Below are positions 1 through 64,000 of a DNA stretch of 64,000 nucleotides, one piece after another (position 1 is the stretch's first letter; each line of letters opens with the position of its first letter). Made by a program: the position numbers and the translations under genes. Under the pieces are notes generated by a model. It saw only the letters and a list, made by a program, of their open reading frames with translations, was not told where the DNA came from and did no database searches. The DNA comes from Spongiibacter nanhainus (GTDB taxonomy: Bacteria > Pseudomonadota > Gammaproteobacteria > Pseudomonadales > Spongiibacteraceae): positions 2,073,001 through 2,137,000 of the forward strand of contig NZ_CP066167.1 in NCBI RefSeq assembly GCF_016132545.1, in the 5' to 3' direction.

Positions 1-38
1 TTACCCACAATATGTTTGCCAATCAGTAAGTAGCGCGC

Positions 39-1742
39 ATGGACCACAGTGATATCGTCTCCCGCCTGCGGGACGCCACCGTTCAGCTCACTGCAGCTGG
101 TGCGCCCTTTGAAATTGTCACTGGCGCCGATGGGCTGAAGCGCTACCGCCAGGCTCCGGCCTCGATGCGGGAGCTTATCGACCAGGGCCGGCAGTTCGGC
201 GACGCCGAGTTTCTTGTCTACGCCGGGCAACGCCGGTCCTTTGGAGAGTTTTTTCAGCGGGTCGATGCCCTCGCCCATCAATTAGTCCATACCCTAAATG
301 TCACAGCTGGGGATCGGGTGGCCATCGCCATGCGCAACTACCCCGAGTGGATGGAAGTCTACGCGGCCGTGGTCTCACTGGGCGCCGTGGTGGTACCGCT
401 GAACTCCTGGGGCAAGGCCAGGGAGCTACACTTTGGACTGGAAGACAGCGGCGCCGTGGTGGTGTTCTGCGATGGGGAGCGCTATCGCTATATCGCCGAC
501 GCCCTGCCCACTTTGGGCTGCCGAGCGGTGTTGGCCCGAATTGATGACAAGGCCGCGCCCGGCACTAACACCATAGAGTACGAGGCGCTGTTGGCACCGG
601 CCCTGGGGCAGCCGATGCCGCCGTCCTTCAATGATGGCGGCGACCATCTTGTCCAAATTATGTACACCTCCGGCACCACCGGCACCCCCAAGGGGGCGAT
701 GTCCAGCCACGACAATATTACTCAGGCGATTGTGAATTTCGAGTTCCACGCCATCTGTTCTGCCATGGCCAATCCCGGCGCCGTCGAGGTCATGATGAGC
801 TCCGGGCACCCTCCCAGCACGCTGCTGGCGGTGCCATTGTTCCATGTCTCGGGCTGCTACGCGGCGTTTCTGCTCAATCTCCGGGGCGGCCGCAAGCTGG
901 TCATGATGCACAAGTGGGATCCGCAAAAAGCCATTGAGCTGATCGCCGATGAAAAGATCACAATATTTAGTGCCGCTCCCACCATGGTGGAATCTCTGCT
1001 GAAACACCCCAGTTTCCACAATGCAGATACCAGCAGTCTATTCTCGCTGGGCGGCGGTGGCGCCGCCTGCCCACCGGCATTCAAACAGGCCATAGAACAG
1101 CACCTGCCTCGCTCCTATGTAGGAACCGGTTACGGAATGACCGAAAGCAATGCCACATGCGCAAACTGCACTGGCGAGGCCTACCTTTACAAGCCCAATA
1201 GCGCCGGCACACTGTCGCCGATAGTGGATTTCCAAACTCGCAGTGAGGATGGTCGCATCCTGTCCGATGGCGAGAGCGGTGAAATCTGGCTGCGCAGCGC
1301 CACCAATATACAAGGTTACTGGCAGCGCACCCGAGCTAACGACGAACTGTTTGTCGACGGCTGGATGGATACTGGCGACATTGGCTATATCGACGATGAG
1401 GGTTTTGTCTTTGTGGAGGGTCGCAGTAAGGACCTGATAATCCGCGGTGGTGAGAATATTTACCCGGCCGAGATCGAAGCCTGTCTCAGTGAAATGACCG
1501 AGGTACAAGAGGCAGCCGTCATTGCCCTGAATGACCCGCACTACGGACAGGTCCCGGGCCTGGTAGTGAAACTACGCGACGGCGAGTCTCTGGCTGAAGG
1601 CGATATCAGTCACTTTCTCGGTGACCGATTAGCGGCCTTCAAACTGCCCAAGTACATCTGGTTGCGGGAGGCTCCCCTGCCCCGCAACCCCGCAGGCAAA
1701 GTTCTTAAAACTGAGTTACAGGCTACCTACAAAACCGCTTGA
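39..1742 (+). CDS. Acyl-CoA synthetase, class I adenylate-forming (AMP-binding)
   Basis: A 567-residue AMP-dependent ligase of the acyl-CoA synthetase family. It is expected to activate a carboxylic acid as acyl-AMP and pass it to CoA in the cytoplasm. Visible motifs are the phosphate-binding loop YTSGTTGTPKG at residues 209-219, GYGMTE in the middle of the protein, the hinge region TGDIGYIDDEG followed by GRSKDLIIRGGENIYPAEIE, and the catalytic lysine in NPAGKVLK near the C-terminus. Length is normal for fatty or aromatic acyl-CoA ligases. The substrate cannot be read from the sequence. The ATG at 39 lies near the window edge and only a weak ribosome site is seen, so a start further upstream is possible. 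The next gene follows within about 60 bases on the same strand. Confidence 0.88.
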   Translation: MDHSDIVSRLRDATVQLTAAGAPFEIVTGADGLKRYRQAPASMRELIDQGRQFGDAEFLVYAGQRRSFGEFFQRVDALAHQLVHTLNVTAGDRVAIAMRNYPEWMEVYAAVVSLGAVVVPLNSWGKARELHFGLEDSGAVVVFCDGERYRYIADALPTLGCRAVLARIDDKAAPGTNTIEYEALLAPALGQPMPPSFNDGGDHLVQIMYTSGTTGTPKGAMSSHDNITQAIVNFEFHAICSAMANPGAVEVMMSSGHPPSTLLAVPLFHVSGCYAAFLLNLRGGRKLVMMHKWDPQKAIELIADEKITIFSAAPTMVESLLKHPSFHNADTSSLFSLGGGGAACPPAFKQAIEQHLPRSYVGTGYGMTESNATCANCTGEAYLYKPNSAGTLSPIVDFQTRSEDGRILSDGESGEIWLRSATNIQGYWQRTRANDELFVDGWMDTGDIGYIDDEGFVFVEGRSKDLIIRGGENIYPAEIEACLSEMTEVQEAAVIALNDPHYGQVPGLVVKLRDGESLAEGDISHFLGDRLAAFKLPKYIWLREAPLPRNPAGKVLKTELQATYKTA

Positions 1743-1797
1743 GGCCGCTGTGCCCGCTGCTAGAATCGGAGGATCACCCGGCGACGGCGAATCAAGC

Positions 1798-2223
1798 ATG
1801 AAATTATTCTCTCAAAAGCGCGCCCAGCGCATTTTGGATGAAGGGGCGGAAAAAACCGACCAGCAAGCCCTGGAAGAGGCGCTCAACAAACGGGAGCGCA
1901 TACTCGATAAAGTCGTTCACAGCGCGTCATTGGCACCCTATCTGGAGCAGGTCAAAACCCTGTTCGCGCTGATACAGGACTATGTTAAAGGCAGCTACCG
2001 AGAAATCCCCTGGTGGTCAATCGGCTCGGTGGCCACTGCCCTCCTTTACATTTTTATGCCGCTGGATGCGATTCCCGACTTTATTCCGGTAGCCGGTTTC
2101 CTGGATGACGCGGTGGTACTGAAGTTGTGCCTGGACCTGATTGGCAAGGATCTGGATAAATACCGGCAATACAAAACGACGACGCTGAAACCAGAAGAAG
2201 ATGCAACGCCGCCAGACGCCTAG
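1798..2223 (+). CDS. YkvA-like DUF1232 membrane protein
   Basis: A 141-residue protein with the DUF1232 (YkvA) signature: a hydrophobic segment followed by MPLDAIPDFIPVAGFLDD, in which the P-x-D-x-IPD-x-IP and DD residues are the family hallmark. The first half is charged and helical, then one or two membrane-associated segments follow (about residues 65-115). The function of the family is unknown. I start it at the ATG at 1798 (MKLFSQ) rather than the in-frame GTG at 1750, because the extra 16 residues are low in homology-like character. GGAGG at 1768 is, however, rather far upstream of this ATG, so the start is not certain. Confidence 0.8.
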   Translation: MKLFSQKRAQRILDEGAEKTDQQALEEALNKRERILDKVVHSASLAPYLEQVKTLFALIQDYVKGSYREIPWWSIGSVATALLYIFMPLDAIPDFIPVAGFLDDAVVLKLCLDLIGKDLDKYRQYKTTTLKPEEDATPPDA

Positions 2224-2273
2224 TTGCTGCCAGTTTGCGGTATCGCCCCCTACACCGCAAAAAAGACGTTTCT

Positions 2274-2708
2274 TTACGCGACTCTGACATCCAAATCGAG
2301 GTGGACGTCAGCATTGAGCGAGTTGCTCACCAAACAATGCTGTTCCGCCTTTTCCAGCAGCTTCAGGGCCTTGTCGCGCTGCCCCTCGTCGGCAATGGTC
2401 AAGCAAACCCGCTGATCAAAGCGGGTGAATTGCATGCTGCGCTCAACTTTATCCAGCACACCGGTAACCTCGCAGTCGAGTTTTTGCCATTCAAAGCGGG
2501 ATGCCTGAGCAATGGCCTTAAAAGACAAAATAAAACAATTAACTACGGCTGCGCACAGCAGGCTTTCCGGCGACCATTGATCGCCGGGGCCGTCAAACTC
2601 CGCCGGCGCGGCCACAGTCAGGGGCGGCAGATTGGTGGCGGTATTAGCGACATTGGGGCCATTGTCTGCGGCAGCACTGACGCTGTAGTGATGGGGTAGA
2701 TTCTGCAT
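2274..2708 (-). CDS. OsmC/Ohr-family peroxide-reducing protein
   Basis: A 144-residue OsmC-like protein. These are small cytoplasmic dimers that reduce organic hydroperoxides with two cysteines. Both expected cysteines are present: C58 in the helix AAVVNCFILSF and C125 in KAEQHCLVSNSL, with the PESLLCAAV motif that precedes the first in the family. The gene lies 10 bases downstream of a Bcp-type peroxiredoxin on the same strand, so the two probably form a peroxide-defence operon. It is closer to the general OsmC-like (YhfA-type) group than to classical Ohr, judged by eye only. Confidence 0.85.
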   Translation of the reverse strand: MQNLPHHYSVSAAADNGPNVANTATNLPPLTVAAPAEFDGPGDQWSPESLLCAAVVNCFILSFKAIAQASRFEWQKLDCEVTGVLDKVERSMQFTRFDQRVCLTIADEGQRDKALKLLEKAEQHCLVSNSLNADVHLDLDVRVA

Positions 2709-2718
2709 GGTGTACTCG

Positions 2719-3213
2719 CTAGCTCAGGCCTAATTCATCGATTAATGCCAATACATCGTCGTGATGGGTCTTGGTCTTGACCTTATCCATGACGTGCTTG
2801 AGGCGCCCGTCTTTGCCAATTATGAAGGTGGTGCGGAGGATGCCGTCGAACTCCTTGCCCATAAATTTTTTAGGCCCCCACGCGCCGTATTTGTCAGCGA
2901 TGGCATGACCATCATCGGACAACAGCGTGAAGTTGAGAGGCGCTTCTTCTTTTTTGGGGTTTTCTTCGAATTTTTTGAGTTTATCGACCGGGTCGGGGCT
3001 AACACCCAATACCACGGTGTCTTTCTTTTCAAAGGCCTTGTAACTGTCGCGAATACCGCAAGCCTGAACGGTGCAACCCGGTGTTTTGGCCTTGGGGTAA
3101 AAGTACAAGACCACATTCTTTTTACCTTTGAAATCTTTCAGGCTCACTTTTTTACCGTTTTGATCCGGTAGCGTGAAAGCGGGAGCGAGGTTGCCAACTT
3201 TGGGGAATGCCAC
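2719..3213 (-). CDS. bcp: Thioredoxin-dependent peroxiredoxin, Bcp/PrxQ type
   Basis: A 164-residue peroxiredoxin of the Bcp/PrxQ class, which reduces hydrogen and organic peroxides using thioredoxin. The peroxidatic cysteine C47 sits in TPGCTVQACGIRD and a second cysteine, C52, five residues later is the resolving residue typical of atypical two-Cys Bcp proteins. The fold elements FYPKAKTPGCT and the late FIIGKDGRLKHV are recognisable. The insert KKFEENPKKEEAPLNF is slightly lysine-rich. Start ATG at 3213 has GGAG (AGAAGGAGAGACC) upstream. It is the first gene of a probable pair with the downstream OsmC-like gene. Confidence 0.9.
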   Translation of the reverse strand: MAFPKVGNLAPAFTLPDQNGKKVSLKDFKGKKNVVLYFYPKAKTPGCTVQACGIRDSYKAFEKKDTVVLGVSPDPVDKLKKFEENPKKEEAPLNFTLLSDDGHAIADKYGAWGPKKFMGKEFDGILRTTFIIGKDGRLKHVMDKVKTKTHHDDVLALIDELGLS

Positions 3214-3267
3214 GGGTCTCTCCTTCTAGTTTGAAATCTTGTTCACTGACTGTGCAGCGAGTAGCAG

Positions 3268-4692
3268 TTACGACGTTTGATCGTCCTCATCAATATCCGA
3301 CAGATCCGATTCCAGATCGGCGCGCTCTGCCAAGCGCTGGGGCAGTGTTTTTTTGACCTTGGCACCCAGTGCCTCGAGGCGCCCAACCCGGCCCACCAGG
3401 TTGCCGCGACCCCGAGTTAAGCGATCCAGGGTCTTTTCATAGGCGTCCCGGCTGCGGCCCAGGTGTTTGCCAATATCCTCTAGGGACTCGAGCACCAGGG
3501 CAAACTGATCGTGCAGGCCCCCGGCCTCCTTGGCGATTTTTTCGGCGTTCTGGTTTTGCCGCTCGTAGCGCCAGATGCTTTGTACTGTGCGCAGGGTCGC
3601 CAACAAGGTGGTGGGGCCGACCACAATGATATTCTGCTCATACGCTTGCCGAAACACATCTGGATCGTGTTCAAAGGCTGCCATAAAGGCCGCCTCCACC
3701 GGAATAAAAATAAACACAAAATCCAGTGAGCGGATTTCCTCTATATGCTGGTAGGCCTTGGTGCTCAAACCACTGACGTGATTTTTGATAGATTGGATGT
3801 GCTCCCGCAGCGCCAGCTGTCGGTCACTGTCCAGTTCGGCGCTGCAGTAACGCTCATAGGCCACCAGTGAGACCTTGGCGTCGATGACAATATCCTTGTT
3901 ATCGGGCAGGCGTACAATCACGTCCGGTTGGCGACGGCGACCGCTGTCGTCGGTAAAGCTGACCTGAGTCTCGTACTCGTGGCCCTTTCTAAGACCGGAT
4001 TCCTCAAGCACCCGCTCCAGTATCACCTCGCCCCAGTTGCCCTGGGCCTTATTGTCGCCCTTTAGCGCCCGGGTCAGGTTTTGCGCTTCCCGGCTGATGC
4101 TGTGATTCATCTCCTGCAGGCTTTTTAACTGCTCCCTGAGCTCGCCCCGCTGACGGTTCTCGGTGTCGTAAATGTGGTCCACCCGTTCCCGAAACGCTTT
4201 AAGCTGTTCTTTGAAGGGTTGCAGGGAGGTTTCCAGGGCACTGCGGCTGCTCTGTTGCAGGCGCTGGCTTTTCTCGTCAAAGATGCGATTGGCCAAGCTT
4301 TCGAATTGTTCGGTGAGCTGCTTTTTGGCATCGCTGAGCAGGGTAATTTGTTCGTCAGTGGACTTTTGAAGGTGGCGGTAATCGCTTTCCTGTCGCGCCA
4401 GCTGTTCCCGCAATGCTGAGAGCTTTTCGGCCGCGTCTTTCTCCTCTTCCCGGCTCCGGGCCAATGCCTCACTATCCTGTTGTTGCTGGGTTTGGGCGAC
4501 CGCCAAGTCTCTCTGCTCGCGCTCCCGGAGTTGCTGAAGCTCAGTCAGTTGGGTATCCAGAGTCGCCTTTTCACGCTGCCATTCACGTTGGGACTGGCGA
4601 TTCCAGCGCGCTTGAATAAGCACACCGACGACTAAGCCAAGCAATAGAAAAGCGCCCGCCAGAGCGGCGGGTAATAGTAGTTCTCCAGTCAT
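3268..4692 (-). CDS. rmuC: RmuC-family DNA recombination protein
   Basis: A 474-residue RmuC protein, known in E. coli to limit DNA inversions at short inverted repeats and thought to contain a nuclease-like core. An N-terminal membrane anchor (about residues 4-26) is followed by a long Gln/Glu-rich coiled coil (about 30-200). The conserved core includes GNWGEVILERVLEESGL, the PD-(D/E)xK-like stretch DIVIDAKVSL and the FVFIFIPVEAAF strand, and an acidic tail follows. Length agrees with the family. The start overlaps the stop of the upstream PhzF gene by 4 bases (ATGA), indicating translational coupling. Confidence 0.92.
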   Translation of the reverse strand: MTGELLLPAALAGAFLLLGLVVGVLIQARWNRQSQREWQREKATLDTQLTELQQLREREQRDLAVAQTQQQQDSEALARSREEEKDAAEKLSALREQLARQESDYRHLQKSTDEQITLLSDAKKQLTEQFESLANRIFDEKSQRLQQSSRSALETSLQPFKEQLKAFRERVDHIYDTENRQRGELREQLKSLQEMNHSISREAQNLTRALKGDNKAQGNWGEVILERVLEESGLRKGHEYETQVSFTDDSGRRRQPDVIVRLPDNKDIVIDAKVSLVAYERYCSAELDSDRQLALREHIQSIKNHVSGLSTKAYQHIEEIRSLDFVFIFIPVEAAFMAAFEHDPDVFRQAYEQNIIVVGPTTLLATLRTVQSIWRYERQNQNAEKIAKEAGGLHDQFALVLESLEDIGKHLGRSRDAYEKTLDRLTRGRGNLVGRVGRLEALGAKVKKTLPQRLAERADLESDLSDIDEDDQTS

Positions 4693-5597
4693 TGAGGTTT
4701 GCGTATCTTCCCTTCAGCTACTACAACAGCGTCCCCGCCCACTTTAACTTCCAAAGGCGCGGTTTCGCTACGGGCAAATTCCACTTTCAGCAAACTTTGC
4801 CGGCGCTGCTGCATACCTCGCTCTACCCACAAGCTGTGGGTGCCTGTGGCCAATGTCTGGGTCTGGCACAGGTAGGCCGCAAAGGCCGGCACAGCGGCCC
4901 CCACGGGAGGATCGTCGTGATCTGCAATTTGGCCGCCGACTAATCGCAAGTGAAAGTCTGCCTGGGGATTTTCGGTCTCGCTGCAATAGACCAGTATTTC
5001 GTTGACCGGCACCGAGGAGGCGCTGCTCTGAGCCCAGGATTCAGCGTTGTACCGGGCGCGATACAACGCCGCCATACTGCGCAGCGGTACCACCAGATAC
5101 GGGGTATCGCAGCTGACAAACAGGGGACGGGATTTCACTTGTTCAAGGTCCTGTTCCCCAAGGCCGAGAATACCCTGTAACTCGCTATAATCGGGCACAT
5201 AGCGATCAATGCTGGGCTCCACAGAACGGGTCAGCTGAGTCTGCAGCCCGGTCTCGGTGTGCGCCAGTGTCACCGACAAAGTCTGCCCGTGCTGAAGAAA
5301 ACTAACGTGGGTCGTATCAGTCTGAGGCAAGGCACCGATATGGGCCAGGGCATAGGCCGCCGCAACAGTGGTATGGCTGCCAATATCTTTTTCCGACAAC
5401 GGCGAGAACACCTTCAACTCTGCGGCGCAGCCCTGGCTTCCCGGTAGCACAAATACCGTCTCACTCTGATTCATCTCCCGAGCCAGACTTTGCATCTGCC
5501 CTTCATCGAGCTCTCCGGCCCGAGGAAATACCGCGATTTGAGCGCCGCTAAAAGGTTGATGGGTAAATACGTCGACCAACAAAAATGCGCATTCCAT
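4689..5597 (-). CDS. PhzF-family isomerase-like protein
   Basis: A 302-residue PhzF-family protein with the two-lobed diaminopimelate-epimerase-like fold. The N-terminal signature VDVFTHQPFSGAQIAVFP and the glutamate in MNQSETVFV (the catalytic acid of PhzF) are present. DIGSHTTVAAAYAL replaces the usual GHAT/GHPT glycine-histidine motif, and VGGQIADHDDPPVGAA carries the second lobe. The reaction of most members outside phenazine synthesis is unknown and no phenazine genes are near. It is co-transcribed with and overlaps rmuC. Confidence 0.85.
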   Translation of the reverse strand: MECAFLLVDVFTHQPFSGAQIAVFPRAGELDEGQMQSLAREMNQSETVFVLPGSQGCAAELKVFSPLSEKDIGSHTTVAAAYALAHIGALPQTDTTHVSFLQHGQTLSVTLAHTETGLQTQLTRSVEPSIDRYVPDYSELQGILGLGEQDLEQVKSRPLFVSCDTPYLVVPLRSMAALYRARYNAESWAQSSASSVPVNEILVYCSETENPQADFHLRLVGGQIADHDDPPVGAAVPAFAAYLCQTQTLATGTHSLWVERGMQQRRQSLLKVEFARSETAPLEVKVGGDAVVVAEGKIRKPQ

Positions 5598-5725
5598 GAC
5601 AGACCCTCGTCGTTATTGTTGCCTTAATGCTAGTAGACCCGAGCCATTTTAGGTAGCCCGGATCAGCGCAGGGTCAGGAAACCGCTGCACAAGCTGGCAA
5701 AGCCTGATGAATCAGCACAGGTTCC

Positions 5726-6292
5726 CTAAATTTTTGACGGCTTGTGACCGGTGTGCTCCGCCCATAGGGGGCCAGGCTTGGTCACCCGAATCGGGTAGTG
5801 ATGTTTTTGACGGTCTGCAAAGAAGTCCACCAAGACGTCGGTCACGATGGGAAACGCCAGCTCGCTCCAGGGAATCTCGTCTTCGGCAAAAAGCCGGGAT
5901 TCCAGGCTCTCTGGCCCAATACCAAAATCACCGACCAAATCGGCGCGGTAAAACACATAGACCTGATTAATGTGGGGAATATCAAACAAGCGGTAGAGCT
6001 GCTCGTTCTCGACGGTCGCGGCGGCTTCTTCCCGGGTCTCCCGCAGCGCGCCCTCCAACATGGTTTCGCCGTTTTCCATATAGCCGGCGGGTATGGTCCA
6101 GAAACCGTGGCGGGGTTCGATGGCGCGGCGACACAGCAGCACCTTGTCGCCGGCTACCGGCAGGCAGCCAACGACAATGCGGGGGTTTTGGTAATGAATA
6201 ACGTCGCACTGACGGCAAATATAGCGGTGGCGATCATCTCCAGCGGGTACTTCAAATACCACAGAGGCACCACATTCACTGCAAAACTTCAT
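5726..6292 (-). CDS. Nudix hydrolase with N-terminal zinc ribbon
   Basis: A 188-residue Nudix hydrolase. An N-terminal zinc ribbon is formed by two CxxC pairs (FCSECG and ICRQCD, residues 4-28). The Nudix box follows as GYMENGETMLEGALRETREEA, matching G-x5-E-x7-RE-x2-EE, but with Ala in place of the late glycine. Such enzymes hydrolyse nucleoside diphosphates linked to another group. The zinc ribbon recalls NudC-type NADH/capped-RNA pyrophosphatases, but the SQPWPFPxS specificity motif of NudC is absent, so the substrate is open. The gene stands alone, with about 130 bases of non-coding DNA on the phzF side. Confidence 0.87.
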   Translation of the reverse strand: MKFCSECGASVVFEVPAGDDRHRYICRQCDVIHYQNPRIVVGCLPVAGDKVLLCRRAIEPRHGFWTIPAGYMENGETMLEGALRETREEAAATVENEQLYRLFDIPHINQVYVFYRADLVGDFGIGPESLESRLFAEDEIPWSELAFPIVTDVLVDFFADRQKHHYPIRVTKPGPLWAEHTGHKPSKI

Positions 6293-6348
6293 CGCCCGGG
6301 AGGACTCCTGTTGTTATCCGTGCGCCGGCGCACGGATATCCAACTCCG

Positions 6349-6825
6349 CTACCGCAACGCTTTGTAACGACCGCCCTGAAAAACCAAAGGCCTGCCGTTG
6401 GGTCGGCAGTCCATCTCCAGGACTTCGCCCACCAATATTATATGATCTCCGCCATCATAGCGCTGCCAGATATCGCATTCAAAACTGGTTAACGCCCCTC
6501 TCAATACGGGCACGCCGGTTTTACCGATGCGAAAGTGCTCGGGGTTGAGTTGGTGGTCGTCTTTCTTGGAGTATTGATTAGACAGGTGTTGCTGGTCTTC
6601 GCATAGCACATTGACCCCAAAGCGTTTGGCCGCAGCAAAGGCCTCGTAGCATTCCGAATCGTTGCGCAAGCTCCACAGCAGCAGCGCCGGGTCCAGAGAC
6701 ACCGAGGCAAAGGAGTTGACCGTCATTCCAAAGGGGGCGACGCCCGGTGGGTTGGCAGTAATCACACATACGCCGGTGGTGAATTGGCCCATGGCGTCGC
6801 GGAATGCTCGGGGATCAAAATTCAT
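6349..6825 (-). CDS. Flavin reductase-like domain protein
   Basis: A 158-residue protein of the flavin reductase (FMN-binding split-barrel) family. It begins MNFDPRAFRDAMGQFTTGVCVITA and continues with GMTVNSFASVSLDPALLLWSL, the classic FMN/FAD-binding stretch, and ends in GGDHIILVGEVLEM. Such proteins supply reduced flavin to a monooxygenase or bind FMN themselves. I chose the ATG at 6825 because AAGGA lies 8 bases upstream and homology-like sequence begins there. The longer in-frame reading to 6966 adds 47 residues of non-conserved character. No monooxygenase partner is adjacent. Confidence 0.88.
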   Translation of the reverse strand: MNFDPRAFRDAMGQFTTGVCVITANPPGVAPFGMTVNSFASVSLDPALLLWSLRNDSECYEAFAAAKRFGVNVLCEDQQHLSNQYSKKDDHQLNPEHFRIGKTGVPVLRGALTSFECDIWQRYDGGDHIILVGEVLEMDCRPNGRPLVFQGGRYKALR

Positions 6826-7025
6826 AACGGTCCTTTTTATGGCTTTGGTATTATCGCTTTGGTCATTGAGGCTTGTGTTTTGGCTTTTTGGGGTCGGTAG
6901 CCTCACCGCCGGTGATTGCCAGGCAATCGTTGGAACTGCGCCATTATACACCCGCGATTGGCGCAAAAGCCTGCCCCTCTCCTCGTCCTTCTGGGTGACA
7001 GATGGGCTAAAAACCGTGTTTCAGA

Positions 7026-7490
7026 TCAAGGTGTGGACCAGCGTTCAAGAGCCTCAGCGTCACTGTGGCGGGCATCGACCCAGCGGCTGCTGCCGTCGGC
7101 CAGTAGCTCTTTCTTCCAAAACGTGGCTTGGGATTTCAGGTAATCCATAATGAAGTCACAGGCCTGAAAGGCGCTGTGGCGGTGTGAGGTACAGACACCG
7201 ACAAAGACAATTTGCTGCTGGGGCAAAATCTCGCCGACCCGGTGCACTACCGTGGCGGCGATCAAACCGAAGCGCTGTCGAGCCTGCTCGAGGATTTCCT
7301 CGATGCAGCGCTCCGTCATACCGGGGTAGTGCTCGAGGGTCATGGCCCGAACGTCGCTCCCCTCGTTGGTGCTGCGCATGGTGCCGATAAAATGCACCAT
7401 AGCGCCGATGTGATCGGAATTGGCCAACAGCGAGCGGCTTAGCTCACCGACATCAAAGTCGGCCTCCTGTACCCGCACCTCGAAGCTCAT
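7026..7490 (-). CDS. moaE: Molybdopterin synthase catalytic subunit MoaE
   Basis: A 154-residue MoaE, the large subunit of molybdopterin synthase, which uses the MoaD thiocarboxylate to put the dithiolene sulfurs on precursor Z. Family motifs are HFIGTMRSTNEG near the N-terminus, LEHYPGMTE, VVHRVGEI, VFVGVCTSHRHSAF, and the substrate-pocket lysines in DYLKSQATFWKKE. The ATG at 7490 (MSFEVRV) is preferred over a longer reading that would overlap moaD in another frame. It is the last gene of moaC-moaD-moaE, 5 bases after moaD. No moaA or mogA is seen in this window. Confidence 0.95.
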   Translation of the reverse strand: MSFEVRVQEADFDVGELSRSLLANSDHIGAMVHFIGTMRSTNEGSDVRAMTLEHYPGMTERCIEEILEQARQRFGLIAATVVHRVGEILPQQQIVFVGVCTSHRHSAFQACDFIMDYLKSQATFWKKELLADGSSRWVDARHSDAEALERWSTP

Positions 7491-7495
7491 GGGCT

Positions 7496-7741
7496 CTAGC
7501 CTCCGGTCACCGGCGGGAAGAAGGCGACTTCGTCGCCAGGTTCGACCTGACGCTGGTCGTGGGCGACCCCTTGATTGACGGCACAGATCAAATTGTCCTG
7601 CTCCAAGGCTTCGCGCCATGCACCCTGGCTGTGGGTAATAAGCGCCTGCTTGAGCTCGGCAACCGTGCAGGCTGGTATATCCAGCTCCAGCCCGCTGCTA
7701 CCCAGTTGCTCCCGCAGTTTGGCAAAGAACAAGACCTTCAC
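7496..7741 (-). CDS. moaD: Molybdopterin synthase sulfur carrier subunit MoaD
   Basis: A ubiquitin-like sulfur carrier of 81 residues that ends in the diagnostic FFPPVTGG, whose terminal glycine is thiocarboxylated. The N-terminus [14 protein letters not shown] matches the usual MoaD start. I place the start at the GTG at 7741, which overlaps the moaC stop codon (GTGA) and has GAGG about 8 bases upstream. An in-frame ATG at 7762 inside moaC would add seven residues. Tight overlap with moaC and a 5-base gap to moaE indicate translational coupling of the synthase subunits. Confidence 0.92.
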
Positions 7742-8235
7742 GCTTTGGCCTCGGCTTGCCATTCACCGGAGCGGCCGCCGGATTTACTAAGCAGCCGAAT
7801 GCCACCAATTTCCATGCCCTTATCCACGGCTTTACACATATCATAAATAGTCAGCGCCGCTACAGAGACGGCGGTCAGGGCCTCCATCTCCACGCCAGTC
7901 TGGGCGGCCAACTTGCAACGAGCGGCAATGCGAACTTGGTTATTAGACTCGTCGAGCTCAAAGTCCACCTTCACCGAAGACAGCATCAAAGGGTGGCAAA
8001 GGGGTATCAGATCGCTGCATTTTTTTGCCGCTTGAATACCGGCAATCCGCGCCACCGCCAACACGTCACCCTTTTTGTGATCGCCCCGGGCAATCAGCTC
8101 CAGAGTCTGGGGCAACATGGTCACCACGCCCTCGGCCTCGGCAATACGCTCGGTGACGGCTTTTTCCGTCACATCCACCATCCGGGCGTTGCCACCGGCA
8201 TCGAAGTGGGTCAGTTGATCGCCTGTGCTACCCAT
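7738..8235 (-). CDS. moaC: Cyclic pyranopterin monophosphate synthase MoaC
   Basis: A 165-residue MoaC, which converts the MoaA product to cyclic pyranopterin monophosphate, the first stable intermediate of molybdenum cofactor synthesis. Motifs are [35 protein letters not shown], the LIPLCHPL active-site histidine region, and [24 protein letters not shown]. The ATG at 8235 lies 8 bases inside the end of the upstream metallo-beta-lactamase gene. A longer frame to 8277 adds only non-conserved residues. The product is probably needed by the molybdenum hydroxylase at 16449-19123. Confidence 0.95.
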
Positions 8236-8896
8236 AGCGACTGCCCACAAAAGGGTTAGTTTGTTTTTCCTGGCCAAAGGTGGAGGTTGGCCCGTGGCCG
8301 GGGATAAAAGTGATGTCGTCCCCCAGAGGCCAAAGCTTGTCTTTGATGGAGCTGATCAGCGCGCCGTGGTCGCTCATCGGAAAGTCAGTGCGGCCAATCG
8401 AGCCCTGGAACAGCACATCGCCGACGATGGCCAGTTTGCTGGGCTGGTGGTAAAACACCACGTGACCCGGGGTGTGCCCCGGGCAGTGAATCACCTGCAG
8501 GGTTTGCGCGCCCAACTGGACAGTATCGCCGTCCTCTAGCCATTGATCGGGGGTAAAGGGATCGGCGTGGGGAAAGCCCATCATCCGGCAGTTTTCAGGC
8601 AGCTGATCGATCCAGAACTTGTCGGCTTTTTCCGGACCGATAATTTTAACGCCGTATTTTTGCCGCATCACATCGGCAGCGGCGCAGTGGTCCATATGGC
8701 CGTGGGTGAGAAAAATCACCTCCAACTCGCCGCCCATCTGCTGCATGCCCGCTTCGATGCGATCCAAGTCACCGCCGGGATCCACCACAGCGAGTTTCTT
8801 GGTCTCTGCACACTGCAAGATGGAACAATTTTGTTGGAAGGCGGTGACCGGTACGACACCGCATTTCAAACCGCTTTCACTGGCTGTACTACTCAA
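8228..8896 (-). CDS. MBL-fold hydrolase, glyoxalase II-like
   Basis: A 222-residue metallo-beta-lactamase fold protein of the glyoxalase II-like group. The zinc ligands are visible in HGHMDHCAA (HxHxDH), in [12 protein letters not shown] and in [12 protein letters not shown] near the C-terminus, with an aspartate in [19 protein letters not shown] bridging the metals. Members hydrolyse thioesters such as S-lactoylglutathione or persulfides. This short form without the C-terminal glutathione-binding domain cannot be assigned a substrate. It overlaps moaC by 8 bases, so it may share its transcript, though a direct role in cofactor synthesis is not known. Confidence 0.86.
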
Positions 8897-9003
8897 AGCG
8901 CTATGCCCTTATCGACTAAATCAAAGTGTCTATGATAATGGACAAGGGCCGGTCCGGGATAGGCCAAAGGTGGCGAGGCGCCGGCAAGGAAAGGAATAAA
9001 GCT

Positions 9004-9402
9004 TTATTTATTAACCACTTGGCCGCGATACATCTGCTTTTTCACCGGTGAGTTCATATTGCCCGATCCGGCGCTGTGCTGGGGGGGCAGCGGTTTATCC
9101 CGGTAGATTTTGGTGCCCCGGTAGGTCATTTCCCTACCCTCACTATTTGAGGCTTGTTGACTTCCTGGCGCTTGCGCAGGAACACGTTGAGGCGCCTTGT
9201 CCTCTAACTTGTAGGGGATCTCCGCCATGTCCATCACTTTGACGATGGTCTTGCGGGTAAAAGGATCACGGCTCTTGTGCCCCATTTGCCCAAGGGAAGG
9301 CAATAAATCGGGGTCCACCAATCGTATCTTCACACCAAATTCAGCGTGGATGCGTGAACGCAGTTGTTGAAGTAATGCCACCATTTCCGGGGAATACACC
9401 AT
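9004..9402 (-). CDS. Hypothetical protein with DUF4278-like YRG motifs
   Basis: A 132-residue protein without clear function. The first 75 residues look like a compact helical domain (MVALLQQLRSRIHAEF...). A Pro/Gln/Ser-rich linker follows, and the tail contains MTYRGTKIYRD and, 25 residues later, QMYRGQVV. This paired YRG pattern resembles the short DUF4278 proteins found in cyanobacteria and proteobacteria; I infer this from memory of the motif only. It is transcribed away from the tRNA-Ser gene and stands alone. Confidence 0.6.
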   Translation of the reverse strand: MVYSPEMVALLQQLRSRIHAEFGVKIRLVDPDLLPSLGQMGHKSRDPFTRKTIVKVMDMAEIPYKLEDKAPQRVPAQAPGSQQASNSEGREMTYRGTKIYRDKPLPPQHSAGSGNMNSPVKKQMYRGQVVNK

Positions 9403-9694
9403 TGGGCATCCTTAAATATGTTGGAGATCAGACAACGCATCCGTGCGTACCAGTACCTCGCAAGCCCTCACTAAGGGCAATCCTAGGTCCGGTGAACAAA
9501 ACCGAACACTTGCTATGTAATCTTGTTTACAGCAAAAGTTATTCCATCTATTTAGGGGCAATAAACCGGCATTAGCAGTCCTCCCACCACGCAACACTGT
9601 TGTACTGGCACTACAAACGAGCATGCGGATTTTATGCGCACCAAAAATCAGCAAGACTCGGATCGAAAGGCCCGACCTCCTCCAAAACTTGCAA

Positions 9695-9723
9695 TTGCCA
9701 TTGTGGAAAAACTTCGTTAGAGT
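9695..9723 (+). promoter_or_regulatory. Sigma-70 promoter of tRNA-Ser
   Basis: TTGCCA at 9695-9700 and TAGAGT at 9718-9723 are separated by 17 bases and are followed by a GC-rich discriminator (AGCCGCCC), as expected for a stable RNA promoter. The mature tRNA begins about 75 bases further on. The rest of the 395-base gap 9403-9798 shows nothing else I can support. Confidence 0.6.
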
Positions 9724-9798
9724 AGCCGCCCTCTGAATCAGGGCCCAATGAGTTGCGCACTTACCCACGTGCCAAGACGGCCCCTGAAACCTTCTTCG

Positions 9799-9885
9799 GT
9801 GAGGTGTCTGAGTGGTCGAAAGAGCACGCCTGGAAAGTGTGTGTACGGCAACGTACCGAGGGTTCGAATCCCTCCCTCACCGCCA
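9799..9885 (+). tRNA. tRNA-Ser(GGA)
   Basis: An 87-base class II tRNA. The acceptor strands GGTGAGG (9799-9805) and CCTCACC (9875-9881) pair perfectly, followed by discriminator G and an encoded CCA (9883-9885). The anticodon loop reads CTGGAAA, giving anticodon GGA. A long variable arm (GTGTACGGCAACGTACC) and the T-arm GGTTCGAATCC complete a serine tRNA. It has its own promoter upstream and an intrinsic terminator 11 bases downstream. The last 18 bases are copied again 168 bases downstream. Confidence 0.97.
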
Positions 9886-9895
9886 TAAATAAAAA

Positions 9896-9919
9896 GCCCG
9901 GCTTCATGCCGGGTTTTTT
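9896..9919 (+). terminator. Intrinsic terminator after tRNA-Ser
   Basis: A perfect six-base stem CCCGGC / GCCGGG (9897-9902 and 9908-9913) with loop TTCAT is followed by six T residues (9914-9919). It sits 11 bases after the tRNA CCA end. Confidence 0.9.
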
Positions 9920-10063
9920 GTTTATCGATGATGGGCTGGGTGAGAACCCTCGCCAGGGTTCGACAAAATGCGCTGCATTTTGGACGCCGAAGGCGCCCCG
10001 CAGGGGGCAAAGCAGGCCTTCGCCTGATTTGATCCATCCCTCCCTCACCGCCATAAATAAAAG

Positions 10064-10087
10064 ACCCGGCTTCATGCCGGGTTTTTT
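10064..10087 (+). terminator. Second copy of the terminator, in repeat unit 2
   Basis: The same hairpin CCCGGC-ttcat-GCCGGG with six T residues recurs exactly 168 bases after the first copy, as part of the tandem repeat. It could end read-through transcripts carrying the second tRNA 3'-end copy. Confidence 0.85.
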
Positions 10088-10187
10088 ATTTACCGATGAC
10101 GGGCTGGGTGAGAACCCTCGCCAGGGGTCGACAAAATGCACGGCATTTTAGACGCCGACGGCGCCCTGCAGGGAGGCAAAGCCCCTG

Positions 10188-11111
10188 TCAGGCCGCCTGC
10201 TCCCCTTCACTCTCAGCCTCACCGCCAAACGCCTCCAGCACCGCTGGCAACAGGCGGGCTATCTCCGCGGTCATAATGCTGAAATCGGCGTCAAACTGCT
10301 CGGCGAAGGTGTCGCTGTGAATGTCATCGGCCTTATCGCGGATCATGTCGTCGAAATTGAGGCGCTTGATGGTCAATTGGTCGTCCACCACAAAGTCGAT
10401 GCCGCCCTGCCAGTGCAGCGCCAGCTTGCTGACAAACATCCCCGACTCCAGGTGACTCTGGATTTGCTTGGAATGCAGGTCCTGATTCTTGGCGCGGATC
10501 ACCGCCGACTCGTCGGCCCTGTCCTTTAACTCGCACTCACCACCGAATTCAAAGCCCGCGGGGGCGCTGTTTACCAGCCAGTCGGTCATCACGTGTTGGG
10601 CGGTGTTTTTGGCCTGAAGGGGAATCACCGGCAGGCTGCCCAGTGAATCGCGGAGCAGCACCATCAGGTCCTCTGCCCGTTTGTGGGAGGGGCTGTCGAT
10701 CACCAGCAAATTGTCCCGGGTATCGATATAGGCATAGGTGCGACGGGAGCGGACAAAAGCTTTGGGCAGCAGATCAAACAGGATTTCATCCTTAAGCTGA
10801 CTGCGCTCTTTGCGACCGGGCTTGCGGCCATCGTTGGCCTCAATCTCCTTCACCTTGTCCTCGAGGAATTCTTTTACCACAGCGGCGGGCAACACTTTTT
10901 CCTGCTGTTTCAGACACAGCATGATATAGCCGTTACAGGGATGGCAAAGCTCGCTGCCGGCATCACCCAGCGGTGTTGCCCAGCCCATTGAGAGCTGATC
11001 CTGAGAGCCACAGGGGGTAAAACTCATGGCGTCCAGCTTGTCGTTCAGCTCTTCCGCTGTCAGCTCGAAGGGGCGCGTAAATCGGTAAACGAGGAGATTT
11101 TTAAACCACAT
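10188..11111 (-). CDS. rdgC: Recombination-associated protein RdgC
   Basis: A 307-residue RdgC, a ring-shaped DNA-binding protein that restrains RecA in E. coli and is confined mainly to beta- and gammaproteobacteria. The N-terminus MWFKNLLVYRFTRPFELTAEEL and the segment FTPCGSQDQLSMGWATPLG are characteristic, as are the later FVSKLALHWQGGIDFVVDDQ and IKRLNFDD. The start is the ATG at 11111; an in-frame extension to 11174 is not conserved in character. The 3' end abuts the tRNA-Ser repeat in the opposite orientation. Confidence 0.95.
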   Translation of the reverse strand: MWFKNLLVYRFTRPFELTAEELNDKLDAMSFTPCGSQDQLSMGWATPLGDAGSELCHPCNGYIMLCLKQQEKVLPAAVVKEFLEDKVKEIEANDGRKPGRKERSQLKDEILFDLLPKAFVRSRRTYAYIDTRDNLLVIDSPSHKRAEDLMVLLRDSLGSLPVIPLQAKNTAQHVMTDWLVNSAPAGFEFGGECELKDRADESAVIRAKNQDLHSKQIQSHLESGMFVSKLALHWQGGIDFVVDDQLTIKRLNFDDMIRDKADDIHSDTFAEQFDADFSIMTAEIARLLPAVLEAFGGEAESEGEQAA

Positions 11112-11259
11112 AACGGTCTCTGTCGGCACGGTTTTGGGCCGCGCATTGTAGCGACTCCCGCCAGCACTGAACACCGCGGCGCGGTCTGCGAGATTGGCTT
11201 TACTCCCCCGGAGCGACGTGCCATCTTTTACCCCACTTTCAAACGCTTGTTGGGGTTTT

Positions 11260-13065
11260 ATGACGCTTTCACTTACCGCGATTCTGGTGGCCGGGATCTT
11301 TTGTCAGTGGCTGGCTTGGCGTTTTCGCTTGCCTGCCATCGTGCTGCTGGCCGCCGGGGGACTGATACTGGGCCCCTTCACCGGCTGGATACAACCCCAG
11401 CAGGACTTCGGCGCCGGCCTAAAGGCCGTCACCTCGCTGTTTGTGGCCATCATCTTGTTTGAAGGGGGGCTCAATCTTCAGTTCCACGAATTGCGGGAGA
11501 CCGCCAAGGTTACCCGGCGGCTGACCTCCGTCGGTGTGGTGCTGGCTTGGGGCATCGGCACTGCGGTGGCCCACTATGTCGGCCAGTTGGACTGGGGTGT
11601 GGCCGCCCTCCTCGGCGCCATCATGGTGGTGACCGGGCCAACGGTAATTATGCCGCTGCTCAAGCACGCCAAACTCAATCGCCGCACAGCGTCGTATTTG
11701 AAATGGGAAGGCATTATCAACGACCCTATCGGCGTGCTGTTGGCGGTGCTGGTCTACCAATATCTGCTCTATTCCGGCGAGGGGCCGGCGCTGGGCCAGA
11801 TAGCCACTAACCTGGGGCTAGCCATCGCCACCGCCTTTGCCCTGGGTGGCGGGATCGCCTATGGGCTGGGGCACAGTTTTCGCCGGGGTTGGATTCCCGA
11901 GTATCTGAAAGCCCCCTGCGTCATTGCCTGTGTATTGGCGGTCTATGCCTTGGCAGACTTGGTACAGCACGAATCCGGTCTGCTGGCGACCACTCTGATG
12001 GGCATCGTGATGGGCAATATGCGCCTGCGCAGCCTGGATGAGATGCGCCGCTTTAAGGAGTACCTCACCTTAATCCTGGTGTCATTCCTGTTTGTGGTAC
12101 TGACCGCATCCCTGCAGATGGAGGACCTGCGCACTATCCACCTACCATTGATGCTGATGGTGTTGGCTTTCTTGTTTATCGTGCGACCGCTGGCGGTGTA
12201 CTTGGCCACCCTGGGAGCCGGTTGCAACTGGCGTGACCGGATTTTAATCGGCTGGATTGCGCCCCGCGGGGTGGTGGCGGCGGCATCGGCCGGTGCCTTT
12301 GCTCCAGCACTGGTGGATGCCGGCTTCGACGATGCCCGTTACCTGGTGCCGGCGGTATTTATGGTGATCTTCACTACGGTTATCGCCCACGGCTTCTCGC
12401 TGGGGCCGCTGACCCGCCTGCTCAAGCTGGGCTCACCCGGTAAGGGTCGGGTACTGATCGTTGGCGCCTCACCCTGGGCCATCGAGCTGGGGCTGGCGCT
12501 AAAGAATATAAAACAAGACGTGATCATTGCCGACAGCGACTGGGGGCGACTGCAAAACGCCCGGCAGCAGGGCCTGGAAACCTGGTTTGGCGAAATACTC
12601 TCTGACATGGCCGAGGAAGCGATGGCGCTGGACAACATCTACACCGTGCTAGCGGCGACCGGCAACAACCACTACAACTCAATGGTCTGCAATCACTACG
12701 CGCCTCACTTGGGGCGTCACCGGGTGTTTCAGCCCTACGATAGTGGCAGCGAGGGGCTCAAACATATTGTACCGGAGACCCGCCGGGGCATTACCGCCTT
12801 CTCACAGCCGGTGTCCTACGCGGAAATGTGGACTCGTTTGATCCAGGGCTGGGTGATACGAAAAACCGGCATCACCGAGAGTTTTGATCAGGAGAAATTT
12901 CTACAGAGTTTGCCTGAAGGCGCGGTACGGCTGGCCGTGATTCCTGAGAACGGCAAGTTGGAATGGGCCAGTAAAGACGGCCGCCGTCTGCAGGAAGGCG
13001 ACACCGTGATCAGCTTTGTACCGCCGGAGACCGCAAAGGAGACGCCAGAGCCTGCAAGTGCCTAG
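11260..13065 (+). CDS. CPA-type Na+/H+ antiporter with C-terminal TrkA-N-like domain
   Basis: A 601-residue cation:proton antiporter. Residues 1-400 contain about twelve membrane segments with the family motifs FEGGLNLQ and GPTVIMPLL and the conserved KWEGIINDPIGVLLAV, in which the ND pair is part of the ion site. After GKGRVLIVGASPWAIELGLAL a Rossmann-type TrkA-N domain (about 415-530) probably senses nucleotide. I start at the ATG at 11260, with TTGGGG upstream. A TTG at 11194 would add 22 residues. The stop codon TAG is part of the CTAG target of the MITE that follows, so the insertion lies exactly at the gene end and may have set its last codons. Confidence 0.88.
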   Translation: MTLSLTAILVAGIFCQWLAWRFRLPAIVLLAAGGLILGPFTGWIQPQQDFGAGLKAVTSLFVAIILFEGGLNLQFHELRETAKVTRRLTSVGVVLAWGIGTAVAHYVGQLDWGVAALLGAIMVVTGPTVIMPLLKHAKLNRRTASYLKWEGIINDPIGVLLAVLVYQYLLYSGEGPALGQIATNLGLAIATAFALGGGIAYGLGHSFRRGWIPEYLKAPCVIACVLAVYALADLVQHESGLLATTLMGIVMGNMRLRSLDEMRRFKEYLTLILVSFLFVVLTASLQMEDLRTIHLPLMLMVLAFLFIVRPLAVYLATLGAGCNWRDRILIGWIAPRGVVAAASAGAFAPALVDAGFDDARYLVPAVFMVIFTTVIAHGFSLGPLTRLLKLGSPGKGRVLIVGASPWAIELGLALKNIKQDVIIADSDWGRLQNARQQGLETWFGEILSDMAEEAMALDNIYTVLAATGNNHYNSMVCNHYAPHLGRHRVFQPYDSGSEGLKHIVPETRRGITAFSQPVSYAEMWTRLIQGWVIRKTGITESFDQEKFLQSLPEGAVRLAVIPENGKLEWASKDGRRLQEGDTVISFVPPETAKETPEPASA

Positions 13066-13380
13066 GGCCTGTTCACACTAATTGCATTGAGCCTGCTGGC
13101 GGTCATTTTTGCCTCCAGCTAGGCGGAGGAAGCGCAGTTTGGTCACTCCAAATAAGCGACCGAGAGCCTGCCCCATGAGCGCAGCGAGTGCTTTGGGTAC
13201 AACAACGCTGGGGGCAAAAATGGCCCCAGCCCTTCGGGTTGTGGCTAAAAATCCACCACTCTTCGTTGTTAGTCATTCATTTGGAATGACCAAACCTCTC
13301 TCCTCACGTCCCGGCGGGGAACCGCTTGATTGGCGAATTTTTAGTCACAACAGGCACTATGCAATTAGTGTGAACAGGCC
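13066..13380. mobile_element. MITE, 315 bp, with 22-bp terminal inverted repeats and CTAG target duplication
   Basis: Left end GGCCTGTTCACACTAATTGC... (13066-13087) is the exact reverse complement of the right end (13359-13380) over 22 bases, and similarity continues weakly inward. Both sides are bordered by CTAG (13062-13065 and 13381-13384), a likely 4-bp target duplication like that made by IS5-group transposases (YTAR targets). No transposase or other credible coding sequence is inside. The element would be moved in trans by a related IS not present here. It separates the antiporter stop from the NTF2-like gene. Confidence 0.85.
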
Positions 13381-13391
13381 CTAGCTAACCG

Positions 13392-13835
13392 CTACAGGGC
13401 CATAAACTCCGGCGTGTTAAACACCCAGCTTTTAATCTCGCGGCGGCTGGCAATGCGCCAATCGCCATCCACCCGGCGGTAGCTGTCGACGTACCACAGC
13501 CCCAACATAAATACGTGGGGCTTGTCGTCGATTTGCATCTCCATCGGGTTAAAGCACATCACCCGGCCCTCGGCGCTGTCCCCCTGCACCTTAATCTGAA
13601 TGTTGCCGTTAAGGTGTTGGGTATTAGAAAACGCCGGCATCGCCTCCTTTAGAAAGGCAATCGTGGTATCGACATCCCCCACTGAGCCACCAAAGGCGCT
13701 GTAATCGATCTGCGCGTCTTCAGTGAAAAGGGGCCGCAATTCTTCGGCGGCGCAGCGATCGATAATATCTGCATAGTGGAACAGCAGGTCCTGAATTTCG
13801 GCGCGGTCTGACAACTCCTGCACGCTGATAGCCAT
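13392..13835 (-). CDS. NTF2-like (SnoaL-type) protein
   Basis: A 147-residue cone-shaped alpha+beta barrel protein of the SnoaL/NTF2-like superfamily. It has the opening helix ISVQELSDRAEIQDLLFHYADIIDRCAAEELRPLFTEDA and the closing strands LWYVDSYRRVDGDWRIASRR. Members are small hydratases, isomerases or scytalone-dehydratase-like enzymes, and many are orphan. A His/Asp pair of ketosteroid-isomerase type cannot be assigned confidently. The gene is downstream of an amidohydrolase on the same strand (32-base gap), suggesting a joint role on one substrate. GGGGGTAAG lies upstream of the ATG at 13835. Confidence 0.8.
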   Translation of the reverse strand: MAISVQELSDRAEIQDLLFHYADIIDRCAAEELRPLFTEDAQIDYSAFGGSVGDVDTTIAFLKEAMPAFSNTQHLNGNIQIKVQGDSAEGRVMCFNPMEMQIDDKPHVFMLGLWYVDSYRRVDGDWRIASRREIKSWVFNTPEFMAL

Positions 13836-13867
13836 GGCTTACCCCCTGAGGCGGTCTGTTGTTATGG

Positions 13868-14740
13868 TTATTGATCCAGCTTGAAGACCCGAATGGCGTT
13901 TTCCCGTAAAAACTTGGGCCAGACTTCATCTTTAAAGGGCACGTTGGGCATATCCCGGAAAATACGATCCAGCGACAAGCCCATGGGGAAATAGCCCGCG
14001 TACATTACCTTGTCGCCACCTCGGGTGTTGGCGAAATTGACGATCTCTTCCGGGTAGTGCTTGGGCGCAAAGGCGCTGGTCATGTAGTACAGGTTGGGGT
14101 ACTTCAGCATCAGCTTCCAGGCCAGTTTTTCCCAGGGCTCGGCGCCGTGACGCATCACCACTTTTAACTCGGGGAAGAACCAGCACACCTCGTCCAACAG
14201 CTCCACTTTCTGGGGCGCCATGGGAAGACGGGGGCCGGGCACACCCACGCAGGGGCAGAACGGGATATCCAGCTCCACCAGCTTGGCGTAAATCGGATAC
14301 CATTTTTTGTCGTTGTAGGGGACCTGGGGGCAGAGGCCAGACGCGAAACCCGTGACGGCCTTGATACCAAACTCCTCGTGGAGCCGAACGATCTTGCGGA
14401 CCTCGTCCATGCCATTGTTGGGGTTGGCCTCAAGGCTGCAAATAAAACGGTCGGGGTGGCGGCGCAAGGCCTCTTTGGCGACCTCGTTGTGGTCGTCGAT
14501 GCCCAGCATGGCGATGCCGATGTTGTGCTTGTCCATCTGCTCGATGGTGTAAGCGATGTAGTCTTCTTTTTTGCCGGTATCAGGGATGTCCTTGAACATA
14601 TACTGAGCCGGCATCTTGAACATCATGCGGCTCTCTTCGTCCATCAGCAGCGGCTTCATAAACTCGTACCACTGGCTATTGTCCTCGCCAGGGACACTAA
14701 GCATAAGATCGATCACCGAGATGTCAGTGGGCATAGGCAT
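13868..14740 (-). CDS. Amidohydrolase family protein (Amidohydro_2 / ACMSD-like)
   Basis: A 290-residue TIM-barrel protein of the Amidohydro_2 group, which includes decarboxylases such as ACMSD and 4-hydroxybenzoate-type enzymes. Recognisable parts are IGIAMLGIDDHNEVAKEALRRHPDRF, AVTGFASG, ELKVVMRHGAEPW and the C-terminal FLRENAIRVFKLD. The usual N-terminal metal motif HxH is not visible (the start reads ISVIDLMLSVPG), so it may be metal-independent or catalytically altered. A strong AGGAGG lies 8 bases before the ATG at 14740. The downstream NTF2-like gene is probably in the same operon. Confidence 0.8.
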   Translation of the reverse strand: MPMPTDISVIDLMLSVPGEDNSQWYEFMKPLLMDEESRMMFKMPAQYMFKDIPDTGKKEDYIAYTIEQMDKHNIGIAMLGIDDHNEVAKEALRRHPDRFICSLEANPNNGMDEVRKIVRLHEEFGIKAVTGFASGLCPQVPYNDKKWYPIYAKLVELDIPFCPCVGVPGPRLPMAPQKVELLDEVCWFFPELKVVMRHGAEPWEKLAWKLMLKYPNLYYMTSAFAPKHYPEEIVNFANTRGGDKVMYAGYFPMGLSLDRIFRDMPNVPFKDEVWPKFLRENAIRVFKLDQ

Positions 14741-14834
14741 GATTGGCCTCCTTATTGGTATCGTTGATGGCCATTGTCGAGAGCAGTCCCGCCCCGCTCA
14801 ATATCATAAAACGCCAGGGCATGGACAAAAGCGG

Positions 14835-15278
14835 TCACATCCCCCGGCGCAGTGCCTCCACCATGGCGTCCAGCTCCTCGGCGGGCGCGGGCTCGCGACC
14901 GTGAATCTTGGGCGGTTTGCCCTCAAAGGCGGGGATCAAATGCATGTGATAGTGAAATACCGTCTGCCCCGCCGCCGCGCCATTGAGCTGATGAACCCCG
15001 AGGCCGTCGGCGTCAGTGACTAACTTCACCACGGGCGCCATATAGCGGGCAAAGCGGGCTACTGCGGCCATTTCCTCGTCGCTCATGGTGAACATATCGA
15101 CGTGGTGTCGCAGCGGCACGATCAAGGTGTGGCCCGGTTGCACCGGTGCGATATCGAGAAAGGCAATCAGGGTATCGTCCCGATACAATTCTCGACAGGG
15201 CGCGTTGCCAGCGATGATATTGCAGAAAATGCAATTGGGGTCGTGGCCGTGCGGATCATCAAATACAGCGTCCTGCAT
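14835..15278 (-). CDS. HIT-family nucleotide hydrolase
   Basis: A 147-residue histidine-triad protein. The HIT motif appears as VFHYHMHLIP, matching HxHxH, and the zinc-ligand pair CIFCNIIAG near residues 16-20 is typical of the Hint/HinT-like branch. These enzymes cleave nucleoside phosphoramidates or dinucleotides. Its start codon overlaps the stop of the upstream metallo-beta-lactamase gene (TAATG), so it is translated from the same message. The His-rich start DDPHGHDPN precedes the first CxxC. Confidence 0.88.
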   Translation of the reverse strand: MQDAVFDDPHGHDPNCIFCNIIAGNAPCRELYRDDTLIAFLDIAPVQPGHTLIVPLRHHVDMFTMSDEEMAAVARFARYMAPVVKLVTDADGLGVHQLNGAAAGQTVFHYHMHLIPAFEGKPPKIHGREPAPAEELDAMVEALRRGM

Positions 15279-16381
15279 TACACCTCCATGGGCACGTCTT
15301 CATCGGTGAGGTCAGCCGGCGCATAGGGGCAGTGATCCGGGTCGACGCTGCGGTAGCGCAGCACCCCCTGCTCGTCCCGCTGTCGCTCCAGCCGGCCTTC
15401 CGCATACAGGTAGTGCAGGTGGGCAATGGACTCGCCCAGGGCGATGGCCAACTGATCTTTGCCGATCTCTCTGGCAAACAATACAGGAAACAGTTCTACC
15501 GCCGACTTTGGCTCCCGGCAGGCATCTTCAATCGCCGCCAAATGACCGCGATGGTGATCGATCAGTGCCTTCAAGCGGGTGTGAATACCGTAAAAGGGCG
15601 TATTGTGAGCGGGCATGACCAGGGTATCGGGGTGAGTTTGCTCAATGAAGTAGGCCAATGACTCCAACCACCGCTTGAGGGGATTGCCCTCGGGCTCTTG
15701 AGGCATAACGCTTACGTTAGATGTGATACGAGGAATGATCTGGTCCCCCGACAGAATCAGCTTGTCTTCATCGCTGTATAAACACACGTGCTCCGGAGAA
15801 TGCCCGCTGCCTGTGATCACCCGCCACTGCCGACCACCAATGGCAAGGCTGTCACCGTCGGTCAAACGGGTATAGGAGCCGGGCATGGGCTCGACAATAG
15901 CGCCGAAGCCCCGGAATTTGCGTCCCATCTGCTGAACTTGCTCAAAGGGGACGCCGGCCGAGGTGAAGTGTTCTATTACCCGCCAGTCGGCCCCGGCGTG
16001 GTCTTCCTGAGTAAGCGCCCGCGCGGTGAAATACTCGCCAAAACTCATGTACAGCGCAGCGTTGTATTCCCGGCACAACCACCCCGCCTGACCGATATGA
16101 TCGGGGTGCATGTGGGTGCAAACGACGCCTTTTAGCGGCTTGCCTGCCATGGGCCCCTCGATCAGCAGCTTCCAGCGCTCTTGAGTGTCCCCCCACTTCA
16201 TGCCGGTATCGACGACCCACCAGCCGTCATCATCTTCTATGGCGTAGAGGTTGATGTGGTCCAGCGCCATCGGCAAGGCCATCTGCAACCAGTACACGCC
16301 CCGGGCCATCTCGATCCACTCACCTTTACCCGGTGGTTCCGGGTAGGGATAGGTCAGGCCCTTGATTGTTTGTGCGCTCAT
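15278..16381 (-). CDS. MBL-fold metallo-hydrolase, 367 aa
   Basis: A metallo-beta-lactamase fold protein with the zinc-binding VVCTHMHPDHIGQAGWL (HxHxDH), a later GSGHSPEHVCLYSDEDKLILSGDQIIPRI carrying the third histidine and bridging aspartate, and the VMPAHNTPFYGIHTR segment. A C-terminal domain (residues 290-367) with a winged-helix look follows, as in the LACTB2 or SDSL-like branch (proteins like PksB or N-acyl thioesterases). The substrate is unknown. It is coupled to the HIT gene by a 1-base overlap. Confidence 0.84.
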   Translation of the reverse strand: MSAQTIKGLTYPYPEPPGKGEWIEMARGVYWLQMALPMALDHINLYAIEDDDGWWVVDTGMKWGDTQERWKLLIEGPMAGKPLKGVVCTHMHPDHIGQAGWLCREYNAALYMSFGEYFTARALTQEDHAGADWRVIEHFTSAGVPFEQVQQMGRKFRGFGAIVEPMPGSYTRLTDGDSLAIGGRQWRVITGSGHSPEHVCLYSDEDKLILSGDQIIPRITSNVSVMPQEPEGNPLKRWLESLAYFIEQTHPDTLVMPAHNTPFYGIHTRLKALIDHHRGHLAAIEDACREPKSAVELFPVLFAREIGKDQLAIALGESIAHLHYLYAEGRLERQRDEQGVLRYRSVDPDHCPYAPADLTDEDVPMEV

Positions 16382-16448
16382 AAAATCAGCTATCTGTTAA
16401 AAACGTGCGGCTATTGTCGCACAAATGTCCCCTTTGCTGTTGAGCTGT

Positions 16449-18608
16449 TTAACTCAGGCGCAGCGGCAAACGGCGCAAACGCTGGCCGGTCGCGGCGTAC
16501 ACGGCATTGGCTACCGCTGGCGCGATGGGCGGCGTCGCCGGCTCCCCCACTCCACTTGGCGGTGCATCGCTGTCGAGGATCTGCACCTCGATGTCCGGAG
16601 ATTCGTTCATACGCAAGGCGGCGTAATCGTGGAAGTTGCTTTGCTGAACAGCGCCCTCCTTCAGGGTGATCTCCCCTTTTAGCGCCGCCGTCAGGCCGTA
16701 GATGATGCTGCTCTGCATCTGGGTCACCACCACGTCGGGATTGACTGCCAGGCCGCAGTCCACCGCACAAAACACTTTTTTAACCTGAATCTGCTTGCCG
16801 TCGATGCGAACGTGGGCAACCTGCGCCACTACAGTACCAAAAGACTCGTGCACCGCAACGCCCTCATAGATACCGTCAGGAACCTGCCCCCACTGGGCTT
16901 GTTTCTTGACGGCGTCCAGTACCCGGGCATGGCGGCTATCGGGGCTAAGCAATGAGGCACGCAGCTCCAGCGGGTCCCGCTTCAGCTGCTGGGCCAGTTC
17001 ATCGATAAAGCTTTCGATGAAAAACGCGTTTTGGGAATGCCCTACCGAGCGCCAATAACCAATCGGCAGCGATTTCTCTTGCAGTGCAAAATCCACCCGT
17101 TTGTAGGGCACCGCGTAGGGTGAGTGAATCAAGCCTTCGGTGGCTGCGGGGTCGTGACTGGCCGCCAATTCGCCAATCTTGCCGTGGGCGCCGTCAGGCA
17201 GCCATTTGGGCATCAGCGCATTGGTAATCCAGGGCAACATCACGGTGAACAAGCTGGGCACTGCTGTCTTGAATTGCAGGCTGGTGATCTCGCCGTTATC
17301 CAGGGTCGCGGCCAGTCGCGCGGTGGCATTGGGGCGATAGAGATCGTGACGGGTGTCGTCCTCCCGGCTCCACTGCAAACGGACGGGCTTGCCGATGGCT
17401 TTGGCGACACGCACAGCCTCGACGATGTAATCGGCGGTGGTACGGCGCCCAAACGCACCGCCCATCAATTGATTATGCAGATGGATGTTTTCCCGACTAA
17501 CGCCGGTAACGTCGGAAATGGCGGCCAGAGCCAGCTCAGGCGACTGGGTACCCGCCCAGACTTCCACCTGGGTATCGCTCGCTGAGGCCACGGCGCTCAG
17601 TGGCTCCATCGCGGCGTGAGCCAGGTAGGGCACGTCGTAGATGGCCTCGATCCGCTCGCCGGTGGCGGCGGTCTCCTCGCCCTCCTCCTCGACGGTTTTG
17701 GCATCGTCGGCATCCAGCAGCGCCACGCGCTCTGCTCGCAGACTGCCGTCAGACAAAGCCGCGGTGGGGCCATCCTGCCAGGTGACTTTAACTTTTGCCG
17801 CCGCCTGGCGGGCCTGCCAATAGGTGTCGGCTACCACCGCGACGCTGCGGTGGGATTGGAATACGTCGTTAACGCCGGGCATAGTCAACGCGTCGGTGGC
17901 ATCAAAGGACGCCACGTCGCCATCAAAATGAGGGCAGCGGACTAGCACCGCCGACAACGCCTCCGCCGGACCGGCATCAATGCCAAAGGTCGCTTTGCCC
18001 GTGACCTTGGCCAGAGCATCCACCCGGGGCTTGTACTTGCCGATGTACTTAAAATCCTCTGCCTTAACCAGCTCGCCGGATTCGGGCACTGGCAAGGTCT
18101 GGGCTATTGGCACCAAATCAGCAAAGCTGAGACTGGTGTCGCCCTGCCACACCTGACCCTCGGCGACCCTGAGTGACTCGGATGCTACCCCCCACTCCTT
18201 GGCGCCGGCGGCACGCAGCCAGGCTGCCATTTGCGCCGCGGCCTCCCGCAGAGGGATAAAGCTGGTGCGAATGGTCGAACTGCCCCCGGTCAGCATGATA
18301 TGGAAGCCGGGGTCGCGGAAGTCGGGATGAAAGCGAGCGTGCTCAAGCTGGATATCTGCTGGCGACATCGCCAGCTCCTCTGCCACCAGCGTGGCCAGGC
18401 CGGTCATGGTGCCCTGCCCCATTTCGACTTTGTGCAGTTGCAGAATGACCTTACCGTTGGTATCGACCTGCAAGAATGCGTTGGGTTGGAGGGCATCGGC
18501 ATCGCCGTGAGGCAGCGGGGCTTTGGCGCAACCGGGCAAATTCACTGCCAGTACCAGGCCGCCGGACACGGCACCGACGGATTTTAAAAATTGGCGACGC
18601 TGCATCAT
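16449..18608 (-). CDS. iorB: Molybdenum hydroxylase large subunit (isoquinoline 1-oxidoreductase beta-like)
   Basis: A 719-residue molybdopterin-binding subunit of the xanthine oxidase family, IorB type. The N-terminus [17 protein letters not shown] is a Tat signal followed by a possible lipobox cysteine (LPGCAK), so the enzyme is exported. The MoCo-binding stretch [17 protein letters not shown] and the terminal [18 protein letters not shown], whose glutamate is the base in catalysis, are present. IorAB enzymes hydroxylate N-heterocycles or oxidise aldehydes; the real substrate is unknown. The start overlaps the 2Fe-2S subunit by 4 bases. Cofactor could come from moaCDE at 7.0-8.2 kb. Confidence 0.87.
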
Positions 18609-19123
18609 GATTGCGCCTCCATTGGCTCAGACTCGTTGGTCTGCTTGGGATCAAACTGCTGAACCGCATTGTCCGCGGTGTGGCGAATCGCCGCCCGTAT
18701 TCTGGGATAGGTGCCACAGCGGCAGATATTGCCGGACATCGCCTCATCGATTTCCTGGTCGCTGGGCTGGGGGTTGTTCGCCAACAACGCGGCCGCCGAC
18801 ATCAGCTGGCCCGACTGGCAATAACCGCACTGGGGCACGTTAAATTCCAACCACGAGGATTGCAGCGGGTGCAGATCGTCGCCGTCGGACAGGCCCTCAA
18901 TAGTGGTAATCTGGCGGCCTTGGGCAGCCTGAATAGGAAAACTGCAACTGCGTATCGGGCTGCCATCCAAATGCACAGTGCAGGCGCCGCACAGGCCCAT
19001 ACCACAGCCAAACTTGGTGCCCAATAAGCGCAACTGCTCCCGCAACACCCACAGTAACGGCGTATTGCCATCCACTGACAACTCCACGGCCTCACCATTG
19101 ACGGTGATACTAAACTGCGACAT
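18605..19123 (-). CDS. iorA: Molybdenum hydroxylase 2Fe-2S subunit (isoquinoline 1-oxidoreductase alpha-like)
   Basis: A 172-residue iron-sulfur subunit with two 2Fe-2S sites. The plant-ferredoxin-type site is [18 protein letters not shown] plus a downstream Cys (RSCSFP). The C-terminal four-helix site is QCGYCQSGQ with [11 protein letters not shown]. It passes electrons from the molybdenum centre of the adjacent large subunit, probably to a c-type cytochrome as in other IorAB enzymes. It has no signal peptide and would be carried out with the Tat-exported large subunit. It is the first gene of the pair, with GGGGG upstream of the ATG. Confidence 0.9.
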
Positions 19124-19261
19124 AGCCCCCCCTTTAATTCGCTATAGACGCCGGAACTCCGCGTCTCGCAGTGAATCCCCGATTATCGACAGGAAGGGGC
19201 TATTTGGCCATTACCGCTTGGTAATAAACAACACGCTGTTGGATGGCAAATCGACGCAATA

Positions 19262-19933
19262 CTAGAAATGCAGTACAAAATCCGCCGAGACACGATCCGC
19301 CGCAAACTCTACGCTGGCGTCATCCTCGAGGAAGTAGTACTCGTAGCCAATCTCAATGGCAGTATTGCGACCCACGGCAAAACGCAGCCCGCCGCCCAGA
19401 TAAGGGTCGCTGCCCTCAACCGAGAAATCGCCGCGCTGCTGACTGTCCTCCAGGGTGCCGCTGAACTCCCAGGCCATCACACCCGCCCGGGCAAACAGCC
19501 CAAAGGGCTCATCCATAGGCGACTGTATCCGGGCACCGACAAAGGCGCCGTCGATATCCCCCTCCATAAACACCCGACCTGGGGCATAGCCGCCACTGAG
19601 TGCTTGCGAGCCATTGGAGGTGGCAATCGCCTCCAACTCGCCGAGATTGACGTAGCCCAGCTCCAGCGCCAACTCGGGCAAAAAGCTGATACCCAAGCCC
19701 ACCCTGGCACCGGCGGAATCGTTGTCTACCTCGATGTTGGACAGCGAACCGTCACCAAAACTAAAGCGGTGATCTTCATCTTCGTAGTCAAAGGAGGTAA
19801 TCCCCGCGCCGCCAAAAAGGTACATGCCGGGGCCGGATTGACTGCGGTAGGGATCGCGGCCGTAGTGTTCACTCCACGCGGGGCTGGAAGCTAAGGTAAG
19901 TATAGAGACTGCTGCAAGGGTAGAGACTTTCAT
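19262..19933 (-). CDS. Outer-membrane beta-barrel protein, OmpA/OmpW-like
   Basis: A 223-residue protein with an export signal (MKVSTLAAVSILTLASSPAWS) and alternating hydrophobic strands in a probable eight-stranded barrel: LFGGAGITSFDY, VGLGISFLPELALELGYVNL, GLFARAGVMAWEF, GGGLRFAVGRNTAIEIGYEYYFLED. It ends in VSADFVLHF, with the terminal aromatic residue favoured by the BAM complex. The start is the ATG at 19933 with AGGAG 10 bases upstream. Function unknown; barrels of this size act as adhesins, surface anchors or small channels. It stands alone. Confidence 0.82.
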   Translation of the reverse strand: MKVSTLAAVSILTLASSPAWSEHYGRDPYRSQSGPGMYLFGGAGITSFDYEDEDHRFSFGDGSLSNIEVDNDSAGARVGLGISFLPELALELGYVNLGELEAIATSNGSQALSGGYAPGRVFMEGDIDGAFVGARIQSPMDEPFGLFARAGVMAWEFSGTLEDSQQRGDFSVEGSDPYLGGGLRFAVGRNTAIEIGYEYYFLEDDASVEFAADRVSADFVLHF

Positions 19934-20218
19934 CACCACGCTCCTGAAATTGGGATAGTGGAGGCATTATTGTGGGCTGGGGATTAACTGATGCTGAACC
20001 GGTGATAATCCGTCTGCAAGATCGCCCCATTGTGGCAATCGAAGGCGTACCTGCTGAGCAACAGTTGTAAACACTTAAAAAGCTACAAATATGGGGGGGT
20101 GGAATTACAGTATCGCCTGGCGTCGCGATAGCTATGAAATGGCCTTTGTAGCCGCTATGCCTTAACATTTCCGTTTAGCATCAGCCTGTTTTGATAACTA
20201 TAACTCCGAGTTTACTTA

Positions 20219-23200
20219 ATGCCCCACGAGATCACGGAAGAATCCATGCAGTCAGGCGCCATAGAAGAATTTATTGGCCGCTGGGAAAATGTCAGCGGTA
20301 CGGAAAAAGCCAACTACCAACTCTTCTTAACGGAGCTTTGCACCCTGCTCGCCCTACCCCAGCCTGACCCTGCCAGCAACGACAACGAACAGAATGCCTA
20401 CGTCTTCGAGCGTCGCGTCGATATCAGCAAGGCTGATGGTTCGGTAAACCGTGGGTTTATCGACCTCTATCGTCGTGGTGCCTTCGTGCTGGAGGCGAAG
20501 CAGACCGGCAAGGCGCTGGAAACTCAGGGGTGGGACAAGGCCATGCTGGCCGCCCAGAATCAGGCAGACCAATACGTCCGCGCCCTCCCTGGCGACGAAG
20601 GCCGTCCGCCGTTTATCGTAGTGACGGATGTGGGGCGCTCCCTGGAGCTCTATTCGGAATTCACCCGCTCGGGTGGCACCTACGTACCCTACCCCGACCC
20701 CAGCAGCCACCGTATTCGTGTTGAAGATCTGCGTGATCCTGACATCCGCGAACGCCTGCGCCAACTTTGGCTGGACCCGGACGCACTGGACCCCTCCAAG
20801 CGCGCGGCCAAAGTAACGCGCCAGATTAGCGATAAGCTGGCCCAATTGGCCCGTTCGCTGGAACAAAGTGGTTACGATGTAGAACGCGTCGCCCACTTCC
20901 TGAAACGTTGCCTGTTCACCATGTTCTGCGAGGATGTCGAGCTACTTCCCCAAGACAGCTTTACCAACCTGCTACAGCGTCTTGAGGGCACACCAGAGCA
21001 CTTCCCAGACTCTATGCGTTCCCTCTGGAGCACGATGAACACTGGCGGTTTTGAAGGTCAACTCATGGCCAAGCTACAGCGCTTTAACGGCGGACTGTTT
21101 GCCTCGATTGATCCAATTCCTCTGACAAGTGACCAGATCGGCATGTTGGTAGAGGCAGCCAAGGCCGACTGGCGCTTTGTGGAACCGGCGATATTCGGCA
21201 CCCTGCTGGAACGCGCCCTCGACCCCAGAGAGCGCCACAAACTGGGCGCCCACTACACTCCTCGGGCCTATGTTGAACGCCTGGTGATGCCCACCTTGAT
21301 CGAGCCATTGCGGGAAGAATGGAGCACGGTACAGGTCGCCGCAGAAACCTGGATACAGCAGGACAAGACCGACAAAGCGCTGAAAGAGCTGCAGGCCTTT
21401 CACTACAAGCTGTGTCAGGTGCGCGTGCTCGACCCAGCCTGTGGCAGCGGGAACTTCCTTTATGTGGCGCTGGAGCATATGAAGCGGCTGGAAGGAGAAG
21501 TGCTAAATACCATCCGCGATCTCTCTGCCGGGCAGCAGGCGATGGATACCGAAGGTTTAACGGTAGACCCACACCAATTCCTGGGTATGGAGATCAATCC
21601 CCGCGCTGCTGCTATCGCCGAGGTAGTGCTATGGATAGGGTATCTACAATGGCACTACCGACTTTATGGCAAGCTTAATTTGCCTGAGCCGATACTGCGA
21701 GACTTTAAGAATATCGAGTGCCGAGATGCGCTTATCGAATACGATAGTCGAGAGCCGATGCTGGATGAAGATGGCCAACCCAAAACGATCTGGGATGGCA
21801 TCAGTTTTAAGACAAGCGCAGCCACCGGTGAACTAGTACCAGACGACGCTGGTCGGACGCCCGTGTACCACTTCATCCGACCCAGAAAGACCAAGTGGCC
21901 AAAGGCGAATTATATCGTCGGCAATCCCCCCTTTATTGGGAAGTTAAAGATTAGGGATGCACTGGGAATTGGATACGTCGACGCATTGCGCGAGGCATAC
22001 AAAGGGGAGGTTCCGGACTCTTGCGATCTCGTAATGTATTGGTGGCACATTGCAGCAGAAAACGTTCGCGTAGGTGTTTCTCAAAGATTCGGACTAATAA
22101 CAACAAACAGCCTTCGTCAAGGATTTAATCGTAGAGTTTTAGAGTCCCACCTCAACAGAAAAAACAAACCGCTCATGCTTTCATTCGTCATACCTGACCA
22201 CCCATGGGTAGATAGTAACGACGGCGCAGCCGTTCGGATTTCAATGTCTGTAACCAAAATCAGTAACAGCAATTCTGGCGAGTTATGCAAAGTAGTCTCA
22301 GAATCCCGTAGGGGCGAAGAAACCCGAGATATTACATTTTCGCGAACAATTGGACAGATCAACCCTGATTTAACGGTTGGAGCCAACATATCAACAGTCG
22401 CCACATTGCAGGCTAATTCTAAGGTCAGTACAACAGGTGTAATACCGCATGGGAAAGGCATGATTCTCAATACTGAACAAGCAAAAGCGCTTGGCGACAG
22501 CACATTAATAAAACCATATAGAAATGGTAAAGACCTAACCGCTCGCCCAAGAGGTGCGAAGGTTATCGACTGCTACGGTCTAGAAATTGACCAAGTTAGA
22601 ACGAGACACCCAGCGGTTTATCAATGGTTACTTGATAGAGTGAAACCAGAAAGAGACGTAAATAAAGATAAAGATTTACGTGAAAAATGGTGGTTACACC
22701 GACGCAATAACGAAGACATGAGAACTTCACTCTCTGGACTGGAAAGGTATATTGCAACAGTGATGACCGCAAAACATCGACTATTCCAATTTTTAGATAG
22801 TGAAGTTCTGCCAGACCAAATGTTGGTCAGCATCGCTCTTCCAGACCCTTACCAATTAGGAATTTTATGCAGTCGTATTCATGTTGCATGGGCGCTCGCA
22901 GCTGGTGGGACTTTAGAAGACCGCCCCAGGTATAACAAGATCCGCTGTTTCGAGACCTTCCCTTTCCCGGAGTTGCCCGACGACCAAGCAAATACCATTG
23001 GCGAACTCGCCAGACAGATCGACAACCACCGCAAACGTCAGCAATCTGAGCACGAGAAACTAACCCTCACCGGAATGTACAACGTACTGGAGAAGCTGCG
23101 CGCCGAAGAACCGCTGACCTCCAAAGACAAAACCATCCACGAGCAAGGACTAATATCGGTGCTACGAGAACTGCATGACGAACTCGATACCGCCGTATTC

Positions 23201-23671
23201 GAAGCTTATGGCTGGAGCGACCTGGGCAAGATACTGGTAGGTCGCCCCGGTGCCACCACGCCCCTATCTGACAAGCCCGCTGAGCAAGCCGAAGCCGAGG
23301 AGGAGCTGTTGTGCCGTCTGGTCGCCCTCAATCACCAGCGTGCTGCAGAGGAAGCACAGGGCCATATTCGCTGGCTGCGTCCGGACTACCAGGCACCCGA
23401 CAGCCAGCAATCTTCTGCCAAGCTCGATATCGCTGCCGATAAACCGGCTGAACAGAATAGCCAGGCAGGCAAGAAAGAAACCTGGCCCAAGGATATCCCC
23501 GCCCAGGTCGAAGCCGTTAGAAAGGCACTGGCTATTGGCCCACAAACCGACGCGGCAATCGCAGCACAATTCAAACGTATCCCGCTAAAAGGCGTAGGGC
23601 AGATTCTGGAGGCATTGGCGGCGTTGGGCCATGTCTCGAAGTCCGATGACATCTGGCAATTAGCGAACTGA
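20219..23671 (+). CDS. MmeI-type (type IIL) restriction endonuclease-methyltransferase
   Basis: A single 1150-residue protein combining cutting and N6-adenine methylation. The nuclease motif lies near the N-terminus: D82 in FIDLYRRG and E92-A-K94 in VLEAKQ form a PD-ExK site. Helical spacer follows, then methyltransferase motif I DPACGSG at residues 405-411 and motif IV NPPF at 569-572. The target-recognition region (about 600-900) is clearly AT-richer than the rest. A C-terminal extension (about 1050-1150) ends in a winged-helix-like segment, making it longer than MmeI (919 aa). No separate restriction or specificity gene is near. BREX PglX is an alternative, but its partner genes are absent. 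Confidence 0.83.
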   Translation: MPHEITEESMQSGAIEEFIGRWENVSGTEKANYQLFLTELCTLLALPQPDPASNDNEQNAYVFERRVDISKADGSVNRGFIDLYRRGAFVLEAKQTGKALETQGWDKAMLAAQNQADQYVRALPGDEGRPPFIVVTDVGRSLELYSEFTRSGGTYVPYPDPSSHRIRVEDLRDPDIRERLRQLWLDPDALDPSKRAAKVTRQISDKLAQLARSLEQSGYDVERVAHFLKRCLFTMFCEDVELLPQDSFTNLLQRLEGTPEHFPDSMRSLWSTMNTGGFEGQLMAKLQRFNGGLFASIDPIPLTSDQIGMLVEAAKADWRFVEPAIFGTLLERALDPRERHKLGAHYTPRAYVERLVMPTLIEPLREEWSTVQVAAETWIQQDKTDKALKELQAFHYKLCQVRVLDPACGSGNFLYVALEHMKRLEGEVLNTIRDLSAGQQAMDTEGLTVDPHQFLGMEINPRAAAIAEVVLWIGYLQWHYRLYGKLNLPEPILRDFKNIECRDALIEYDSREPMLDEDGQPKTIWDGISFKTSAATGELVPDDAGRTPVYHFIRPRKTKWPKANYIVGNPPFIGKLKIRDALGIGYVDALREAYKGEVPDSCDLVMYWWHIAAENVRVGVSQRFGLITTNSLRQGFNRRVLESHLNRKNKPLMLSFVIPDHPWVDSNDGAAVRISMSVTKISNSNSGELCKVVSESRRGEETRDITFSRTIGQINPDLTVGANISTVATLQANSKVSTTGVIPHGKGMILNTEQAKALGDSTLIKPYRNGKDLTARPRGAKVIDCYGLEIDQVRTRHPAVYQWLLDRVKPERDVNKDKDLREKWWLHRRNNEDMRTSLSGLERYIATVMTAKHRLFQFLDSEVLPDQMLVSIALPDPYQLGILCSRIHVAWALAAGGTLEDRPRYNKIRCFETFPFPELPDDQANTIGELARQIDNHRKRQQSEHEKLTLTGMYNVLEKLRAEEPLTSKDKTIHEQGLISVLRELHDELDTAVFEAYGWSDLGKILVGRPGATTPLSDKPAEQAEAEEELLCRLVALNHQRAAEEAQGHIRWLRPDYQAPDSQQSSAKLDIAADKPAEQNSQAGKKETWPKDIPAQVEAVRKALAIGPQTDAAIAAQFKRIPLKGVGQILEALAALGHVSKSDDIWQLAN

Positions 23672-24141
23672 ACAACGGGCGAAAGGAACCAAATATGTCT
23701 CGGCAAGAAGCAATATAGAGGCAAAGCTACTATTAGCCGTTGCCGTGCAACCCGCTTTCAAAGTCCTCTCTGCAGCACTCTATGTCATTGATGACGACGT
23801 GGTGTTTTTTAGACCCCAGTTGCAGCAAATCGGCATAGGGCTTCAGACAGGAAGCCGGAGGATTCCGGATAACGTATTTCAGTAAAATCCTGCAAATTTC
23901 TCAAAAACATGCGTAAAAACTCACAAAATAGATAGAAAATCCCCTCTGGTTGCCTGACTTGTCATCCACAGTCGTAGAAATTATCAAAAATAATAGGTAA
24001 TCTCCCTCACGCAAGGTCGAAAACCGCCCAATTGATGAGTTTAACGCACCAAAATCCAATATAGGTGTCAGACCTTATAACTAAACAAATAGCAGTCTGG
24101 TAATTTACTAACTGCGGTACATGTGTCCAGGGAGTGAAATA
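23672..24141. other. 470-base AT-rich intergenic stretch
   Basis: No complete gene is seen between the MmeI-like gene and the toxin-antitoxin pair. On the minus strand (about 23892 to 23744) an open frame without ATG encodes about 48 residues ending KKHHVVINDIECC...GLHGNG and is closed upstream by TGA. It could be a decayed fragment but I do not recognise it. The remaining sequence is AT-rich and probably carries the promoter of the toxin-antitoxin pair. Confidence 0.4.
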
Positions 24142-24318
24142 ATGAACGTCGTCGTAGAGCGTGCAAATGAGCCACGCATGGACTTGCCTGAGCGCAAGCG
24201 GGACGACGTTATGCCGCCTCGCCCCACCACTGGTGACCACAAAAAAATCGTACGCGCAGCATGCGCGGAGGCTTTGGTGCGCAATCACGAAACCCTCAAA
24301 GAGCTGGCCAAAATCTAG
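24142..24318 (+). CDS. Small protein upstream of Doc toxin, candidate antitoxin
   Basis: A 58-residue charged protein (MNVVVERANEPRMDLPERKRDDVMPPRP...) with a basic, helical C-terminal half ending ETLKELAKI. It precedes the Doc-like toxin gene by 7 bases, the usual place of an antitoxin, and has GGGAG 9 bases before its ATG. It does not look like Phd (no AKxxLS-type N-terminus). I do not recognise the family; the antitoxin role is inferred from position only. An in-frame ATG at 24121 is possible but lacks a ribosome site. Confidence 0.6.
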   Translation: MNVVVERANEPRMDLPERKRDDVMPPRPTTGDHKKIVRAACAEALVRNHETLKELAKI

Positions 24319-24325
24319 CGTCTAA

Positions 24326-24808
24326 ATGTCTACAACGGAATACTGTGATGGCAGCATTCGTTACCTGTCACCACAAGACATAGAAGATATCAATTCCTTT
24401 GTCATCCTTTCTATAACCCCTGAAGAACCTATCGGGGTTATAGAAAATTCTATCCTACACGGGGCTCAATCCCGCCCTAGCATGTACCGCTATTACGAGG
24501 AGACCAACGACATGGCGACGTTGGCGGCGGTCTTGTTAACTTCCACTATCAAAGCTCACGCGTTTTTAAATGGGAACAAACGAACAGCTTTTGTATCTGC
24601 TGTGGTTTTCTTGCGTATAAACGGTTACCGATTCGACCCGCCACTCAGTGAAACGCTAACATTCTGCAAAGGTATCGCCGAAGACCAAATCAATATGTCG
24701 CAAGTCGCATACTGGATTGCGACGCACTCACGCCCATCAGATTCTGCTGACTTGTTATCCGATTGTCTGCATATTGTGTTTTCAGAATACGAAGGCTTTA
24801 GAGCCTAG
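24326..24808 (+). CDS. Doc/Fic-family death-on-curing toxin
   Basis: A 160-residue Fic-fold protein of the Doc branch. The catalytic loop is HAFLNGNKRTA at residues 78-88, matching the Doc motif HxFxxGNKR with the NGNK form that marks kinases of elongation factor Tu rather than AMP transferases. Surrounding motifs (ISPQDI-like LSPQDIEDIN, and GAQSRPSMYRYYEE) agree with Doc. A C-terminal tail of about 35 residues is longer than in phage P1 Doc (126 aa). It is coupled to a 58-residue upstream gene and sits just outside the tRNA-Leu attachment site. Confidence 0.85.
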   Translation: MSTTEYCDGSIRYLSPQDIEDINSFVILSITPEEPIGVIENSILHGAQSRPSMYRYYEETNDMATLAAVLLTSTIKAHAFLNGNKRTAFVSAVVFLRINGYRFDPPLSETLTFCKGIAEDQINMSQVAYWIATHSRPSDSADLLSDCLHIVFSEYEGFRA

Positions 24809-24892
24809 CACAGCCCTTTAGCCGAGTCTGAACCAGTTCTTCTCGGATAACGAACCAGTTTAGTTTTAGAGCGATGAAAATCGCTCATTTAT

Positions 24893-24948
24893 TGGTGCCC
24901 GAGGCCGGAATCGAACCGGCACGATCGCAATGATCGGGAGATTTTAAG
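24893..24948 (-). other. tRNA-Leu(UAA) 3'-half: attachment site of the genomic island
   Basis: Read on the minus strand this is CTTAAAATCTCCCGATC... ending in the T-arm CCGGTTCGATTCCGG and the acceptor CTCGGGCACCA, that is the anticodon loop (UAA) to the CCA end of a leucine tRNA. The 5' half is missing: the bases beyond 24948 cannot form the anticodon or acceptor stems. Fragments like this are left when a tyrosine integrase recombines in a tRNA gene. The orientation places the element to the right, so an intact tRNA-Leu on the minus strand is expected beyond the window. Confidence 0.85.
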
Positions 24949-25134
24949 CGGTAGTCTGGCTTCCACTCCGGGGTACTCCCTGCTTGTATACGGCGCGATT
25001 CAGCTGGTTTTTCAAAGACTTAAAAAAAGGGATCATATGCCGGAGTTTGATGCTAATCGCTCTGGTTCGCTCTCCCGAGGCTCCTATTTGCTCCTTGGAT
25101 AAGACCTGGAACCGGAGGTTTCAGGAGTCCAGAA

Positions 25135-26331
25135 ATGCCGCGAGTAAAGCTCACAAAAACCATCGTTGCCGGTGCCCAACCGGGAGAAACCGACATTGAA
25201 TTGAGGGATACCCTCGTACCCGGATTTTTCTGCAAAGTCACCCCAACTGGACGCAAGGTTTTCATGCTCCAGTATCGCACAAACAGTGGCAAGCGACGCA
25301 AGCCGTCACTTGGCCTGTTTGGCGAGCTGACTGTCGAACAGGCCCGCACCCTCGCTCAGGATTTGCTGGCGGATGTACGCCGGGGCAATGACCCTTCAGG
25401 CCAAAAAGCCAGGGATCGGCAAGCCCCGACGGTTAAAGATTTATGCAAACGCTTTATGGAAGATCACTGTATACCGCACAACAAACCACTTACCCAAAAG
25501 AAAAACCAGTACCATATCGATAAATATCTTCTCCCCTCTATGGGCACCTTGAAAGTCCACGAGGTAGAACGAGCCGATATTCTGGCTCTCATGAAGCGCC
25601 TGGAAAAAACACCCACCCAGGCTAACCGGATACTGGCTTGTGTTCGCAAAATGTTCAACCTGGCTGAACTGTGGGGGTACCGCCCGGATGGCACCAATCC
25701 TTGCCGCCACGTGACCAAGTTCCCAGAGAAAGGCAAAACTCGACTACTTACCGACAAGGAGATGATCCTCTTATTCAGGCAACTGGAGAAAACAGAAGAG
25801 GAGGAATTTGAACACCCTTCTCCGATTCTCGGCATTCGGCTCCAATTTGCCTTTGCCGCCAGAATGTCCGAAATCCTGGCGCTGCGATGGGAGTGGGTAG
25901 ACCTGGTCGGTCGCCGAGTAGTCTGGCCCGACAGCAAAACCGGTGACATGTCCAAACCTATCAGCTCGGAAGCCTACGAACTGCTCTCTGATGCCGCAAT
26001 CCACAGCAAATCGGAGTACGTCTGCCCTGCTCTGGAAGATCCCAACAAGCCGTTGACCCAAAACGCCTACTATGGCGCCTGGCGCCGCATACTGAAAAGG
26101 GCCGGCATCCCCCTTGTTGGCACACACGGCATCCGGCATCGCGCTGCCACCGACATCGCCAATTCCGGCATCCCGATCAAAGTGGGTATGGCACTGACCG
26201 CTCACAAAACCGTGACCATGTTCATGCGATACGTTCATGTCGAGGACGATCCGGTGCGGGAAGCAGCCGAACTGGTGGCAAATCGACGCCAGATTATCAC
26301 CAGGCTGAAATCAAATAAGGCGGAACCCTAA
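25135..26331 (+). CDS. int: P4-type tyrosine integrase
   Basis: A 398-residue site-specific recombinase. An N-terminal DUF4102-type arm-binding domain (LRDTLVPGFFCKVTPTGRKVFMLQYRT) is followed by a core-binding domain and the catalytic domain. Catalytic residues are R243 in AARMSEILALRW, H331-x-x-R334 in HGIRHRAA, H357 in TAHKTV and the nucleophile Y366 in MRYVHV. AGGAG lies 8 bases before the ATG at 25135. Integrases of this class use tRNA 3' ends, and a tRNA-Leu fragment lies just upstream, so this enzyme most likely inserted the island to its right. It appears intact. Confidence 0.93.
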   Translation: MPRVKLTKTIVAGAQPGETDIELRDTLVPGFFCKVTPTGRKVFMLQYRTNSGKRRKPSLGLFGELTVEQARTLAQDLLADVRRGNDPSGQKARDRQAPTVKDLCKRFMEDHCIPHNKPLTQKKNQYHIDKYLLPSMGTLKVHEVERADILALMKRLEKTPTQANRILACVRKMFNLAELWGYRPDGTNPCRHVTKFPEKGKTRLLTDKEMILLFRQLEKTEEEEFEHPSPILGIRLQFAFAARMSEILALRWEWVDLVGRRVVWPDSKTGDMSKPISSEAYELLSDAAIHSKSEYVCPALEDPNKPLTQNAYYGAWRRILKRAGIPLVGTHGIRHRAATDIANSGIPIKVGMALTAHKTVTMFMRYVHVEDDPVREAAELVANRRQIITRLKSNKAEP

Positions 26332-26663
26332 TGACCATTCTCCAAGAGTGGGGACAGACTGAACGCCAAACGGCTAAAAATACGTATTTTCTTTTATTAT
26401 CACCATCGTAGGAAGCCTACACCGTACTACGCAATATGGCCTGAAATGGCATAGTTTGGCGATCAAATTGCCCCAGATTTTCCCTAAGAAATCGGCCGGT
26501 AACTTGGGGCATATCTCAGCGTATGCAGTAGTACTTTGCTGGGGTTGGAAGGAACTCCCACAGACACGTTGGCTGACAACACCGTGACTCACAGGACTCC
26601 CATGGTACTATCCGGCCCACACAAACAGGTGCCGAGTCCGGGTATCATCGTGGAAGAAGCCAA
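26332..26663. other. 332-base intergenic region after the integrase
   Basis: I see no gene, RNA or clear repeat here. It must contain the promoter of the ACR3-like gene that starts at 26664, but no convincing -35/-10 pair stands out. Confidence 0.4.
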
Positions 26664-27620
26664 ATGCGTAACAGCCTAGAACAATATCAGGTCTGGTTTT
26701 ATCTGGTTGCCATCCTGGCCGGCATGGCCATCGGCTGGATGTCACCAGAGCAGACTCGTCATTGGGAAGCGCTGCTTTGGCCGGCCCTGGGTGTTCTCCT
26801 GTACACTACTTTCACTCAGGTACCACTGATACATCTCAGGTCGGCATTTCGTGATCGCCGCTTTCTGGCCGCTTTGCTGACGGGCAATTTTATCCTGATA
26901 CCGGTGGTCGTTGGTCTTCTGTTGTGGCTGTTACCGGATGATCCCGCTATTCGTCTCGGCGTACTGCTGGTACTGCTGGTGCCCTGTACGGACTGGTTTA
27001 TCAGTTTTACCCATCTCGGTGGTGGGGACGGTGCCAGGGCCATAGCGGCCGCGCCGATCCTTCTGCTGGTCCAGCTCATTTTGCTACCCATTTATATCTG
27101 GCTCTTCATGGGCAATATCGCCATTGAACTGGCGGTTGGCAGCCACTTGCTGCCGGCATTCTTCGGATTGATTGTCACCCCGCTGATCCTGGCCTGGATT
27201 ACCGAACGGTTGACGGAAAAGCACCCGCGCGCGCAAACACTGGTGGACTGGCTTGGGTGGCTGCCCGTGCCGTTGCTGGCACTGGTGGTGTTTCTGATTG
27301 CCGGCTCCCAGGTCAGCCTGGTGATCGACAATGGCGCCCTGCTGTGGTCGGCGCTTGTGGTTTTTGTACTTTATCTGGTTGCCGCCGCTACCATCGGCAA
27401 GGGGCTCAGTGAGCTATTCGGGTTCACGCCCACTATCGGCCGCACCCTCACCTTCAGCTTTGGTACCCGCAACTCCTTCGTCATGCTGCCGCTGGCGCTG
27501 TCACTGCCGGAGCCCTGGCGTGCCGCCATCGTTGTCATCGTCTTCCAATCCCTGGTCGAGTTGTTCGGCATGGTCGCATATCTGCGCTGGCTGCCGCGCC
27601 TGATCAGGAATGCCGACTGA
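26664..27620 (+). CDS. ACR3-like arsenite exporter (bile acid:Na+ symporter superfamily)
   Basis: A 318-residue inner-membrane protein with about ten transmembrane segments. The fourth-segment region LVPCTDWFISFTHLGGGD carries the conserved Pro-Cys pair that in ACR3 binds As(III), and LTFSFGTRNSFVMLPLALSLP matches the late family motif. ACR3 proteins export arsenite using the proton gradient. No arsC or arsR is adjacent, so this is an orphan exporter and other oxyanions or thiol compounds are possible. It ends 15 bases from merA, tail to tail. Confidence 0.78.
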   Translation: MRNSLEQYQVWFYLVAILAGMAIGWMSPEQTRHWEALLWPALGVLLYTTFTQVPLIHLRSAFRDRRFLAALLTGNFILIPVVVGLLLWLLPDDPAIRLGVLLVLLVPCTDWFISFTHLGGGDGARAIAAAPILLLVQLILLPIYIWLFMGNIAIELAVGSHLLPAFFGLIVTPLILAWITERLTEKHPRAQTLVDWLGWLPVPLLALVVFLIAGSQVSLVIDNGALLWSALVVFVLYLVAAATIGKGLSELFGFTPTIGRTLTFSFGTRNSFVMLPLALSLPEPWRAAIVVIVFQSLVELFGMVAYLRWLPRLIRNAD

Positions 27621-27635
27621 GCCGGGAACGCAGCC

Positions 27636-29051
<1,416 letters not shown>

Positions 29052-29078
29052 CTATCCGAAAATTATCCCACAAGCTCA

Positions 29079-29375
29079 TTACTTCTGATCCGTCGCGCTT
29101 TGTTTGAGGGTAGATGGATAACCGACGTTGGCCGTGGCCTCAATCAACGTTGTGGCGGAGGTTTGCGTGTCCTCGAAGGTGACCCTGGCTTCGCGCCGCT
29201 CGAAGCTGACATTGACGTCCCTGACACCTTCAACCCGGTTGAGTGCGGTCTTGACGGTGATCGGACAGGCGGCGCAGGTCATACCGGGCACATCCAGTGT
29301 GACGGTCTGCTCCGCACCCCAGAGGGGCAGACTGAACAGGGCAATCAGTGAACTTGCAAGCAAGAACTTTTTCAT
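29079..29375 (-). CDS. merP: Periplasmic mercury-binding protein MerP
   Basis: A 98-residue HMA-domain protein with a signal peptide (MKKFLLASSLIALFSLPLWGA) and the metal motif GMTCAAC. It scavenges Hg(II) in the periplasm and passes it to MerT. The mature part ends in a short charged tail (TLKQSATDQK). I start at the ATG at 29375, giving a normal signal peptide; the longer frame to 29408 adds eleven unlikely residues. It lies 10 bases after merT and 36 before merA. Confidence 0.93.
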   Translation of the reverse strand: MKKFLLASSLIALFSLPLWGAEQTVTLDVPGMTCAACPITVKTALNRVEGVRDVNVSFERREARVTFEDTQTSATTLIEATANVGYPSTLKQSATDQK

Positions 29376-29385
29376 TTCTGGTCTC

Positions 29386-29736
29386 TCAATAAAACAGGGG
29401 TAGGACATAGGGGAACACCGCGGCGATGACGATCAGCAACGCTACGAACCAGAAGGCGGCTTTGTAAGCGCCATGCACCCTGGGTGCAGCGCATACATCG
29501 CCGGGTTCACAAGCCCTGGTCGGCCGGTATATCTGGCGCCAGGCCAACACCATGGCCACCAGGGAAGCACCCAGAAACCAGGGACGATAGGGTTCCAATG
29601 CGGTTAAATTACCGATCCAGGCGCCGGAAAAACCCAGCACCACCAACACCAACGGTCCCAGGCAACAGGCAGAGGCCAGCAAGGCTGCGACACCCCCGGC
29701 AAGCAACGAACCGCGTCCCGTTTTGAATTCAGGCAT
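29386..29736 (-). CDS. merT: Mercuric ion transporter MerT
   Basis: A 116-residue inner-membrane protein with three hydrophobic segments. The vicinal cysteine pair in the first segment (SACCLGPLV) and a second pair in the cytoplasmic loop (RACEPGDVCAA) are the mercury-relay residues of MerT. AGGAGG lies 8 bases before the ATG at 29736. The longer in-frame reading to 29883 runs through the mer promoter and into merR and can be rejected. First gene of the structural operon. Confidence 0.93.
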   Translation of the reverse strand: MPEFKTGRGSLLAGGVAALLASACCLGPLVLVVLGFSGAWIGNLTALEPYRPWFLGASLVAMVLAWRQIYRPTRACEPGDVCAAPRVHGAYKAAFWFVALLIVIAAVFPYVLPLFY

Positions 29737-29773
29737 GGGCAAACCTCCTGTTGTTTCATTCACCACTGTGGCA

Positions 29774-29804
29774 AGCTTATCTCCGTAGTCGACTACGGAG
29801 TCAA
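29774..29804 (-). promoter_or_regulatory. mer promoter and MerR operator
   Basis: On the minus strand TTGACT (29804-29799) and TAAGCT (29779-29774) are 19 bases apart, the over-long spacer of MerR-activated promoters. Inside lies the perfect dyad CTCCGTAGTCGACTACGGAG (29781-29800), very close to the Tn501/Tn21 mer operator. It drives merTPA and lies directly in front of the divergent merR, which it should also repress. Confidence 0.93.
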
Positions 29805-29809
29805 GCATC

Positions 29810-30238
29810 GTGTCCGGTTCCAAATCCACATCCATGACCATCGGCAGTCTGGCCAAGGCCGCAGAGATAAACGTCGAAACCATTCGCTACTACCAGCGGC
29901 TGGGGCTGATGACAGAGCCTGAGAAGCCCTTAGGCGGGATTCGCCGCTACGACGAGGACGCGCTGGCAAGGCTTCGATTCATCCGCAGGGCGCGATGGCT
30001 GGGATTCAGTCTGGAGGAGATCGGAGAACTGCTGAAACTCGAAGACGGCACCCATTGCGACGAGGCCAAAGCACTGGGCGAGCGCAAGCTGGGCAACGTG
30101 CGAGACAAGATCCGCAGTCTTCAGCAAATTGAAGGCGTGCTCGACCAACTCGTCGAGGAGTGCTGCACCCAGAAGGACAGTGTCACCTGCCCGCTGATCG
30201 CATCCCTCCACGAGGGGTTTGAAACAGTTGCTCAATGA
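29810..30238 (+). CDS. merR: Mercury-responsive regulator MerR
   Basis: A 142-residue MerR. The winged-helix part reads MTIGSLAKAAEINVETIRYYQRLGLM, then a dimer helix. The three Hg(II) ligands of MerR are recognisable: the Cys in DGTHCDEA, one in EECCTQKD and one in VTCPLIASLHEGF. It bends the 19-bp spacer promoter of merTPA on Hg(II) binding. The start may be the GTG at 29810 or the ATG at 29834; the latter fits the first family residues but the former agrees with usual N-terminal length. Confidence 0.94.
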   Translation: MSGSKSTSMTIGSLAKAAEINVETIRYYQRLGLMTEPEKPLGGIRRYDEDALARLRFIRRARWLGFSLEEIGELLKLEDGTHCDEAKALGERKLGNVRDKIRSLQQIEGVLDQLVEECCTQKDSVTCPLIASLHEGFETVAQ

Positions 30239-30391
30239 TGGAGATGCCGGGCAATCGATTACCAAAACTACTGGAATGGGATGTGCCAAGTCCAAAGACA
30301 GTAAAAAATGCGCTAGCCACCCAGTAAACGGCGCAAGTATATTTGGCCTGGGCGATTCAGCTCATCAGACTCTATGCCCGTAGCAGTTCAC

Positions 30392-31474
30392 TCAAATTCT
30401 GGGAGGAACGCTGATCCTATTGATCCTATGGCGGTCCATCCAGAACTTCACAACCACAAGGCTCCCCAGCATCGTCAATACCAACCCTACCAGAGTCATT
30501 ATTAATTGATAAACGATGCCGCCGACCTTGGCGGCGTGGACCGGGTAGACGAGATTATTCACCCGGACCCCCAGGGGCATTGTAAGCGCGTCCTTCGACT
30601 CGATGAGATCGCCGGTCTGCGGATCAAACCAGAGTAGCGTCCGTCCATTGGGCAGCCACTCTTCCGGCTGCTTCATTCTCAGCCCTACGAGATCACCGGT
30701 AGCCTGCGGTATCGAAATCAGGCGTAGGCTCGCGTCTGGAAACGCTTGTTGTGCCCGGGTGATAATGTTTGCCCAGTCAATGTCTGCGAAATCACTCCCG
30801 GAAACAGCTGGAGGCGCGACGGCGGCCTGCATTTCGTCAACGGAAGAAAACGGCGACAACACCCACAGCGCCACCGGGCGCCAGGCCATCATCAGGCCCG
30901 TGAGCATTACCACTATCAGTAACGGAGCAAACAGCGCGCCAAGGTTGCGGTGGTGTCTGGCCAGATCCCGCCGGGAAAACGACGTTGGCCACAGGCGCCA
31001 GGAAAAGTGCCGCCGGGTTCGCCACCAAAGGAAAAGTCCGCTCAAGGTAAAGAACAGGCCCAATAACGCCAGCAACCCACCGAGGGTTGTTCCGTTGGGC
31101 CCCAGCAAAAGATCGTGGTGTAAATCAAACAGCCACAACTCCAGTCGCTCCAGTCGGGATGCCCAGTGGGTTATGACATTGCCCAGGTTATCACTGTAAA
31201 AGCCGGTATGCCGTCCGGTGGAAACCAGATTGACAGCAAGCTCAGGACTGGAAAACACTATGTAGTTGGCTTCTCCGTTGCTCTCCTGCAGTGCCCGTTT
31301 AACGATACGGGTGAGGCTCTCCACTCCCCTCGCAGGAATCCCGGCTTCATCTGTCAGAGTCCAGCGCAACCACTGGTTTTTCCAAACCAGTAGTGCGCCG
31401 GAAAGCCCGAAGAGGGAGAGAGCCAGCCCGAATACAGCTCCAACCCATCGATGAAGGGTCAGCAACGTTCTCAC
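30392..31474 (-). CDS. PepSY-domain membrane protein (iron-siderophore reductase-like)
   Basis: A 360-residue inner-membrane protein of the PepSY-associated TM family. It opens with LLTLHRWVGAVFGLALSLFGLSGALLVW, has the LFDLHHDLLLGPNG loop, and carries paired histidines (HHRNLG, HAAKVGG) in membrane segments that likely bind heme. Homologues next to TonB receptors transfer electrons to release iron from siderophores in the periplasm. Its GTG start immediately follows the stop of the TonB receptor (TAAGTG), so the two are coupled and share its probable Fur control. Confidence 0.83.
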   Translation of the reverse strand: MRTLLTLHRWVGAVFGLALSLFGLSGALLVWKNQWLRWTLTDEAGIPARGVESLTRIVKRALQESNGEANYIVFSSPELAVNLVSTGRHTGFYSDNLGNVITHWASRLERLELWLFDLHHDLLLGPNGTTLGGLLALLGLFFTLSGLFLWWRTRRHFSWRLWPTSFSRRDLARHHRNLGALFAPLLIVVMLTGLMMAWRPVALWVLSPFSSVDEMQAAVAPPAVSGSDFADIDWANIITRAQQAFPDASLRLISIPQATGDLVGLRMKQPEEWLPNGRTLLWFDPQTGDLIESKDALTMPLGVRVNNLVYPVHAAKVGGIVYQLIMTLVGLVLTMLGSLVVVKFWMDRHRINRISVPPRI

Positions 31475-33589
31475 TTAGAATGTTTTCTGCCACCCCAGAC
31501 TGACGGCCCGCCCACGGCCGGCGAAATAGGTGCTGTTATTCACGTAGGTCAGGGTTTGCGAATAGTAGGTGATGTAATCCTCGTCGAGGAGGTTTTCGAT
31601 GCCGAGGGTAAAGTTCCCCAGGCTTGCATCCCGGTATGAAACTACTGCATCCACTACGCTGTAACCGTCGAAATCGTGCTGAGGCAGGCCGCCGTCGAAA
31701 TCCCGATCCAACAGTTTTGAGTATTGCAAACGGCCGTGCCAGTTGGCAGCGAGGGGGGCTTCAACATAGATATTGATACGATCCGGCGCGATATTGCGGC
31801 CATCCAGATCCTTGTCCACTGAACCGTCGCCGTCGCTGTCGAAACGGCCTTCCAACTTGCTGTAGGCGATTCCAGTGCTGACGCCTGAGTCGAAGTGGTA
31901 AGCGGCTGATACTTCGAGTCCCTCAATTTCGGTTTTTTGCCGGGTGATTTGACCGACACCGTCTACCACCAGGATGCGAGACCCCAGGTCTGAATCCGAC
32001 CAGAAATAACTGGCCGCTATGTCCAACCCACCCCGGCGGTAATTGATGCCGGTTTCCAGGTTGTCAGCCACGACGGGTTGTAGGTCGACCAGTTCGTCAA
32101 TGGTTTGCCCCGGGATATTTACACCCCGTAGGATCAACCCGGCGTCGGGCATGGTAAAACCTTCCGCGTAGGAGACAAAAACCGTCAGGTCTTCCGTCAC
32201 GTCGAAAACGATGCCGGCATTGCCTAGCAGCTCTTCGAAGCTCGGCTCTCCGCCCTCAACAAACGTGTTGTTGGCCCCAGCGACGGTGGTGAAATCCGGT
32301 ACTTCCAGTTCAACATTTTCGAAGCGACCACCGAATGACAGACGCAGGCGGTCGTCCACCAGGCGCTGCTCCAGCTGCACAAAGGGCGCCCAACCCTTGT
32401 AGATCATTTCCGGCACCCACAAACGGTCCGTTTGAGCCAGTTCCTGATAGGTCTTGTCGCGCAGATAATCGACACCCGCCGCCACTTGGAGCCCATCCCA
32501 GAAGGTGTTGTCGCGAACAAAGGTCAGCTTGGTGCCGTATTTCTCCGAACTGAGGGCGGACTGATCGAACAGAGTCCCCGCCAGAGCGATGGCCGGGTCC
32601 TGGAACGCGGGGAACGTGCCGCCGCCGTACAGGGCGTAGAAGTCATAGTAGAAACCCTGCAGGGTCAACTCTCCACCCAGCAGATTGCTGTGGCTGTAGG
32701 CTACAGACAGGTTCAGGGCCTCGTTGTAGGTGGGATCACCCTCACCCTTTCCGCTCTCGGAAGTCGCTGGAATACCGGCAAGTGCATTTCCATCAACCAC
32801 GCGGTAGTCGCCGTCACCGTCCAGGTCAAAATAATTGCCTGTCATTTCAATGCGCTGGTATTCGTCCAGATCCAGGCCGGCCTTGGTAAAAATGTTCCAG
32901 GTTCGGCTATCCATAGTGTCACCCTGGATAGGGTCGACCGCTATGGGGTCACCATTGCCGTCGTAGTACAGGTCCTGGACATCGCGAGCCACACCAAAAA
33001 CCACATCCATATTGTCGAACTTCTTGCCCAATAACCCGGATAGTTTGTAATGAAAGCCATCGCCTTCGAAGTTATCACTGGTCAGTCTCGTTGCTACCTT
33101 TTGAAGCAAATCACCACTTTCCGGCGCATCAACGGTCACGTAATTGATGACACCGCCGGTGGCGCCCACCCCCTGAATGGCATTGGCGCCGTAAATGACT
33201 TCGACGCGGTCGATAAAGGCAGGATCAATCGTAAAACCACTGCGCTCGCCGTTGCGCAGCGGTGTTGACTGCGGGATACCGTCGGCCATGTAAAGGGGTG
33301 TTCTGCCCCGCAACGTCACGCCATTACTGGTCATTTTCTGGTGTGCGGGCGTCAGGCTCGGGACAGCAAAGCTAAGCCCGTCAAGCAGGCTGGTGCTGGT
33401 GGCCAGCTGTGCCTCCAGGGCTTCCCGGTCAATCACTTTTACCGTGTTGGGTATGGCCGTAATGGGCTTATTGGTTCTGCTGGCGGATACGATCACTTCT
33501 TCCACTTTATTGACGTCGGCAAATACGCCGCTCGCAGCCAGTGTGTTGCATGCCGTAACAATATAGGCGGCAGGTTTTCTCCAATTCAT
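31475..33589 (-). CDS. TonB-dependent siderophore receptor
   Basis: A 704-residue outer-membrane receptor. After a signal peptide of about 24 residues come a TonB box (EEVIVSA), the plug domain (KVIDREALEAQL... GVTLRGRTPLYMADGIPQ ... VEVIYGANAIQGVGATGGVINYVT) and a 22-stranded barrel that ends in GRGRAVSLGWQKTF with terminal Phe. It imports an iron chelate using TonB energy; the ligand cannot be told from sequence. A long palindrome 80-130 bases upstream is a probable Fur site, and a PepSY reductase follows directly. It is the only clear iron-uptake unit in an otherwise efflux-dominated island. Confidence 0.88.
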   Translation of the reverse strand: MNWRKPAAYIVTACNTLAASGVFADVNKVEEVIVSASRTNKPITAIPNTVKVIDREALEAQLATSTSLLDGLSFAVPSLTPAHQKMTSNGVTLRGRTPLYMADGIPQSTPLRNGERSGFTIDPAFIDRVEVIYGANAIQGVGATGGVINYVTVDAPESGDLLQKVATRLTSDNFEGDGFHYKLSGLLGKKFDNMDVVFGVARDVQDLYYDGNGDPIAVDPIQGDTMDSRTWNIFTKAGLDLDEYQRIEMTGNYFDLDGDGDYRVVDGNALAGIPATSESGKGEGDPTYNEALNLSVAYSHSNLLGGELTLQGFYYDFYALYGGGTFPAFQDPAIALAGTLFDQSALSSEKYGTKLTFVRDNTFWDGLQVAAGVDYLRDKTYQELAQTDRLWVPEMIYKGWAPFVQLEQRLVDDRLRLSFGGRFENVELEVPDFTTVAGANNTFVEGGEPSFEELLGNAGIVFDVTEDLTVFVSYAEGFTMPDAGLILRGVNIPGQTIDELVDLQPVVADNLETGINYRRGGLDIAASYFWSDSDLGSRILVVDGVGQITRQKTEIEGLEVSAAYHFDSGVSTGIAYSKLEGRFDSDGDGSVDKDLDGRNIAPDRINIYVEAPLAANWHGRLQYSKLLDRDFDGGLPQHDFDGYSVVDAVVSYRDASLGNFTLGIENLLDEDYITYYSQTLTYVNNSTYFAGRGRAVSLGWQKTF

Positions 33590-33667
33590 GCGTGTTCCTG
33601 TTTTCTAAAGTCAGAATGTTTTGAGTCGACAGCCCGGGGAGTGACCGGGACGGATCGGCGCCATTAT

Positions 33668-33716
33668 AAATGATATTAATTCTTATTTGCAATATGAATA
33701 AGAATTAATATCATTT
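33668..33716. promoter_or_regulatory. Probable Fur operator, 20-bp perfect inverted repeat
   Basis: AAATGATATTAATTCTTATT at 33668-33687 is repeated exactly as its reverse complement at 33697-33716, with 9 bases between. The arms contain overlapping AT-rich hexamers like those of Fur boxes (TGATATTAATTCTTAT), and the site lies 79-127 bases upstream of the TonB receptor. The remainder of the 387-base gap holds a promoter for the next plus-strand genes and otherwise nothing I can name. Confidence 0.75.
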
Positions 33717-33912
33717 GATCAGATGACTTTTCGGATAAAGGGAATAGAGTGGAATGGGAAATAGAAGTGCGAATTTGAGGTTGCAGAAGCACAAGGTGAT
33801 ACTTAACAGATCAGCTGCTAAAAGCAGCTTAACCCTCTACTTATCGGGCCCGTTATAAGTGGGGAGATTACCGCTAGATTTGTCTCAGATGTATTGAATC
33901 TGCACGACTAAG

Positions 33913-33940
33913 TTGACCGAACCTTGACTTATGGTAGACT
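33913..33940 (+). promoter_or_regulatory. Possible sigma-70 promoter of the czc operon
   Basis: TTGACC (33913-33918) and TAGACT (33935-33940) with a 16-base spacer lie about 37 bases before the His/Cys-rich gene that opens the czcCBA operon. A second TTGACT overlaps at 33924, so the exact -35 is uncertain. Confidence 0.45.
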
Positions 33941-33976
33941 TCGGCTCTCTTCACACAGGGGTCACTTGATAACCGA

Positions 33977-34321
33977 ATGGCAAAAAACTGGACGCTAATA
34001 CTGTTTGCGGTATTGATGGTAGTGCAGTCACTATCCATCGCCGCTGATGTATCGCCCATCCATTCGGATCACCAACCCCATGAGTTGGCGGATATGTCCG
34101 GGGGAGACGGTTCAACCCAAGCGACAGACCCGTCACCGGGATCAGACCACAACACACCGCTCGGCCATTGCCACTCATGCCATTGCCATGGCTCTCATAT
34201 GCTGCTGTCCATGCAGCTGCCCACGCTGCCGACTGCCTCCTCCAACCAGGTCACACTACGCTATATCGTCGACCACCCGTCTCCCCTCATCGCTGCGATA
34301 CTTCGACCGCCCATAGCCTAA
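33977..34321 (+). CDS. Secreted His/Cys-rich protein preceding czcCBA
   Basis: A 114-residue protein with a signal peptide (MAKNWTLILFAVLMVVQSLSIAADV), a histidine/aspartate-rich middle and the dense cluster HCHSCHCHGSH at about residues 63-73. It is probably a periplasmic metal-binding protein. Similar small proteins are often annotated as hypothetical at the head of czcCBA operons. It lies 62 bases upstream of the CzcC-like gene, same strand. No known family name can be given with certainty. Confidence 0.7.
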   Translation: MAKNWTLILFAVLMVVQSLSIAADVSPIHSDHQPHELADMSGGDGSTQATDPSPGSDHNTPLGHCHSCHCHGSHMLLSMQLPTLPTASSNQVTLRYIVDHPSPLIAAILRPPIA

Positions 34322-34383
34322 CCTCACTTTCCGGTCCTCGACCGGCGCCAGGATTTTTCAAAAATCTTTACGTGAGGTAATTC

Positions 34384-35799
34384 ATGTTCATGCTATTCCG
34401 TTTGTCCCCGGATTCAGGCCGAAGCCTGATGATCCGGACAGCGCGCCTGCTAATTTGCGGCGCGCTGGTAAGCCTGCCCGGGCTTATCCAGGCCGCTGAC
34501 CGCGACCCGGCAACACTGACGCTACCCGAGGCGTTCGCCCGGGTGCTCAGTGATAACCCCGAATTGGCGATGTATCCCTACGATATTCGCGCGGCCGAGG
34601 CGCGGGCTCTCCAGGCCGGGTTCCGACCCAATCCACAGGTCTCCCTCGACGTCGAGAATATCGCCGGTAGTGGTGAATTCTCGGGAACTGACGCCATGGA
34701 AACCACCCTGGCGCTCAGCCAGGTCATTGAGATGGGCGGCAAACGCCCCCTGCGCCGGGATGTTGGCCAATGGCGTCGCCAAACCCTCGAACGTGACTAC
34801 GAACTGGCCCGCCTGGACGCACTGTCGGCGGCGGCCAGCCGCTACCTGGAAGTGGCGCAAACCCAGCGCCTGCTGGCCTTTGCCCGGGAAGTCGTGGAGT
34901 TTACAAGCACCGCAGAAAACGTCGCCCGAAGGCGGTTTAACGCTGGCAGCGCCAGCCGAGCCGAACTGAGCCGCGCCCGCACGGACTTGATGCAAGCCAA
35001 GCTGGCGTTGAGCAATCTCAGGGTGCGCCTGGGCAATGCCAAGCGGCGCCTGGCGAGTCTGTGGGGCGAAACCTCGGCGGATTTTGGTGATGTAGAGGCC
35101 GAACTCTTCGCGTTAGCGCCGACGCCTGAGTTTGCCAGCGTCCAGCGCCAACTGGAACAGGCCCCGCAGCTGCAACGGTTTATGACCCTGGAAAGACTGC
35201 GTAAGGCCGAACTGGACCTGGCCATTGCCCGGGGCCGACAGGACATCGAAGTCGGCGCGGGCATCAGACGGGTCGAAGGCACCGGCGATACGGGTGTGGT
35301 TTTTTCGTTTTCCATGCCTCTTGGCGTCTCTAACCGCAACCAGGGCGACATCAGGGCCGCGCGGGAGGATCTGGCGAAACTGGATCTCGAAGAGAAGACC
35401 ACCCGAGTAAAGGTTTTCACGGAACTACGCAATGCCTTCGCCCAACTGGAACAGGCTCGCGAGCGGGTCACCCTGTTGCGTGAGCAGATACTGCCCGAGG
35501 CACAACAGGCACTGACGCTGATTCAGGAAGGCTACGGCGACGGACGCTTTTCCTATCTGGAACTGGTGGAAGCCCGGCGCCAGCTGCTGTCCTTCGAGAC
35601 CGAGGCCGTTGCCGCCGCCACCGACTTTCACCAAACCCTTATCACCCTGGAGACCTTGACCGGCCAGCCGCTCACGGGGGACCGCCAGTCACTCTACCCC
35701 ACAGACGCGGCCAATGATTTCCGGTCCGATCTGCGCCTGCCCACGCTGGACAGCATCGATGATGAAGCGTCTCTTTCGCCACAGGATGAATCACAATGA
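34384..35799 (+). CDS. czcC: CzcC-like outer-membrane efflux factor (TolC family)
   Basis: A 471-residue TolC-family outer-membrane channel subunit. After a signal region (to about residue 37, LIQAADRDPATLTLPEAFARVL) it shows the two internal repeats of long helices, with GFRPNPQVSLDVENIAGSG and the repeat FSMPLGVSNRNQGDIRAAREDL. It forms the exit duct of the adjacent CzcBA pump. The stop overlaps the czcB start by 4 bases (ATGA). The ATG at 34384 is used; a second in-frame ATG (MIRTARLL) nearer the signal peptide is an alternative. Confidence 0.88.
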   Translation: MFMLFRLSPDSGRSLMIRTARLLICGALVSLPGLIQAADRDPATLTLPEAFARVLSDNPELAMYPYDIRAAEARALQAGFRPNPQVSLDVENIAGSGEFSGTDAMETTLALSQVIEMGGKRPLRRDVGQWRRQTLERDYELARLDALSAAASRYLEVAQTQRLLAFAREVVEFTSTAENVARRRFNAGSASRAELSRARTDLMQAKLALSNLRVRLGNAKRRLASLWGETSADFGDVEAELFALAPTPEFASVQRQLEQAPQLQRFMTLERLRKAELDLAIARGRQDIEVGAGIRRVEGTGDTGVVFSFSMPLGVSNRNQGDIRAAREDLAKLDLEEKTTRVKVFTELRNAFAQLEQARERVTLLREQILPEAQQALTLIQEGYGDGRFSYLELVEARRQLLSFETEAVAAATDFHQTLITLETLTGQPLTGDRQSLYPTDAANDFRSDLRLPTLDSIDDEASLSPQDESQ

Positions 35800-36842
35800 A
35801 CAAGTTACTGAATTATTTAATGGGCGGCTTGCTGCTAGCCGCCATGGCATCTCAAAGCACAATCGCCGCCCCATCAGATCAAGCCGCTCACACTGAAGAA
35901 GGCGCTCAGCACGCAGATGAAAAGCAACACTCCGAAGAGGAACATGCCGGGGAAGATCACGCTGACGATGACGGCGACCATGCCAAAGAAGACGCGCATG
36001 AAGGTCATGAAGAGGAAGAACCTGATCTAACCTTTAGCGCCGATCTGCTACGCGATTTTGGCGGTGAAATCGCCACCGCCGAGGCCGGTGTGATTCGCCA
36101 ACAGGTATCGCTGCCCGGCGAGGTGAAACTCAACGAGGAGGCCGTGGCTCATATCACGCCCCGCTTTGCGGCAAAGATCGTCGAGGTACAGGCAAAAACC
36201 GGTGACCGGGTTAAGGCCGGCGATGTGCTCGCCGTCGCCGAAAGTTCCGAGACACTGTCCCGCTTTCAGCTGAAATCCCTGATCGATGGCGTTGTCATCA
36301 AACGCCACGTCACCTTGGGGGAACACCTGGCACCCGATGATACCGCTTTCGTCGTCGCGAACCTGTCCACACTGTGGGTGGATATTGCTCTCTACCCCAA
36401 GCAAGTGCCGCTGGTAGAAGCCGGACAGCCGGTGCGGGTAACCACCAGCCACGGTCCCGCACCCGTGGAGACCAGGCTGGACTATGTGGCGCCGCTGGTA
36501 GACGAGGCCACCCGCACAGGCCTGGCGCGGGTCTTCCTGGCCAATCCTGACAATGATTGGAAACCGGGGATGTTCATTGAAGGCCAAATTACTCTAGGTG
36601 AATTTCCCGCCGCCGTCGTGGCACCCAGGACCGCCATTATCGACCTGGAGGGCCAACCCACAATATTCGTTGAGCACGACGACAGCTGGGAGCCTCGCCC
36701 GGTCAAACTGGGGCGCGGGGACAGCGACGCGGTGGAGATATTGGCGGGCCTCGACGCGGGTGAACGCTATGTGGCCAAAGGCGGATTCGTGCTCAAGGCC
36801 CAGCTGCAAAAAAGCGAATTCGAATCCGGTCACAACCACTAA
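35796..36842 (+). CDS. czcB: CzcB-like periplasmic adaptor protein
   Basis: A 348-residue membrane-fusion protein. A signal peptide (about 1-24) is followed by an acidic histidine-rich stretch (residues 25-75: repeated HA, HADE, EEHAGEDHADDDGDH) that probably binds Zn or related ions, then HlyD/lipoyl and beta-barrel domains (LPGEVKLNEEAVAHITPRFA, VLAVAESSETLS, WVDIALYP, PGMFIEGQI). It links CzcA to CzcC in the periplasm. It overlaps czcC and lies 15 bases before czcA. Confidence 0.92.
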   Translation: MNKLLNYLMGGLLLAAMASQSTIAAPSDQAAHTEEGAQHADEKQHSEEEHAGEDHADDDGDHAKEDAHEGHEEEEPDLTFSADLLRDFGGEIATAEAGVIRQQVSLPGEVKLNEEAVAHITPRFAAKIVEVQAKTGDRVKAGDVLAVAESSETLSRFQLKSLIDGVVIKRHVTLGEHLAPDDTAFVVANLSTLWVDIALYPKQVPLVEAGQPVRVTTSHGPAPVETRLDYVAPLVDEATRTGLARVFLANPDNDWKPGMFIEGQITLGEFPAAVVAPRTAIIDLEGQPTIFVEHDDSWEPRPVKLGRGDSDAVEILAGLDAGERYVAKGGFVLKAQLQKSEFESGHNH

Positions 36843-36857
36843 TCGCGGGAGAACAGT

Positions 36858-39800
36858 ATGCAAACTCTTATTCGTTTTGCGCTGGAGAACCGACTGTTAG
36901 TGGTCGTGATCTCTCTGGCGATGCTTATCGGCGGTTACTTCGCCTATCGCACCCTGCCGGTTGACGCCTACCCGGATATTTCACCGGCGTTGGTGCAGGT
37001 CTTTGTGGAAACCGAAGGCCTGGCGCCGGAGGAAGTCGAGAAATACGTCACCTACCCCATCGAAAGTGCCATGAATGGCCTACCGCAACTGGATCACGTG
37101 CGGTCGATCTCCAACTTCGGCTTGTCGGTGGTCAATATCTACTTCGAGGATGGCACCGATATTTACTTTGCCCGCCAGCTGGTGGGGGAACGACTACAGG
37201 TGGCCCGGGAGGCTATTCCCGACGGTTTCGGCGAACCGGTGATGGGCCCCATCACGACAGGACTCGGCCAGATTCTGTTCTACGTGCTGGAGGATACCAG
37301 CGGGCAATACAGCAACATCGAGCTGCGGGAAATTCAGGACTGGATCGTCAAGTTCAACCTACAGACGGTAAAAGGCGTTACGGAAGTCCTCTCCATCGGC
37401 GGTGAGGTCAAGCAGTTCCAGGTGCGTATCGACCCCGACGCACTGATCCGCTACGACGTATCGCTGCCCGACATCAAGGAGCGCATCGAGGCCAACAATG
37501 CCAACGCCGGGGCGCAGTTCATCGTCAAAAACGATGAGGAGTACATCGTCCGCTCCGTGGGTCTGGCCACGGATCTTGAAGCCCTGCGCAATATCGTGGT
37601 GAAAACCATCGACGGCACACCCGTTTACCTGCACCAGCTGGGCGAGCTGGACATCGGCGGCGAAATCCGCCGCGGCCTCACCACCAAGGACGGCGAAGGT
37701 GAAGTGGTGGTGGGCATGGTATTGAAGCTGATCGGCAGCAATACCTCCCAGGTGATCGGCGCCGTTAAGCAGGAGCTGGCCACCATCAATGCCAACCTGC
37801 CCGAAGGCGTCGAGGTGCAGCCCTATTACGACCAGGCGACATTGGTCAAGGCAGCGGTGAGCACGGTGATCAACGCCCTGTTGCAGGGGATTATTCTGGT
37901 GGCCCTGGTGCTGTTGGCCTTTATGGGCGGCCTGCGGCCCAGCCTGGTGGTGGCGCTGTCGATTCCGTTCTCCGTCGGCTTCACCTTCCTCGCCATGAAA
38001 TTCTTCGATATCTCCGCCAACCTGATGTCGCTGGGTGGGATTGCCATCGCCATCGGCATGATGGTGGATGGCGCGGTGGTCGTGGTGGAGAATATCGACC
38101 GGATGTTGCGGGAATCCTCCCCGGATGAATCGCGCCTGCACCTGGTGGCGCGGGCCTGTCAGTCGGTGGCGCGCCCGATTCTGTTTGCCATCAGTATAAT
38201 CATCATTGTGTTCCTGCCGCTGTTCACCTTGCAGGGCGTGGAAGGGGCCACCTTCCGGCCACTGGCGTATACGGTGGCGGTGGCCATGCTCGGCTCCCTG
38301 TTCTTTGCCCTGATCGTGGCGCCTGTGGCCTCCTCCCTGTTGATGAAGCGCCCCGAGACAGACCCCGACAAACCTCGCAAGGACATTGTCAGTTTGCTGC
38401 TAAAAGGTTACCAACCTCTGGTGGAGGCCATGGTGGCACGCCGCTGGATTGCCGTGACCCTGGCGGCAGTGGTCCTGCTCATCGGCGTTGCTGTCGCCCC
38501 GCGGCTGGGCTCGGAATTTGTGCCGCGTTTCAATGAAGGGGATCTGCTGATCCGCGCCACCATGGCGCCGTCCATCTCGCTGGAAAAAGCCGAGACGACG
38601 ATTGGCGTATTCGAGCGGCAATTGATGGCAGCGTTTCCGGAGGTTACCCAGGTGGTGTCGCGCATTGGTCGGGGTGAAGTCGGCGCCCACGCTGATCCGG
38701 TGAATAACGCGGAGATATTCGTCGCGCTCAAGCCCCAAGAGGAATGGCAAAGCGCGGAAACACTGGATGGCCTTTATGCGGCCATGAGCGAGAAGTTCGC
38801 CGATTTCCCCGGCGCGCAATTCAACTTCACCCAGCCCATTGCCGCCGCTGTGGATGAACTGCTCACCGGCACCAAGGCCGAACTGGCCGCCAAGCTGTTT
38901 GGCGATGACCTGGATGTGCTGGTGGAGAAAGCACAGGCTATAGAAAAGGTGATGCGCACCGTGCAGGGCGCCCAGGACGTGCAGCGCGACCAAATCGGCG
39001 GTACGCCGCAGCTGCGCATTTCGTTGAACCGGGAGGCCATTGCCCGTTACGGCCTCAATGTCAGCGATGTGCAACGCACCCTGAGCGTGGCCGTGGGCGG
39101 CAGGGAGGCCGGACAGGTGTTCGAGGGCATCCGCCGCTTTGATATCTATGTGCGCCTTGAAGAGCCCGCGCGCAACCGGGCCGATGTCATCGGGCAGCTC
39201 ATTATCAAGAACGCCGCCGGGCAGCGCATTCCCCTGGAGGAACTGGCAACCATTGAGGAAGTGGTGGGGCCGCGCCAGATCACCCGGGAAAACAATCAGC
39301 GCTTTATCACCATCCAGACCAACGTTCGCGACCGGGACATCGGTTCTTTCGTGGCCGAGGCCGATGCCGCTATCAAGCAGCAAGTGGATTTGCCGCCGGG
39401 CTATTTTCTCAAATGGGGTGGGCAGTTCGAACTCCAACAGCAGGCCAACAAACGCCTAATGATCGTGGTGCCCATTACCCTGGCGCTGGTGTTCCTGATG
39501 TTGTTCGTCAATTTCAGATCCCTGCGCAACGCCCTGTTGATCATGCTCAATATTCCGCTGGCGCTGGTCGGCGGTATCGTCGCCCTGTGGCTGAGTGGCC
39601 AGAGCCTCTCGGTGCCGGCTTCGGTAGGGTTTATCGCCCTGTTTGGTATCGCTCTGGAAAATGGTCTGGTGCTGGTGAGTTACCTGAACGAACTGGTCAA
39701 GGACGGCGTATCCATTGCCGAAGCCAGCGTGCGGGCGGCCTGCGCAAGGCTGCGGGCGGTGATCATGACCGCCGTCACCACTGCCCTGGGGCTGTTCCCG

Positions 39801-39959
39801 CTGCTGTTCGCCACCGGCACCGGCAGCGAAGTGCAGCGGCCACTGGCCACCGTCGTGGTCGGCGGCCTGGTGACCGCCACCATCCTCACCCTATTGGTTA
39901 TACCCGCCCTGTATCACTGGTTTGCCGACAAGCCCGCTGATATGAGTGAATCCCATTAA
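36858..39959 (+). CDS. czcA: CzcA-like heavy-metal RND efflux pump
   Basis: A 1033-residue inner-membrane proton/metal antiporter of the HME-RND class with two six-segment repeats and large periplasmic loops. The fourth-segment motif reads GMMVDGAVVVVENIDRML, a CzcA-type (Zn, Co, Cd, Ni) form rather than the copper-type motif of the second pump at 60094. The lead segment LPVDAYPDISPALVQVFVETEGLAPEEVE is typical. GGGAG stands 9 bases before the ATG. It is flanked by czcB and a P-II-like gene. Confidence 0.93.
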   Translation: MQTLIRFALENRLLVVVISLAMLIGGYFAYRTLPVDAYPDISPALVQVFVETEGLAPEEVEKYVTYPIESAMNGLPQLDHVRSISNFGLSVVNIYFEDGTDIYFARQLVGERLQVAREAIPDGFGEPVMGPITTGLGQILFYVLEDTSGQYSNIELREIQDWIVKFNLQTVKGVTEVLSIGGEVKQFQVRIDPDALIRYDVSLPDIKERIEANNANAGAQFIVKNDEEYIVRSVGLATDLEALRNIVVKTIDGTPVYLHQLGELDIGGEIRRGLTTKDGEGEVVVGMVLKLIGSNTSQVIGAVKQELATINANLPEGVEVQPYYDQATLVKAAVSTVINALLQGIILVALVLLAFMGGLRPSLVVALSIPFSVGFTFLAMKFFDISANLMSLGGIAIAIGMMVDGAVVVVENIDRMLRESSPDESRLHLVARACQSVARPILFAISIIIIVFLPLFTLQGVEGATFRPLAYTVAVAMLGSLFFALIVAPVASSLLMKRPETDPDKPRKDIVSLLLKGYQPLVEAMVARRWIAVTLAAVVLLIGVAVAPRLGSEFVPRFNEGDLLIRATMAPSISLEKAETTIGVFERQLMAAFPEVTQVVSRIGRGEVGAHADPVNNAEIFVALKPQEEWQSAETLDGLYAAMSEKFADFPGAQFNFTQPIAAAVDELLTGTKAELAAKLFGDDLDVLVEKAQAIEKVMRTVQGAQDVQRDQIGGTPQLRISLNREAIARYGLNVSDVQRTLSVAVGGREAGQVFEGIRRFDIYVRLEEPARNRADVIGQLIIKNAAGQRIPLEELATIEEVVGPRQITRENNQRFITIQTNVRDRDIGSFVAEADAAIKQQVDLPPGYFLKWGGQFELQQQANKRLMIVVPITLALVFLMLFVNFRSLRNALLIMLNIPLALVGGIVALWLSGQSLSVPASVGFIALFGIALENGLVLVSYLNELVKDGVSIAEASVRAACARLRAVIMTAVTTALGLFPLLFATGTGSEVQRPLATVVVGGLVTATILTLLVIPALYHWFADKPADMSESH

Positions 39960-39974
39960 CCCGGAGTGACTGTC

Positions 39975-40316
39975 ATGCAAGAGATCAAAGCCTATATCAA
40001 ACACCGCAAACTGGAAGCCGTGACCCTGGCCCTGCACCGCGTGCAGGGCGTCACCGGCATGAGTGTCGCCCACGTTGTCGGCTTCGGCCGTAGCAAAGTC
40101 AATACCAGCGCTGCCAACCCGATTGAGGGCGCGGGGGATTTTGTCAAGCACGTGAAAGTGGAGATCGTCTGTCACGATCAGTACGTGGACGAGGTCGTCC
40201 GGGTACTGAAAAGCGAGGCGCATACCGGACTGCGCGGCGATGGTCGCATTTTTATCAGCGATGTCAATCGTGCAATCCGGATCGAAGATGGTGCCGAGGA
40301 CAGTACGGTTGTCTGA
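39975..40316 (+). CDS. P-II-like signalling protein linked to czcCBA
   Basis: A 113-residue protein with the P-II/GlnB-like ferredoxin fold: MQEIKAYIKHRKLEAVTLALHRVQGVTGMSV at the N-terminus and HTGLRGDGRIFISDVNRAIRI at the C-terminus (the GDGxIFV signature of P-II). The T-loop area (HVVGFGRSKVNTSAANPIEGAG) is unlike GlnB and lacks the uridylylated tyrosine. Such P-II homologues sit beside many CzcA/CusA pumps and probably sense a metal or nucleotide. The ATG at 39975 with GGAG 9 bases upstream is preferred over GTG at 39966. It is the last gene of the czc operon. Confidence 0.82.
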   Translation: MQEIKAYIKHRKLEAVTLALHRVQGVTGMSVAHVVGFGRSKVNTSAANPIEGAGDFVKHVKVEIVCHDQYVDEVVRVLKSEAHTGLRGDGRIFISDVNRAIRIEDGAEDSTVV

Positions 40317-40322
40317 GAAAAG

Positions 40323-40349
40323 AACCCGCCCTCTTCAGGCGGGCGGGTT
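40323..40349 (+). terminator. Hairpin after the czc operon
   Basis: AACCCGCCC (40323-40331) pairs perfectly with GGGCGGGTT (40341-40349). It lies 6 bases after the P-II-like stop codon. There is no strong T run (TCCATTTC follows), so it may be a weak terminator or an mRNA 3'-end stabiliser. Confidence 0.65.
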
Positions 40350-40482
40350 CCATTTCAGCTGTCGCTTCCTCTGCGCCTGATGATTCATCTCCAACAGGAG
40401 CTGTGGCTCATGACCTTGTACAGTCAGTTCAAGCCGTTTTGGATGGCTTTACCGTGCAGGGTTATGACGACAGGATAAGATT

Positions 40483-40677
40483 ATGAGTGATCCATCCAAG
40501 CAACGAATAGATGACTTGAAAGAAGCCTCACCCTTTCGAACACATCGCATCCACGCCATCAACAGTGACTGGTATTTTTTAACCCGTGAAGGTCAAAATA
40601 TCGGGCCATTCCCGAACAAAAAAGCGGCCGAAGACAGCCTTGCGGAATTCCTGAAAACTGTCAAAAAGGATGAGTAG
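40483..40677 (+). CDS. DUF6316-like small protein
   Basis: A 64-residue protein with the pattern DWYFLTREGQNIGPFPNKKAAEDSL, a short conserved domain found in small gammaproteobacterial proteins (DUF6316, from memory). It is predicted soluble and charged at the C-terminus. AGGATAAG lies just before the ATG. Function unknown; its position between czc and a CDF exporter may be incidental. Confidence 0.65.
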   Translation: MSDPSKQRIDDLKEASPFRTHRIHAINSDWYFLTREGQNIGPFPNKKAAEDSLAEFLKTVKKDE

Positions 40678-40786
40678 CCAATGGCCCAAAATCCACAAAG
40701 TCGCCAAGGCACAGGCGACCAAGTACAGAGTAAGCCGAATACAGCAGATGCTTTTTTATACATAGACACCAAACGAGGTTAGTCCA

Positions 40787-41695
40787 ATGAGCCACGACCA
40801 TGTGCATATGGCCCCCGAGATCAAGGATAAACGCGTTGCCATCGCCATCTGGGCGAACGGGATCCTGACCCTGGCTCAGATTGGGGGAGGTATCGTTGCC
40901 GGCAGTCTCGCCCTTATCGCGGACGCCTTGCATAACTTCTCTGACATGGCCTCACTCGTCATCGCGTTCGCGGCGCAAAAAATTGCGCGCCGCCCGGCTG
41001 ACGCAAGGATGACCTTTGGCTACGGACGCATTGAAATCGTTGCAGCCCTCATCAACTACACTACCTTGATCATTATCGGGATCTACCTGGTTTACGAAGG
41101 TGGCATGCGGATCATTGATCCTCCAGAGGTAAAGGGCTGGTGGGTCGTCTGGCTTGGTGGCATCGCCCTGGCCGTGGACGCATTGACAGCGTTGCTCACC
41201 TATTCGATGCAAAAAGACAGCGTCAACATCCGCGCACTGTTTCTTCACAATCTGTCGGATGCACTCGCGTCGGTCGCCGTGGTCATTGGCGGGACCCTTA
41301 TTTTACTCTACGACATGCGCTGGGTTGATCCTGCCATCACCATCGGCATCGCGGGCTACATTCTCTACCTGGGTCTGACAGAAATCGGCGGAACCATCAG
41401 AATCCTCATGCTGGGCAGCCCGGTGGACATCGATACCGATGCCGTCATTGTTGCCCTGTCCAACATCAAAGGCGTTATCGATCTTCATCACGTGCATTTT
41501 TGGCAGATGGGCGAACACGATGCCTCGCTGGAGGCTCATGTGATTATCGAGGAAAGTGCATGGGATCAGCTTGAGAATATCAAGTACAGGATAAAACAGG
41601 CTCTGGCGCAGGAATTCAATATCAGTCATTCGACACTGGAATTCGAACACCCGGACCACGTGCACAAGGATGCCCACACCTATGGGCATGGTTGA
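40787..41695 (+). CDS. czcD: Cation diffusion facilitator (CzcD-like)
   Basis: A 302-residue CDF transporter exchanging Zn/Co/Cd for protons at the inner membrane. There are six membrane segments. The metal site is DALHNFSDM in segment II (HxxxD) with the partner HNLSDALASV in segment V, the Zn-preferring H/D arrangement. The C-terminal cytoplasmic domain includes DLHHVHFWQMGEHDASLEAHV, and the N-terminus MSHDHVHMAP and tail DHVHKDAHTYGHG are histidine-rich. It supports the nearby CzcCBA pump by keeping cytoplasmic zinc low. GAGG precedes the ATG. Confidence 0.92.
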   Translation: MSHDHVHMAPEIKDKRVAIAIWANGILTLAQIGGGIVAGSLALIADALHNFSDMASLVIAFAAQKIARRPADARMTFGYGRIEIVAALINYTTLIIIGIYLVYEGGMRIIDPPEVKGWWVVWLGGIALAVDALTALLTYSMQKDSVNIRALFLHNLSDALASVAVVIGGTLILLYDMRWVDPAITIGIAGYILYLGLTEIGGTIRILMLGSPVDIDTDAVIVALSNIKGVIDLHHVHFWQMGEHDASLEAHVIIEESAWDQLENIKYRIKQALAQEFNISHSTLEFEHPDHVHKDAHTYGHG

Positions 41696-41801
41696 GAGAG
41701 TGTTCTCCGCAAGCGTCGGCGAGAGTGGAGACTATTTCAATAGGCCGCCCAGGCGCGGAATTCTGCCGACATGAATCCGAGCAGCGAGAAAGGACCAGAG
41801 A

Positions 41802-42707
41802 CTAATAGCGCAGTTGCAGAATACGCCGGGCGCCATTCAACACAATCAGCCCGATGATCAGACCAATGACCAGGTCAGGATAACGGGAACCCGTCCAGGC
41901 GACCAATACACCGGCGAGGATAACCCCCGAATTGGCGATGACATCGTTAGCGGAAAAGATCCAACTTGCTTTCATGTGCGCGCCGCCATGCCGGTTTCTT
42001 GCGATAAGCACCAGACACCAGACGTTGGCCGCCAGGGCCACAAAACCAAAACCCATCATTAACGCGGATACGGGTTCGCTGCCGAAGACAAATCGCCGCC
42101 CGACTTCAGCCAGGACCCCCAGCGCCAGAATCAACTGAAGCCAGCCTGACAAATGCGCCGCGCGCAGCTTCATCCGCACACTGTGTCCAACGGCATATAG
42201 TGCCACGCCGTAGACGGCGGCATCAGCAAACATGTCCAAAGAATCCGCGATCAAGCCAGTGGATTGCGCCAGCCAGCCTACTGTCAGTTCAACCACGAAC
42301 ATAACGCCGTTGATGGCCAGCAACCACTTCAGTATACCGGCTTCGACCTGGGCGGTTGCCTCTTCCTTCTCCCTGGCCAGGACTAGATCCTCTTCCCCCA
42401 CCGGGGTGGTTTTTTCGAGCGTGGCACCCAGCCCCAGGGAGCGCATCCTTTCCTCGATGGTAGCCCCATTGTCACCATGGAAAACACGCACTTTCCGATT
42501 CGGTGTATCGAACTCCAGTAAAACGCGGGGCTCAATACTGTCCAGGGCCATGCGAATCATCCCCTCTTCCGACGGGCAGTCCATTTTTGGTACCCGGTAG
42601 TCACTGACATAGCCATGTTGAAAAGCCGTATCAGTATTCGCTATCCCAGAGGCGGGGACATTGGCAACCTTCGCACTCTGGCAGCCGTCATTGCACGGGT
42701 CAGACAT
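41802..42707 (-). CDS. CDF-type transporter with N-terminal HMA-like domain, CadR-regulated
   Basis: A 301-residue protein. Residues 1-100 hold an HMA-like ferredoxin fold (YRVPKMDCPSEEGMIRMALDSI), with a single DCPSEE motif in place of CxxC. Residues 120-300 are the CDF membrane domain only, with GLIADSLDMFADA (DxxxD) and SWIFSANDVIANSG as the paired metal site. The usual cytoplasmic C-terminal domain is missing. Such proteins are controlled by CadR/PbrR and export Cd, Zn or Pb. I start at the ATG at 42707, since the -10 of the operator promoter overlaps the longer reading to 42740. Confidence 0.83.
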   Translation of the reverse strand: MSDPCNDGCQSAKVANVPASGIANTDTAFQHGYVSDYRVPKMDCPSEEGMIRMALDSIEPRVLLEFDTPNRKVRVFHGDNGATIEERMRSLGLGATLEKTTPVGEEDLVLAREKEEATAQVEAGILKWLLAINGVMFVVELTVGWLAQSTGLIADSLDMFADAAVYGVALYAVGHSVRMKLRAAHLSGWLQLILALGVLAEVGRRFVFGSEPVSALMMGFGFVALAANVWCLVLIARNRHGGAHMKASWIFSANDVIANSGVILAGVLVAWTGSRYPDLVIGLIIGLIVLNGARRILQLRY

Positions 42708-42738
42708 TGAAAAAGCCCTTGTGGATGTACGGACGGTC

Positions 42739-42769
42739 ACTATAAACTCTATAGCAACTATAGAGTCAA
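42739..42769 (-). promoter_or_regulatory. CadR/PbrR-type operator-promoter of the CDF gene
   Basis: On the minus strand TTGACT (42769-42764) and TATAGT (42744-42739) are 19 bases apart. The spacer holds a perfect dyad: ACTCTATAG at 42746-42754 and its complement at 42758-42766. This is the MerR-family cadmium/lead operator. It lies 16 bases upstream of the divergent cadR gene, so it also covers the cadR promoter. Confidence 0.92.
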
Positions 42770-42784
42770 TCGGAATATTGAGAG

Positions 42785-43195
42785 ATGATGAAAATCGGCG
42801 AACTGTCGAAAGTGACTGGCTGCTCCGTGCAAACCATCCGGCATTATGAAAAGGAACAATTGATTGCCTCCGCAGAACGCAGTGAAGGCAATTTTCGCCT
42901 GTACGATGAAGCTGCCGTTGAGCAATTATTGTTTATCAAGCACTGCCGCAGCCTGGATCTCAGTTTGCCGGAAATCCGGCAGCTGTTGGCTTTAAACCGT
43001 TCGCCAGGTGCGCAATGTGATGATGTGAATCGGATGATGGATAGGCATATCGAGCAGGTGGAGGCCCGTATCCAGGAACTCACCAGGCTGAACGAGCAAC
43101 TGAGAATGTTGCGCCGCAGCTGTTCAAACCGTCGGACAGTGGAGCAGTGCGGCATATTGCGGAATTTGTCGGCTACTCCGGTTTCGAGCGGGTGA
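42785..43195 (+). CDS. cadR: Cd(II)/Pb(II)-responsive regulator, CadR/PbrR type
   Basis: A 136-residue MerR-family regulator with winged helix MKIGELSKVTGCSVQTIRHYEKE and the family stretch EGNFRLYDEAAVEQLLFIKHCRSLDLSLPEI. The metal-binding cysteines of CadR/PbrR are present: C12 region, QCDDVNRM (about residue 78), and RRSCSNRRTVEQCGIL near the C-terminus. It should activate the divergent CDF exporter through the adjacent operator and, by operator identity, pbrT at 45172. Its 3' end overlaps that of pbrT (tail to tail, 23 bases). Confidence 0.9.
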   Translation: MMKIGELSKVTGCSVQTIRHYEKEQLIASAERSEGNFRLYDEAAVEQLLFIKHCRSLDLSLPEIRQLLALNRSPGAQCDDVNRMMDRHIEQVEARIQELTRLNEQLRMLRRSCSNRRTVEQCGILRNLSATPVSSG

Positions 43196-45172
43196 CACCC
43201 GGTTCCAAAAACTCTCCTGAACGTTCTGCAACAGGGGCATTTTTCCGCTGCCTTCTAGCCAGCCCCAGAAAGACCAGGAAAACCACCAGTACCGACAATT
43301 GCGCCAGGATCCCCTGCCAGGTGGATTTGACGCCGACCCAATCGAATTCAAAACTGACAGGCAATGGGGTAATACCGATAAGATCCGCTTCCTGAAGTGC
43401 CGACATCGCCTTACCCATGAGGATAAACGCCAGGGCCAGCAACAGGTAGGTGGTGACGGAAAAGAATCTGGCAATGGGTAATTTCACCGAGTAACGCACC
43501 AACACCCAGGCCAATACGGCCAAGAAAGCAGTACCGGCTACAAAGCCGCTGAATACGGATGAATATTGAGCGGCTGCAGCCTGGGTCAGCAGCGCCTGAT
43601 AAAACAAGACCGTTTCAAAGACTTCACGATAAACCGCAATAAATGCCAGCAGCGCAAGACCCCACAGGGTACCCGCAGTCAGGTGGGAGTTGATGTGCTG
43701 CTGGATATAGGCCTGCCACTGGGCAGCATGGGTTTTACTGTGCATCCAGATGCCGACATAGAGCAACACGACCGCCGCCAAAAGGGCCGCAACCCCTTCC
43801 ATGACTTCGCGGCTGGCGCCGCTGATACTCACCAGGGACTGCGCGGCAGCCCAGGTCGCAACACCGGCCACCAATGCCGTTACCCAACCCAAATGCACAT
43901 ACCGAAGTCCGTCACGCCGACCGGTTCGCACCAGCACAGTCACCAGGGCAATCACCACGAGCAGGGCTTCGAGCCCCTCCCGCAACAGAATAACCAAGCT
44001 GGCACTGAACAGGGTCGCATTGGACAAGGTAGATTCCGAAAGCAATCGATCCGCATCATCCAACCTTGCCAGCGTCCGGCTCACAGCGCTTTCCACCTCA
44101 CCCGGGGACTGTGCCTGCTTCAATAATTGCCTTATCGCCATCATATCGGCTTCGAGCGTCTGGCGAAGTGCTTTATCCTGCGCATCCAGGCTGTTTTCGA
44201 CCAATTCAAAGAAGCACTGACCGCCAGTGCTTGTGCTGTCTGATAATCGCCGCGCTGGTGCGCCTCTTGTGCTAGCAGCAGTTGGTCGCGGGTGATTTTC
44301 AGAGGATTGGTCGTTTCCTGGAATAACAGTTCTGGCTTTGCGCGCAACCGTTCGATCCCCTTCTGCGTCATCTCCGGATGTTCTGCAGCGAGTTGCGCCG
44401 GCGTGTGGTTAACCATCTGTGACAAGGTGACGCTGGGTGCCTCGCCTGTAACTTCAGAGCCGGATTGGAATGCCAATCCGCCGACATGGAACGCCAGCGA
44501 CCAGCGTTCCTCTTCCGTCAGTTGGGTAAATGCCGGCATTGCGGTATCGTCTATGCCATTGGAGATGGCGTCGTACAGGCCCAGAAGTGACCGGTTCAAG
44601 GCTCGCTCTTTGCTGGTGAAATCGGTTGGAGCGGGCTCCAGCTGTTCGGCCATCACACCATCGCCCCCACCGGCTGCGCCATGGCAAGAAGCGCACTGGC
44701 TCTCATACAACCCTTTGACGGTCGCTTTCGACAACAGATGATCCGGCAGGGACGACTGCGGCATCAGTGCCAACAACGTACCCCGCAGGCTGCCGCTCAT
44801 TTGCCGAATTGTTTCAATAGCCTGTTTGTTCTGGATGGCTTCCTGTAAAGCCTTGGCCGGATCTGTCAGGTCGCCAGCGTCGGCTGATTTATCCTGAATC
44901 TCAGAAATATTCGTCACAATGAGCTGGGAGAACTCCAGCATTTCCTGATATTCACCGTCATTGACCACATGGCCATCTTTGACGGCTTCCACGTAATCCA
45001 CAGCAATGTATTCGGCCAGCTGTGCCAATTGACGCATCTGAGCCCAGCCGTCATCACTCATCTCGGCCTGACTAGTCGCTGGAAGCAAACACGATAAGCC
45101 CAGCAGCAGTACTGAGACATTCAAAACAAATTGCTTCGGGCTTATAAAACGGTATATCCAGTGCGCCTGCAT
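43173..45172 (-). pseudogene. pbrT: pbrT-like FTR1-family Pb/Fe permease with cytochrome c domain, frameshifted
   Basis: Two overlapping frames make one PbrT-like protein of about 665 residues. The first (45172-44141) carries a signal peptide, a helical domain and a cytochrome c site ESQCASCHGAAGGGDG. Near residue 319 its frame reads into nonsense (ASLNWSKTAW). The second (44204-43173) picks up the expected sequence ...FELVENSLDAQDKALR and holds the FTR1 permease with two RExxE metal motifs (LLREGLEALL, YREVFETVLF). The shift lies at 44211-44217, and comparison with the family pattern (A-YLEGFELVE) suggests a small deletion. Intact PbrT imports Pb(II) or iron. It may be dead, or a sequencing error, or rescued by frameshifting. 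Confidence 0.83.
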
Positions 45173-45217
45173 TAACGAGATCTCTACTTGGCTTGTTGCT
45201 AATGATAATTAATCTCA

Positions 45218-45248
45218 ATTCTAATGCCTATGGTAGCTATAGAGTCAA
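45218..45248 (-). promoter_or_regulatory. Second CadR/PbrR-type operator-promoter, upstream of pbrT, with possible Fur site
   Basis: On the minus strand TTGACT (45248-45243) and TAGAAT (45223-45218) are again 19 bases apart, and CTATAG...CTATAG-like dyad (45228-45242, one mismatch) lies between. Its -35 side is identical to the operator at 42739-42769. The AT-rich sequence AATGATAATTAATCTCAATT at 45201-45220 overlaps the -10 and resembles a Fur box, suggesting joint control by iron. Confidence 0.8.
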
Positions 45249-45324
45249 GTGTGTGACTGGTTTGTTGGCATTCCTGACAACACGGCTCCTGTCGGCACAC
45301 GGGATATCCTTCTGCCTCCATTGA

Positions 45325-45503
45325 GCTGCTCTCATAACCAGTCGTACCCGCAGTCCGGGGCCGTGCAGAATGGCATTACGGTGCGTATCTTCTGTCGGAG
45401 CAACCTCACGCATCGCACTCCTCTTGCGTTTGTACACTGGACTGGTTGAGATACACCAGCATGATCATCCTGATCTTCACGGCGACCCCGGACAATGCGA
45501 TTC
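45325..45503 (-). pseudogene. Decayed cusA/czcA fragment (RND pump remnant)
   Basis: On the minus strand the frame from 45500 reads IALSGVAVKIRMIMLVYLNQ, close to the intact CusA at 60.4 kb (IALAGVAVEIGVIMLVYLNQ). It then runs into a stop, and a shifted frame continues NAILHGPGLRVRLVM against EAVLHGAGLRVRPVM in CusA. Only about 60 of some 1040 residues are left, with a frameshift and premature stop. It is a relic of a second RND pump. The surrounding gap 45249-45611 contains nothing else I can identify. Confidence 0.8.
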
Positions 45504-45611
45504 TCTAGGCGCCAACAGATTATCGATTTCTTACAAAGTGGATCCTAGCTCTTGGGCTCATTTCATGAAGAAGACCCGCTTCAGAGTGGCTTTTGGGTTG
45601 GTGCGGTATCC

Positions 45612-45722
45612 TTAAGCTGGCTTTAGCGGCTGTTCGATAAGCCCGAGGCGTTCGTAATAACGAATAGTTTCGACACTGACCCGAGCTGCTTGTGCCAGTT
45701 TACCGATGGTCAATTGACTCAT
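45612..45722 (-). pseudogene. Truncated MerR-family regulator, first 36 residues
   Basis: An open frame [31 protein letters not shown]... followed by PLKPA and a stop. It is the DNA-binding N-terminus of a MerR regulator with the rest missing. The start overlaps the end of the sensor kinase gene by 23 bases. It could make a 36-residue peptide but has no dimer helix or metal site, so I call it a remnant, probably of the same lost metal unit as the cusA fragment beside it. Confidence 0.8.
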
Positions 45723-47157
45723 CACTTTCTCCCGTAGCACTCACCTCTACATCAGCCATGCTGGGTAAGCTGATCGTGAAACGCGTAACGTCGCGCTCGG
45801 AGATCACCTTGATATTCCCCTCATGAGCTTCGACTATGGACTTGACGATAGCCAGTCCCAAACCTGTACCTTCGCTTTGGCGTTGTCGGGAGGGATCGAT
45901 CCGGTAAAACCGGTCGAAAATTCTGGGCAAATGCTCGGCTGGAATTTTCGGCCCCGGATTCTGTACGCTGAGTAATGCTCCACCCTCGCCCGATAATGCC
46001 AGCCCGACCAGCACACGCCCCCCTTCGGATGTATGACGTAGGGCATTGGACAGCAGATTGGACAATGCACGACGCAGCATGGCGCGGTCACCCTGTATAA
46101 TCGGAGTCTTGCCTTCCGATACCAATTCGATTTGCTTTTCCTCCGCCAGCGCCTCAAAAAAATCGAACAGCTCGCGCACTTCACGAGCCAGATCCAGCGG
46201 TTCCCAGACGGGCTTGAGCAGACCGTGTTCGCTTTGGGCTAGCCAGAGCATGTCATTGACCATCTTGGTCAAGCGCTCCTGTTCTTCCAGGTTTGAATAT
46301 AACAGTTCGCGATATTCTTCCAGGCTTCTGGATTTAGCCAAACCCACCTGGGTCTGGGTAATCAGGTTGGTCAGCGGCGTGCGCAATTCATGGGCGATAT
46401 CAGCGGAGAAATGAGAAAGTCGAGCAAAGCTGTCCTCCAATCGACTGATCATATGGTTAAACGAATCAACCAGCGTTTTCAGCTCCCCCGGCACGGTGTC
46501 GGGATCGAGACGCACATGCAGCCGATCCGCCTGGACATTACCCATAGACTCACTGAGAGCACGTATTGGGGCATGCCCCTGATGCACGCCATACCCGGCC
46601 GCCAGAAGAGTTATCGCCCCTGCCGCCACCATGATCACCCACAAACTGCGACGAAAATTTTCCAGAAAGTGGATATGGAAATCCATATCGATGGCAGCAA
46701 TGATGCGATAGTCCTGACCACCGATGCGAGTATCGGTGGCAGTGCCACGGTAGGTTTTGCCATCAGATTGCCAGGTGTAAAGATTGTCTACCTGGATGCG
46801 GTCCACAGGGGGATAGGTGTTCGCTTGTGGCAAAGATCCGGTGTCCACGGAACTATAGACCAAGCGTCCCGCATCGTCCCAAACTTGAAAATAGACGCCG
46901 TGATGACCAGAAACAGCTCGCGCAAGGGCGTCCTCCGGAGCCAATGCCTGATCCTTCGCCATTTGCAGAGCCTTCTCAACAGCACGAGTGATCACCACCA
47001 ATTCGTCGGCATCCTGTTCAGCAAAATGGCGCTCTACCTCGTTTTGCACCAAATGGCCGATCATCAGCAAGCTCAAACCGATAGCGACCGCGACAAACAG
47101 CATCACACGGCTGTTGAGTGACAGTGGTCGCCTCCGGGCGAGGCTAACTTTCCTCAT
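45700..47157 (-). CDS. cusS: Heavy-metal sensor histidine kinase (CusS/CopS-like)
   Basis: A 485-residue membrane kinase. A first membrane segment ([20 protein letters not shown]), a periplasmic sensor of about 130 residues and a second segment ([19 protein letters not shown]) are followed by HAMP, the phospho-acceptor [15 protein letters not shown] and ATP-binding boxes ([19 protein letters not shown]). It should phosphorylate the response regulator gene just upstream, with which it overlaps by 14 bases (start ATG 47157). It senses periplasmic Cu/Ag or Zn/Cd; the divergent copAB operon favours copper. Confidence 0.9.
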
Positions 47158-47836
47158 GGTCGTCCTCAACCTCCAGCTTGTAACCCATGCCACGCACGGT
47201 GTGAATCAGCTTGGGCTCAAAATCGTCATCGATTTTTGCCCTTAGGCGCCGTATGGCCACGTCAATGACATTGGTGTCGGAATCGAAGTTCATGTCCCAC
47301 ACCTGGGAGGCGATAAGGGAGCGCGGCAATACTTCGCCCTGTCGCCGGACCAACAGCTCCAGCAAGCAAAACTCCTTGTGGCTGAGATTGATCTTACGCC
47401 CAGCGCGCGTGGCCCGGTGACGCGGTAAATCCAGGGTGAGGTCGGCAACTTTGATCTGATCGGTCATCACCGGCACCGTACTGCGACGCAACAGAGTGCG
47501 CACCCGAGCCAGCAGCTCGGCAAAGGCGAAGGGCTTGACCAGGTAATCGTCAGCACCCAGCTCCAAGCCCTTTACGCGGTCATCCACGCTGTCGCGGGCG
47601 GTTAGGAACAGCACTGGCGTCTGACGGCCAGCCTCGCGCAGTGACTGCACGATTCGCCAGCCGTCGACGTCCGGCAGCATGACGTCCAGCACCAGTAAAT
47701 CAAAGGTTTCTGTCATCGCCAAATGATGGCCGTCGAGGCCATTGCGCGCCAACGTGACCAGAAAGCCAGCCTCGGTCAGCCCCTGCTGTACATAATCGCC
47801 GGTCTTGATTTCGTCTTCGACCACCAATAGCCGCAT
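47144..47836 (-). CDS. cusR: OmpR-family response regulator (CusR/CopR-like)
   Basis: A 230-residue regulator: receiver domain ([20 protein letters not shown], phospho-acceptor Asp in [14 protein letters not shown], switch lysine in [10 protein letters not shown]) and an OmpR winged helix ([37 protein letters not shown]). It matches the CusR/CopR/CzcR group. It is divergent from copA, and a Cus-type box lies between. First gene of the two-component operon. Confidence 0.93.
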
Positions 47837-47927
47837 CGTTGCCCTGCTCCGTATGTTCAGAATGGCGTGTCAGAATGGGTTTGGAAACAGCCTAACCCGG
47901 GCTAACCCACAAGAAGATGACACCCAG

Positions 47928-47943
47928 ATTACAACTTTGTCAT
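47928..47943. promoter_or_regulatory. Cus/Cop-type response-regulator box
   Basis: ATTACAA-CT-TTGTCAT is an imperfect dyad (one mismatch) of the kind bound by CusR and CopR. It lies between the divergent cusR-like gene (92 bases away) and copA (91 bases away), and is extended by TTTTGA on the copA side. Confidence 0.7.
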
Positions 47944-48033
47944 TTTGAAGTCATGCGGGTGACAGGCTCGGCTGGCTAGTATGCGGAATCAGAACGTGGA
48001 ACCACCATCACTTATTCGAAAAGAGATTGACTC

Positions 48034-49908
48034 ATGACCCATGGTTTCCCCCGACCCAAGCAGCCCTGGCAGCTTAGTCGCCGCCGCTTCGTGCAGGGCC
48101 TTGCAGCCGGTGGCGTGCTGGCCGCCACACCGTCCTGGTTGCAGGCCGCCGCAAAAGGCGCGACCGCGCTGGGCTCGGCACCGGTACTCAGCGGCCGTGA
48201 AATCGACCTGGTAATCGCCGCAACACCTGTCAATTTTACCGGTGTCACACGTATGGCGACCACCATCAACGGTTCCATTCCGGCACCGACGCTACGGCTG
48301 CGCGAGGGCGATGACGTCACCATCCGCGTCACCAACCGATTACCTGTTTCTACCTCTATTCACTGGCACGGCATCTTGCTGCCCTATCAAATGGATGGTG
48401 TGCCGGGGATCAGCTACCCAGGCATCGCACCGGGAGAAACCTTTGTTTACCGCTTTACCCTCCGCCAGAGCGGCACCTATTGGTACCACAGTCACTCCGG
48501 CTTTCAGGAGATGACCGGGATGTATGGCGCCCTGATTATTGAGCCGCGGGCAGGCGAAAGACACCGTGCCGACCAGGATTATGTGGTGCAGCTGTCCGAC
48601 TGGACCGACGAAGATCCAATGCATACCTTCAGCAAGCTGAAAGTACAAAGCGATGTCTACAACTTCAATCAGCCCACCTTTTTCGATTTCACAGCCGATG
48701 TTTCAAAGATGGGCTTACAGGCAGCCCTGGAAAAGCGCCAGATGTGGAACCAGATGCGGATGAACCCGACCGATCTGGCGGACCTGTCGGCGGCCACCCT
48801 CACCTTCCTAATGAATGGCACCACCCCGGCGGGCAATTGGAGCGGGTTGTTCCAGCGCGGTGATCGCGTACGGCTTCGTTTTATTAATGCCGCCAGCAAC
48901 AGCTTTTACGATATCCGCATTCCGGGTTTGAAGCTAACGGTGATCCAAGCGGATGGTCAGGATGTTGAACCTGTCACTGTGGATGAATTCCGTTTCGGCC
49001 CCGGAGAAACCTACGATGTCATGGTCGAACCGCGGGACGATGCTTACACCATCTTTGCCCAGAGCATGGAACGCAGCGGCTATGCCCGCGGCACCCTGAC
49101 CGTGCGGCAAGGCTTAACCGCTCCAGTACCAGATCCTGACCCGGTTGAGTGGTTGACCATGGCTGACATGATGGGGGCTATGAGTCATGGCACTGGTCAC
49201 GAAGGCATGAATCATAGCGGTATGGATCAGGGGTCCATGAGTATGGGTGCCATGGATCACAGCACCATGGATCATTCCCAGATGCACGGCGGCATGGCCA
49301 TGGATCACAGTATGCACGGCGTGCAGCGGGCTTCTGATAACCCTCTTGCCAAACCCTCATCCACCATACGCCACGCCCGAACCGAATACGGCGCTTCGGT
49401 GGATATGCGAGTGGACATGCCACGCACCAATCTCGACGATCCGGGTATTGGCTTGCGCAACTTAAGCCAGCGTGGGTTGCGCCCACAGGGCCACCGAGTG
49501 CTGACGCTGGCCGACCTAAAATCCATCGATGGTGTGCTGGATGACCGCCGCCCGCCCGCGAGGGAGCTGGAACTACATCTTACCGGCAATATGGAACGCT
49601 ATAGCTGGTCTTTCGACGGACTCGAATTCGGTAAAAGCACACCGGTCTCCCTGCGCCACAATGAACGCGTTAGAATTATTCTGCAAAACGACACCATGAT
49701 GACCCACCCAATGCATTTACACGGCATGTGGAGCGAACTGGAAACCGATCAGGGTGAATTGCGGGCCCGCCGCCATACCATTCCCGTGCAACCAGCGCAG
49801 CGTATCAGTTACCTGACCACACCCCATGACTTGGGCCGCTGGGCCTGGCATTGCCATCTGCTGTTTCATATGGACGCGGGCATGTTCCGCGAAGTGGTAG
49901 TGTCATGA
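48034..49908 (+). CDS. copA: Multicopper oxidase CopA (copper resistance)
   Basis: A 624-residue periplasmic multicopper oxidase of the CopA/PcoA type that oxidises Cu(I). The Tat signal SRRRFVQGLAAGGVLA is near residue 10. Copper ligands appear in SIHWHGILLP, YWYHSHSGFQE, HPMHLHGMW and the C-terminal AWHCHLLFHMDAGMF (type 1 and trinuclear sites). A Met/His/Asp-rich insert (about residues 375-430, repeated MDHS and GMNHSGM units) is the copper-binding segment. It is translationally coupled to copB (ATGA). This CopA is not the P-type ATPase of the same name at 56609. Confidence 0.95.
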   Translation: MTHGFPRPKQPWQLSRRRFVQGLAAGGVLAATPSWLQAAAKGATALGSAPVLSGREIDLVIAATPVNFTGVTRMATTINGSIPAPTLRLREGDDVTIRVTNRLPVSTSIHWHGILLPYQMDGVPGISYPGIAPGETFVYRFTLRQSGTYWYHSHSGFQEMTGMYGALIIEPRAGERHRADQDYVVQLSDWTDEDPMHTFSKLKVQSDVYNFNQPTFFDFTADVSKMGLQAALEKRQMWNQMRMNPTDLADLSAATLTFLMNGTTPAGNWSGLFQRGDRVRLRFINAASNSFYDIRIPGLKLTVIQADGQDVEPVTVDEFRFGPGETYDVMVEPRDDAYTIFAQSMERSGYARGTLTVRQGLTAPVPDPDPVEWLTMADMMGAMSHGTGHEGMNHSGMDQGSMSMGAMDHSTMDHSQMHGGMAMDHSMHGVQRASDNPLAKPSSTIRHARTEYGASVDMRVDMPRTNLDDPGIGLRNLSQRGLRPQGHRVLTLADLKSIDGVLDDRRPPARELELHLTGNMERYSWSFDGLEFGKSTPVSLRHNERVRIILQNDTMMTHPMHLHGMWSELETDQGELRARRHTIPVQPAQRISYLTTPHDLGRWAWHCHLLFHMDAGMFREVVVS

Positions 49909-50750
49909 GGCTTAATACGGTGAAATATCTCACAACACTGGTTGTTATTGTCGGTGCCCTTCAAGTAAATACGGCCCTGGCGCAAATGGATCACGACGAG
50001 ATGCAAATGCAGGGCGGCAGCGCTCCGGCCGATGCCCGCGATCCCCACGCTTATTCCGACGGTTACACCTTGACCGAAGGCCCCTATGCACAGCCGGGGC
50101 CGCGGCAACTGAAACTGGCGGACGAACACGCCTTCTGGTCCGTTCTGGGCGATCGCCTGGAGTATCACGAAGACAGCGAGAGCACGGTTTACGATATACA
50201 GGCCTGGTATGGCACCACCTACAACCGCTTTGTCATCAAAGCGGAAGGTGATATCGCAGACGGCACACTAGAAGAAAGTTCAACCGAGCTGTTGTGGGGC
50301 CATGCGCTCAACGCCTATTTCGACACCCAATTCGGCGTCCGACTCGACCAATATGACGAAGGCAAGAACCGTCAGTGGCTGGCAATTGGTATGCAAGGCC
50401 TGGCGCCCTACTGGTTTGAGCTGGATGTTACTGCGTATGTTGGCGACGACGGTCGGACCGCACTCTCTGCCGAGGCCGAGTACGAGTTGCTGCTGACACA
50501 GCGGCTCATTTTACAGCCCCGTGCGGAACTGAATCTGTATGGCAAGGATGACCCTGATAATAGTTTGGGGGCGGGCCTCTCGGATCTCGCGCTGGGCTTG
50601 CGCCTGCGTTACGAATTCAGCCGTCAATTTTCTCCCTACATCGGTGTGGAATGGACAGACACCTATGGCGACACAGCTGATTACCGCCGTGCGGCAGGCG
50701 AAGATACGTCAGGCACCCAATTCGTCGCAGGACTGCGATTCTGGTTTTAA
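49905..50750 (+). CDS. copB: Copper resistance outer-membrane protein CopB
   Basis: A 281-residue CopB/PcoB protein: signal peptide (MRLNTVKYLTTLVVIVGALQVNTALAQ), a short Met-rich stretch (MDHDEMQMQGG), then an outer-membrane barrel (VYDIQAWYGTTYNRFVIKAEGD, LLWGHALNAYFDTQFGVRLD) ending in FVAGLRFWF. It sequesters or exports copper at the outer membrane together with CopA. The start ATG overlaps the copA stop. Confidence 0.93.
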   Translation: MRLNTVKYLTTLVVIVGALQVNTALAQMDHDEMQMQGGSAPADARDPHAYSDGYTLTEGPYAQPGPRQLKLADEHAFWSVLGDRLEYHEDSESTVYDIQAWYGTTYNRFVIKAEGDIADGTLEESSTELLWGHALNAYFDTQFGVRLDQYDEGKNRQWLAIGMQGLAPYWFELDVTAYVGDDGRTALSAEAEYELLLTQRLILQPRAELNLYGKDDPDNSLGAGLSDLALGLRLRYEFSRQFSPYIGVEWTDTYGDTADYRRAAGEDTSGTQFVAGLRFWF

Positions 50751-50807
50751 CAATAACCAAGTTGATACGGAAACTTTTCAAACACCTATGAGGAACACCT
50801 TATTACT

Positions 50808-51095
50808 ATGAAAACACTAGCCACTGTCATCGTGCTCTCCACACTGGGCATCGCTTTATCTGCACAGGCCCATGATCCTAAAGAGCATATGAAAGACGCT
50901 GAAAAGCCGGATTGTGCAGCCATGACAAATATGGATCACAGCAAGATGGATATGAATGATCCCGTGATGCAAGCCATGATGAAACAATGCATGAATGACA
51001 TGCATCATAACGACTCTAAAAAGGATCAAGCGCAGGCTGATCATCAGGACAACGAAAAAAGCTCAGGCGAGCAACATTCAGAACACCAACACTGA
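50808..51095 (+). CDS. Small periplasmic Met/His-rich copper-binding protein
   Basis: A 95-residue protein with a signal peptide (MKTLATVIVLSTLGIALSAQA) and a mature part rich in Met, His and Asp: NMDHSKMDMNDPVMQAMMKQCMNDMHH and a histidine-ending tail EQHSEHQH. No fold is evident; it is probably a copper sponge. The MDHSxM unit recurs in CopA and in the tail of CusB. GAGGAAC precedes the ATG by about 14 bases. It lies in the copAB operon. Confidence 0.75.
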   Translation: MKTLATVIVLSTLGIALSAQAHDPKEHMKDAEKPDCAAMTNMDHSKMDMNDPVMQAMMKQCMNDMHHNDSKKDQAQADHQDNEKSSGEQHSEHQH

Positions 51096-51113
51096 TCAAC
51101 CCAAGGAGTTTTC

Positions 51114-51695
51114 ATGTCGGCGCTCACCACCTTTATCAAAAGTCTGGTCATTACCGCTGTCATCGCGCTGGTGGGTGGTGGGCTGTTTCTCTATTCAGGT
51201 CTCTACCCCATGGGAGCCGATGTACCACACAATCGGCCGACCTACTGGCTACTGGAAACCTTGCGTGAACGTTCAGTTGCACGTGCTGCCAGTGACATAA
51301 AGGTTCCTGGCGACCTAAACGCACCGGAGCGGTTACTGGCGGGTGGCGCCGACTACAATGATATGTGTGCAGGGTGCCATTTGAAGCCGGGTAAAACCGA
51401 AAGTGATTTCACCCTGGGGTTATATCCCACACCACCCAACCTAACTCTAGCGGGTGATGAACATGGACACGATCATACCGGTAACACCGAAAATGACGAC
51501 GAGGCCAGTAAACGACAATTCTGGATTGTTAAACATGGCATCAAGGCCTCGGGCATGCCCGCCTGGGGACCGGGGCATGACGATGAACGTATCTGGAACA
51601 TGGTGGCGTTCCTGAAGCAGTTGCCGGAACTGTCTCCCGACCAATACCAGATACTCACCGCACGTGGGCAAGACTCGGAAGGGCATGGTCACTGA
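51114..51695 (+). CDS. Membrane-anchored c-type cytochrome
   Basis: A 193-residue protein with an N-terminal membrane anchor (LVITAVIALVGGGLFLYSGLY) and one heme site DYNDMCAGCHLKPG (CxxCH). Axial methionine may be in GIKASGMPAWGP. It ends with HDDERIWNMVAFLKQLPEL, the usual cytochrome c closing helix. Its place after copAB suggests that it passes electrons in copper oxidation or that it renews periplasmic thiols; this is inference. AAGGAG stands 6 bases before the ATG. Confidence 0.86.
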   Translation: MSALTTFIKSLVITAVIALVGGGLFLYSGLYPMGADVPHNRPTYWLLETLRERSVARAASDIKVPGDLNAPERLLAGGADYNDMCAGCHLKPGKTESDFTLGLYPTPPNLTLAGDEHGHDHTGNTENDDEASKRQFWIVKHGIKASGMPAWGPGHDDERIWNMVAFLKQLPELSPDQYQILTARGQDSEGHGH

Positions 51696-51719
51696 TATGG
51701 CACCTCATAATCCTTCGGC

Positions 51720-51974
51720 TTACTGCAAGCGGTTGTAAATAGCCGCCAGCAACCACCCGGCGATACCCGCTGACACTGACCAAGCCACCAGTCCCACAAC
51801 AACGCCAGTGAATGTCAAATGCCAACCCATCTCATTCAGTTGCATATGCACCATTTCCCCAGACATGGATAACATCATGGCGGGCATTAACATCACCAAC
51901 AGGCTGCAAGCCAGCCACAGTATCGCCGCGGTAATCGCGCTGGCTATCCCGAATTTGAACGCATTAAGTGTCAT
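51720..51974 (-). CDS. DUF5676-like two-segment membrane protein
   Basis: An 84-residue protein with two hydrophobic helices (about 8-34 and 53-80), a methionine-rich turn (VMLMPAMMLSMSGEMVHMQ) and the C-terminal pattern GLVAWSVSAGIAGWLLAAIYNRL typical of DUF5676. Function unknown. Family members often sit near Cu or Hg resistance genes. It is last in the minus-strand series, convergent with the cytochrome gene. Confidence 0.7.
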   Translation of the reverse strand: MTLNAFKFGIASAITAAILWLACSLLVMLMPAMMLSMSGEMVHMQLNEMGWHLTFTGVVVGLVAWSVSAGIAGWLLAAIYNRLQ

Positions 51975-52021
51975 GACTATTCCTCCGTTTATGGTGGTGT
52001 ATCTGCAATAAATTAGTGTCT

Positions 52022-52480
52022 CTACATATCCCCGAACCGGTTGGCAGACTGCACCATACGCATCATTTCGTGTTCCTCCAGCGACCGGAGTGATTCTATC
52101 AACTCCTTGGCAGAGGGGATATCCGCCCTTGAGGCGAGATAGCGATACAGCTCAATCACCTGCTGATGCTGATCGACAATCACCTCCATGATTTGCGCGG
52201 CATCAAGCTCGGCAAAAGGCGCGTCGCAATGTGCATGTCGGACGATAGGATGCTTTGCCACATATTCCATACACCAGGTGTTCAGCGCATGTTCATCGCC
52301 CGAGGTTTCGAAGCCATTGACAACTTTTGTGAGACTTTTTTCGTGATCGGACAGGTAAGCAAGAATCATCCGGGCCCGTTCATCCGTATTCTTGTCTGCG
52401 CAATGGGATAAGCACTGACTGAGATGTTGGTGAAATTCCCGGGTCCAGTGCAGCACATCTTTTAAGGTTTCAATTTGCAT
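52022..52480 (-). CDS. Hypothetical helical protein with His/Glu pattern
   Basis: A 152-residue all-helical protein without signal peptide. Regularly placed residues (HQHLSQCLSHC, LSDHEKSL, HPIVRHAHC, DQHQQVIELYRYLA, LEEHEMMRM) suggest a four-helix bundle binding a diiron or other metal centre, like ferritin-related or DUF2383 proteins. I cannot name the family. It lies downstream of the copper operon on the same strand. Confidence 0.6.
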   Translation of the reverse strand: MQIETLKDVLHWTREFHQHLSQCLSHCADKNTDERARMILAYLSDHEKSLTKVVNGFETSGDEHALNTWCMEYVAKHPIVRHAHCDAPFAELDAAQIMEVIVDQHQQVIELYRYLASRADIPSAKELIESLRSLEEHEMMRMVQSANRFGDM

Positions 52481-52512
52481 AATTTTTTCTCAGTTGTGGA
52501 TTGACTCATCGA

Positions 52513-52620
52513 TTAGAGTCTCAAAAAGTCACGATAGCTGCGCATACACACCACCAGTTCCTGGTGGGTGTCGATGCCCATATAGATCGCTTTAAGTGTG
52601 CTAACTTGATCCATTACCAT
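52513..52620 (-). CDS. Possible 35-residue small protein
   Basis: The open frame MVMDQVSTLKAIYMGIDTHQ... ends after FLRL. GGAG lies 5 bases before its first ATG. It fills the gap between the APC permease and the helical protein in the same direction. It has no recognised relative; the line may be an accidental frame. Confidence 0.35.
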   Translation of the reverse strand: MVMDQVSTLKAIYMGIDTHQELVVCMRSYRDFLRL

Positions 52621-52688
52621 TCTCCAAACAACAAAAGTTAACCACTAGAGTCCCGTTCTGTGCCTGGCAGGCTTCCTCCACATGATTT

Positions 52689-54041
52689 TTAATGATGATG
52701 TTCATGCGCCTGACTTTGGGACACAGCTTGCTTTCGTTTTTCAGATCCAAGGAATAGTTGCTCTCCGATCGCGATTAGCATCATTGTGACAACGGCCACA
52801 CCCAACACAAATGGATCTGAATTCAACTTCACCCAAACGAACCCGCTTAGTGCAAGCGAATCTAATATAATCGCGGTAACGGGGACCCAGCTTTTGGCTT
52901 TAACATCGTCCAACAAGTAGCGCAGAACACCCCAGTGAATGGCGATATCCATCACCAGATAGAATATGATGCCAAGTGCTGCTATACGGGAAAGATCAAA
53001 GAACGCGGTGAGCACAAGTCCAAGAACCACGGTGTACACCAATGTATGTTTCTGAATGCTACCCGGCATACCGAAATGGCTATGGGGCACCAACTTCATT
53101 TCCGTTAGCATCGCCAGCATTCTGGAGACCGCAAAAATACTGGCAAGAATCCCTCCCGCCGTCGCCAGCATGGCAATCGCAACGGTGAACCACACGCCGT
53201 ACTCACCGAGTGCAGGTCGAGCGGCCGCAGCCAGGGAATAATCTCGAGTTTGAATAATCTCCCTGAGTGAGAGGTTACTGGCCACCGCAAAACCAACCAA
53301 TGTATAGATAACGACACAGGCAGCAATCGAAATAACAATGGCGCGACCAACATTGCGGTGTGGATCGATCACCTCGGAACCACTATTGGTAATAGTGGTA
53401 AAGCCTTTGAATGCCAGAATCCCCAGCGCTGTGGCGCCGAGGAAATTACTGGCTGAACCGGTCTCGCTTACATGGTCAAAGTCCACTGCCAGGCTATCAG
53501 CTAACCAGATGCCGACGAGACCAAAGATTAGAATTCCACCAATTTTCAGTAGGCCGATAAACCCTGCAACCCCTTGAATCAACCGATTACCCAACAGGTT
53601 CACAATGAACGCCGCCAGAATTAGGGAGACGCCGAGTATAGGAGTCATTTGCCCTGAAGGGTCACCGCCAAATAATTGCATGGTGTAAGAACCGAACGTA
53701 CGCGCTAGAAAACTCTGCGCGATGACCATCGAAAAATACATAAGTAGTGCATTAAACGCAGTGGGCAACCGGTCGCCATAGGCCTTATGCAGATACATGC
53801 CGATCCCCCCTGCTGATGGGTAGGCATTGGATATTTTGATGTATGAGTAAGCACTGAAACCAACGATGATCGCGGCCGCGAGGAATGCCAATGGGAATAA
53901 TGCACCAGTCATCTCTGCCATTTGCCCGGTTAGCGCAAATATTCCTGCGCCGATCATCACCCCAGTCCCGAGCATCACCGTACCTGACAGAGAGAGGCTA
54001 CCCTCGTCATAATGTGTCGAACGATCGTCTTTTTCCTCCAT
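52689..54041 (-). CDS. APC-family permease in the copper operon
   Basis: A 450-residue amino acid/polyamine-type transporter with twelve membrane segments. The first carries GTVMLGTGVMIGAGIFALTGQ, with the unwound glycine motif of APC proteins. KGFTTITNSGSEVIDPHRNVGRA is the conserved loop between segments. The tail ends AHEHHH. Its ATG comes immediately after the stop of a 62-residue gene (TGAATG), which itself follows an HMA-like gene. Placement in a copper operon suggests transport of a metal-chelating amino acid or counter-ligand, but no such role is established. Confidence 0.85.
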   Translation of the reverse strand: MEEKDDRSTHYDEGSLSLSGTVMLGTGVMIGAGIFALTGQMAEMTGALFPLAFLAAAIIVGFSAYSYIKISNAYPSAGGIGMYLHKAYGDRLPTAFNALLMYFSMVIAQSFLARTFGSYTMQLFGGDPSGQMTPILGVSLILAAFIVNLLGNRLIQGVAGFIGLLKIGGILIFGLVGIWLADSLAVDFDHVSETGSASNFLGATALGILAFKGFTTITNSGSEVIDPHRNVGRAIVISIAACVVIYTLVGFAVASNLSLREIIQTRDYSLAAAARPALGEYGVWFTVAIAMLATAGGILASIFAVSRMLAMLTEMKLVPHSHFGMPGSIQKHTLVYTVVLGLVLTAFFDLSRIAALGIIFYLVMDIAIHWGVLRYLLDDVKAKSWVPVTAIILDSLALSGFVWVKLNSDPFVLGVAVVTMMLIAIGEQLFLGSEKRKQAVSQSQAHEHHH

Positions 54042-54230
54042 TCATGCCCCCTTAATATAATGGTCAGCCCTCTTCCTGGGCATTCGTTGCAAGGTATACA
54101 GGATGCTTAAAACTGCATTTCTCAACAGACTGCTAGTCATATCGACAGGTTCCAACGTCAATTGGCCCCTCACCAGATTAATTTCCGAGACACCTAATCG
54201 ATGTTCTTTGTTGCTCATTTTCTCTTTCAT
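54042..54230 (-). CDS. 62-residue protein coupled to HMA-like and APC genes
   Basis: A small basic protein (MKEKMSNKEHRLGVSEINLVRGQLT ... VLSILYTLQRMPRKRADHYIKGA). Its start codon touches the stop of the gene before (TAGATG) and its stop touches the APC start (TGAATG), which is strong evidence that it is translated. One amphipathic helix is likely near residues 33-50. I know no family. Confidence 0.6.
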   Translation of the reverse strand: MKEKMSNKEHRLGVSEINLVRGQLTLEPVDMTSSLLRNAVLSILYTLQRMPRKRADHYIKGA

Positions 54231-54578
54231 CTAATGAGGCGGCATCTTGTTGCAGCAGTGCGCCTCATGTTTAGCGTTATCCCCGATATTCTCATCGGTC
54301 TGCCGTTGCCAACTCAGCCTGGTTCGGGACCACCAGCTGTCTTTTATTGCCGCACCATGCTTTTCGACAATGGCGATCATTTCATCGATATTGTGATGAG
54401 AAGCGTCGTAGGCGATTTTTAAGGTTTTTCTACGTGCATCGAACTGAACGCTGTCAACACAGGGAAGTTCATCAATTTCCTCAACAATCGCTTTGGTATT
54501 GTTTTCATTGATCCCGCACAGGCTCAAGGTATGCTTGGTTAAAAAACCTGGATTGATACCCGATCGATGCTCACTCAT
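54231..54578 (-). CDS. HMA-fold protein lacking the CxxC metal motif
   Basis: A 115-residue protein whose middle (HTLSLCGINENNTKAIVEEIDELPCVDSVQFDARRKTLKIAYDASHHNIDEMIAIVEKHG) has the beta-alpha-beta-beta-alpha-beta pattern of heavy-metal-associated domains. The MxCxxC loop is replaced by LCGINENN, so normal copper binding is lost. The tail carries a late Cys pair (HEAHCCNKMPPH). GGAGG lies 9 bases before the ATG at 54578. It begins the stop-start-coupled cassette with the 62-aa protein and APC permease. It may be a regulatory or partner subunit of the permease. Confidence 0.72.
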   Translation of the reverse strand: MSEHRSGINPGFLTKHTLSLCGINENNTKAIVEEIDELPCVDSVQFDARRKTLKIAYDASHHNIDEMIAIVEKHGAAIKDSWWSRTRLSWQRQTDENIGDNAKHEAHCCNKMPPH

Positions 54579-54619
54579 AGTGTTTTTCCTCCAATCGACA
54601 GGTTGAGTAAGCAACCCAT

Positions 54620-55063
54620 CTATTTTTTGTGTTTGTGGACAGGTGTTTTTTGGGATTCAGACTCATGATCCATCATTTTCCCCATCATCATCTGCATCAT
54701 GCCCATTCGTTCTTCCATCATGTCCATGCGCTTTATCATATCCATGTCGTCCATTTTTGATGACTCACCTACTGTCATTTCCATTCCCATGCCATCACCC
54801 ATTAATCGCATACCCTTCTGCATGACTCGCATATGTTCCTGCATCAGTTGCTGGCGTTTTTCCGGATCGGTTTCGGCTTTGATTTTTCCCATCATGTCGT
54901 GCATCTTTTGCATGTGCTCATGCATAGCCATCATTTGCTCATGGCCCATCATCATTCCGCCCATCGGCTGATCTTTACTGTCGCCATGTTCGTGCCCTTT
55001 TTCCGCAAAGACGGGCGAAGAAATCGCGGCGGCTATTACCAAAGTGGAGATTAGTTTTTTCAT
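54620..55063 (-). CDS. Periplasmic Met/His-rich helical protein
   Basis: A 147-residue protein with a signal peptide (MKKLISTLVIAAAISSPVFA), an acid/His stretch (EKGHEHGDSKDQ) and a long helical region very rich in methionine (GGMMMGHEQMMAMHEHMQKM, later MGMMQMMMGKMMDHE), ending in HKHKK. It resembles copper- or silver-storing periplasmic proteins of the CopK/SilE sort in composition only. The start at 55063 follows GGAG within 8 bases and is preferred over 55156. Confidence 0.75.
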   Translation of the reverse strand: MKKLISTLVIAAAISSPVFAEKGHEHGDSKDQPMGGMMMGHEQMMAMHEHMQKMHDMMGKIKAETDPEKRQQLMQEHMRVMQKGMRLMGDGMGMEMTVGESSKMDDMDMIKRMDMMEERMGMMQMMMGKMMDHESESQKTPVHKHKK

Positions 55064-55076
55064 CGGAGTACCCTCA

Positions 55077-55727
55077 TCAGTTGGAAACAGTTTTATCGAC
55101 GTTAAATTTCGGAATCCATGCCGGCGTGACTTCCATATAGCGGCGATAGTCATCACCGAATTCCTTCAATGCCATGCGCTCCTCACGCTTAGCGAGTCGC
55201 ACGTAAACCACTACCAGAACCGGAAACATAATCACGGTAAGGATCGTCGGCCACTGCAACAGAAATCCAAACATGATCAGGATAAATGCGATGTACTGCG
55301 GGTGGCGGCAACGGGCATACCAGCCGGTAGTCGCTAGCGAACGGGTCTGCTGCGCCTTGTGCAGAACACTCCACGCCGAGGCCAGTAAAAAGAAACCCAA
55401 AATGATCAGGACATTACTGGCGATATGCAGCGGATCAAAATGAGGGTTGCCTTCAAAACCGAAAAGGGTATGCAGAAGATGGCCGTTTTCGTGGGACAGA
55501 AAATCAATACCAGGATATTTTTCCGCCAACCAGCCGGAGAGAAAATAAATGGTTAATGGAAAGCCATACATCTCGGTAAATAGGGCAATAATAAACGCCG
55601 AGAAAGCGCCAAAGCTTCGCCAGTCAGTTTTGGTTTGCGGCTTGGTAAAGCTGAAGGCAAAGAAAATAAATATCGCCGAATTAAGTATCACCAGCGTCCA
55701 GAGGCCGTAAGCAGATTCACCGTGCAT
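55077..55727 (-). CDS. ICMT-like integral membrane methyltransferase
   Basis: A 216-residue membrane protein with about five segments and the C-terminal signature of the isoprenylcysteine carboxyl methyltransferase family: GWYARCRHPQYIAFILIMFGFLLQW, then KREERMALKEFGDDYRRYMEVTPAWIP. These bind S-adenosylmethionine at the C-terminus; bacterial substrates are unknown. Genes of this kind are often beside DUF2933 genes in metal islands, as here. CAGGAG lies 7 bases before the ATG at 55727. Confidence 0.83.
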   Translation of the reverse strand: MHGESAYGLWTLVILNSAIFIFFAFSFTKPQTKTDWRSFGAFSAFIIALFTEMYGFPLTIYFLSGWLAEKYPGIDFLSHENGHLLHTLFGFEGNPHFDPLHIASNVLIILGFFLLASAWSVLHKAQQTRSLATTGWYARCRHPQYIAFILIMFGFLLQWPTILTVIMFPVLVVVYVRLAKREERMALKEFGDDYRRYMEVTPAWIPKFNVDKTVSN

Positions 55728-55752
55728 GCTTCTTCTCCTGTAATCTATTGGG

Positions 55753-56037
55753 TTAATGGTGATGACGGTTTTCGTTTTCCCGACGGCCTTCCTCCAGCCC
55801 CCGCTGATAGGCATCCTGCTCGGACTCGCCTTCATGCTGATCATGGCTACCATGACCACCGTGTCCGCCGTGCATAAACAGATGCATAAAGGGGCAGGCA
55901 AGGAAAATCAGGAACGGCAGAAATTGCCAGACGTGTTGCCGGTGCTCGACGAGCAGAAAATAGGTGACCGCGCCAATAAGTCCCAGTGCCGCCAGTCCTT
56001 TGGGTGTTAACCAGAATGATGTTTTTTGAGTCGCCAT
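55753..56037 (-). CDS. DUF2933 domain membrane protein
   Basis: A 94-residue protein with two membrane segments (LAALGLIGAVTYFLLVEHRQHVWQ and LPFLIFLACPFMHLFMH), a His/Gly-rich loop (HGGHGGHGSHDQHEG) and a tail ending NRHHH. The pattern EHRxH...P(x)LxxLxCPxMHLFMH identifies DUF2933. A role in copper binding at the membrane is likely from composition and context. It lies between a P-II-like gene and the methyltransferase. Confidence 0.83.
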   Translation of the reverse strand: MATQKTSFWLTPKGLAALGLIGAVTYFLLVEHRQHVWQFLPFLIFLACPFMHLFMHGGHGGHGSHDQHEGESEQDAYQRGLEEGRRENENRHHH

Positions 56038-56045
56038 GTCACACC

Positions 56046-56216
56046 TCACCTGTGTAATTGAAAATCGTTGTCTGTTGCGCCGCGTTTATCGTGTATCCAC
56101 AGACGCCCACGAACTAGATGCAAGGTAAAATCCTTCACCCCATGTCGAATCAAAGTTTCTTCCACGTTTTTCAGGCGAAACTCGTCAAAAATGGCCGTGA
56201 CTTTGTTGATGTTCAT
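56046..56216 (-). CDS. Half-length P-II-like protein
   Basis: A 56-residue protein whose sequence (NINKVTAIFDEFRLKNVEETLIRHGVKDFTLHLVRGRLWIHDKRG) matches the first beta-alpha-beta half of P-II proteins, ending where the T-loop would start. The second half with the GDGxIFV signature is missing and a new 10-residue tail follows. The frame is intact and it lies 8 bases from the next gene, so it may be a functional mini-protein, not just a broken copy. The ATG at 56216 starts inside an acceptable spacing of AGGAGG. Confidence 0.7.
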   Translation of the reverse strand: MNINKVTAIFDEFRLKNVEETLIRHGVKDFTLHLVRGRLWIHDKRGATDNDFQLHR

Positions 56217-56227
56217 TGGCCTCCTGC

Positions 56228-56581
56228 TTATTGCACCGTGATTTGTCCACGGTACATCTGCATCTGACAATGAAACGCATACTCGCCGGATGACATTGCT
56301 GGCAGCTGAATGGTCTTCAGTTTATTCAACGGTAAGGTGTCGCTGATTTGCAGTTCGGGGATCAATAAAGTTTCAGAACAGGGCGATTGATCTCTGCGCA
56401 TAAATTTGATTTCTACCGGTTCTCCAGACGGCACTTTAATGCGCGAAGGCGAATAGGTACCGTTTTCCACAGTAATCACCAGATCGTTTTCACCCAGCTC
56501 GGCTTCTTTCGGCTTGTAGAGCCAGAACCACCACACAATCAGTGCAATTAGCGCTAAACCCGCAATATTAATAATCATCAT
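56228..56581 (-). CDS. Membrane-anchored cupredoxin-domain protein
   Basis: A 117-residue protein with an N-terminal membrane anchor (IINIAGLALIALIVWWFWLY) and a cupredoxin fold: LVITVENGTYSPSRIKVPSGEPVEIKFMRRDQSPCSETLLIPE, then YAFHCQMQMYRGQITVQ. The C...H/C-x-M arrangement near the end is that of a type 1-like copper site with a Met-rich entrance. It probably hands copper to, or accepts it from, the neighbouring P-type ATPase. 27 bases separate it from copA. Confidence 0.84.
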   Translation of the reverse strand: MMIINIAGLALIALIVWWFWLYKPKEAELGENDLVITVENGTYSPSRIKVPSGEPVEIKFMRRDQSPCSETLLIPELQISDTLPLNKLKTIQLPAMSSGEYAFHCQMQMYRGQITVQ

Positions 56582-56608
56582 CGCAACGCCCTCTTCCCGT
56601 CATTCTCA

Positions 56609-58939
56609 TTAGTGCTCCTGCGCTTTAAAGAAGCGCAGCCTATTAGCATTGGTTACAACTGTCAGCGATGAAAACGCCATCGCCGCACCGGCAATCACCG
56701 GACTTAACAGCAAACCGAAAAATGGATACAACACCCCGGCTGCAAAAGGCACGCCGGCGACATTGTAAATAAAGGCGCCAAATAGATTTTGTTTGATATT
56801 TCGCAACGTAGCCTTGCTGACGGCAATGGCATCCGCCAGGCCATGTAACGAACCCCGCATCAGTGTTATGTCGGCACTCTCAATGGCCACATCCGTACCG
56901 GTGCCGATAGCAAAACCGACATTGGCGATAGCCAGGGCCGGCGCATCGTTAATACCGTCACCCGTCATGCCCACCACTTCGCCTTCCATTTGCAGCTTCT
57001 GCACTTTTTTGGATTTTTCTTCCGGCAGTACTTCAGCAAAGAATTCCTTGATACCGGCTTTTTCCGCTACCGCTTTGGCTGTGGCGCGGTTGTCGCCGGT
57101 GAGCATCACCACCCGAATACCGTTATGTTGCAAACGCTTGATGGCCGCTATGGAGTCTTTCTTAATCGGATCGGCCACAGCGATAATCGCTGCAAGTTGA
57201 TTATCAATAGCGAAATACATCGGTGTTTTAGCCTCGGCGGCCAACGCCTGGGCCTTTTCGACAAAATCACCGAGCTCAATGGTGCGCTCGCGCATGAGCT
57301 TTTCATTGCCGAATAACAGTGTTTTTCCGTCCACCTCCGCCTGCACACCGTGGCCGGCAATGGCGTTAAAATTGGACACCTTGCCCATTTCGATCCCTCT
57401 TTCCTGAGCACTTTCAACAATAGCCATGGCCAACGGATGCTCAGAGCCGGATTCAAGCGTTGCTGCCAATCGCAACACCGCCTGCTCATCATACTCACCC
57501 GCCACCAGTACATCGGTGACCTTCGGTGCACCCAGGGTAATGGTGCCGGTTTTATCCAGAATCATCGCCGTTATCTTCGACGCGGTTTGCAGGGCTTCTC
57601 CGTTGCGAATCAGCACGCCCGCCTCTGCGGCCTTACCCACACCCACCATCACCGACATCGGCGTGGCCAGCCCCAGCGCACAGGGACAGGCGATAATCAA
57701 TACAGTCGTGGCCGATACTATGGCAAATGCCACCGCCGGTTCCGGTCCAAAATTAAGCCAGGTCAAGGCACTCACCACAGCAATAATCATCACCACCGGT
57801 ACAAAATATGCCGAGATGACATCAGCCAAACGACCAATCGGCGGCTTGGAGTTTTGTGCGCGCTTGACCATATTGATGATTTGCGCCAGCGCCGTGTCTT
57901 TACCAACGCGGGTAGCTTTAAACAAAATTGAGCCGGATTTATTGATGGTGCCCGCCGCTACGGTATTCCCAGTGGCTTTTTCAACCGGCATCGGCTCGCC
58001 GGTGAGCATGGATTCGTCAATCGCCGTATGCCCTTCAACCACTTCACCATCGACGGGAATTTTTTCACCTGGGCGCACGCGGACCACATCGTTCAGTAGA
58101 ACCTGTTCGATAGCGATATCCAGTTCTTTGTCATCGCGAATAACCCGCGCCGTTTTCGCCTGCAATCCAATCAGGCGCTTAATAGCCTCAGAGGTACGAC
58201 CGCGGGCTTTCAATTCCAGGGCAAGACCGAGATCGATTAAACCAATAATCATCGCGGTCGCCTCGAAATAAACATGGCGCGCCATTTCCGGCACCAAGTG
58301 AGGAACAAACACCACCACCATCGAATACACCCACGCCGTACCTGTGCCTAAAGCAATCAAGGTATCCATATTGGCCGAGTGATTTTTAAAGGATTGCCAG
58401 GCACCGACATAAAAGTGTTTGCCAGAGAACACCATCACCGCAAGTGTCAGTAATCCAACAGCCAACCAGGCAATGCGCCCACCAGTGCTTGTTACCGTCA
58501 TTTCGCCGACTACGATGCTGTAAATCATCAGCGGCACGCCCAGACTGAGGGCGATGGTCATTTCCCGCATCAGTCGTTTGTAGTAAGCCCAATCAGCTTT
58601 TTCTTTTTCCTCCAATGCATCGTCTTCATTGTCAGCAAGGCTGATTTTGGCGTTATAACCGGCGCCCTCAACGGCTTTTATCAATTGCTCGGCAGGCGCC
58701 GAACCGAACACGCTAACGGTTCGCTGAGCGAAATTCATTTCCGCGTTTTCCACACCCGGTATCGCTTTTAGGGCGGATTCGATTTTTCCCACACAGCTGG
58801 CACAACCAGCGCCTTCGATCATCAGTTCCTGGCTTACTGCGCTGCCGCCATGAACATGATGGTGGTGATGCTGGCCAGTTTCCGTACGTTCATGACAGGA
58901 TGGATTGCCAGATTCCGTGTTTGTTGAACTCATATCCAT
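56609..58939 (-). CDS. copA: Copper-exporting P1B-type ATPase
   Basis: A 776-residue copper pump. The N-terminus has a histidine run ([11 protein letters not shown], 22-32) and one HMA domain with GAGCASC (C46, C49). The eight-segment membrane region holds the CPC ion site at C418-P-C420 ([12 protein letters not shown]), and phosphorylation occurs at D462 in DKTGTIT. The nucleotide loop HP pair is in GSEHPLAMA and the hinge is [10 protein letters not shown]. It exports Cu(I) or Ag(I) from the cytoplasm. The poly-His head suggests periplasm-independent metal sensing. It is third in the operon that a CueR-like regulator controls. Confidence 0.95.
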
Positions 58940-58962
58940 ACTCCTGGTTTACTTGACAGCAA

Positions 58963-59283
58963 CTAGCGAATGAGCGTTGCGGGAAAACCCACACGATCCA
59001 ACGCATCGGTAAGGTTTTTTGGTTCAACCACACCAATGACTGAAGCGACGCCCGTTGCCAGGTCCATCGACACTTCGCTAACCCCTGCAACGGATTTCAA
59101 CGTCTGCTCGATACTTTTCACGCAACCACCGCAGGTGGCACCCTGAACCTGTAAACGATGAAGAGGAAGAGACGTATCGCTAACGCTGCGGATATCTCGG
59201 GCTTCAGCAGAAACGGATGATTTGCCGGCGCAGCAACAACCACCTCGGTGTTGACCCGCACTTGGCGTTTTGTGTGTATTCAT
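58963..59283 (-). CDS. HMA-domain copper chaperone with Cys-rich N-terminus
   Basis: A 106-residue cytoplasmic protein. An N-terminal GGCCCAGKSS cluster is followed by an HMA domain (LHRLQVQGATCGGCVKSIEQTLKSVAGV...) with the metal motif ATCGGC. It is the likely chaperone for the adjacent ATPase. Its start overlaps the stop of the MerR-type gene (ATGA). The two extra cysteine sites could bind several copper ions. Confidence 0.88.
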   Translation of the reverse strand: MNTHKTPSAGQHRGGCCCAGKSSVSAEARDIRSVSDTSLPLHRLQVQGATCGGCVKSIEQTLKSVAGVSEVSMDLATGVASVIGVVEPKNLTDALDRVGFPATLIR

Positions 59284-59696
59284 AACCTATCCTCCGCAGT
59301 GAATTCTTCGATCAGATGACAAAGCATATGGCCCGTTGGCGCCTTATCCGGCTTTTGACTCCACTCCAACACAGCCTGTTGCATGCGATCCCGCAATTTC
59401 AACGTTTCCCTAAGCTGTCGCTCGGTTTCATGCAGGCGCTGATCAATCAAGCGGCGCACCGTTGGGCAAGGAGACTTTTTCTTGTCCGCATGGGCGAGAA
59501 TCTCCTGAATATCCTCTACCGAAAATCCCAACTGTCGGGCACTCAGCACGAACCGTAAGCGATTAACATCTTTATCACTGTATTCCCGGTAACCATTGGC
59601 CTTGCTTTTTGTGGGATTCAAAATCTTGATCCGGGTATAAAACCGCACCGTATCGGCCGTAACCCCTAAACGCCTGGCCATTTCGATAACTTTCAC
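59280..59696 (-). CDS. MerR-family copper regulator (CueR-like)
   Basis: A 138-residue MerR regulator: winged helix MKVIEMARRLGVTADTVRFYTRIKIL, then ANGYREYSDKDVNRLRFVLSARQLGFSVEDIQEIL and a dimer helix with KKSPCPTVRRLIDQRL. Two CueR-like metal cysteines are likely CPTV and the C-terminal GHMLCHLIEE. I place the start at the GTG at 59696, because GAGGAGG lies 5-7 bases upstream and family length is then normal. The longer frame to 59867 crosses the operator and is not supported. It autoregulates the long copper operon. Confidence 0.87.
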   Translation of the reverse strand: MKVIEMARRLGVTADTVRFYTRIKILNPTKSKANGYREYSDKDVNRLRFVLSARQLGFSVEDIQEILAHADKKKSPCPTVRRLIDQRLHETERQLRETLKLRDRMQQAVLEWSQKPDKAPTGHMLCHLIEEFTAEDRL

Positions 59697-59832
59697 ACAG
59701 CCCTCCTCGCAGCTCAGTCTGACTATCACAGGATTCAGATTAACCCCGAGGATCTGTTCCTTGCCTTGATATGAGTCAATCATCAGTTCTAAACCCGAGA
59801 GTAAATCCGAAGTATTTATCCGGCTTTTTGTC

Positions 59833-59863
59833 ACCTTACACCTGTGTCCAAGACACAGGTCAA
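59833..59863 (-). promoter_or_regulatory. CueR-type operator-promoter of the copper operon
   Basis: On the minus strand TTGACC (59863-59858) and TAAGGT (59838-59833) are 19 bases apart. The spacer is filled by a perfect dyad: ACCTGTGTC at 59840-59848 and its complement at 59852-59860, separated by 3 bases. This is the classic MerR/CueR architecture. It precedes the merR-like gene start by about 140 bases and should drive the whole series down to about 52.6 kb. Confidence 0.9.
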
Positions 59864-60053
59864 GCAATTTTTAACAGTCTTCCACTTTTGATTTTCAATA
59901 TTTCAATCACCCTGAATCTGGCTGTATTTGTCTCGGTCGGTACCGATCAATTGTCTGTCCGCCAGCTTACGTATGAAAAAAAGCAAAGTGCCGATCATAG
60001 GAAAACATCCGGCCTATCCTAGGGCTGGGTACCTGACGGTAAGGTGACTCGTT

Positions 60054-60071
60054 CATTACATTGCTGTAATG
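60054..60071. repeat. Perfect 7-bp inverted repeat CATTACA-TTGC-TGTAATG
   Basis: CATTACA (60054-60060) and TGTAATG (60065-60071) are separated by TTGC. It lies 22 bases beyond the cusA stop, in the 226-base gap with the copper operon promoter. The half-site resembles Cop/Cus boxes, but the position downstream of cusA also fits a weak transcription-end hairpin. I see nothing else in the gap. Confidence 0.5.
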
Positions 60072-60093
60072 GCCTTGTAAGTTCTTCGTCCAG

Positions 60094-63000
60094 CTATTCA
60101 TCTACCTTGCCCTGCTTCCAAAGCAAATAAACCGCCGGCAATACCAACAATGTCAATACCAAAGCACTGAGCATGCCCCCCACCATAGGTGCAGCAATTC
60201 TGCTGACCACTTCCGCCCCTGTACCGGTACTGAACATGATCGGCAGTAAGCCGACAATAGTAGAGACTGTCGTCATCATCACCGGTCTAACACGTAAGCC
60301 TGCACCGTGAAGAACAGCTTCCCGTAATCCTTTCATACTCGGTGTGATGCCCCGCTCCTCACACTGAAGCAAGAAAAGCGTATGTGCCTGGTTGAGATAG
60401 ACCAGCATAATGACGCCAATTTCTACCGCCACGCCCGCCAACGCGATAAAACCCACACCCACAGCAACGGAAAAGTTGTAACCAAGCAAATACATCAACC
60501 AGATGGACCCAATCATTGCCAGTGGTAAGGTGCCCATAATGATGGCGACCTCGGCAACACTGCGGAAATTTAAATAGAGCAGCACGATGATAATTGCCAG
60601 AGTCAGAGGCACCACGTAGGAGAGCTTCTCTTTGGCCCGCAACATGTATTCATACTGTCCCGACCAATTCAGGGAGTAGCTTGTTGGTAGTTCGACCTGA
60701 TCGGCCACCACTTTCATAGCGTCTTCCACATAACTGCCGACATCCACTCCGTCGATATCGACAAAGGTCCAACCATTAAGACGGGCGTTTTCACTCTTGA
60801 TGGCAGGCGGCCCGTCTTCAACATAAACACGAGCAACATCCCCCAATGCAATGCGCTGACCACTGGTCGTGACAATAGGCAGCAGAGCTAACTGCTCGGG
60901 AGAGTTGCGATAATCTTGTGGGTAACGCAGGTTGACGGGGTAACGTTCCAGCCCTTCGATAGTCTGCGCTACGTTCATACCGCCTATAGCGGTGGCAACC
61001 ACTTGCTGCACATCGGCGATATTGAGGCCATAGCGTGCGGCTTTTTCTCGCTGAATATCCACCTTGATATAACGGCCACCCGCTACTCGCTCGGAATATA
61101 CTGAGGCTGTGCCAGGTACATCTTTGAGCACCTGCTCCAAACGCTTGCCGATTTTTTCGATCTCCTTGAGGTCGGGGCCAGCCACCTTAATACCCACCGG
61201 GGTTTTTATACCGGTAGCCAGCATGTCGATGCGGGTTTTGATGGGCATCACCCAGGCATTGGTCAAGCCGGGAAACTTCACCAGCGCATCAAGCTCCTTC
61301 TTGAGTTTGTCGGTGGTCATGCCATCGCGCCACGCCTCTCTGGGTTTCAACTGAATAAAGGTTTCAATCATGGTTAGCGGCGCCGGATCTGTAGCAGTTT
61401 CAGCCCGTCCAATTTTGCCAAATACGGTTTCTACTTCCGGAACTGTGGCAATCAGCTTGTCAGTCTGTTGCAGGATTTCCCGCGCCTTGCCGATGGACAG
61501 GCCCGGATAGGTAGTGGGCATGTACATCAGGTCGCCTTCATCCAGATCGGGTATGAATTCGCTGCCAATCTTGTTAAGCGGCCAGATCCCAACAAGAAAC
61601 ACAACGCCAGCCATGGCGAGTGTGATTTTTGGAAAGCGCAAAACACCCTTGAGCAGCGGCATATAGCCTGCAATCAGCAACCTGTTGATGGGGTTTTTTC
61701 TCTCGGCGACCACCTTGCCCCTGATAAAATACCCCATCAACACCGGCACCACTGTCACTGCCAACGCGGCGCTGGCGGCCATGGCATAGGTTTTAGTGAA
61801 GGCTAGGGGACTAAACATTCGGCCTTCCTGAGCCTCCAGGGTAAATACCGGCACAAAGCTGACGGTGATAATCAGCAGACTGAAAAACAATGCCGGGCCG
61901 ACTTCGCTGGCAGACTCTGCCACCACTTTCCAACGGTTCTCTGGCGTCAACGGCGTACGTTCCATATGCTTATGCATATTTTCAATCATCACAATCGCAC
62001 CATCTATCATGGCACCGATGGCAATCGCGATTCCTCCAAGGGACATAATGTTTGCATTAATGCCTTGCCAGTACATCACAATAAAGGCCGTCAGGATTCC
62101 CAGCGGCAGGCTAACGACTGCCACCAGTGATGACCTGACATGAAATAAGAAAATGACACAGATCAACGCGACGATAGCAAGCTCTTCAACCAGACTTTTC
62201 CATAAACTGTCAATGGCGCTAGAGATCAATCGAGATCGGTCGTAAACCGTGACAATTTCTACGCCTTCCGGCAAACCCACCTTGAGTTTTTCCAACTTTG
62301 CTTTGACGCCATCAATGGTTTTCTGGGCATTCTCGCCAAAGCGCATGACGACAATCCCACCTACCACTTCTCCCTCACCATTAAGTTCAGCAATACCACG
62401 GCGCATTTGCGGACCCAGTTCAATATCGGCCACATCCTTTAATAACAGCGGTGTGCCATTCATATCCAAACCCAGAGGAATGGTTCTCAGATCGTCAATA
62501 CCCTGGATATAGCCACTGGCACGCACCATATATTCCGCTTCACTCATCTCCACAACAGAAGCACCAACTTCCTGATTACCACGTTGGATGGCCATCTGGA
62601 TATGAGAGAGAGGAATATTAAAAGCACGAAGCTTGTCCGGATTTACTTTGACCTGATACTGTTTGACCATACCGCCAAGCGCAGAGACTTCTGACACCCC
62701 CGGCACCGTTTGCAGTTCGTATTTCAAAAACCAATCCTGCAGGCTGCGCAACTGACTGATGTCGTGCTGACCAGTTCTATCTACCAACGCGTAGAGATAA
62801 ACCCATCCCACGCCAGTCGCATCCGGTCCCAATTGTGGTCTGGCACTGGGTGGCAGCGTCGGCGCCACCTGCGACAGGTATTCCAATACCCGCGAGCGGG
62901 CCCAGTAAGCATCGGTATCTTCATCAAAAATGACATAGACATAGGAGTCGCCAAAAAACGAGTAGCCGCGTACGGTGACCGCACCCGGTACTGACAACAT

Positions 63001-63216
63001 GGCAGTAGTCAGCGGATAGGTGACCTGATCTTCCACCACCTGCGGCGCCTGCCCCGGATAACTGGTTTTGATAATCACCTGCACGTCCGACAAATCGGGA
63101 ATAGCATCTACCGGTGTATTTTTAAGGGACCAGCCACCAATTCCCACCAACATCAAAGTGGCCAGCAGCACAAAAAAACGGTTATGAACGGACCAGCGAA
63201 TAATGGATTCAATCAT
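60094..63216 (-). CDS. cusA: CusA-like Cu/Ag RND efflux pump
   Basis: A 1040-residue HME-RND pump. The fourth-segment motif is IGAMIDGAIVMIENMHKHM, the copper/silver type. Three methionines that bind Cu(I)/Ag(I) in CusA have counterparts: LMYMPTTYPGLSI, NAWVMPIKTRIDM and DMLATGIKTPVGIKVAG. Length and domain order are complete. It takes Cu(I) from the periplasm and exports it with CusB and an outer channel. The stop is followed by 226 bases to the copper operon promoter. Its upstream partner cusB ends 3 bases before the start. A decayed copy lies at 45.4 kb. Confidence 0.95.
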   Translation of the reverse strand: MIESIIRWSVHNRFFVLLATLMLVGIGGWSLKNTPVDAIPDLSDVQVIIKTSYPGQAPQVVEDQVTYPLTTAMLSVPGAVTVRGYSFFGDSYVYVIFDEDTDAYWARSRVLEYLSQVAPTLPPSARPQLGPDATGVGWVYLYALVDRTGQHDISQLRSLQDWFLKYELQTVPGVSEVSALGGMVKQYQVKVNPDKLRAFNIPLSHIQMAIQRGNQEVGASVVEMSEAEYMVRASGYIQGIDDLRTIPLGLDMNGTPLLLKDVADIELGPQMRRGIAELNGEGEVVGGIVVMRFGENAQKTIDGVKAKLEKLKVGLPEGVEIVTVYDRSRLISSAIDSLWKSLVEELAIVALICVIFLFHVRSSLVAVVSLPLGILTAFIVMYWQGINANIMSLGGIAIAIGAMIDGAIVMIENMHKHMERTPLTPENRWKVVAESASEVGPALFFSLLIITVSFVPVFTLEAQEGRMFSPLAFTKTYAMAASAALAVTVVPVLMGYFIRGKVVAERKNPINRLLIAGYMPLLKGVLRFPKITLAMAGVVFLVGIWPLNKIGSEFIPDLDEGDLMYMPTTYPGLSIGKAREILQQTDKLIATVPEVETVFGKIGRAETATDPAPLTMIETFIQLKPREAWRDGMTTDKLKKELDALVKFPGLTNAWVMPIKTRIDMLATGIKTPVGIKVAGPDLKEIEKIGKRLEQVLKDVPGTASVYSERVAGGRYIKVDIQREKAARYGLNIADVQQVVATAIGGMNVAQTIEGLERYPVNLRYPQDYRNSPEQLALLPIVTTSGQRIALGDVARVYVEDGPPAIKSENARLNGWTFVDIDGVDVGSYVEDAMKVVADQVELPTSYSLNWSGQYEYMLRAKEKLSYVVPLTLAIIIVLLYLNFRSVAEVAIIMGTLPLAMIGSIWLMYLLGYNFSVAVGVGFIALAGVAVEIGVIMLVYLNQAHTLFLLQCEERGITPSMKGLREAVLHGAGLRVRPVMMTTVSTIVGLLPIMFSTGTGAEVVSRIAAPMVGGMLSALVLTLLVLPAVYLLWKQGKVDE

Positions 63217-63219
63217 GCT

Positions 63220-64000
63220 TTACTCCCCGTCACCTGAGTGCTGTTGCTGATTGGAGTGATCCATCTTTGAATGATCAACCGTGTTAGGTTCCTTACCATC
63301 CTGGTTCATTTGTGCATGATTCATCTGGCTGTGATCCATTTCGGAGTGATCCATCTCACCGTGATTCATCTGACTATGATCCAATTTCTCTTCGTCCTCC
63401 GAAGATATGTCCTCCTCACTCTCGCCACTCATAATATGTGTGCCAGTCATTTCATACTGCCCGTTATCGAGCTTGGTAATTTCCATGTGCAGCTGAGTAC
63501 CAAGTGTTAACGCCTCAAAATTAACTTTTGGATTAACCTGAAAATCCATGGTCATTTCTGGCCATTCCCAAGCATCAATCGCTTCATGCTTGACTGTCAC
63601 CATTCGATGATTCGGCATCACGCTCTTGATCGTGGCGGCAACCCAAACTGAGCTAGGCTGATCTTCGCCGTGGTGCATCCGCTTAAAGTCTGAGGTTTTG
63701 CTGGATTCGGAATCAATCAGGAACTGGGCAGACGTAACAATGCGCTCACCGTCTTTTAAACCAGAAAGGATTTCCACCTTATCTTCACCAATTCTGCCTA
63801 CCTTCACTGCGATGGACTTAAAACGCCCTTCACCTTTTGCCAATACCACTCTTGATTGGCTACCGGTACGAATCAGTGCTTCACGGGGAATGAGTAAAGT
63901 CTCCCGCGAGGGCTTGGTAACTATTGTCATTTGCGCAAACATGCCCGGCCTCAGGAATCTATCCGAGCTGTCAAAATGCACCCTAACCTGAGCGGTACGC
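63220..64000 (-). CDS. cusB: CusB-like adaptor, 3' part, with fused CusF domain and Met/His tail
   Basis: The gene runs off the right edge; 260 residues are visible. The membrane-proximal barrel region (VRVHFDSSDRFLRPGMFAQMTIVTKPSRETLLIPREALI ... VEILSGLKDGERIVTSAQFLIDSESS) is followed by a CusF-type copper-binding domain (VAATIKSVMPNHRMVTVKHEAIDAWEWPEMTMDF, with Met, His and Trp ligands). The C-terminal tail (about residues 190-253) is built of repeats such as MDHSQMNH and GEMDHSEMDH. It carries periplasmic copper to CusA. The GTG at 63981 is not the real start; coding continues upstream. Confidence 0.9.
   Translation of the reverse strand, partial: RTAQVRVHFDSSDRFLRPGMFAQMTIVTKPSRETLLIPREALIRTGSQSRVVLAKGEGRFKSIAVKVGRIGEDKVEILSGLKDGERIVTSAQFLIDSESSKTSDFKRMHHGEDQPSSVWVAATIKSVMPNHRMVTVKHEAIDAWEWPEMTMDFQVNPKVNFEALTLGTQLHMEITKLDNGQYEMTGTHIMSGESEEDISSEDEEKLDHSQMNHGEMDHSEMDHSQMNHAQMNQDGKEPNTVDHSKMDHSNQQQHSGDGE

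Follow-up and report, generated by a model that had tools for sequence, protein, structure and literature searches.

A distinct clade of APC-family permeases recurs beside copper genes and stands at the end of a copA gene cluster in Spongiibacter nanhainus

Copper resistance is usually attributed to an ATPase, an RND pump, an oxidase and periplasmic binders. What, then, is an amino-acid-type permease doing at the end of a run of copper genes, and what are the two small reading frames that abut it? The question is raised by a window of 64,000 nucleotides (the whole stretch of DNA analysed) from Spongiibacter nanhainus, in which the frames for an HMA-like protein, a 62-aa product and the permease are likely the tail of a copA operon that runs, nearly without gaps, from a MerR-family regulator (59717) to the permease (52689). 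The features of the operon and its surroundings are given here, with the evidence for each in brackets.

52689..54041, minus strand: APC-family permease of 450 aa, last gene of the likely copA operon (Pfam AA_permease_2, Foldseek match to MjApcT, signature residues)
54042..54230, minus strand: 62-aa reading frame, a deletion scar (DNA alignment, BLASTP, matches in two clusters)
54231..54578, minus strand: HMA-like protein of 115 aa without the loop CxxC (AlphaFold, Foldseek match to CopZ, family alignment)
54620..55066, minus strand: Met/His-rich protein of 148 aa, exported-looking by eye (no Pfam family above cut-off)
55077..55727, minus strand: isoprenylcysteine carboxylmethyltransferase-type membrane protein (Pfam PEMT and ICMT above cut-off for a longer reading frame; start by eye)
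55753..56037, minus strand: DUF2933 protein (Pfam E 5e-25 for a longer reading frame; start by eye)
56046..56216, minus strand: 56-aa protein with weak P-II likeness (Pfam E 0.008, under cut-off; start by eye)
56228..56581, minus strand: cupredoxin-domain protein (Pfam E 5e-29)
56609..58939, minus strand: CopA-type Cu P1B ATPase (TIGR01511, 619 bits, above cut-off)
58963..59283, minus strand: canonical HMA protein with CGGC loop (Pfam HMA E 7e-13)
59280..59717, minus strand: MerR-family regulator, first gene of the operon (Pfam MerR-DNA-bind E 5e-19; start by eye)
59833..59863, minus strand: MerR-type promoter-like site, TTGACC-19 bp-TAAGGT (read by eye; putative function)
48034..51695, plus strand: periplasmic copper genes, namely a multicopper oxidase (48034-49908), CopB, a 95-aa protein and a cytochrome c
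45700..47836, minus strand: heavy-metal type sensor kinase and response regulator (matches in relatives; plasmid homologs so annotated)

That the copA operon gives a single transcript is not certain, because five of the 14 terminator-like sites listed lie inside its region on the minus strand. The promoter-like site ahead of the regulator contains, as read by eye, a perfect inverted repeat, ACCTGTGTC-TTG-GACACAGGT; our promoter scan covered spacers of 16-18, and its list does not contain this site with its 19-bp spacer. Within the operon, the 148-aa Met/His-rich protein has tblastn matches in many relatives. Among the periplasmic genes, CopB is backed by a PF05275 match at the corresponding place in the genome, while the multicopper oxidase and the cytochrome c were named from similarity to annotated plasmid genes, and the block of oxidase, CopB, 95-aa protein and cytochrome c also adjoins the permease operon in loci L009-L011.

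The original prediction saw in the three frames a stop-start coupled cassette, and both junctions do lack a spare base: on the minus strand the TAG of the HMA-like gene (54231-54233) is directly followed by an ATG (54228-54230), and the TGA of the 62-aa frame (54042-54044) by the ATG of the permease (54039-54041). As a conserved design, however, the cassette does not survive comparison with relatives, which have a full-length second HMA-like paralog and a non-coding spacer in its place. DNA alignment with six relatives in which this second gene is intact (L011, L012, L013, L014, L016 and L019) shows that the place of the first ATG reads GAGG, the ribosome-binding sequence of the paralog, in all six, and that the TGAATG upstream of the permease is non-coding in all six. 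A G-to-T change in that ribosome-binding site created the TAG-ATG abutment, and the window has lost about 300 bp at the paralog. Translational coupling as a designed feature is therefore ruled out.

The 62-aa frame is the fusion scar of this deletion, which took most of the second HMA-like protein (HMAx2, tail SCH). Its first ~28 codons are the N-terminus of the paralog, with the paralog's second ATG (54218) as the inherited start, and the remainder comes from the spacer, which codes for nothing in relatives. Cluster P0064, 98% identical to the 62-aa product, aligns by BLASTP with the intact paralog of L012 (47% over 53 aa). No Pfam or NCBIfam family matches the frame at E<=1, its matches fall in two protein clusters, and it is present in three of the 45 loci that carry the HMA-like family (L008-L010); a scripted count of nine loci with 'full' matches is inflated by alignments of the query with the intact paralog. 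We therefore reject the 62-aa product as a conserved subunit, and its proposed role as a partner or regulatory protein is not supported. Cluster P0065 retains the fused frame at 74% identity, which leaves some doubt, as the frame might have kept a function.

The HMA-like protein belongs to a real family with a CopZ-like fold. It lacks CxxC in the HMA loop, as had been noticed, and ends in NAKHEAHCCNKMPPH, where a C-terminal helix (82-103) is followed by an HCCNK tail. The predicted structure (AlphaFold, mean pLDDT 88) matches CopZ 2qif in Foldseek (E 8e-5, TMt 0.88) and profile comparison with CopZ-type structures gives E 2e-4 to 2e-3; in Pfam the protein stays under the PF00403 cut-off (17.6 vs 24.8 bits). 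Over 138 family rows, a similarity-based and partly redundant set, the loop CxxC occurs in 27, and the tail residue Cys109 in all 138, with position 108 being Cys in 110 and Ser in 28. The late Cys pair singled out by the original prediction is thus the most conserved feature of a family in which a copper-chaperone fold has kept an invariant tail Cys and the textbook metal loop is usually absent. When the family tree is rooted with two distant HMA domains, the sequences with CxxC group together (27/28 tips) and are nested among those without it, a placement that fits either loss or regain of the motif. The family also lies mostly near copper genes, a P1B ATPase being present in 34 of the 45 loci (a count without a control set).

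Does the HMA-like protein then form part of one transporter with the permease and the 62-aa protein, as had been proposed? The three genes are adjacent, and the HMA-like gene or its paralog is directly followed by the permease in 12 of the 45 loci, all gammaproteobacterial; as a general arrangement, the predicted co-occurrence is not supported by this count. Moreover, 26 of the 45 loci have no clade permease within the stretch covered, HMA-like matches are found in few of 41 permease loci (L090, L159, L161 and L163), and the third supposed subunit is a scar. We regard a three-subunit transporter as highly improbable.

The permease itself falls in AA_permease_2 (PF13520; Pfam E 1.2e-28, 100.6 against a cut-off of 27 bits). 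Its structure model, built from 13 sequences, is weak (mean pLDDT 63.8) and served for helix limits and the Foldseek search only, not for distances; this low-confidence model matches ApcT, LAT1 and AdiC, with MjApcT at E 1e-16. The first transmembrane helix (TM1) has the GxG unwound motif (G31-A32-G33) and keeps the G-A-G-I-F of the ApcT type. Lys166 in TM5 is present in 65/65 clade members and aligns with MjApcT Lys158, a residue whose role is described in an excerpt of PMC6398981; as this Lys also occurs in 20 of 21 other APC transporters, it marks the APC family and not the clade. The clade is distinct and separable: among matches in 369 genomes of the class, identities are at least 49% for its members and at most 32% for other APC sequences, and tree support is 0.96 with 44 members, though only 0.565 with 65. 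We found no literature on it among the matches listed (titles and abstract openings in the open-licence literature).

Of 41 clade loci from 37 genomes, 29 have copper markers nearby, against two of 20 loci of other APC transporters (Fisher p 7e-6). Twelve of the 13 plasmid regions read likewise showed a copper context; they span three phyla, Pseudomonadota, Bacillota and Bacteroidota, and differ in gene order. The permease is thus a recurrent neighbour of copper genes and not a housekeeping importer, in keeping with the original prediction. Its distribution is patchy (17/369 class genomes; 114/72,556 plasmid records, 53 of which are predicted conjugative), and 20,395 E. coli records gave no DNA match. 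Twelve of the 41 loci are without a copper marker, some of them on short contigs, and the Rhodococcus loci L055 and L104 seem to have nothing to do with copper. Ten of the 17 clade genomes have CopB (PF05275), in many cases on a different contig or at a distance, so its presence at genome level is less telling than the neighbourhood.

What sets the clade apart in sequence is a set of Met, His and charged residues. In the window permease these are M101/M105 (TM3), K212 (TM6), M308/M311/M315 (TM8), H320/H322/M325 (loop), H332, M364/D365 (TM10) and a C-terminal HEHHH. The MxxxM pairs in TM3 and TM8, the TM6 Lys and the TM10 Met-Asp are found in 65/65 members, at pairwise identities down to 40%; HxH after TM8 occurs in 59/65 (three of the six exceptions, L102, L103 and L174, have a Cu-ATPase match nearby), and a His tail (at least two His among the final 18 residues) in 43/65 compared with 0/21 other APC transporters, in which the signature is generally rare or absent. 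Met or His fills ten of the 50 conserved positions specific to the clade and two of the 98 that are shared (p 4e-4). Although TM1/3/6/8/10 account for 34% of the length, they hold 30 of the 50 (p 1.5e-4). Two other APC subgroups have Met/His at 1/22 and 2/40 of their own specific positions, and against these the excess is weaker (p 0.017).

The Met/His residues of the clade could be neutral synapomorphies, and the permease an ordinary amino-acid carrier that hitch-hikes in metal islands. This would agree with the above-cut-off APC family match, the patchy presence, the members outside any copper context and the modest Met/His excess over the two subgroups. It is harder to reconcile with a copper association that recurs on plasmids of three phyla in varied gene orders, compared with the control loci, or with a transmembrane signature so uniform at low identity, and we think it rather unlikely.

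The same residues could instead mean that the permease carries Cu(I) or a copper-amino-acid complex, as an APC-fold counterpart of the MFS carriers CcoA/CalT with their MxxxM and HxxxM motifs, along a path from the TM3 MxxxM over the TM10 Met/Asp and the TM8 MxxxM to the cytosolic HxH..M loop and the His tail. M101, M105, M311, M315 and M364 are invariant (65/65), with M101 found in two of the 21 other APC transporters and the remaining four in none, and the TM3 and TM8 pairs are the only two MxxxM motifs of the window permease. M105 aligns with an arginine of human xCT (7p9u; Arg135 by numbering) that excerpts of PMC8654953 report to bind the substrate side chain, M364 lies one turn from the position of xCT Arg396 (TM10) in the same alignment, and TM3/6/8/10 are named as selectivity helices in the part of PMC8399266 consulted. 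Precedents are offered by the copper importer CalT (excerpt of PMC6362234) and by NRAMP, which transports metal on a LeuT fold and has a Met among its ligands (excerpt of PMC6398981). However, alignment with the consensus-mutated xCT (7ccs) places the same arginine on F103, which makes the TM3 mapping uncertain; the invariant Lys212 in the unwound segment of TM6 and the amino-acid backbone motif of TM1 speak for a zwitterion or anion as cargo; the TM8 methionines lie 7-14 residues closer to the cytosol than S301, the aligned counterpart of the xCT contact Gly334; and a copper importer would be odd in a resistance operon. The Asp/Asn ligands of NRAMP-type TM1 (D56 and N59 of DraNramp in the same excerpt of PMC6398981) are absent by eye from the permease TM1, GTGVMIGAGIF. 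Copper transport by the permease likewise appears rather unlikely to us. The wider proposal of a copper-transporting APC branch in at least three phyla, defined by two MxxxM motifs, the TM6 Lys/TM10 Asp and a His/Met exit and served in Gammaproteobacteria by HMA-fold helpers whose metal site would have shifted from the loop to a C-terminal Cys-Cys tail, seems doubtful; if true, an amino-acid carrier fold would have been turned to Cu(I) or copper-amino-acid transport.

We tentatively favour, at somewhat less than an even chance, a joint reading in which an APC amino-acid carrier was recruited to copper islands, accompanied in the window by a CopZ-fold tail binder and a 62-aa deletion scar. Judged by its sequence, the permease is probably a proton-coupled amino-acid carrier. 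It may be induced by copper, and as copper rises it would most likely carry an amino acid, or a zwitterion of related kind, through the inner membrane, either to make good the amino acids whose synthesis depends on Fe-S and is destroyed by copper or to provide one that buffers copper. Cytosolic Cu(I) would tune or gate the carrier through the clade's Met/His residues, which sit where TM8 ends on the cytosolic side and in the loop after it, and through the frequent His tail. The HMA-like protein would be a cytosolic CopZ-fold copper binder whose C-terminal His/Cys-Cys tail replaces the loop CxxC. The recurrence of a distinct APC clade beside copper genes in several phyla, and on plasmids too, suggests either that copper resistance has a metabolic arm, which supplies amino acids, or that the clade is a copper carrier of a new class; both ideas can be tested with a single gene.

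Among known systems, MjApcT (MJ0609; PDB 3gi9/3gi8/3gia) is the best match of the permease in both sequence and fold (E 1e-27; Foldseek 1e-16). The two share the GxG-type TM1 motif and the TM5 Lys, but identity is 24%, at the aligned places MjApcT has neither the Met/His residues nor the TM6 Lys, and we know of no copper context for it. The chaperones of the CopZ/HMA type (2qif, 2l3m, 6ff2) share their fold, and mostly the copper neighbourhood, with the HMA-like protein, which differs in the missing loop CxxC, the extra C-terminal helix and the HCCNK tail. CcoA/CalT are, like the permease, secondary carriers with conserved MxxxM and His/Met motifs (excerpt of PMC6362234); for these MFS proteins copper transport was measured, whereas the APC-fold permease has the motif alone, with two invariant MxxxM and the HxH..M loop in the clade and no HxxxM in the window permease. 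Membership of the CalT/CcoA family was rejected on the fold.

Gene order offers further comparisons. The merR-copA-cupredoxin-DUF2933-ICMT clusters of Alteromonas, as far as described in the main text of PMC8478169, share a five-gene core with the window operon; neither "APC" nor "permease" appears anywhere in that main text. An amino acid permease stands with LMCO, copB, ICMT and a Cu ATPase in the Psychrobacter MCO/copB regions of PMC4754876 (Fig. 5 legend, the only place with the word "permease"), a possible link to our clade, made by description. The original prediction held that such permeases are no known members of copper operons; this is wrong, since E. coli has ybaST between copA and cueR. 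YbaT, encoded with the glutaminase YbaS, is an APC permease adjoining a Cu ATPase like that of the window. It has none of the M/K/H signature residues of the clade, and no glutaminase is among the recognised genes of the window operon. In the tree YbaT sits with other APC transporters among 11 tips (support 0.707), and with the root at the midpoint this subgroup is the one closest to the clade; orthology is thereby ruled out and YbaT serves as analogy only. According to excerpts of PMC10903455 and PMC9628877, ybaST is induced by copper, a ybaST mutant is copper-sensitive and is restored by YbaS alone, a result that weakens the analogy, and amino acids rescue E. coli from copper stress. By analogy, YbaST and this rescue may offer a metabolic precedent for an amino-acid carrier at the end of a copA operon.

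The copper genes of the window include a compact run of minus-strand genes that opens with a MerR regulator and continues with a canonical HMA protein, a CopA-type ATPase, a cupredoxin, a weak P-II-like 56-aa protein, DUF2933, an ICMT-type membrane protein, a Met/His-rich protein, an HMA-like protein, a 62-aa ORF and an APC-family permease.

59863-59833, minus strand: promoter-like site of the MerR type, upstream of the MerR gene, read by eye
start about 59717, minus strand: MerR regulator, first in the run
54578-54231, minus strand: HMA-like protein
54230-54042, minus strand: 62-aa ORF
54041-52689, minus strand: permease

Gaps within the run are only -4 to 41 bases (starts picked by eye), and a single operon from MerR to permease is therefore likely; of the 14 terminator-like sites in the window, 5 lie on the minus strand, which makes this reading less than certain. 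By eye, the spacer of the promoter-like site measures 19 bp and its inverted repeat, ACCTGTGTC-TTG-GACACAGGT, is perfect. Close by on the plus strand lie genes for a multicopper oxidase, CopB, a 95-aa protein and a cytochrome c. The weak P-II-like protein (56046-56216) follows the cupredoxin gene, and its match (E 0.008) is below the cut-off.

The original prediction joined the last three genes without a spare base and gave the 62-aa protein the role of partner or regulatory subunit. The spacerless junctions are exact in the sequence; the subunit role is not borne out. We compared 45 loci encoding HMA-like relatives, taken from a collection of 84,980 species genomes. Seven (L011-L014, L016, L017, L019) carry, after the HMA-like gene, a full-length second paralog with SCH in its tail (HMAx2), then a spacer of 111-114 bp and the permease, while L021, L022, L026 and L041 hold HMAx2 without an adjoining permease. 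From HMA-like stop to permease start these seven loci measure 492-495 bp versus 189 in the window, a net loss of 303-306 bp. When the window is aligned at DNA level with L008, L010 and six loci that have the intact paralog, the 62-aa ORF resolves into about 28 HMAx2 codons joined to the spacer. The TGA of the fused frame also precedes the permease ATG in relatives, where it is non-coding, and the TAG-ATG abutment corresponds to a G-to-T change in GAGG, the HMAx2 ribosome-binding sequence of relatives, the inherited HMAx2 start lying 12 bases beyond the abutting ATG. Among the 45 loci this scar allele occurs in L008, L009 and L010 only, and a protein search with the ORF returned two clusters, 98% and 74% identical to that of the window. 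Given the fusion, the rare allele and the two clusters, we read the 62-aa ORF as a relic of a deleted HMAx2, though it may still be translated.

The HMA-like protein has one copy in its own genome and relatives in 63 clusters by a first search and 128 by a profile search; in a draw of 369 genomes of the class, 36 give a profile hit at E<=1e-8, in many cases a weak one. Its structural model is confident (mean pLDDT 88) and has the order strand-helix-strand-strand-helix, with a long helix at 82-103 and then a less certain tail, and its top Foldseek match is CopZ 2qif (E 8e-5, TMt 0.88). Of 138 partly redundant rows with a length of 105 aa or more, all have tail Cys109 and 110 have Cys108, replaced by Ser in the other 28; the loop holds CxxC in 27, a single Cys in 3 and no Cys in 108. 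Loop-CxxC rows with a named organism are from Magnetococcales or Magnetococcus (P0096, P0107, P0115, P0120, P0124, L051, L052). Relatives of this type keep both a loop CxxC (such as MVCPEC) and an HCCSKPP tail, so the Cys-Cys tail is not dependent on loop loss, and the two motifs suggest a two-site copper-chaperone-like protein. Nine of the 28 SC-tailed rows have a CxxC (such as VCLDC) not in the loop but where the second helix begins, as in HMAx2 types P0074, P0077, P0079, P0085 and P0091. We take the fold to be pseudo-symmetric, this helix start mirroring the usual metal loop; in these HMAx2 proteins the metal site may have moved from one place in the fold to the other. In a plain count near the HMA-like genes, a P1B ATPase was found in 34 of the 45 loci and any of P1B, MCO, CopB or CusA in 36; 14 of the 45 are cut by contig ends. 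The permease of the clade described below is present in 19/45 and directly downstream in 12/45.

The permease belongs to a separable APC clade. At E<=1e-30 it matches 45 of the 369 genomes of the class draw, and identities split into at least 49% (17 genomes, including its own and one 95-residue fragment) versus at most 32%; its own genome holds one clade permease and one distant paralog at 26%. A draw across the phylum gave 23/398 genomes at E<=1e-80. Copper markers (P1B ATPase, MCO, CopB, CusA) were sought by tblastn at fixed thresholds within up to about 9 kb per side. They lie near the clade permease in 10/17 loci of the class draw and 19/24 of the phylum draw (37 genomes over both draws), compared with 2/20 loci of other APC permeases from the same class draw (Fisher p 7e-6). 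P1B alone gives 27/41 versus 1/20, and stretches of at least 11 kb give 22/30 versus 2/17 (p 6e-5); the loci behind these tests are non-independent, some genomes contributing two and close relatives being included. No marker reached the tblastn threshold at L092, L096, L099, L100, L101, L104, L105, L156, L157, L172, L175 and L176. L100 and L105 have short or weak CopA matches below it, and the threshold is therefore strict.

Among plasmids, 114 of 72,556 records match at E<=1e-40. Thirteen regions, picked non-randomly by rank and taxonomic spread, were examined, and 12 have annotated copper genes by the permease: Methylophaga (2), Halomonas (2), Roseovarius, Staphylococcus equorum, Cytobacillus, Bernardetia, Alteromonas, Dinoroseobacter, Jeotgalibaca and Thalassospira. 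The Rhodococcus region (L055) has none by annotation. Copies of lgt (prolipoprotein diacylglyceryl transferase) recur in permease-bearing plasmid copper islands (L004, L005, L054, L058).

Permeases 97-100% identical to that of the window occur in L009, L010 and L011 (records named Zhongshania, HTCC5015 and Haliea), where some neighbours vary more (L010: CopA 90%, HMA protein 62%; L011: HMA-like 78%). A near-identical permease beside more divergent neighbours suggests that the island has exchanged some of its parts. In the window, a tyrosine integrase (25135-26331; Phage_integrase E 7e-21) precedes a long stretch reaching about 63981, with a flavin disulfide reductase, an HMA protein, a cation efflux protein, the copper genes and two pumps:

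36858-39959: ACR_tran pump, metal type judged by eye
60094-63216: ACR_tran pump, metal type judged by eye

The stretch is perhaps one mobile metal island. The only tRNA found in the window is at 9798-9885, a P-II family protein (39966-40316; E 2e-18) follows the first pump, and a large MmeI-type restriction-modification protein (20219-23671) lies ahead of the integrase.

Our alignment comprises 65 permeases of the clade, 20 APC permeases from outside it and E. coli YbaT; tree support for the clade is 0.96 with 44 members and only 0.565 with 65. At least 90% conservation within the clade is found at 148 positions, 50 of them rare outside it. Met/His residues occupy 10/50 clade-specific versus 2/98 shared positions (Fisher p 4e-4), and 1/22 and 2/40 in two other APC subgroups under the same rule (clade versus both, p 0.017). 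TM1, 3, 6, 8 and 10, 34% of the length, hold 30/50 clade-specific positions (p 1.5e-4; helix limits from a weak model), and substrate side chains of APC carriers are reportedly directed mainly to TM3, 6, 8 and 10 (PMC8399266). Residues invariant in 65/65 include M101, M105, K212, T215, T216, G221, M311, M315, Y361, M364, D365 and W370; the window permease has just two MxxxM motifs, at 101 and 311. H320, H322 and H332 occur in 59/65 (exceptions L055, L102, L103, L104, L174, L175), and at least two tail His in 43/65 versus 0/21 other APC. M105 aligns with an arginine of human xCT 7p9u, which by a chain offset of 8, checked with Phe336 in the numbering of PMC8654953, is Arg135, reported there to bind the substrate gamma-carboxylate. 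With consensus-mutated xCT (7ccs) the same arginine falls on F103, and the M105-Arg135 placement is therefore tentative.

Gene order, clade, copper association and conserved residues are shown by the analysis, and substrate, direction, copper binding and regulation are inferred. An amino-acid-type carrier is favoured because the backbone motif and the proton-site Lys are kept; Lys158 of MjApcT aligns with TM5 Lys166, a Lys also found in 20/21 other APC. That the permease transports copper itself is the main rival, and carriers turned to metals have precedent in CalT (PMC6362234) and NRAMP (PMC6398981), although the TM6 Lys, invariant and perhaps paired with an equally invariant Asp in TM10, speaks against a bare cation. 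As an amino-acid-type carrier, the clade would have been independently recruited for the purpose of E. coli ybaST, its Met/His face letting cytosolic copper tune transport. Copper is reported to inactivate Fe-S enzymes that help to make branched-chain amino acids and glutamate, and certain amino acids partly relieve copper stress (PMC10903455).

Among the matches listed from the open-licence literature, no title or abstract start deals with the permease clade or the Met/His residues that mark it, nor with the family of HMA-like proteins with an HCC tail. The claim that amino-acid permeases are unknown in copper operons is contradicted by the Fig. 5 legend of PMC4754876, in which one is already drawn among copper genes, and by ybaST, the studied analogue in E. 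coli. There, ybaST is described as copper-induced, not directly via CueR, and as needed for glutamine rescue (PMC10903455); the ybaST mutant is reported to be copper-sensitive, yet YbaS alone restored it (PMC9628877).
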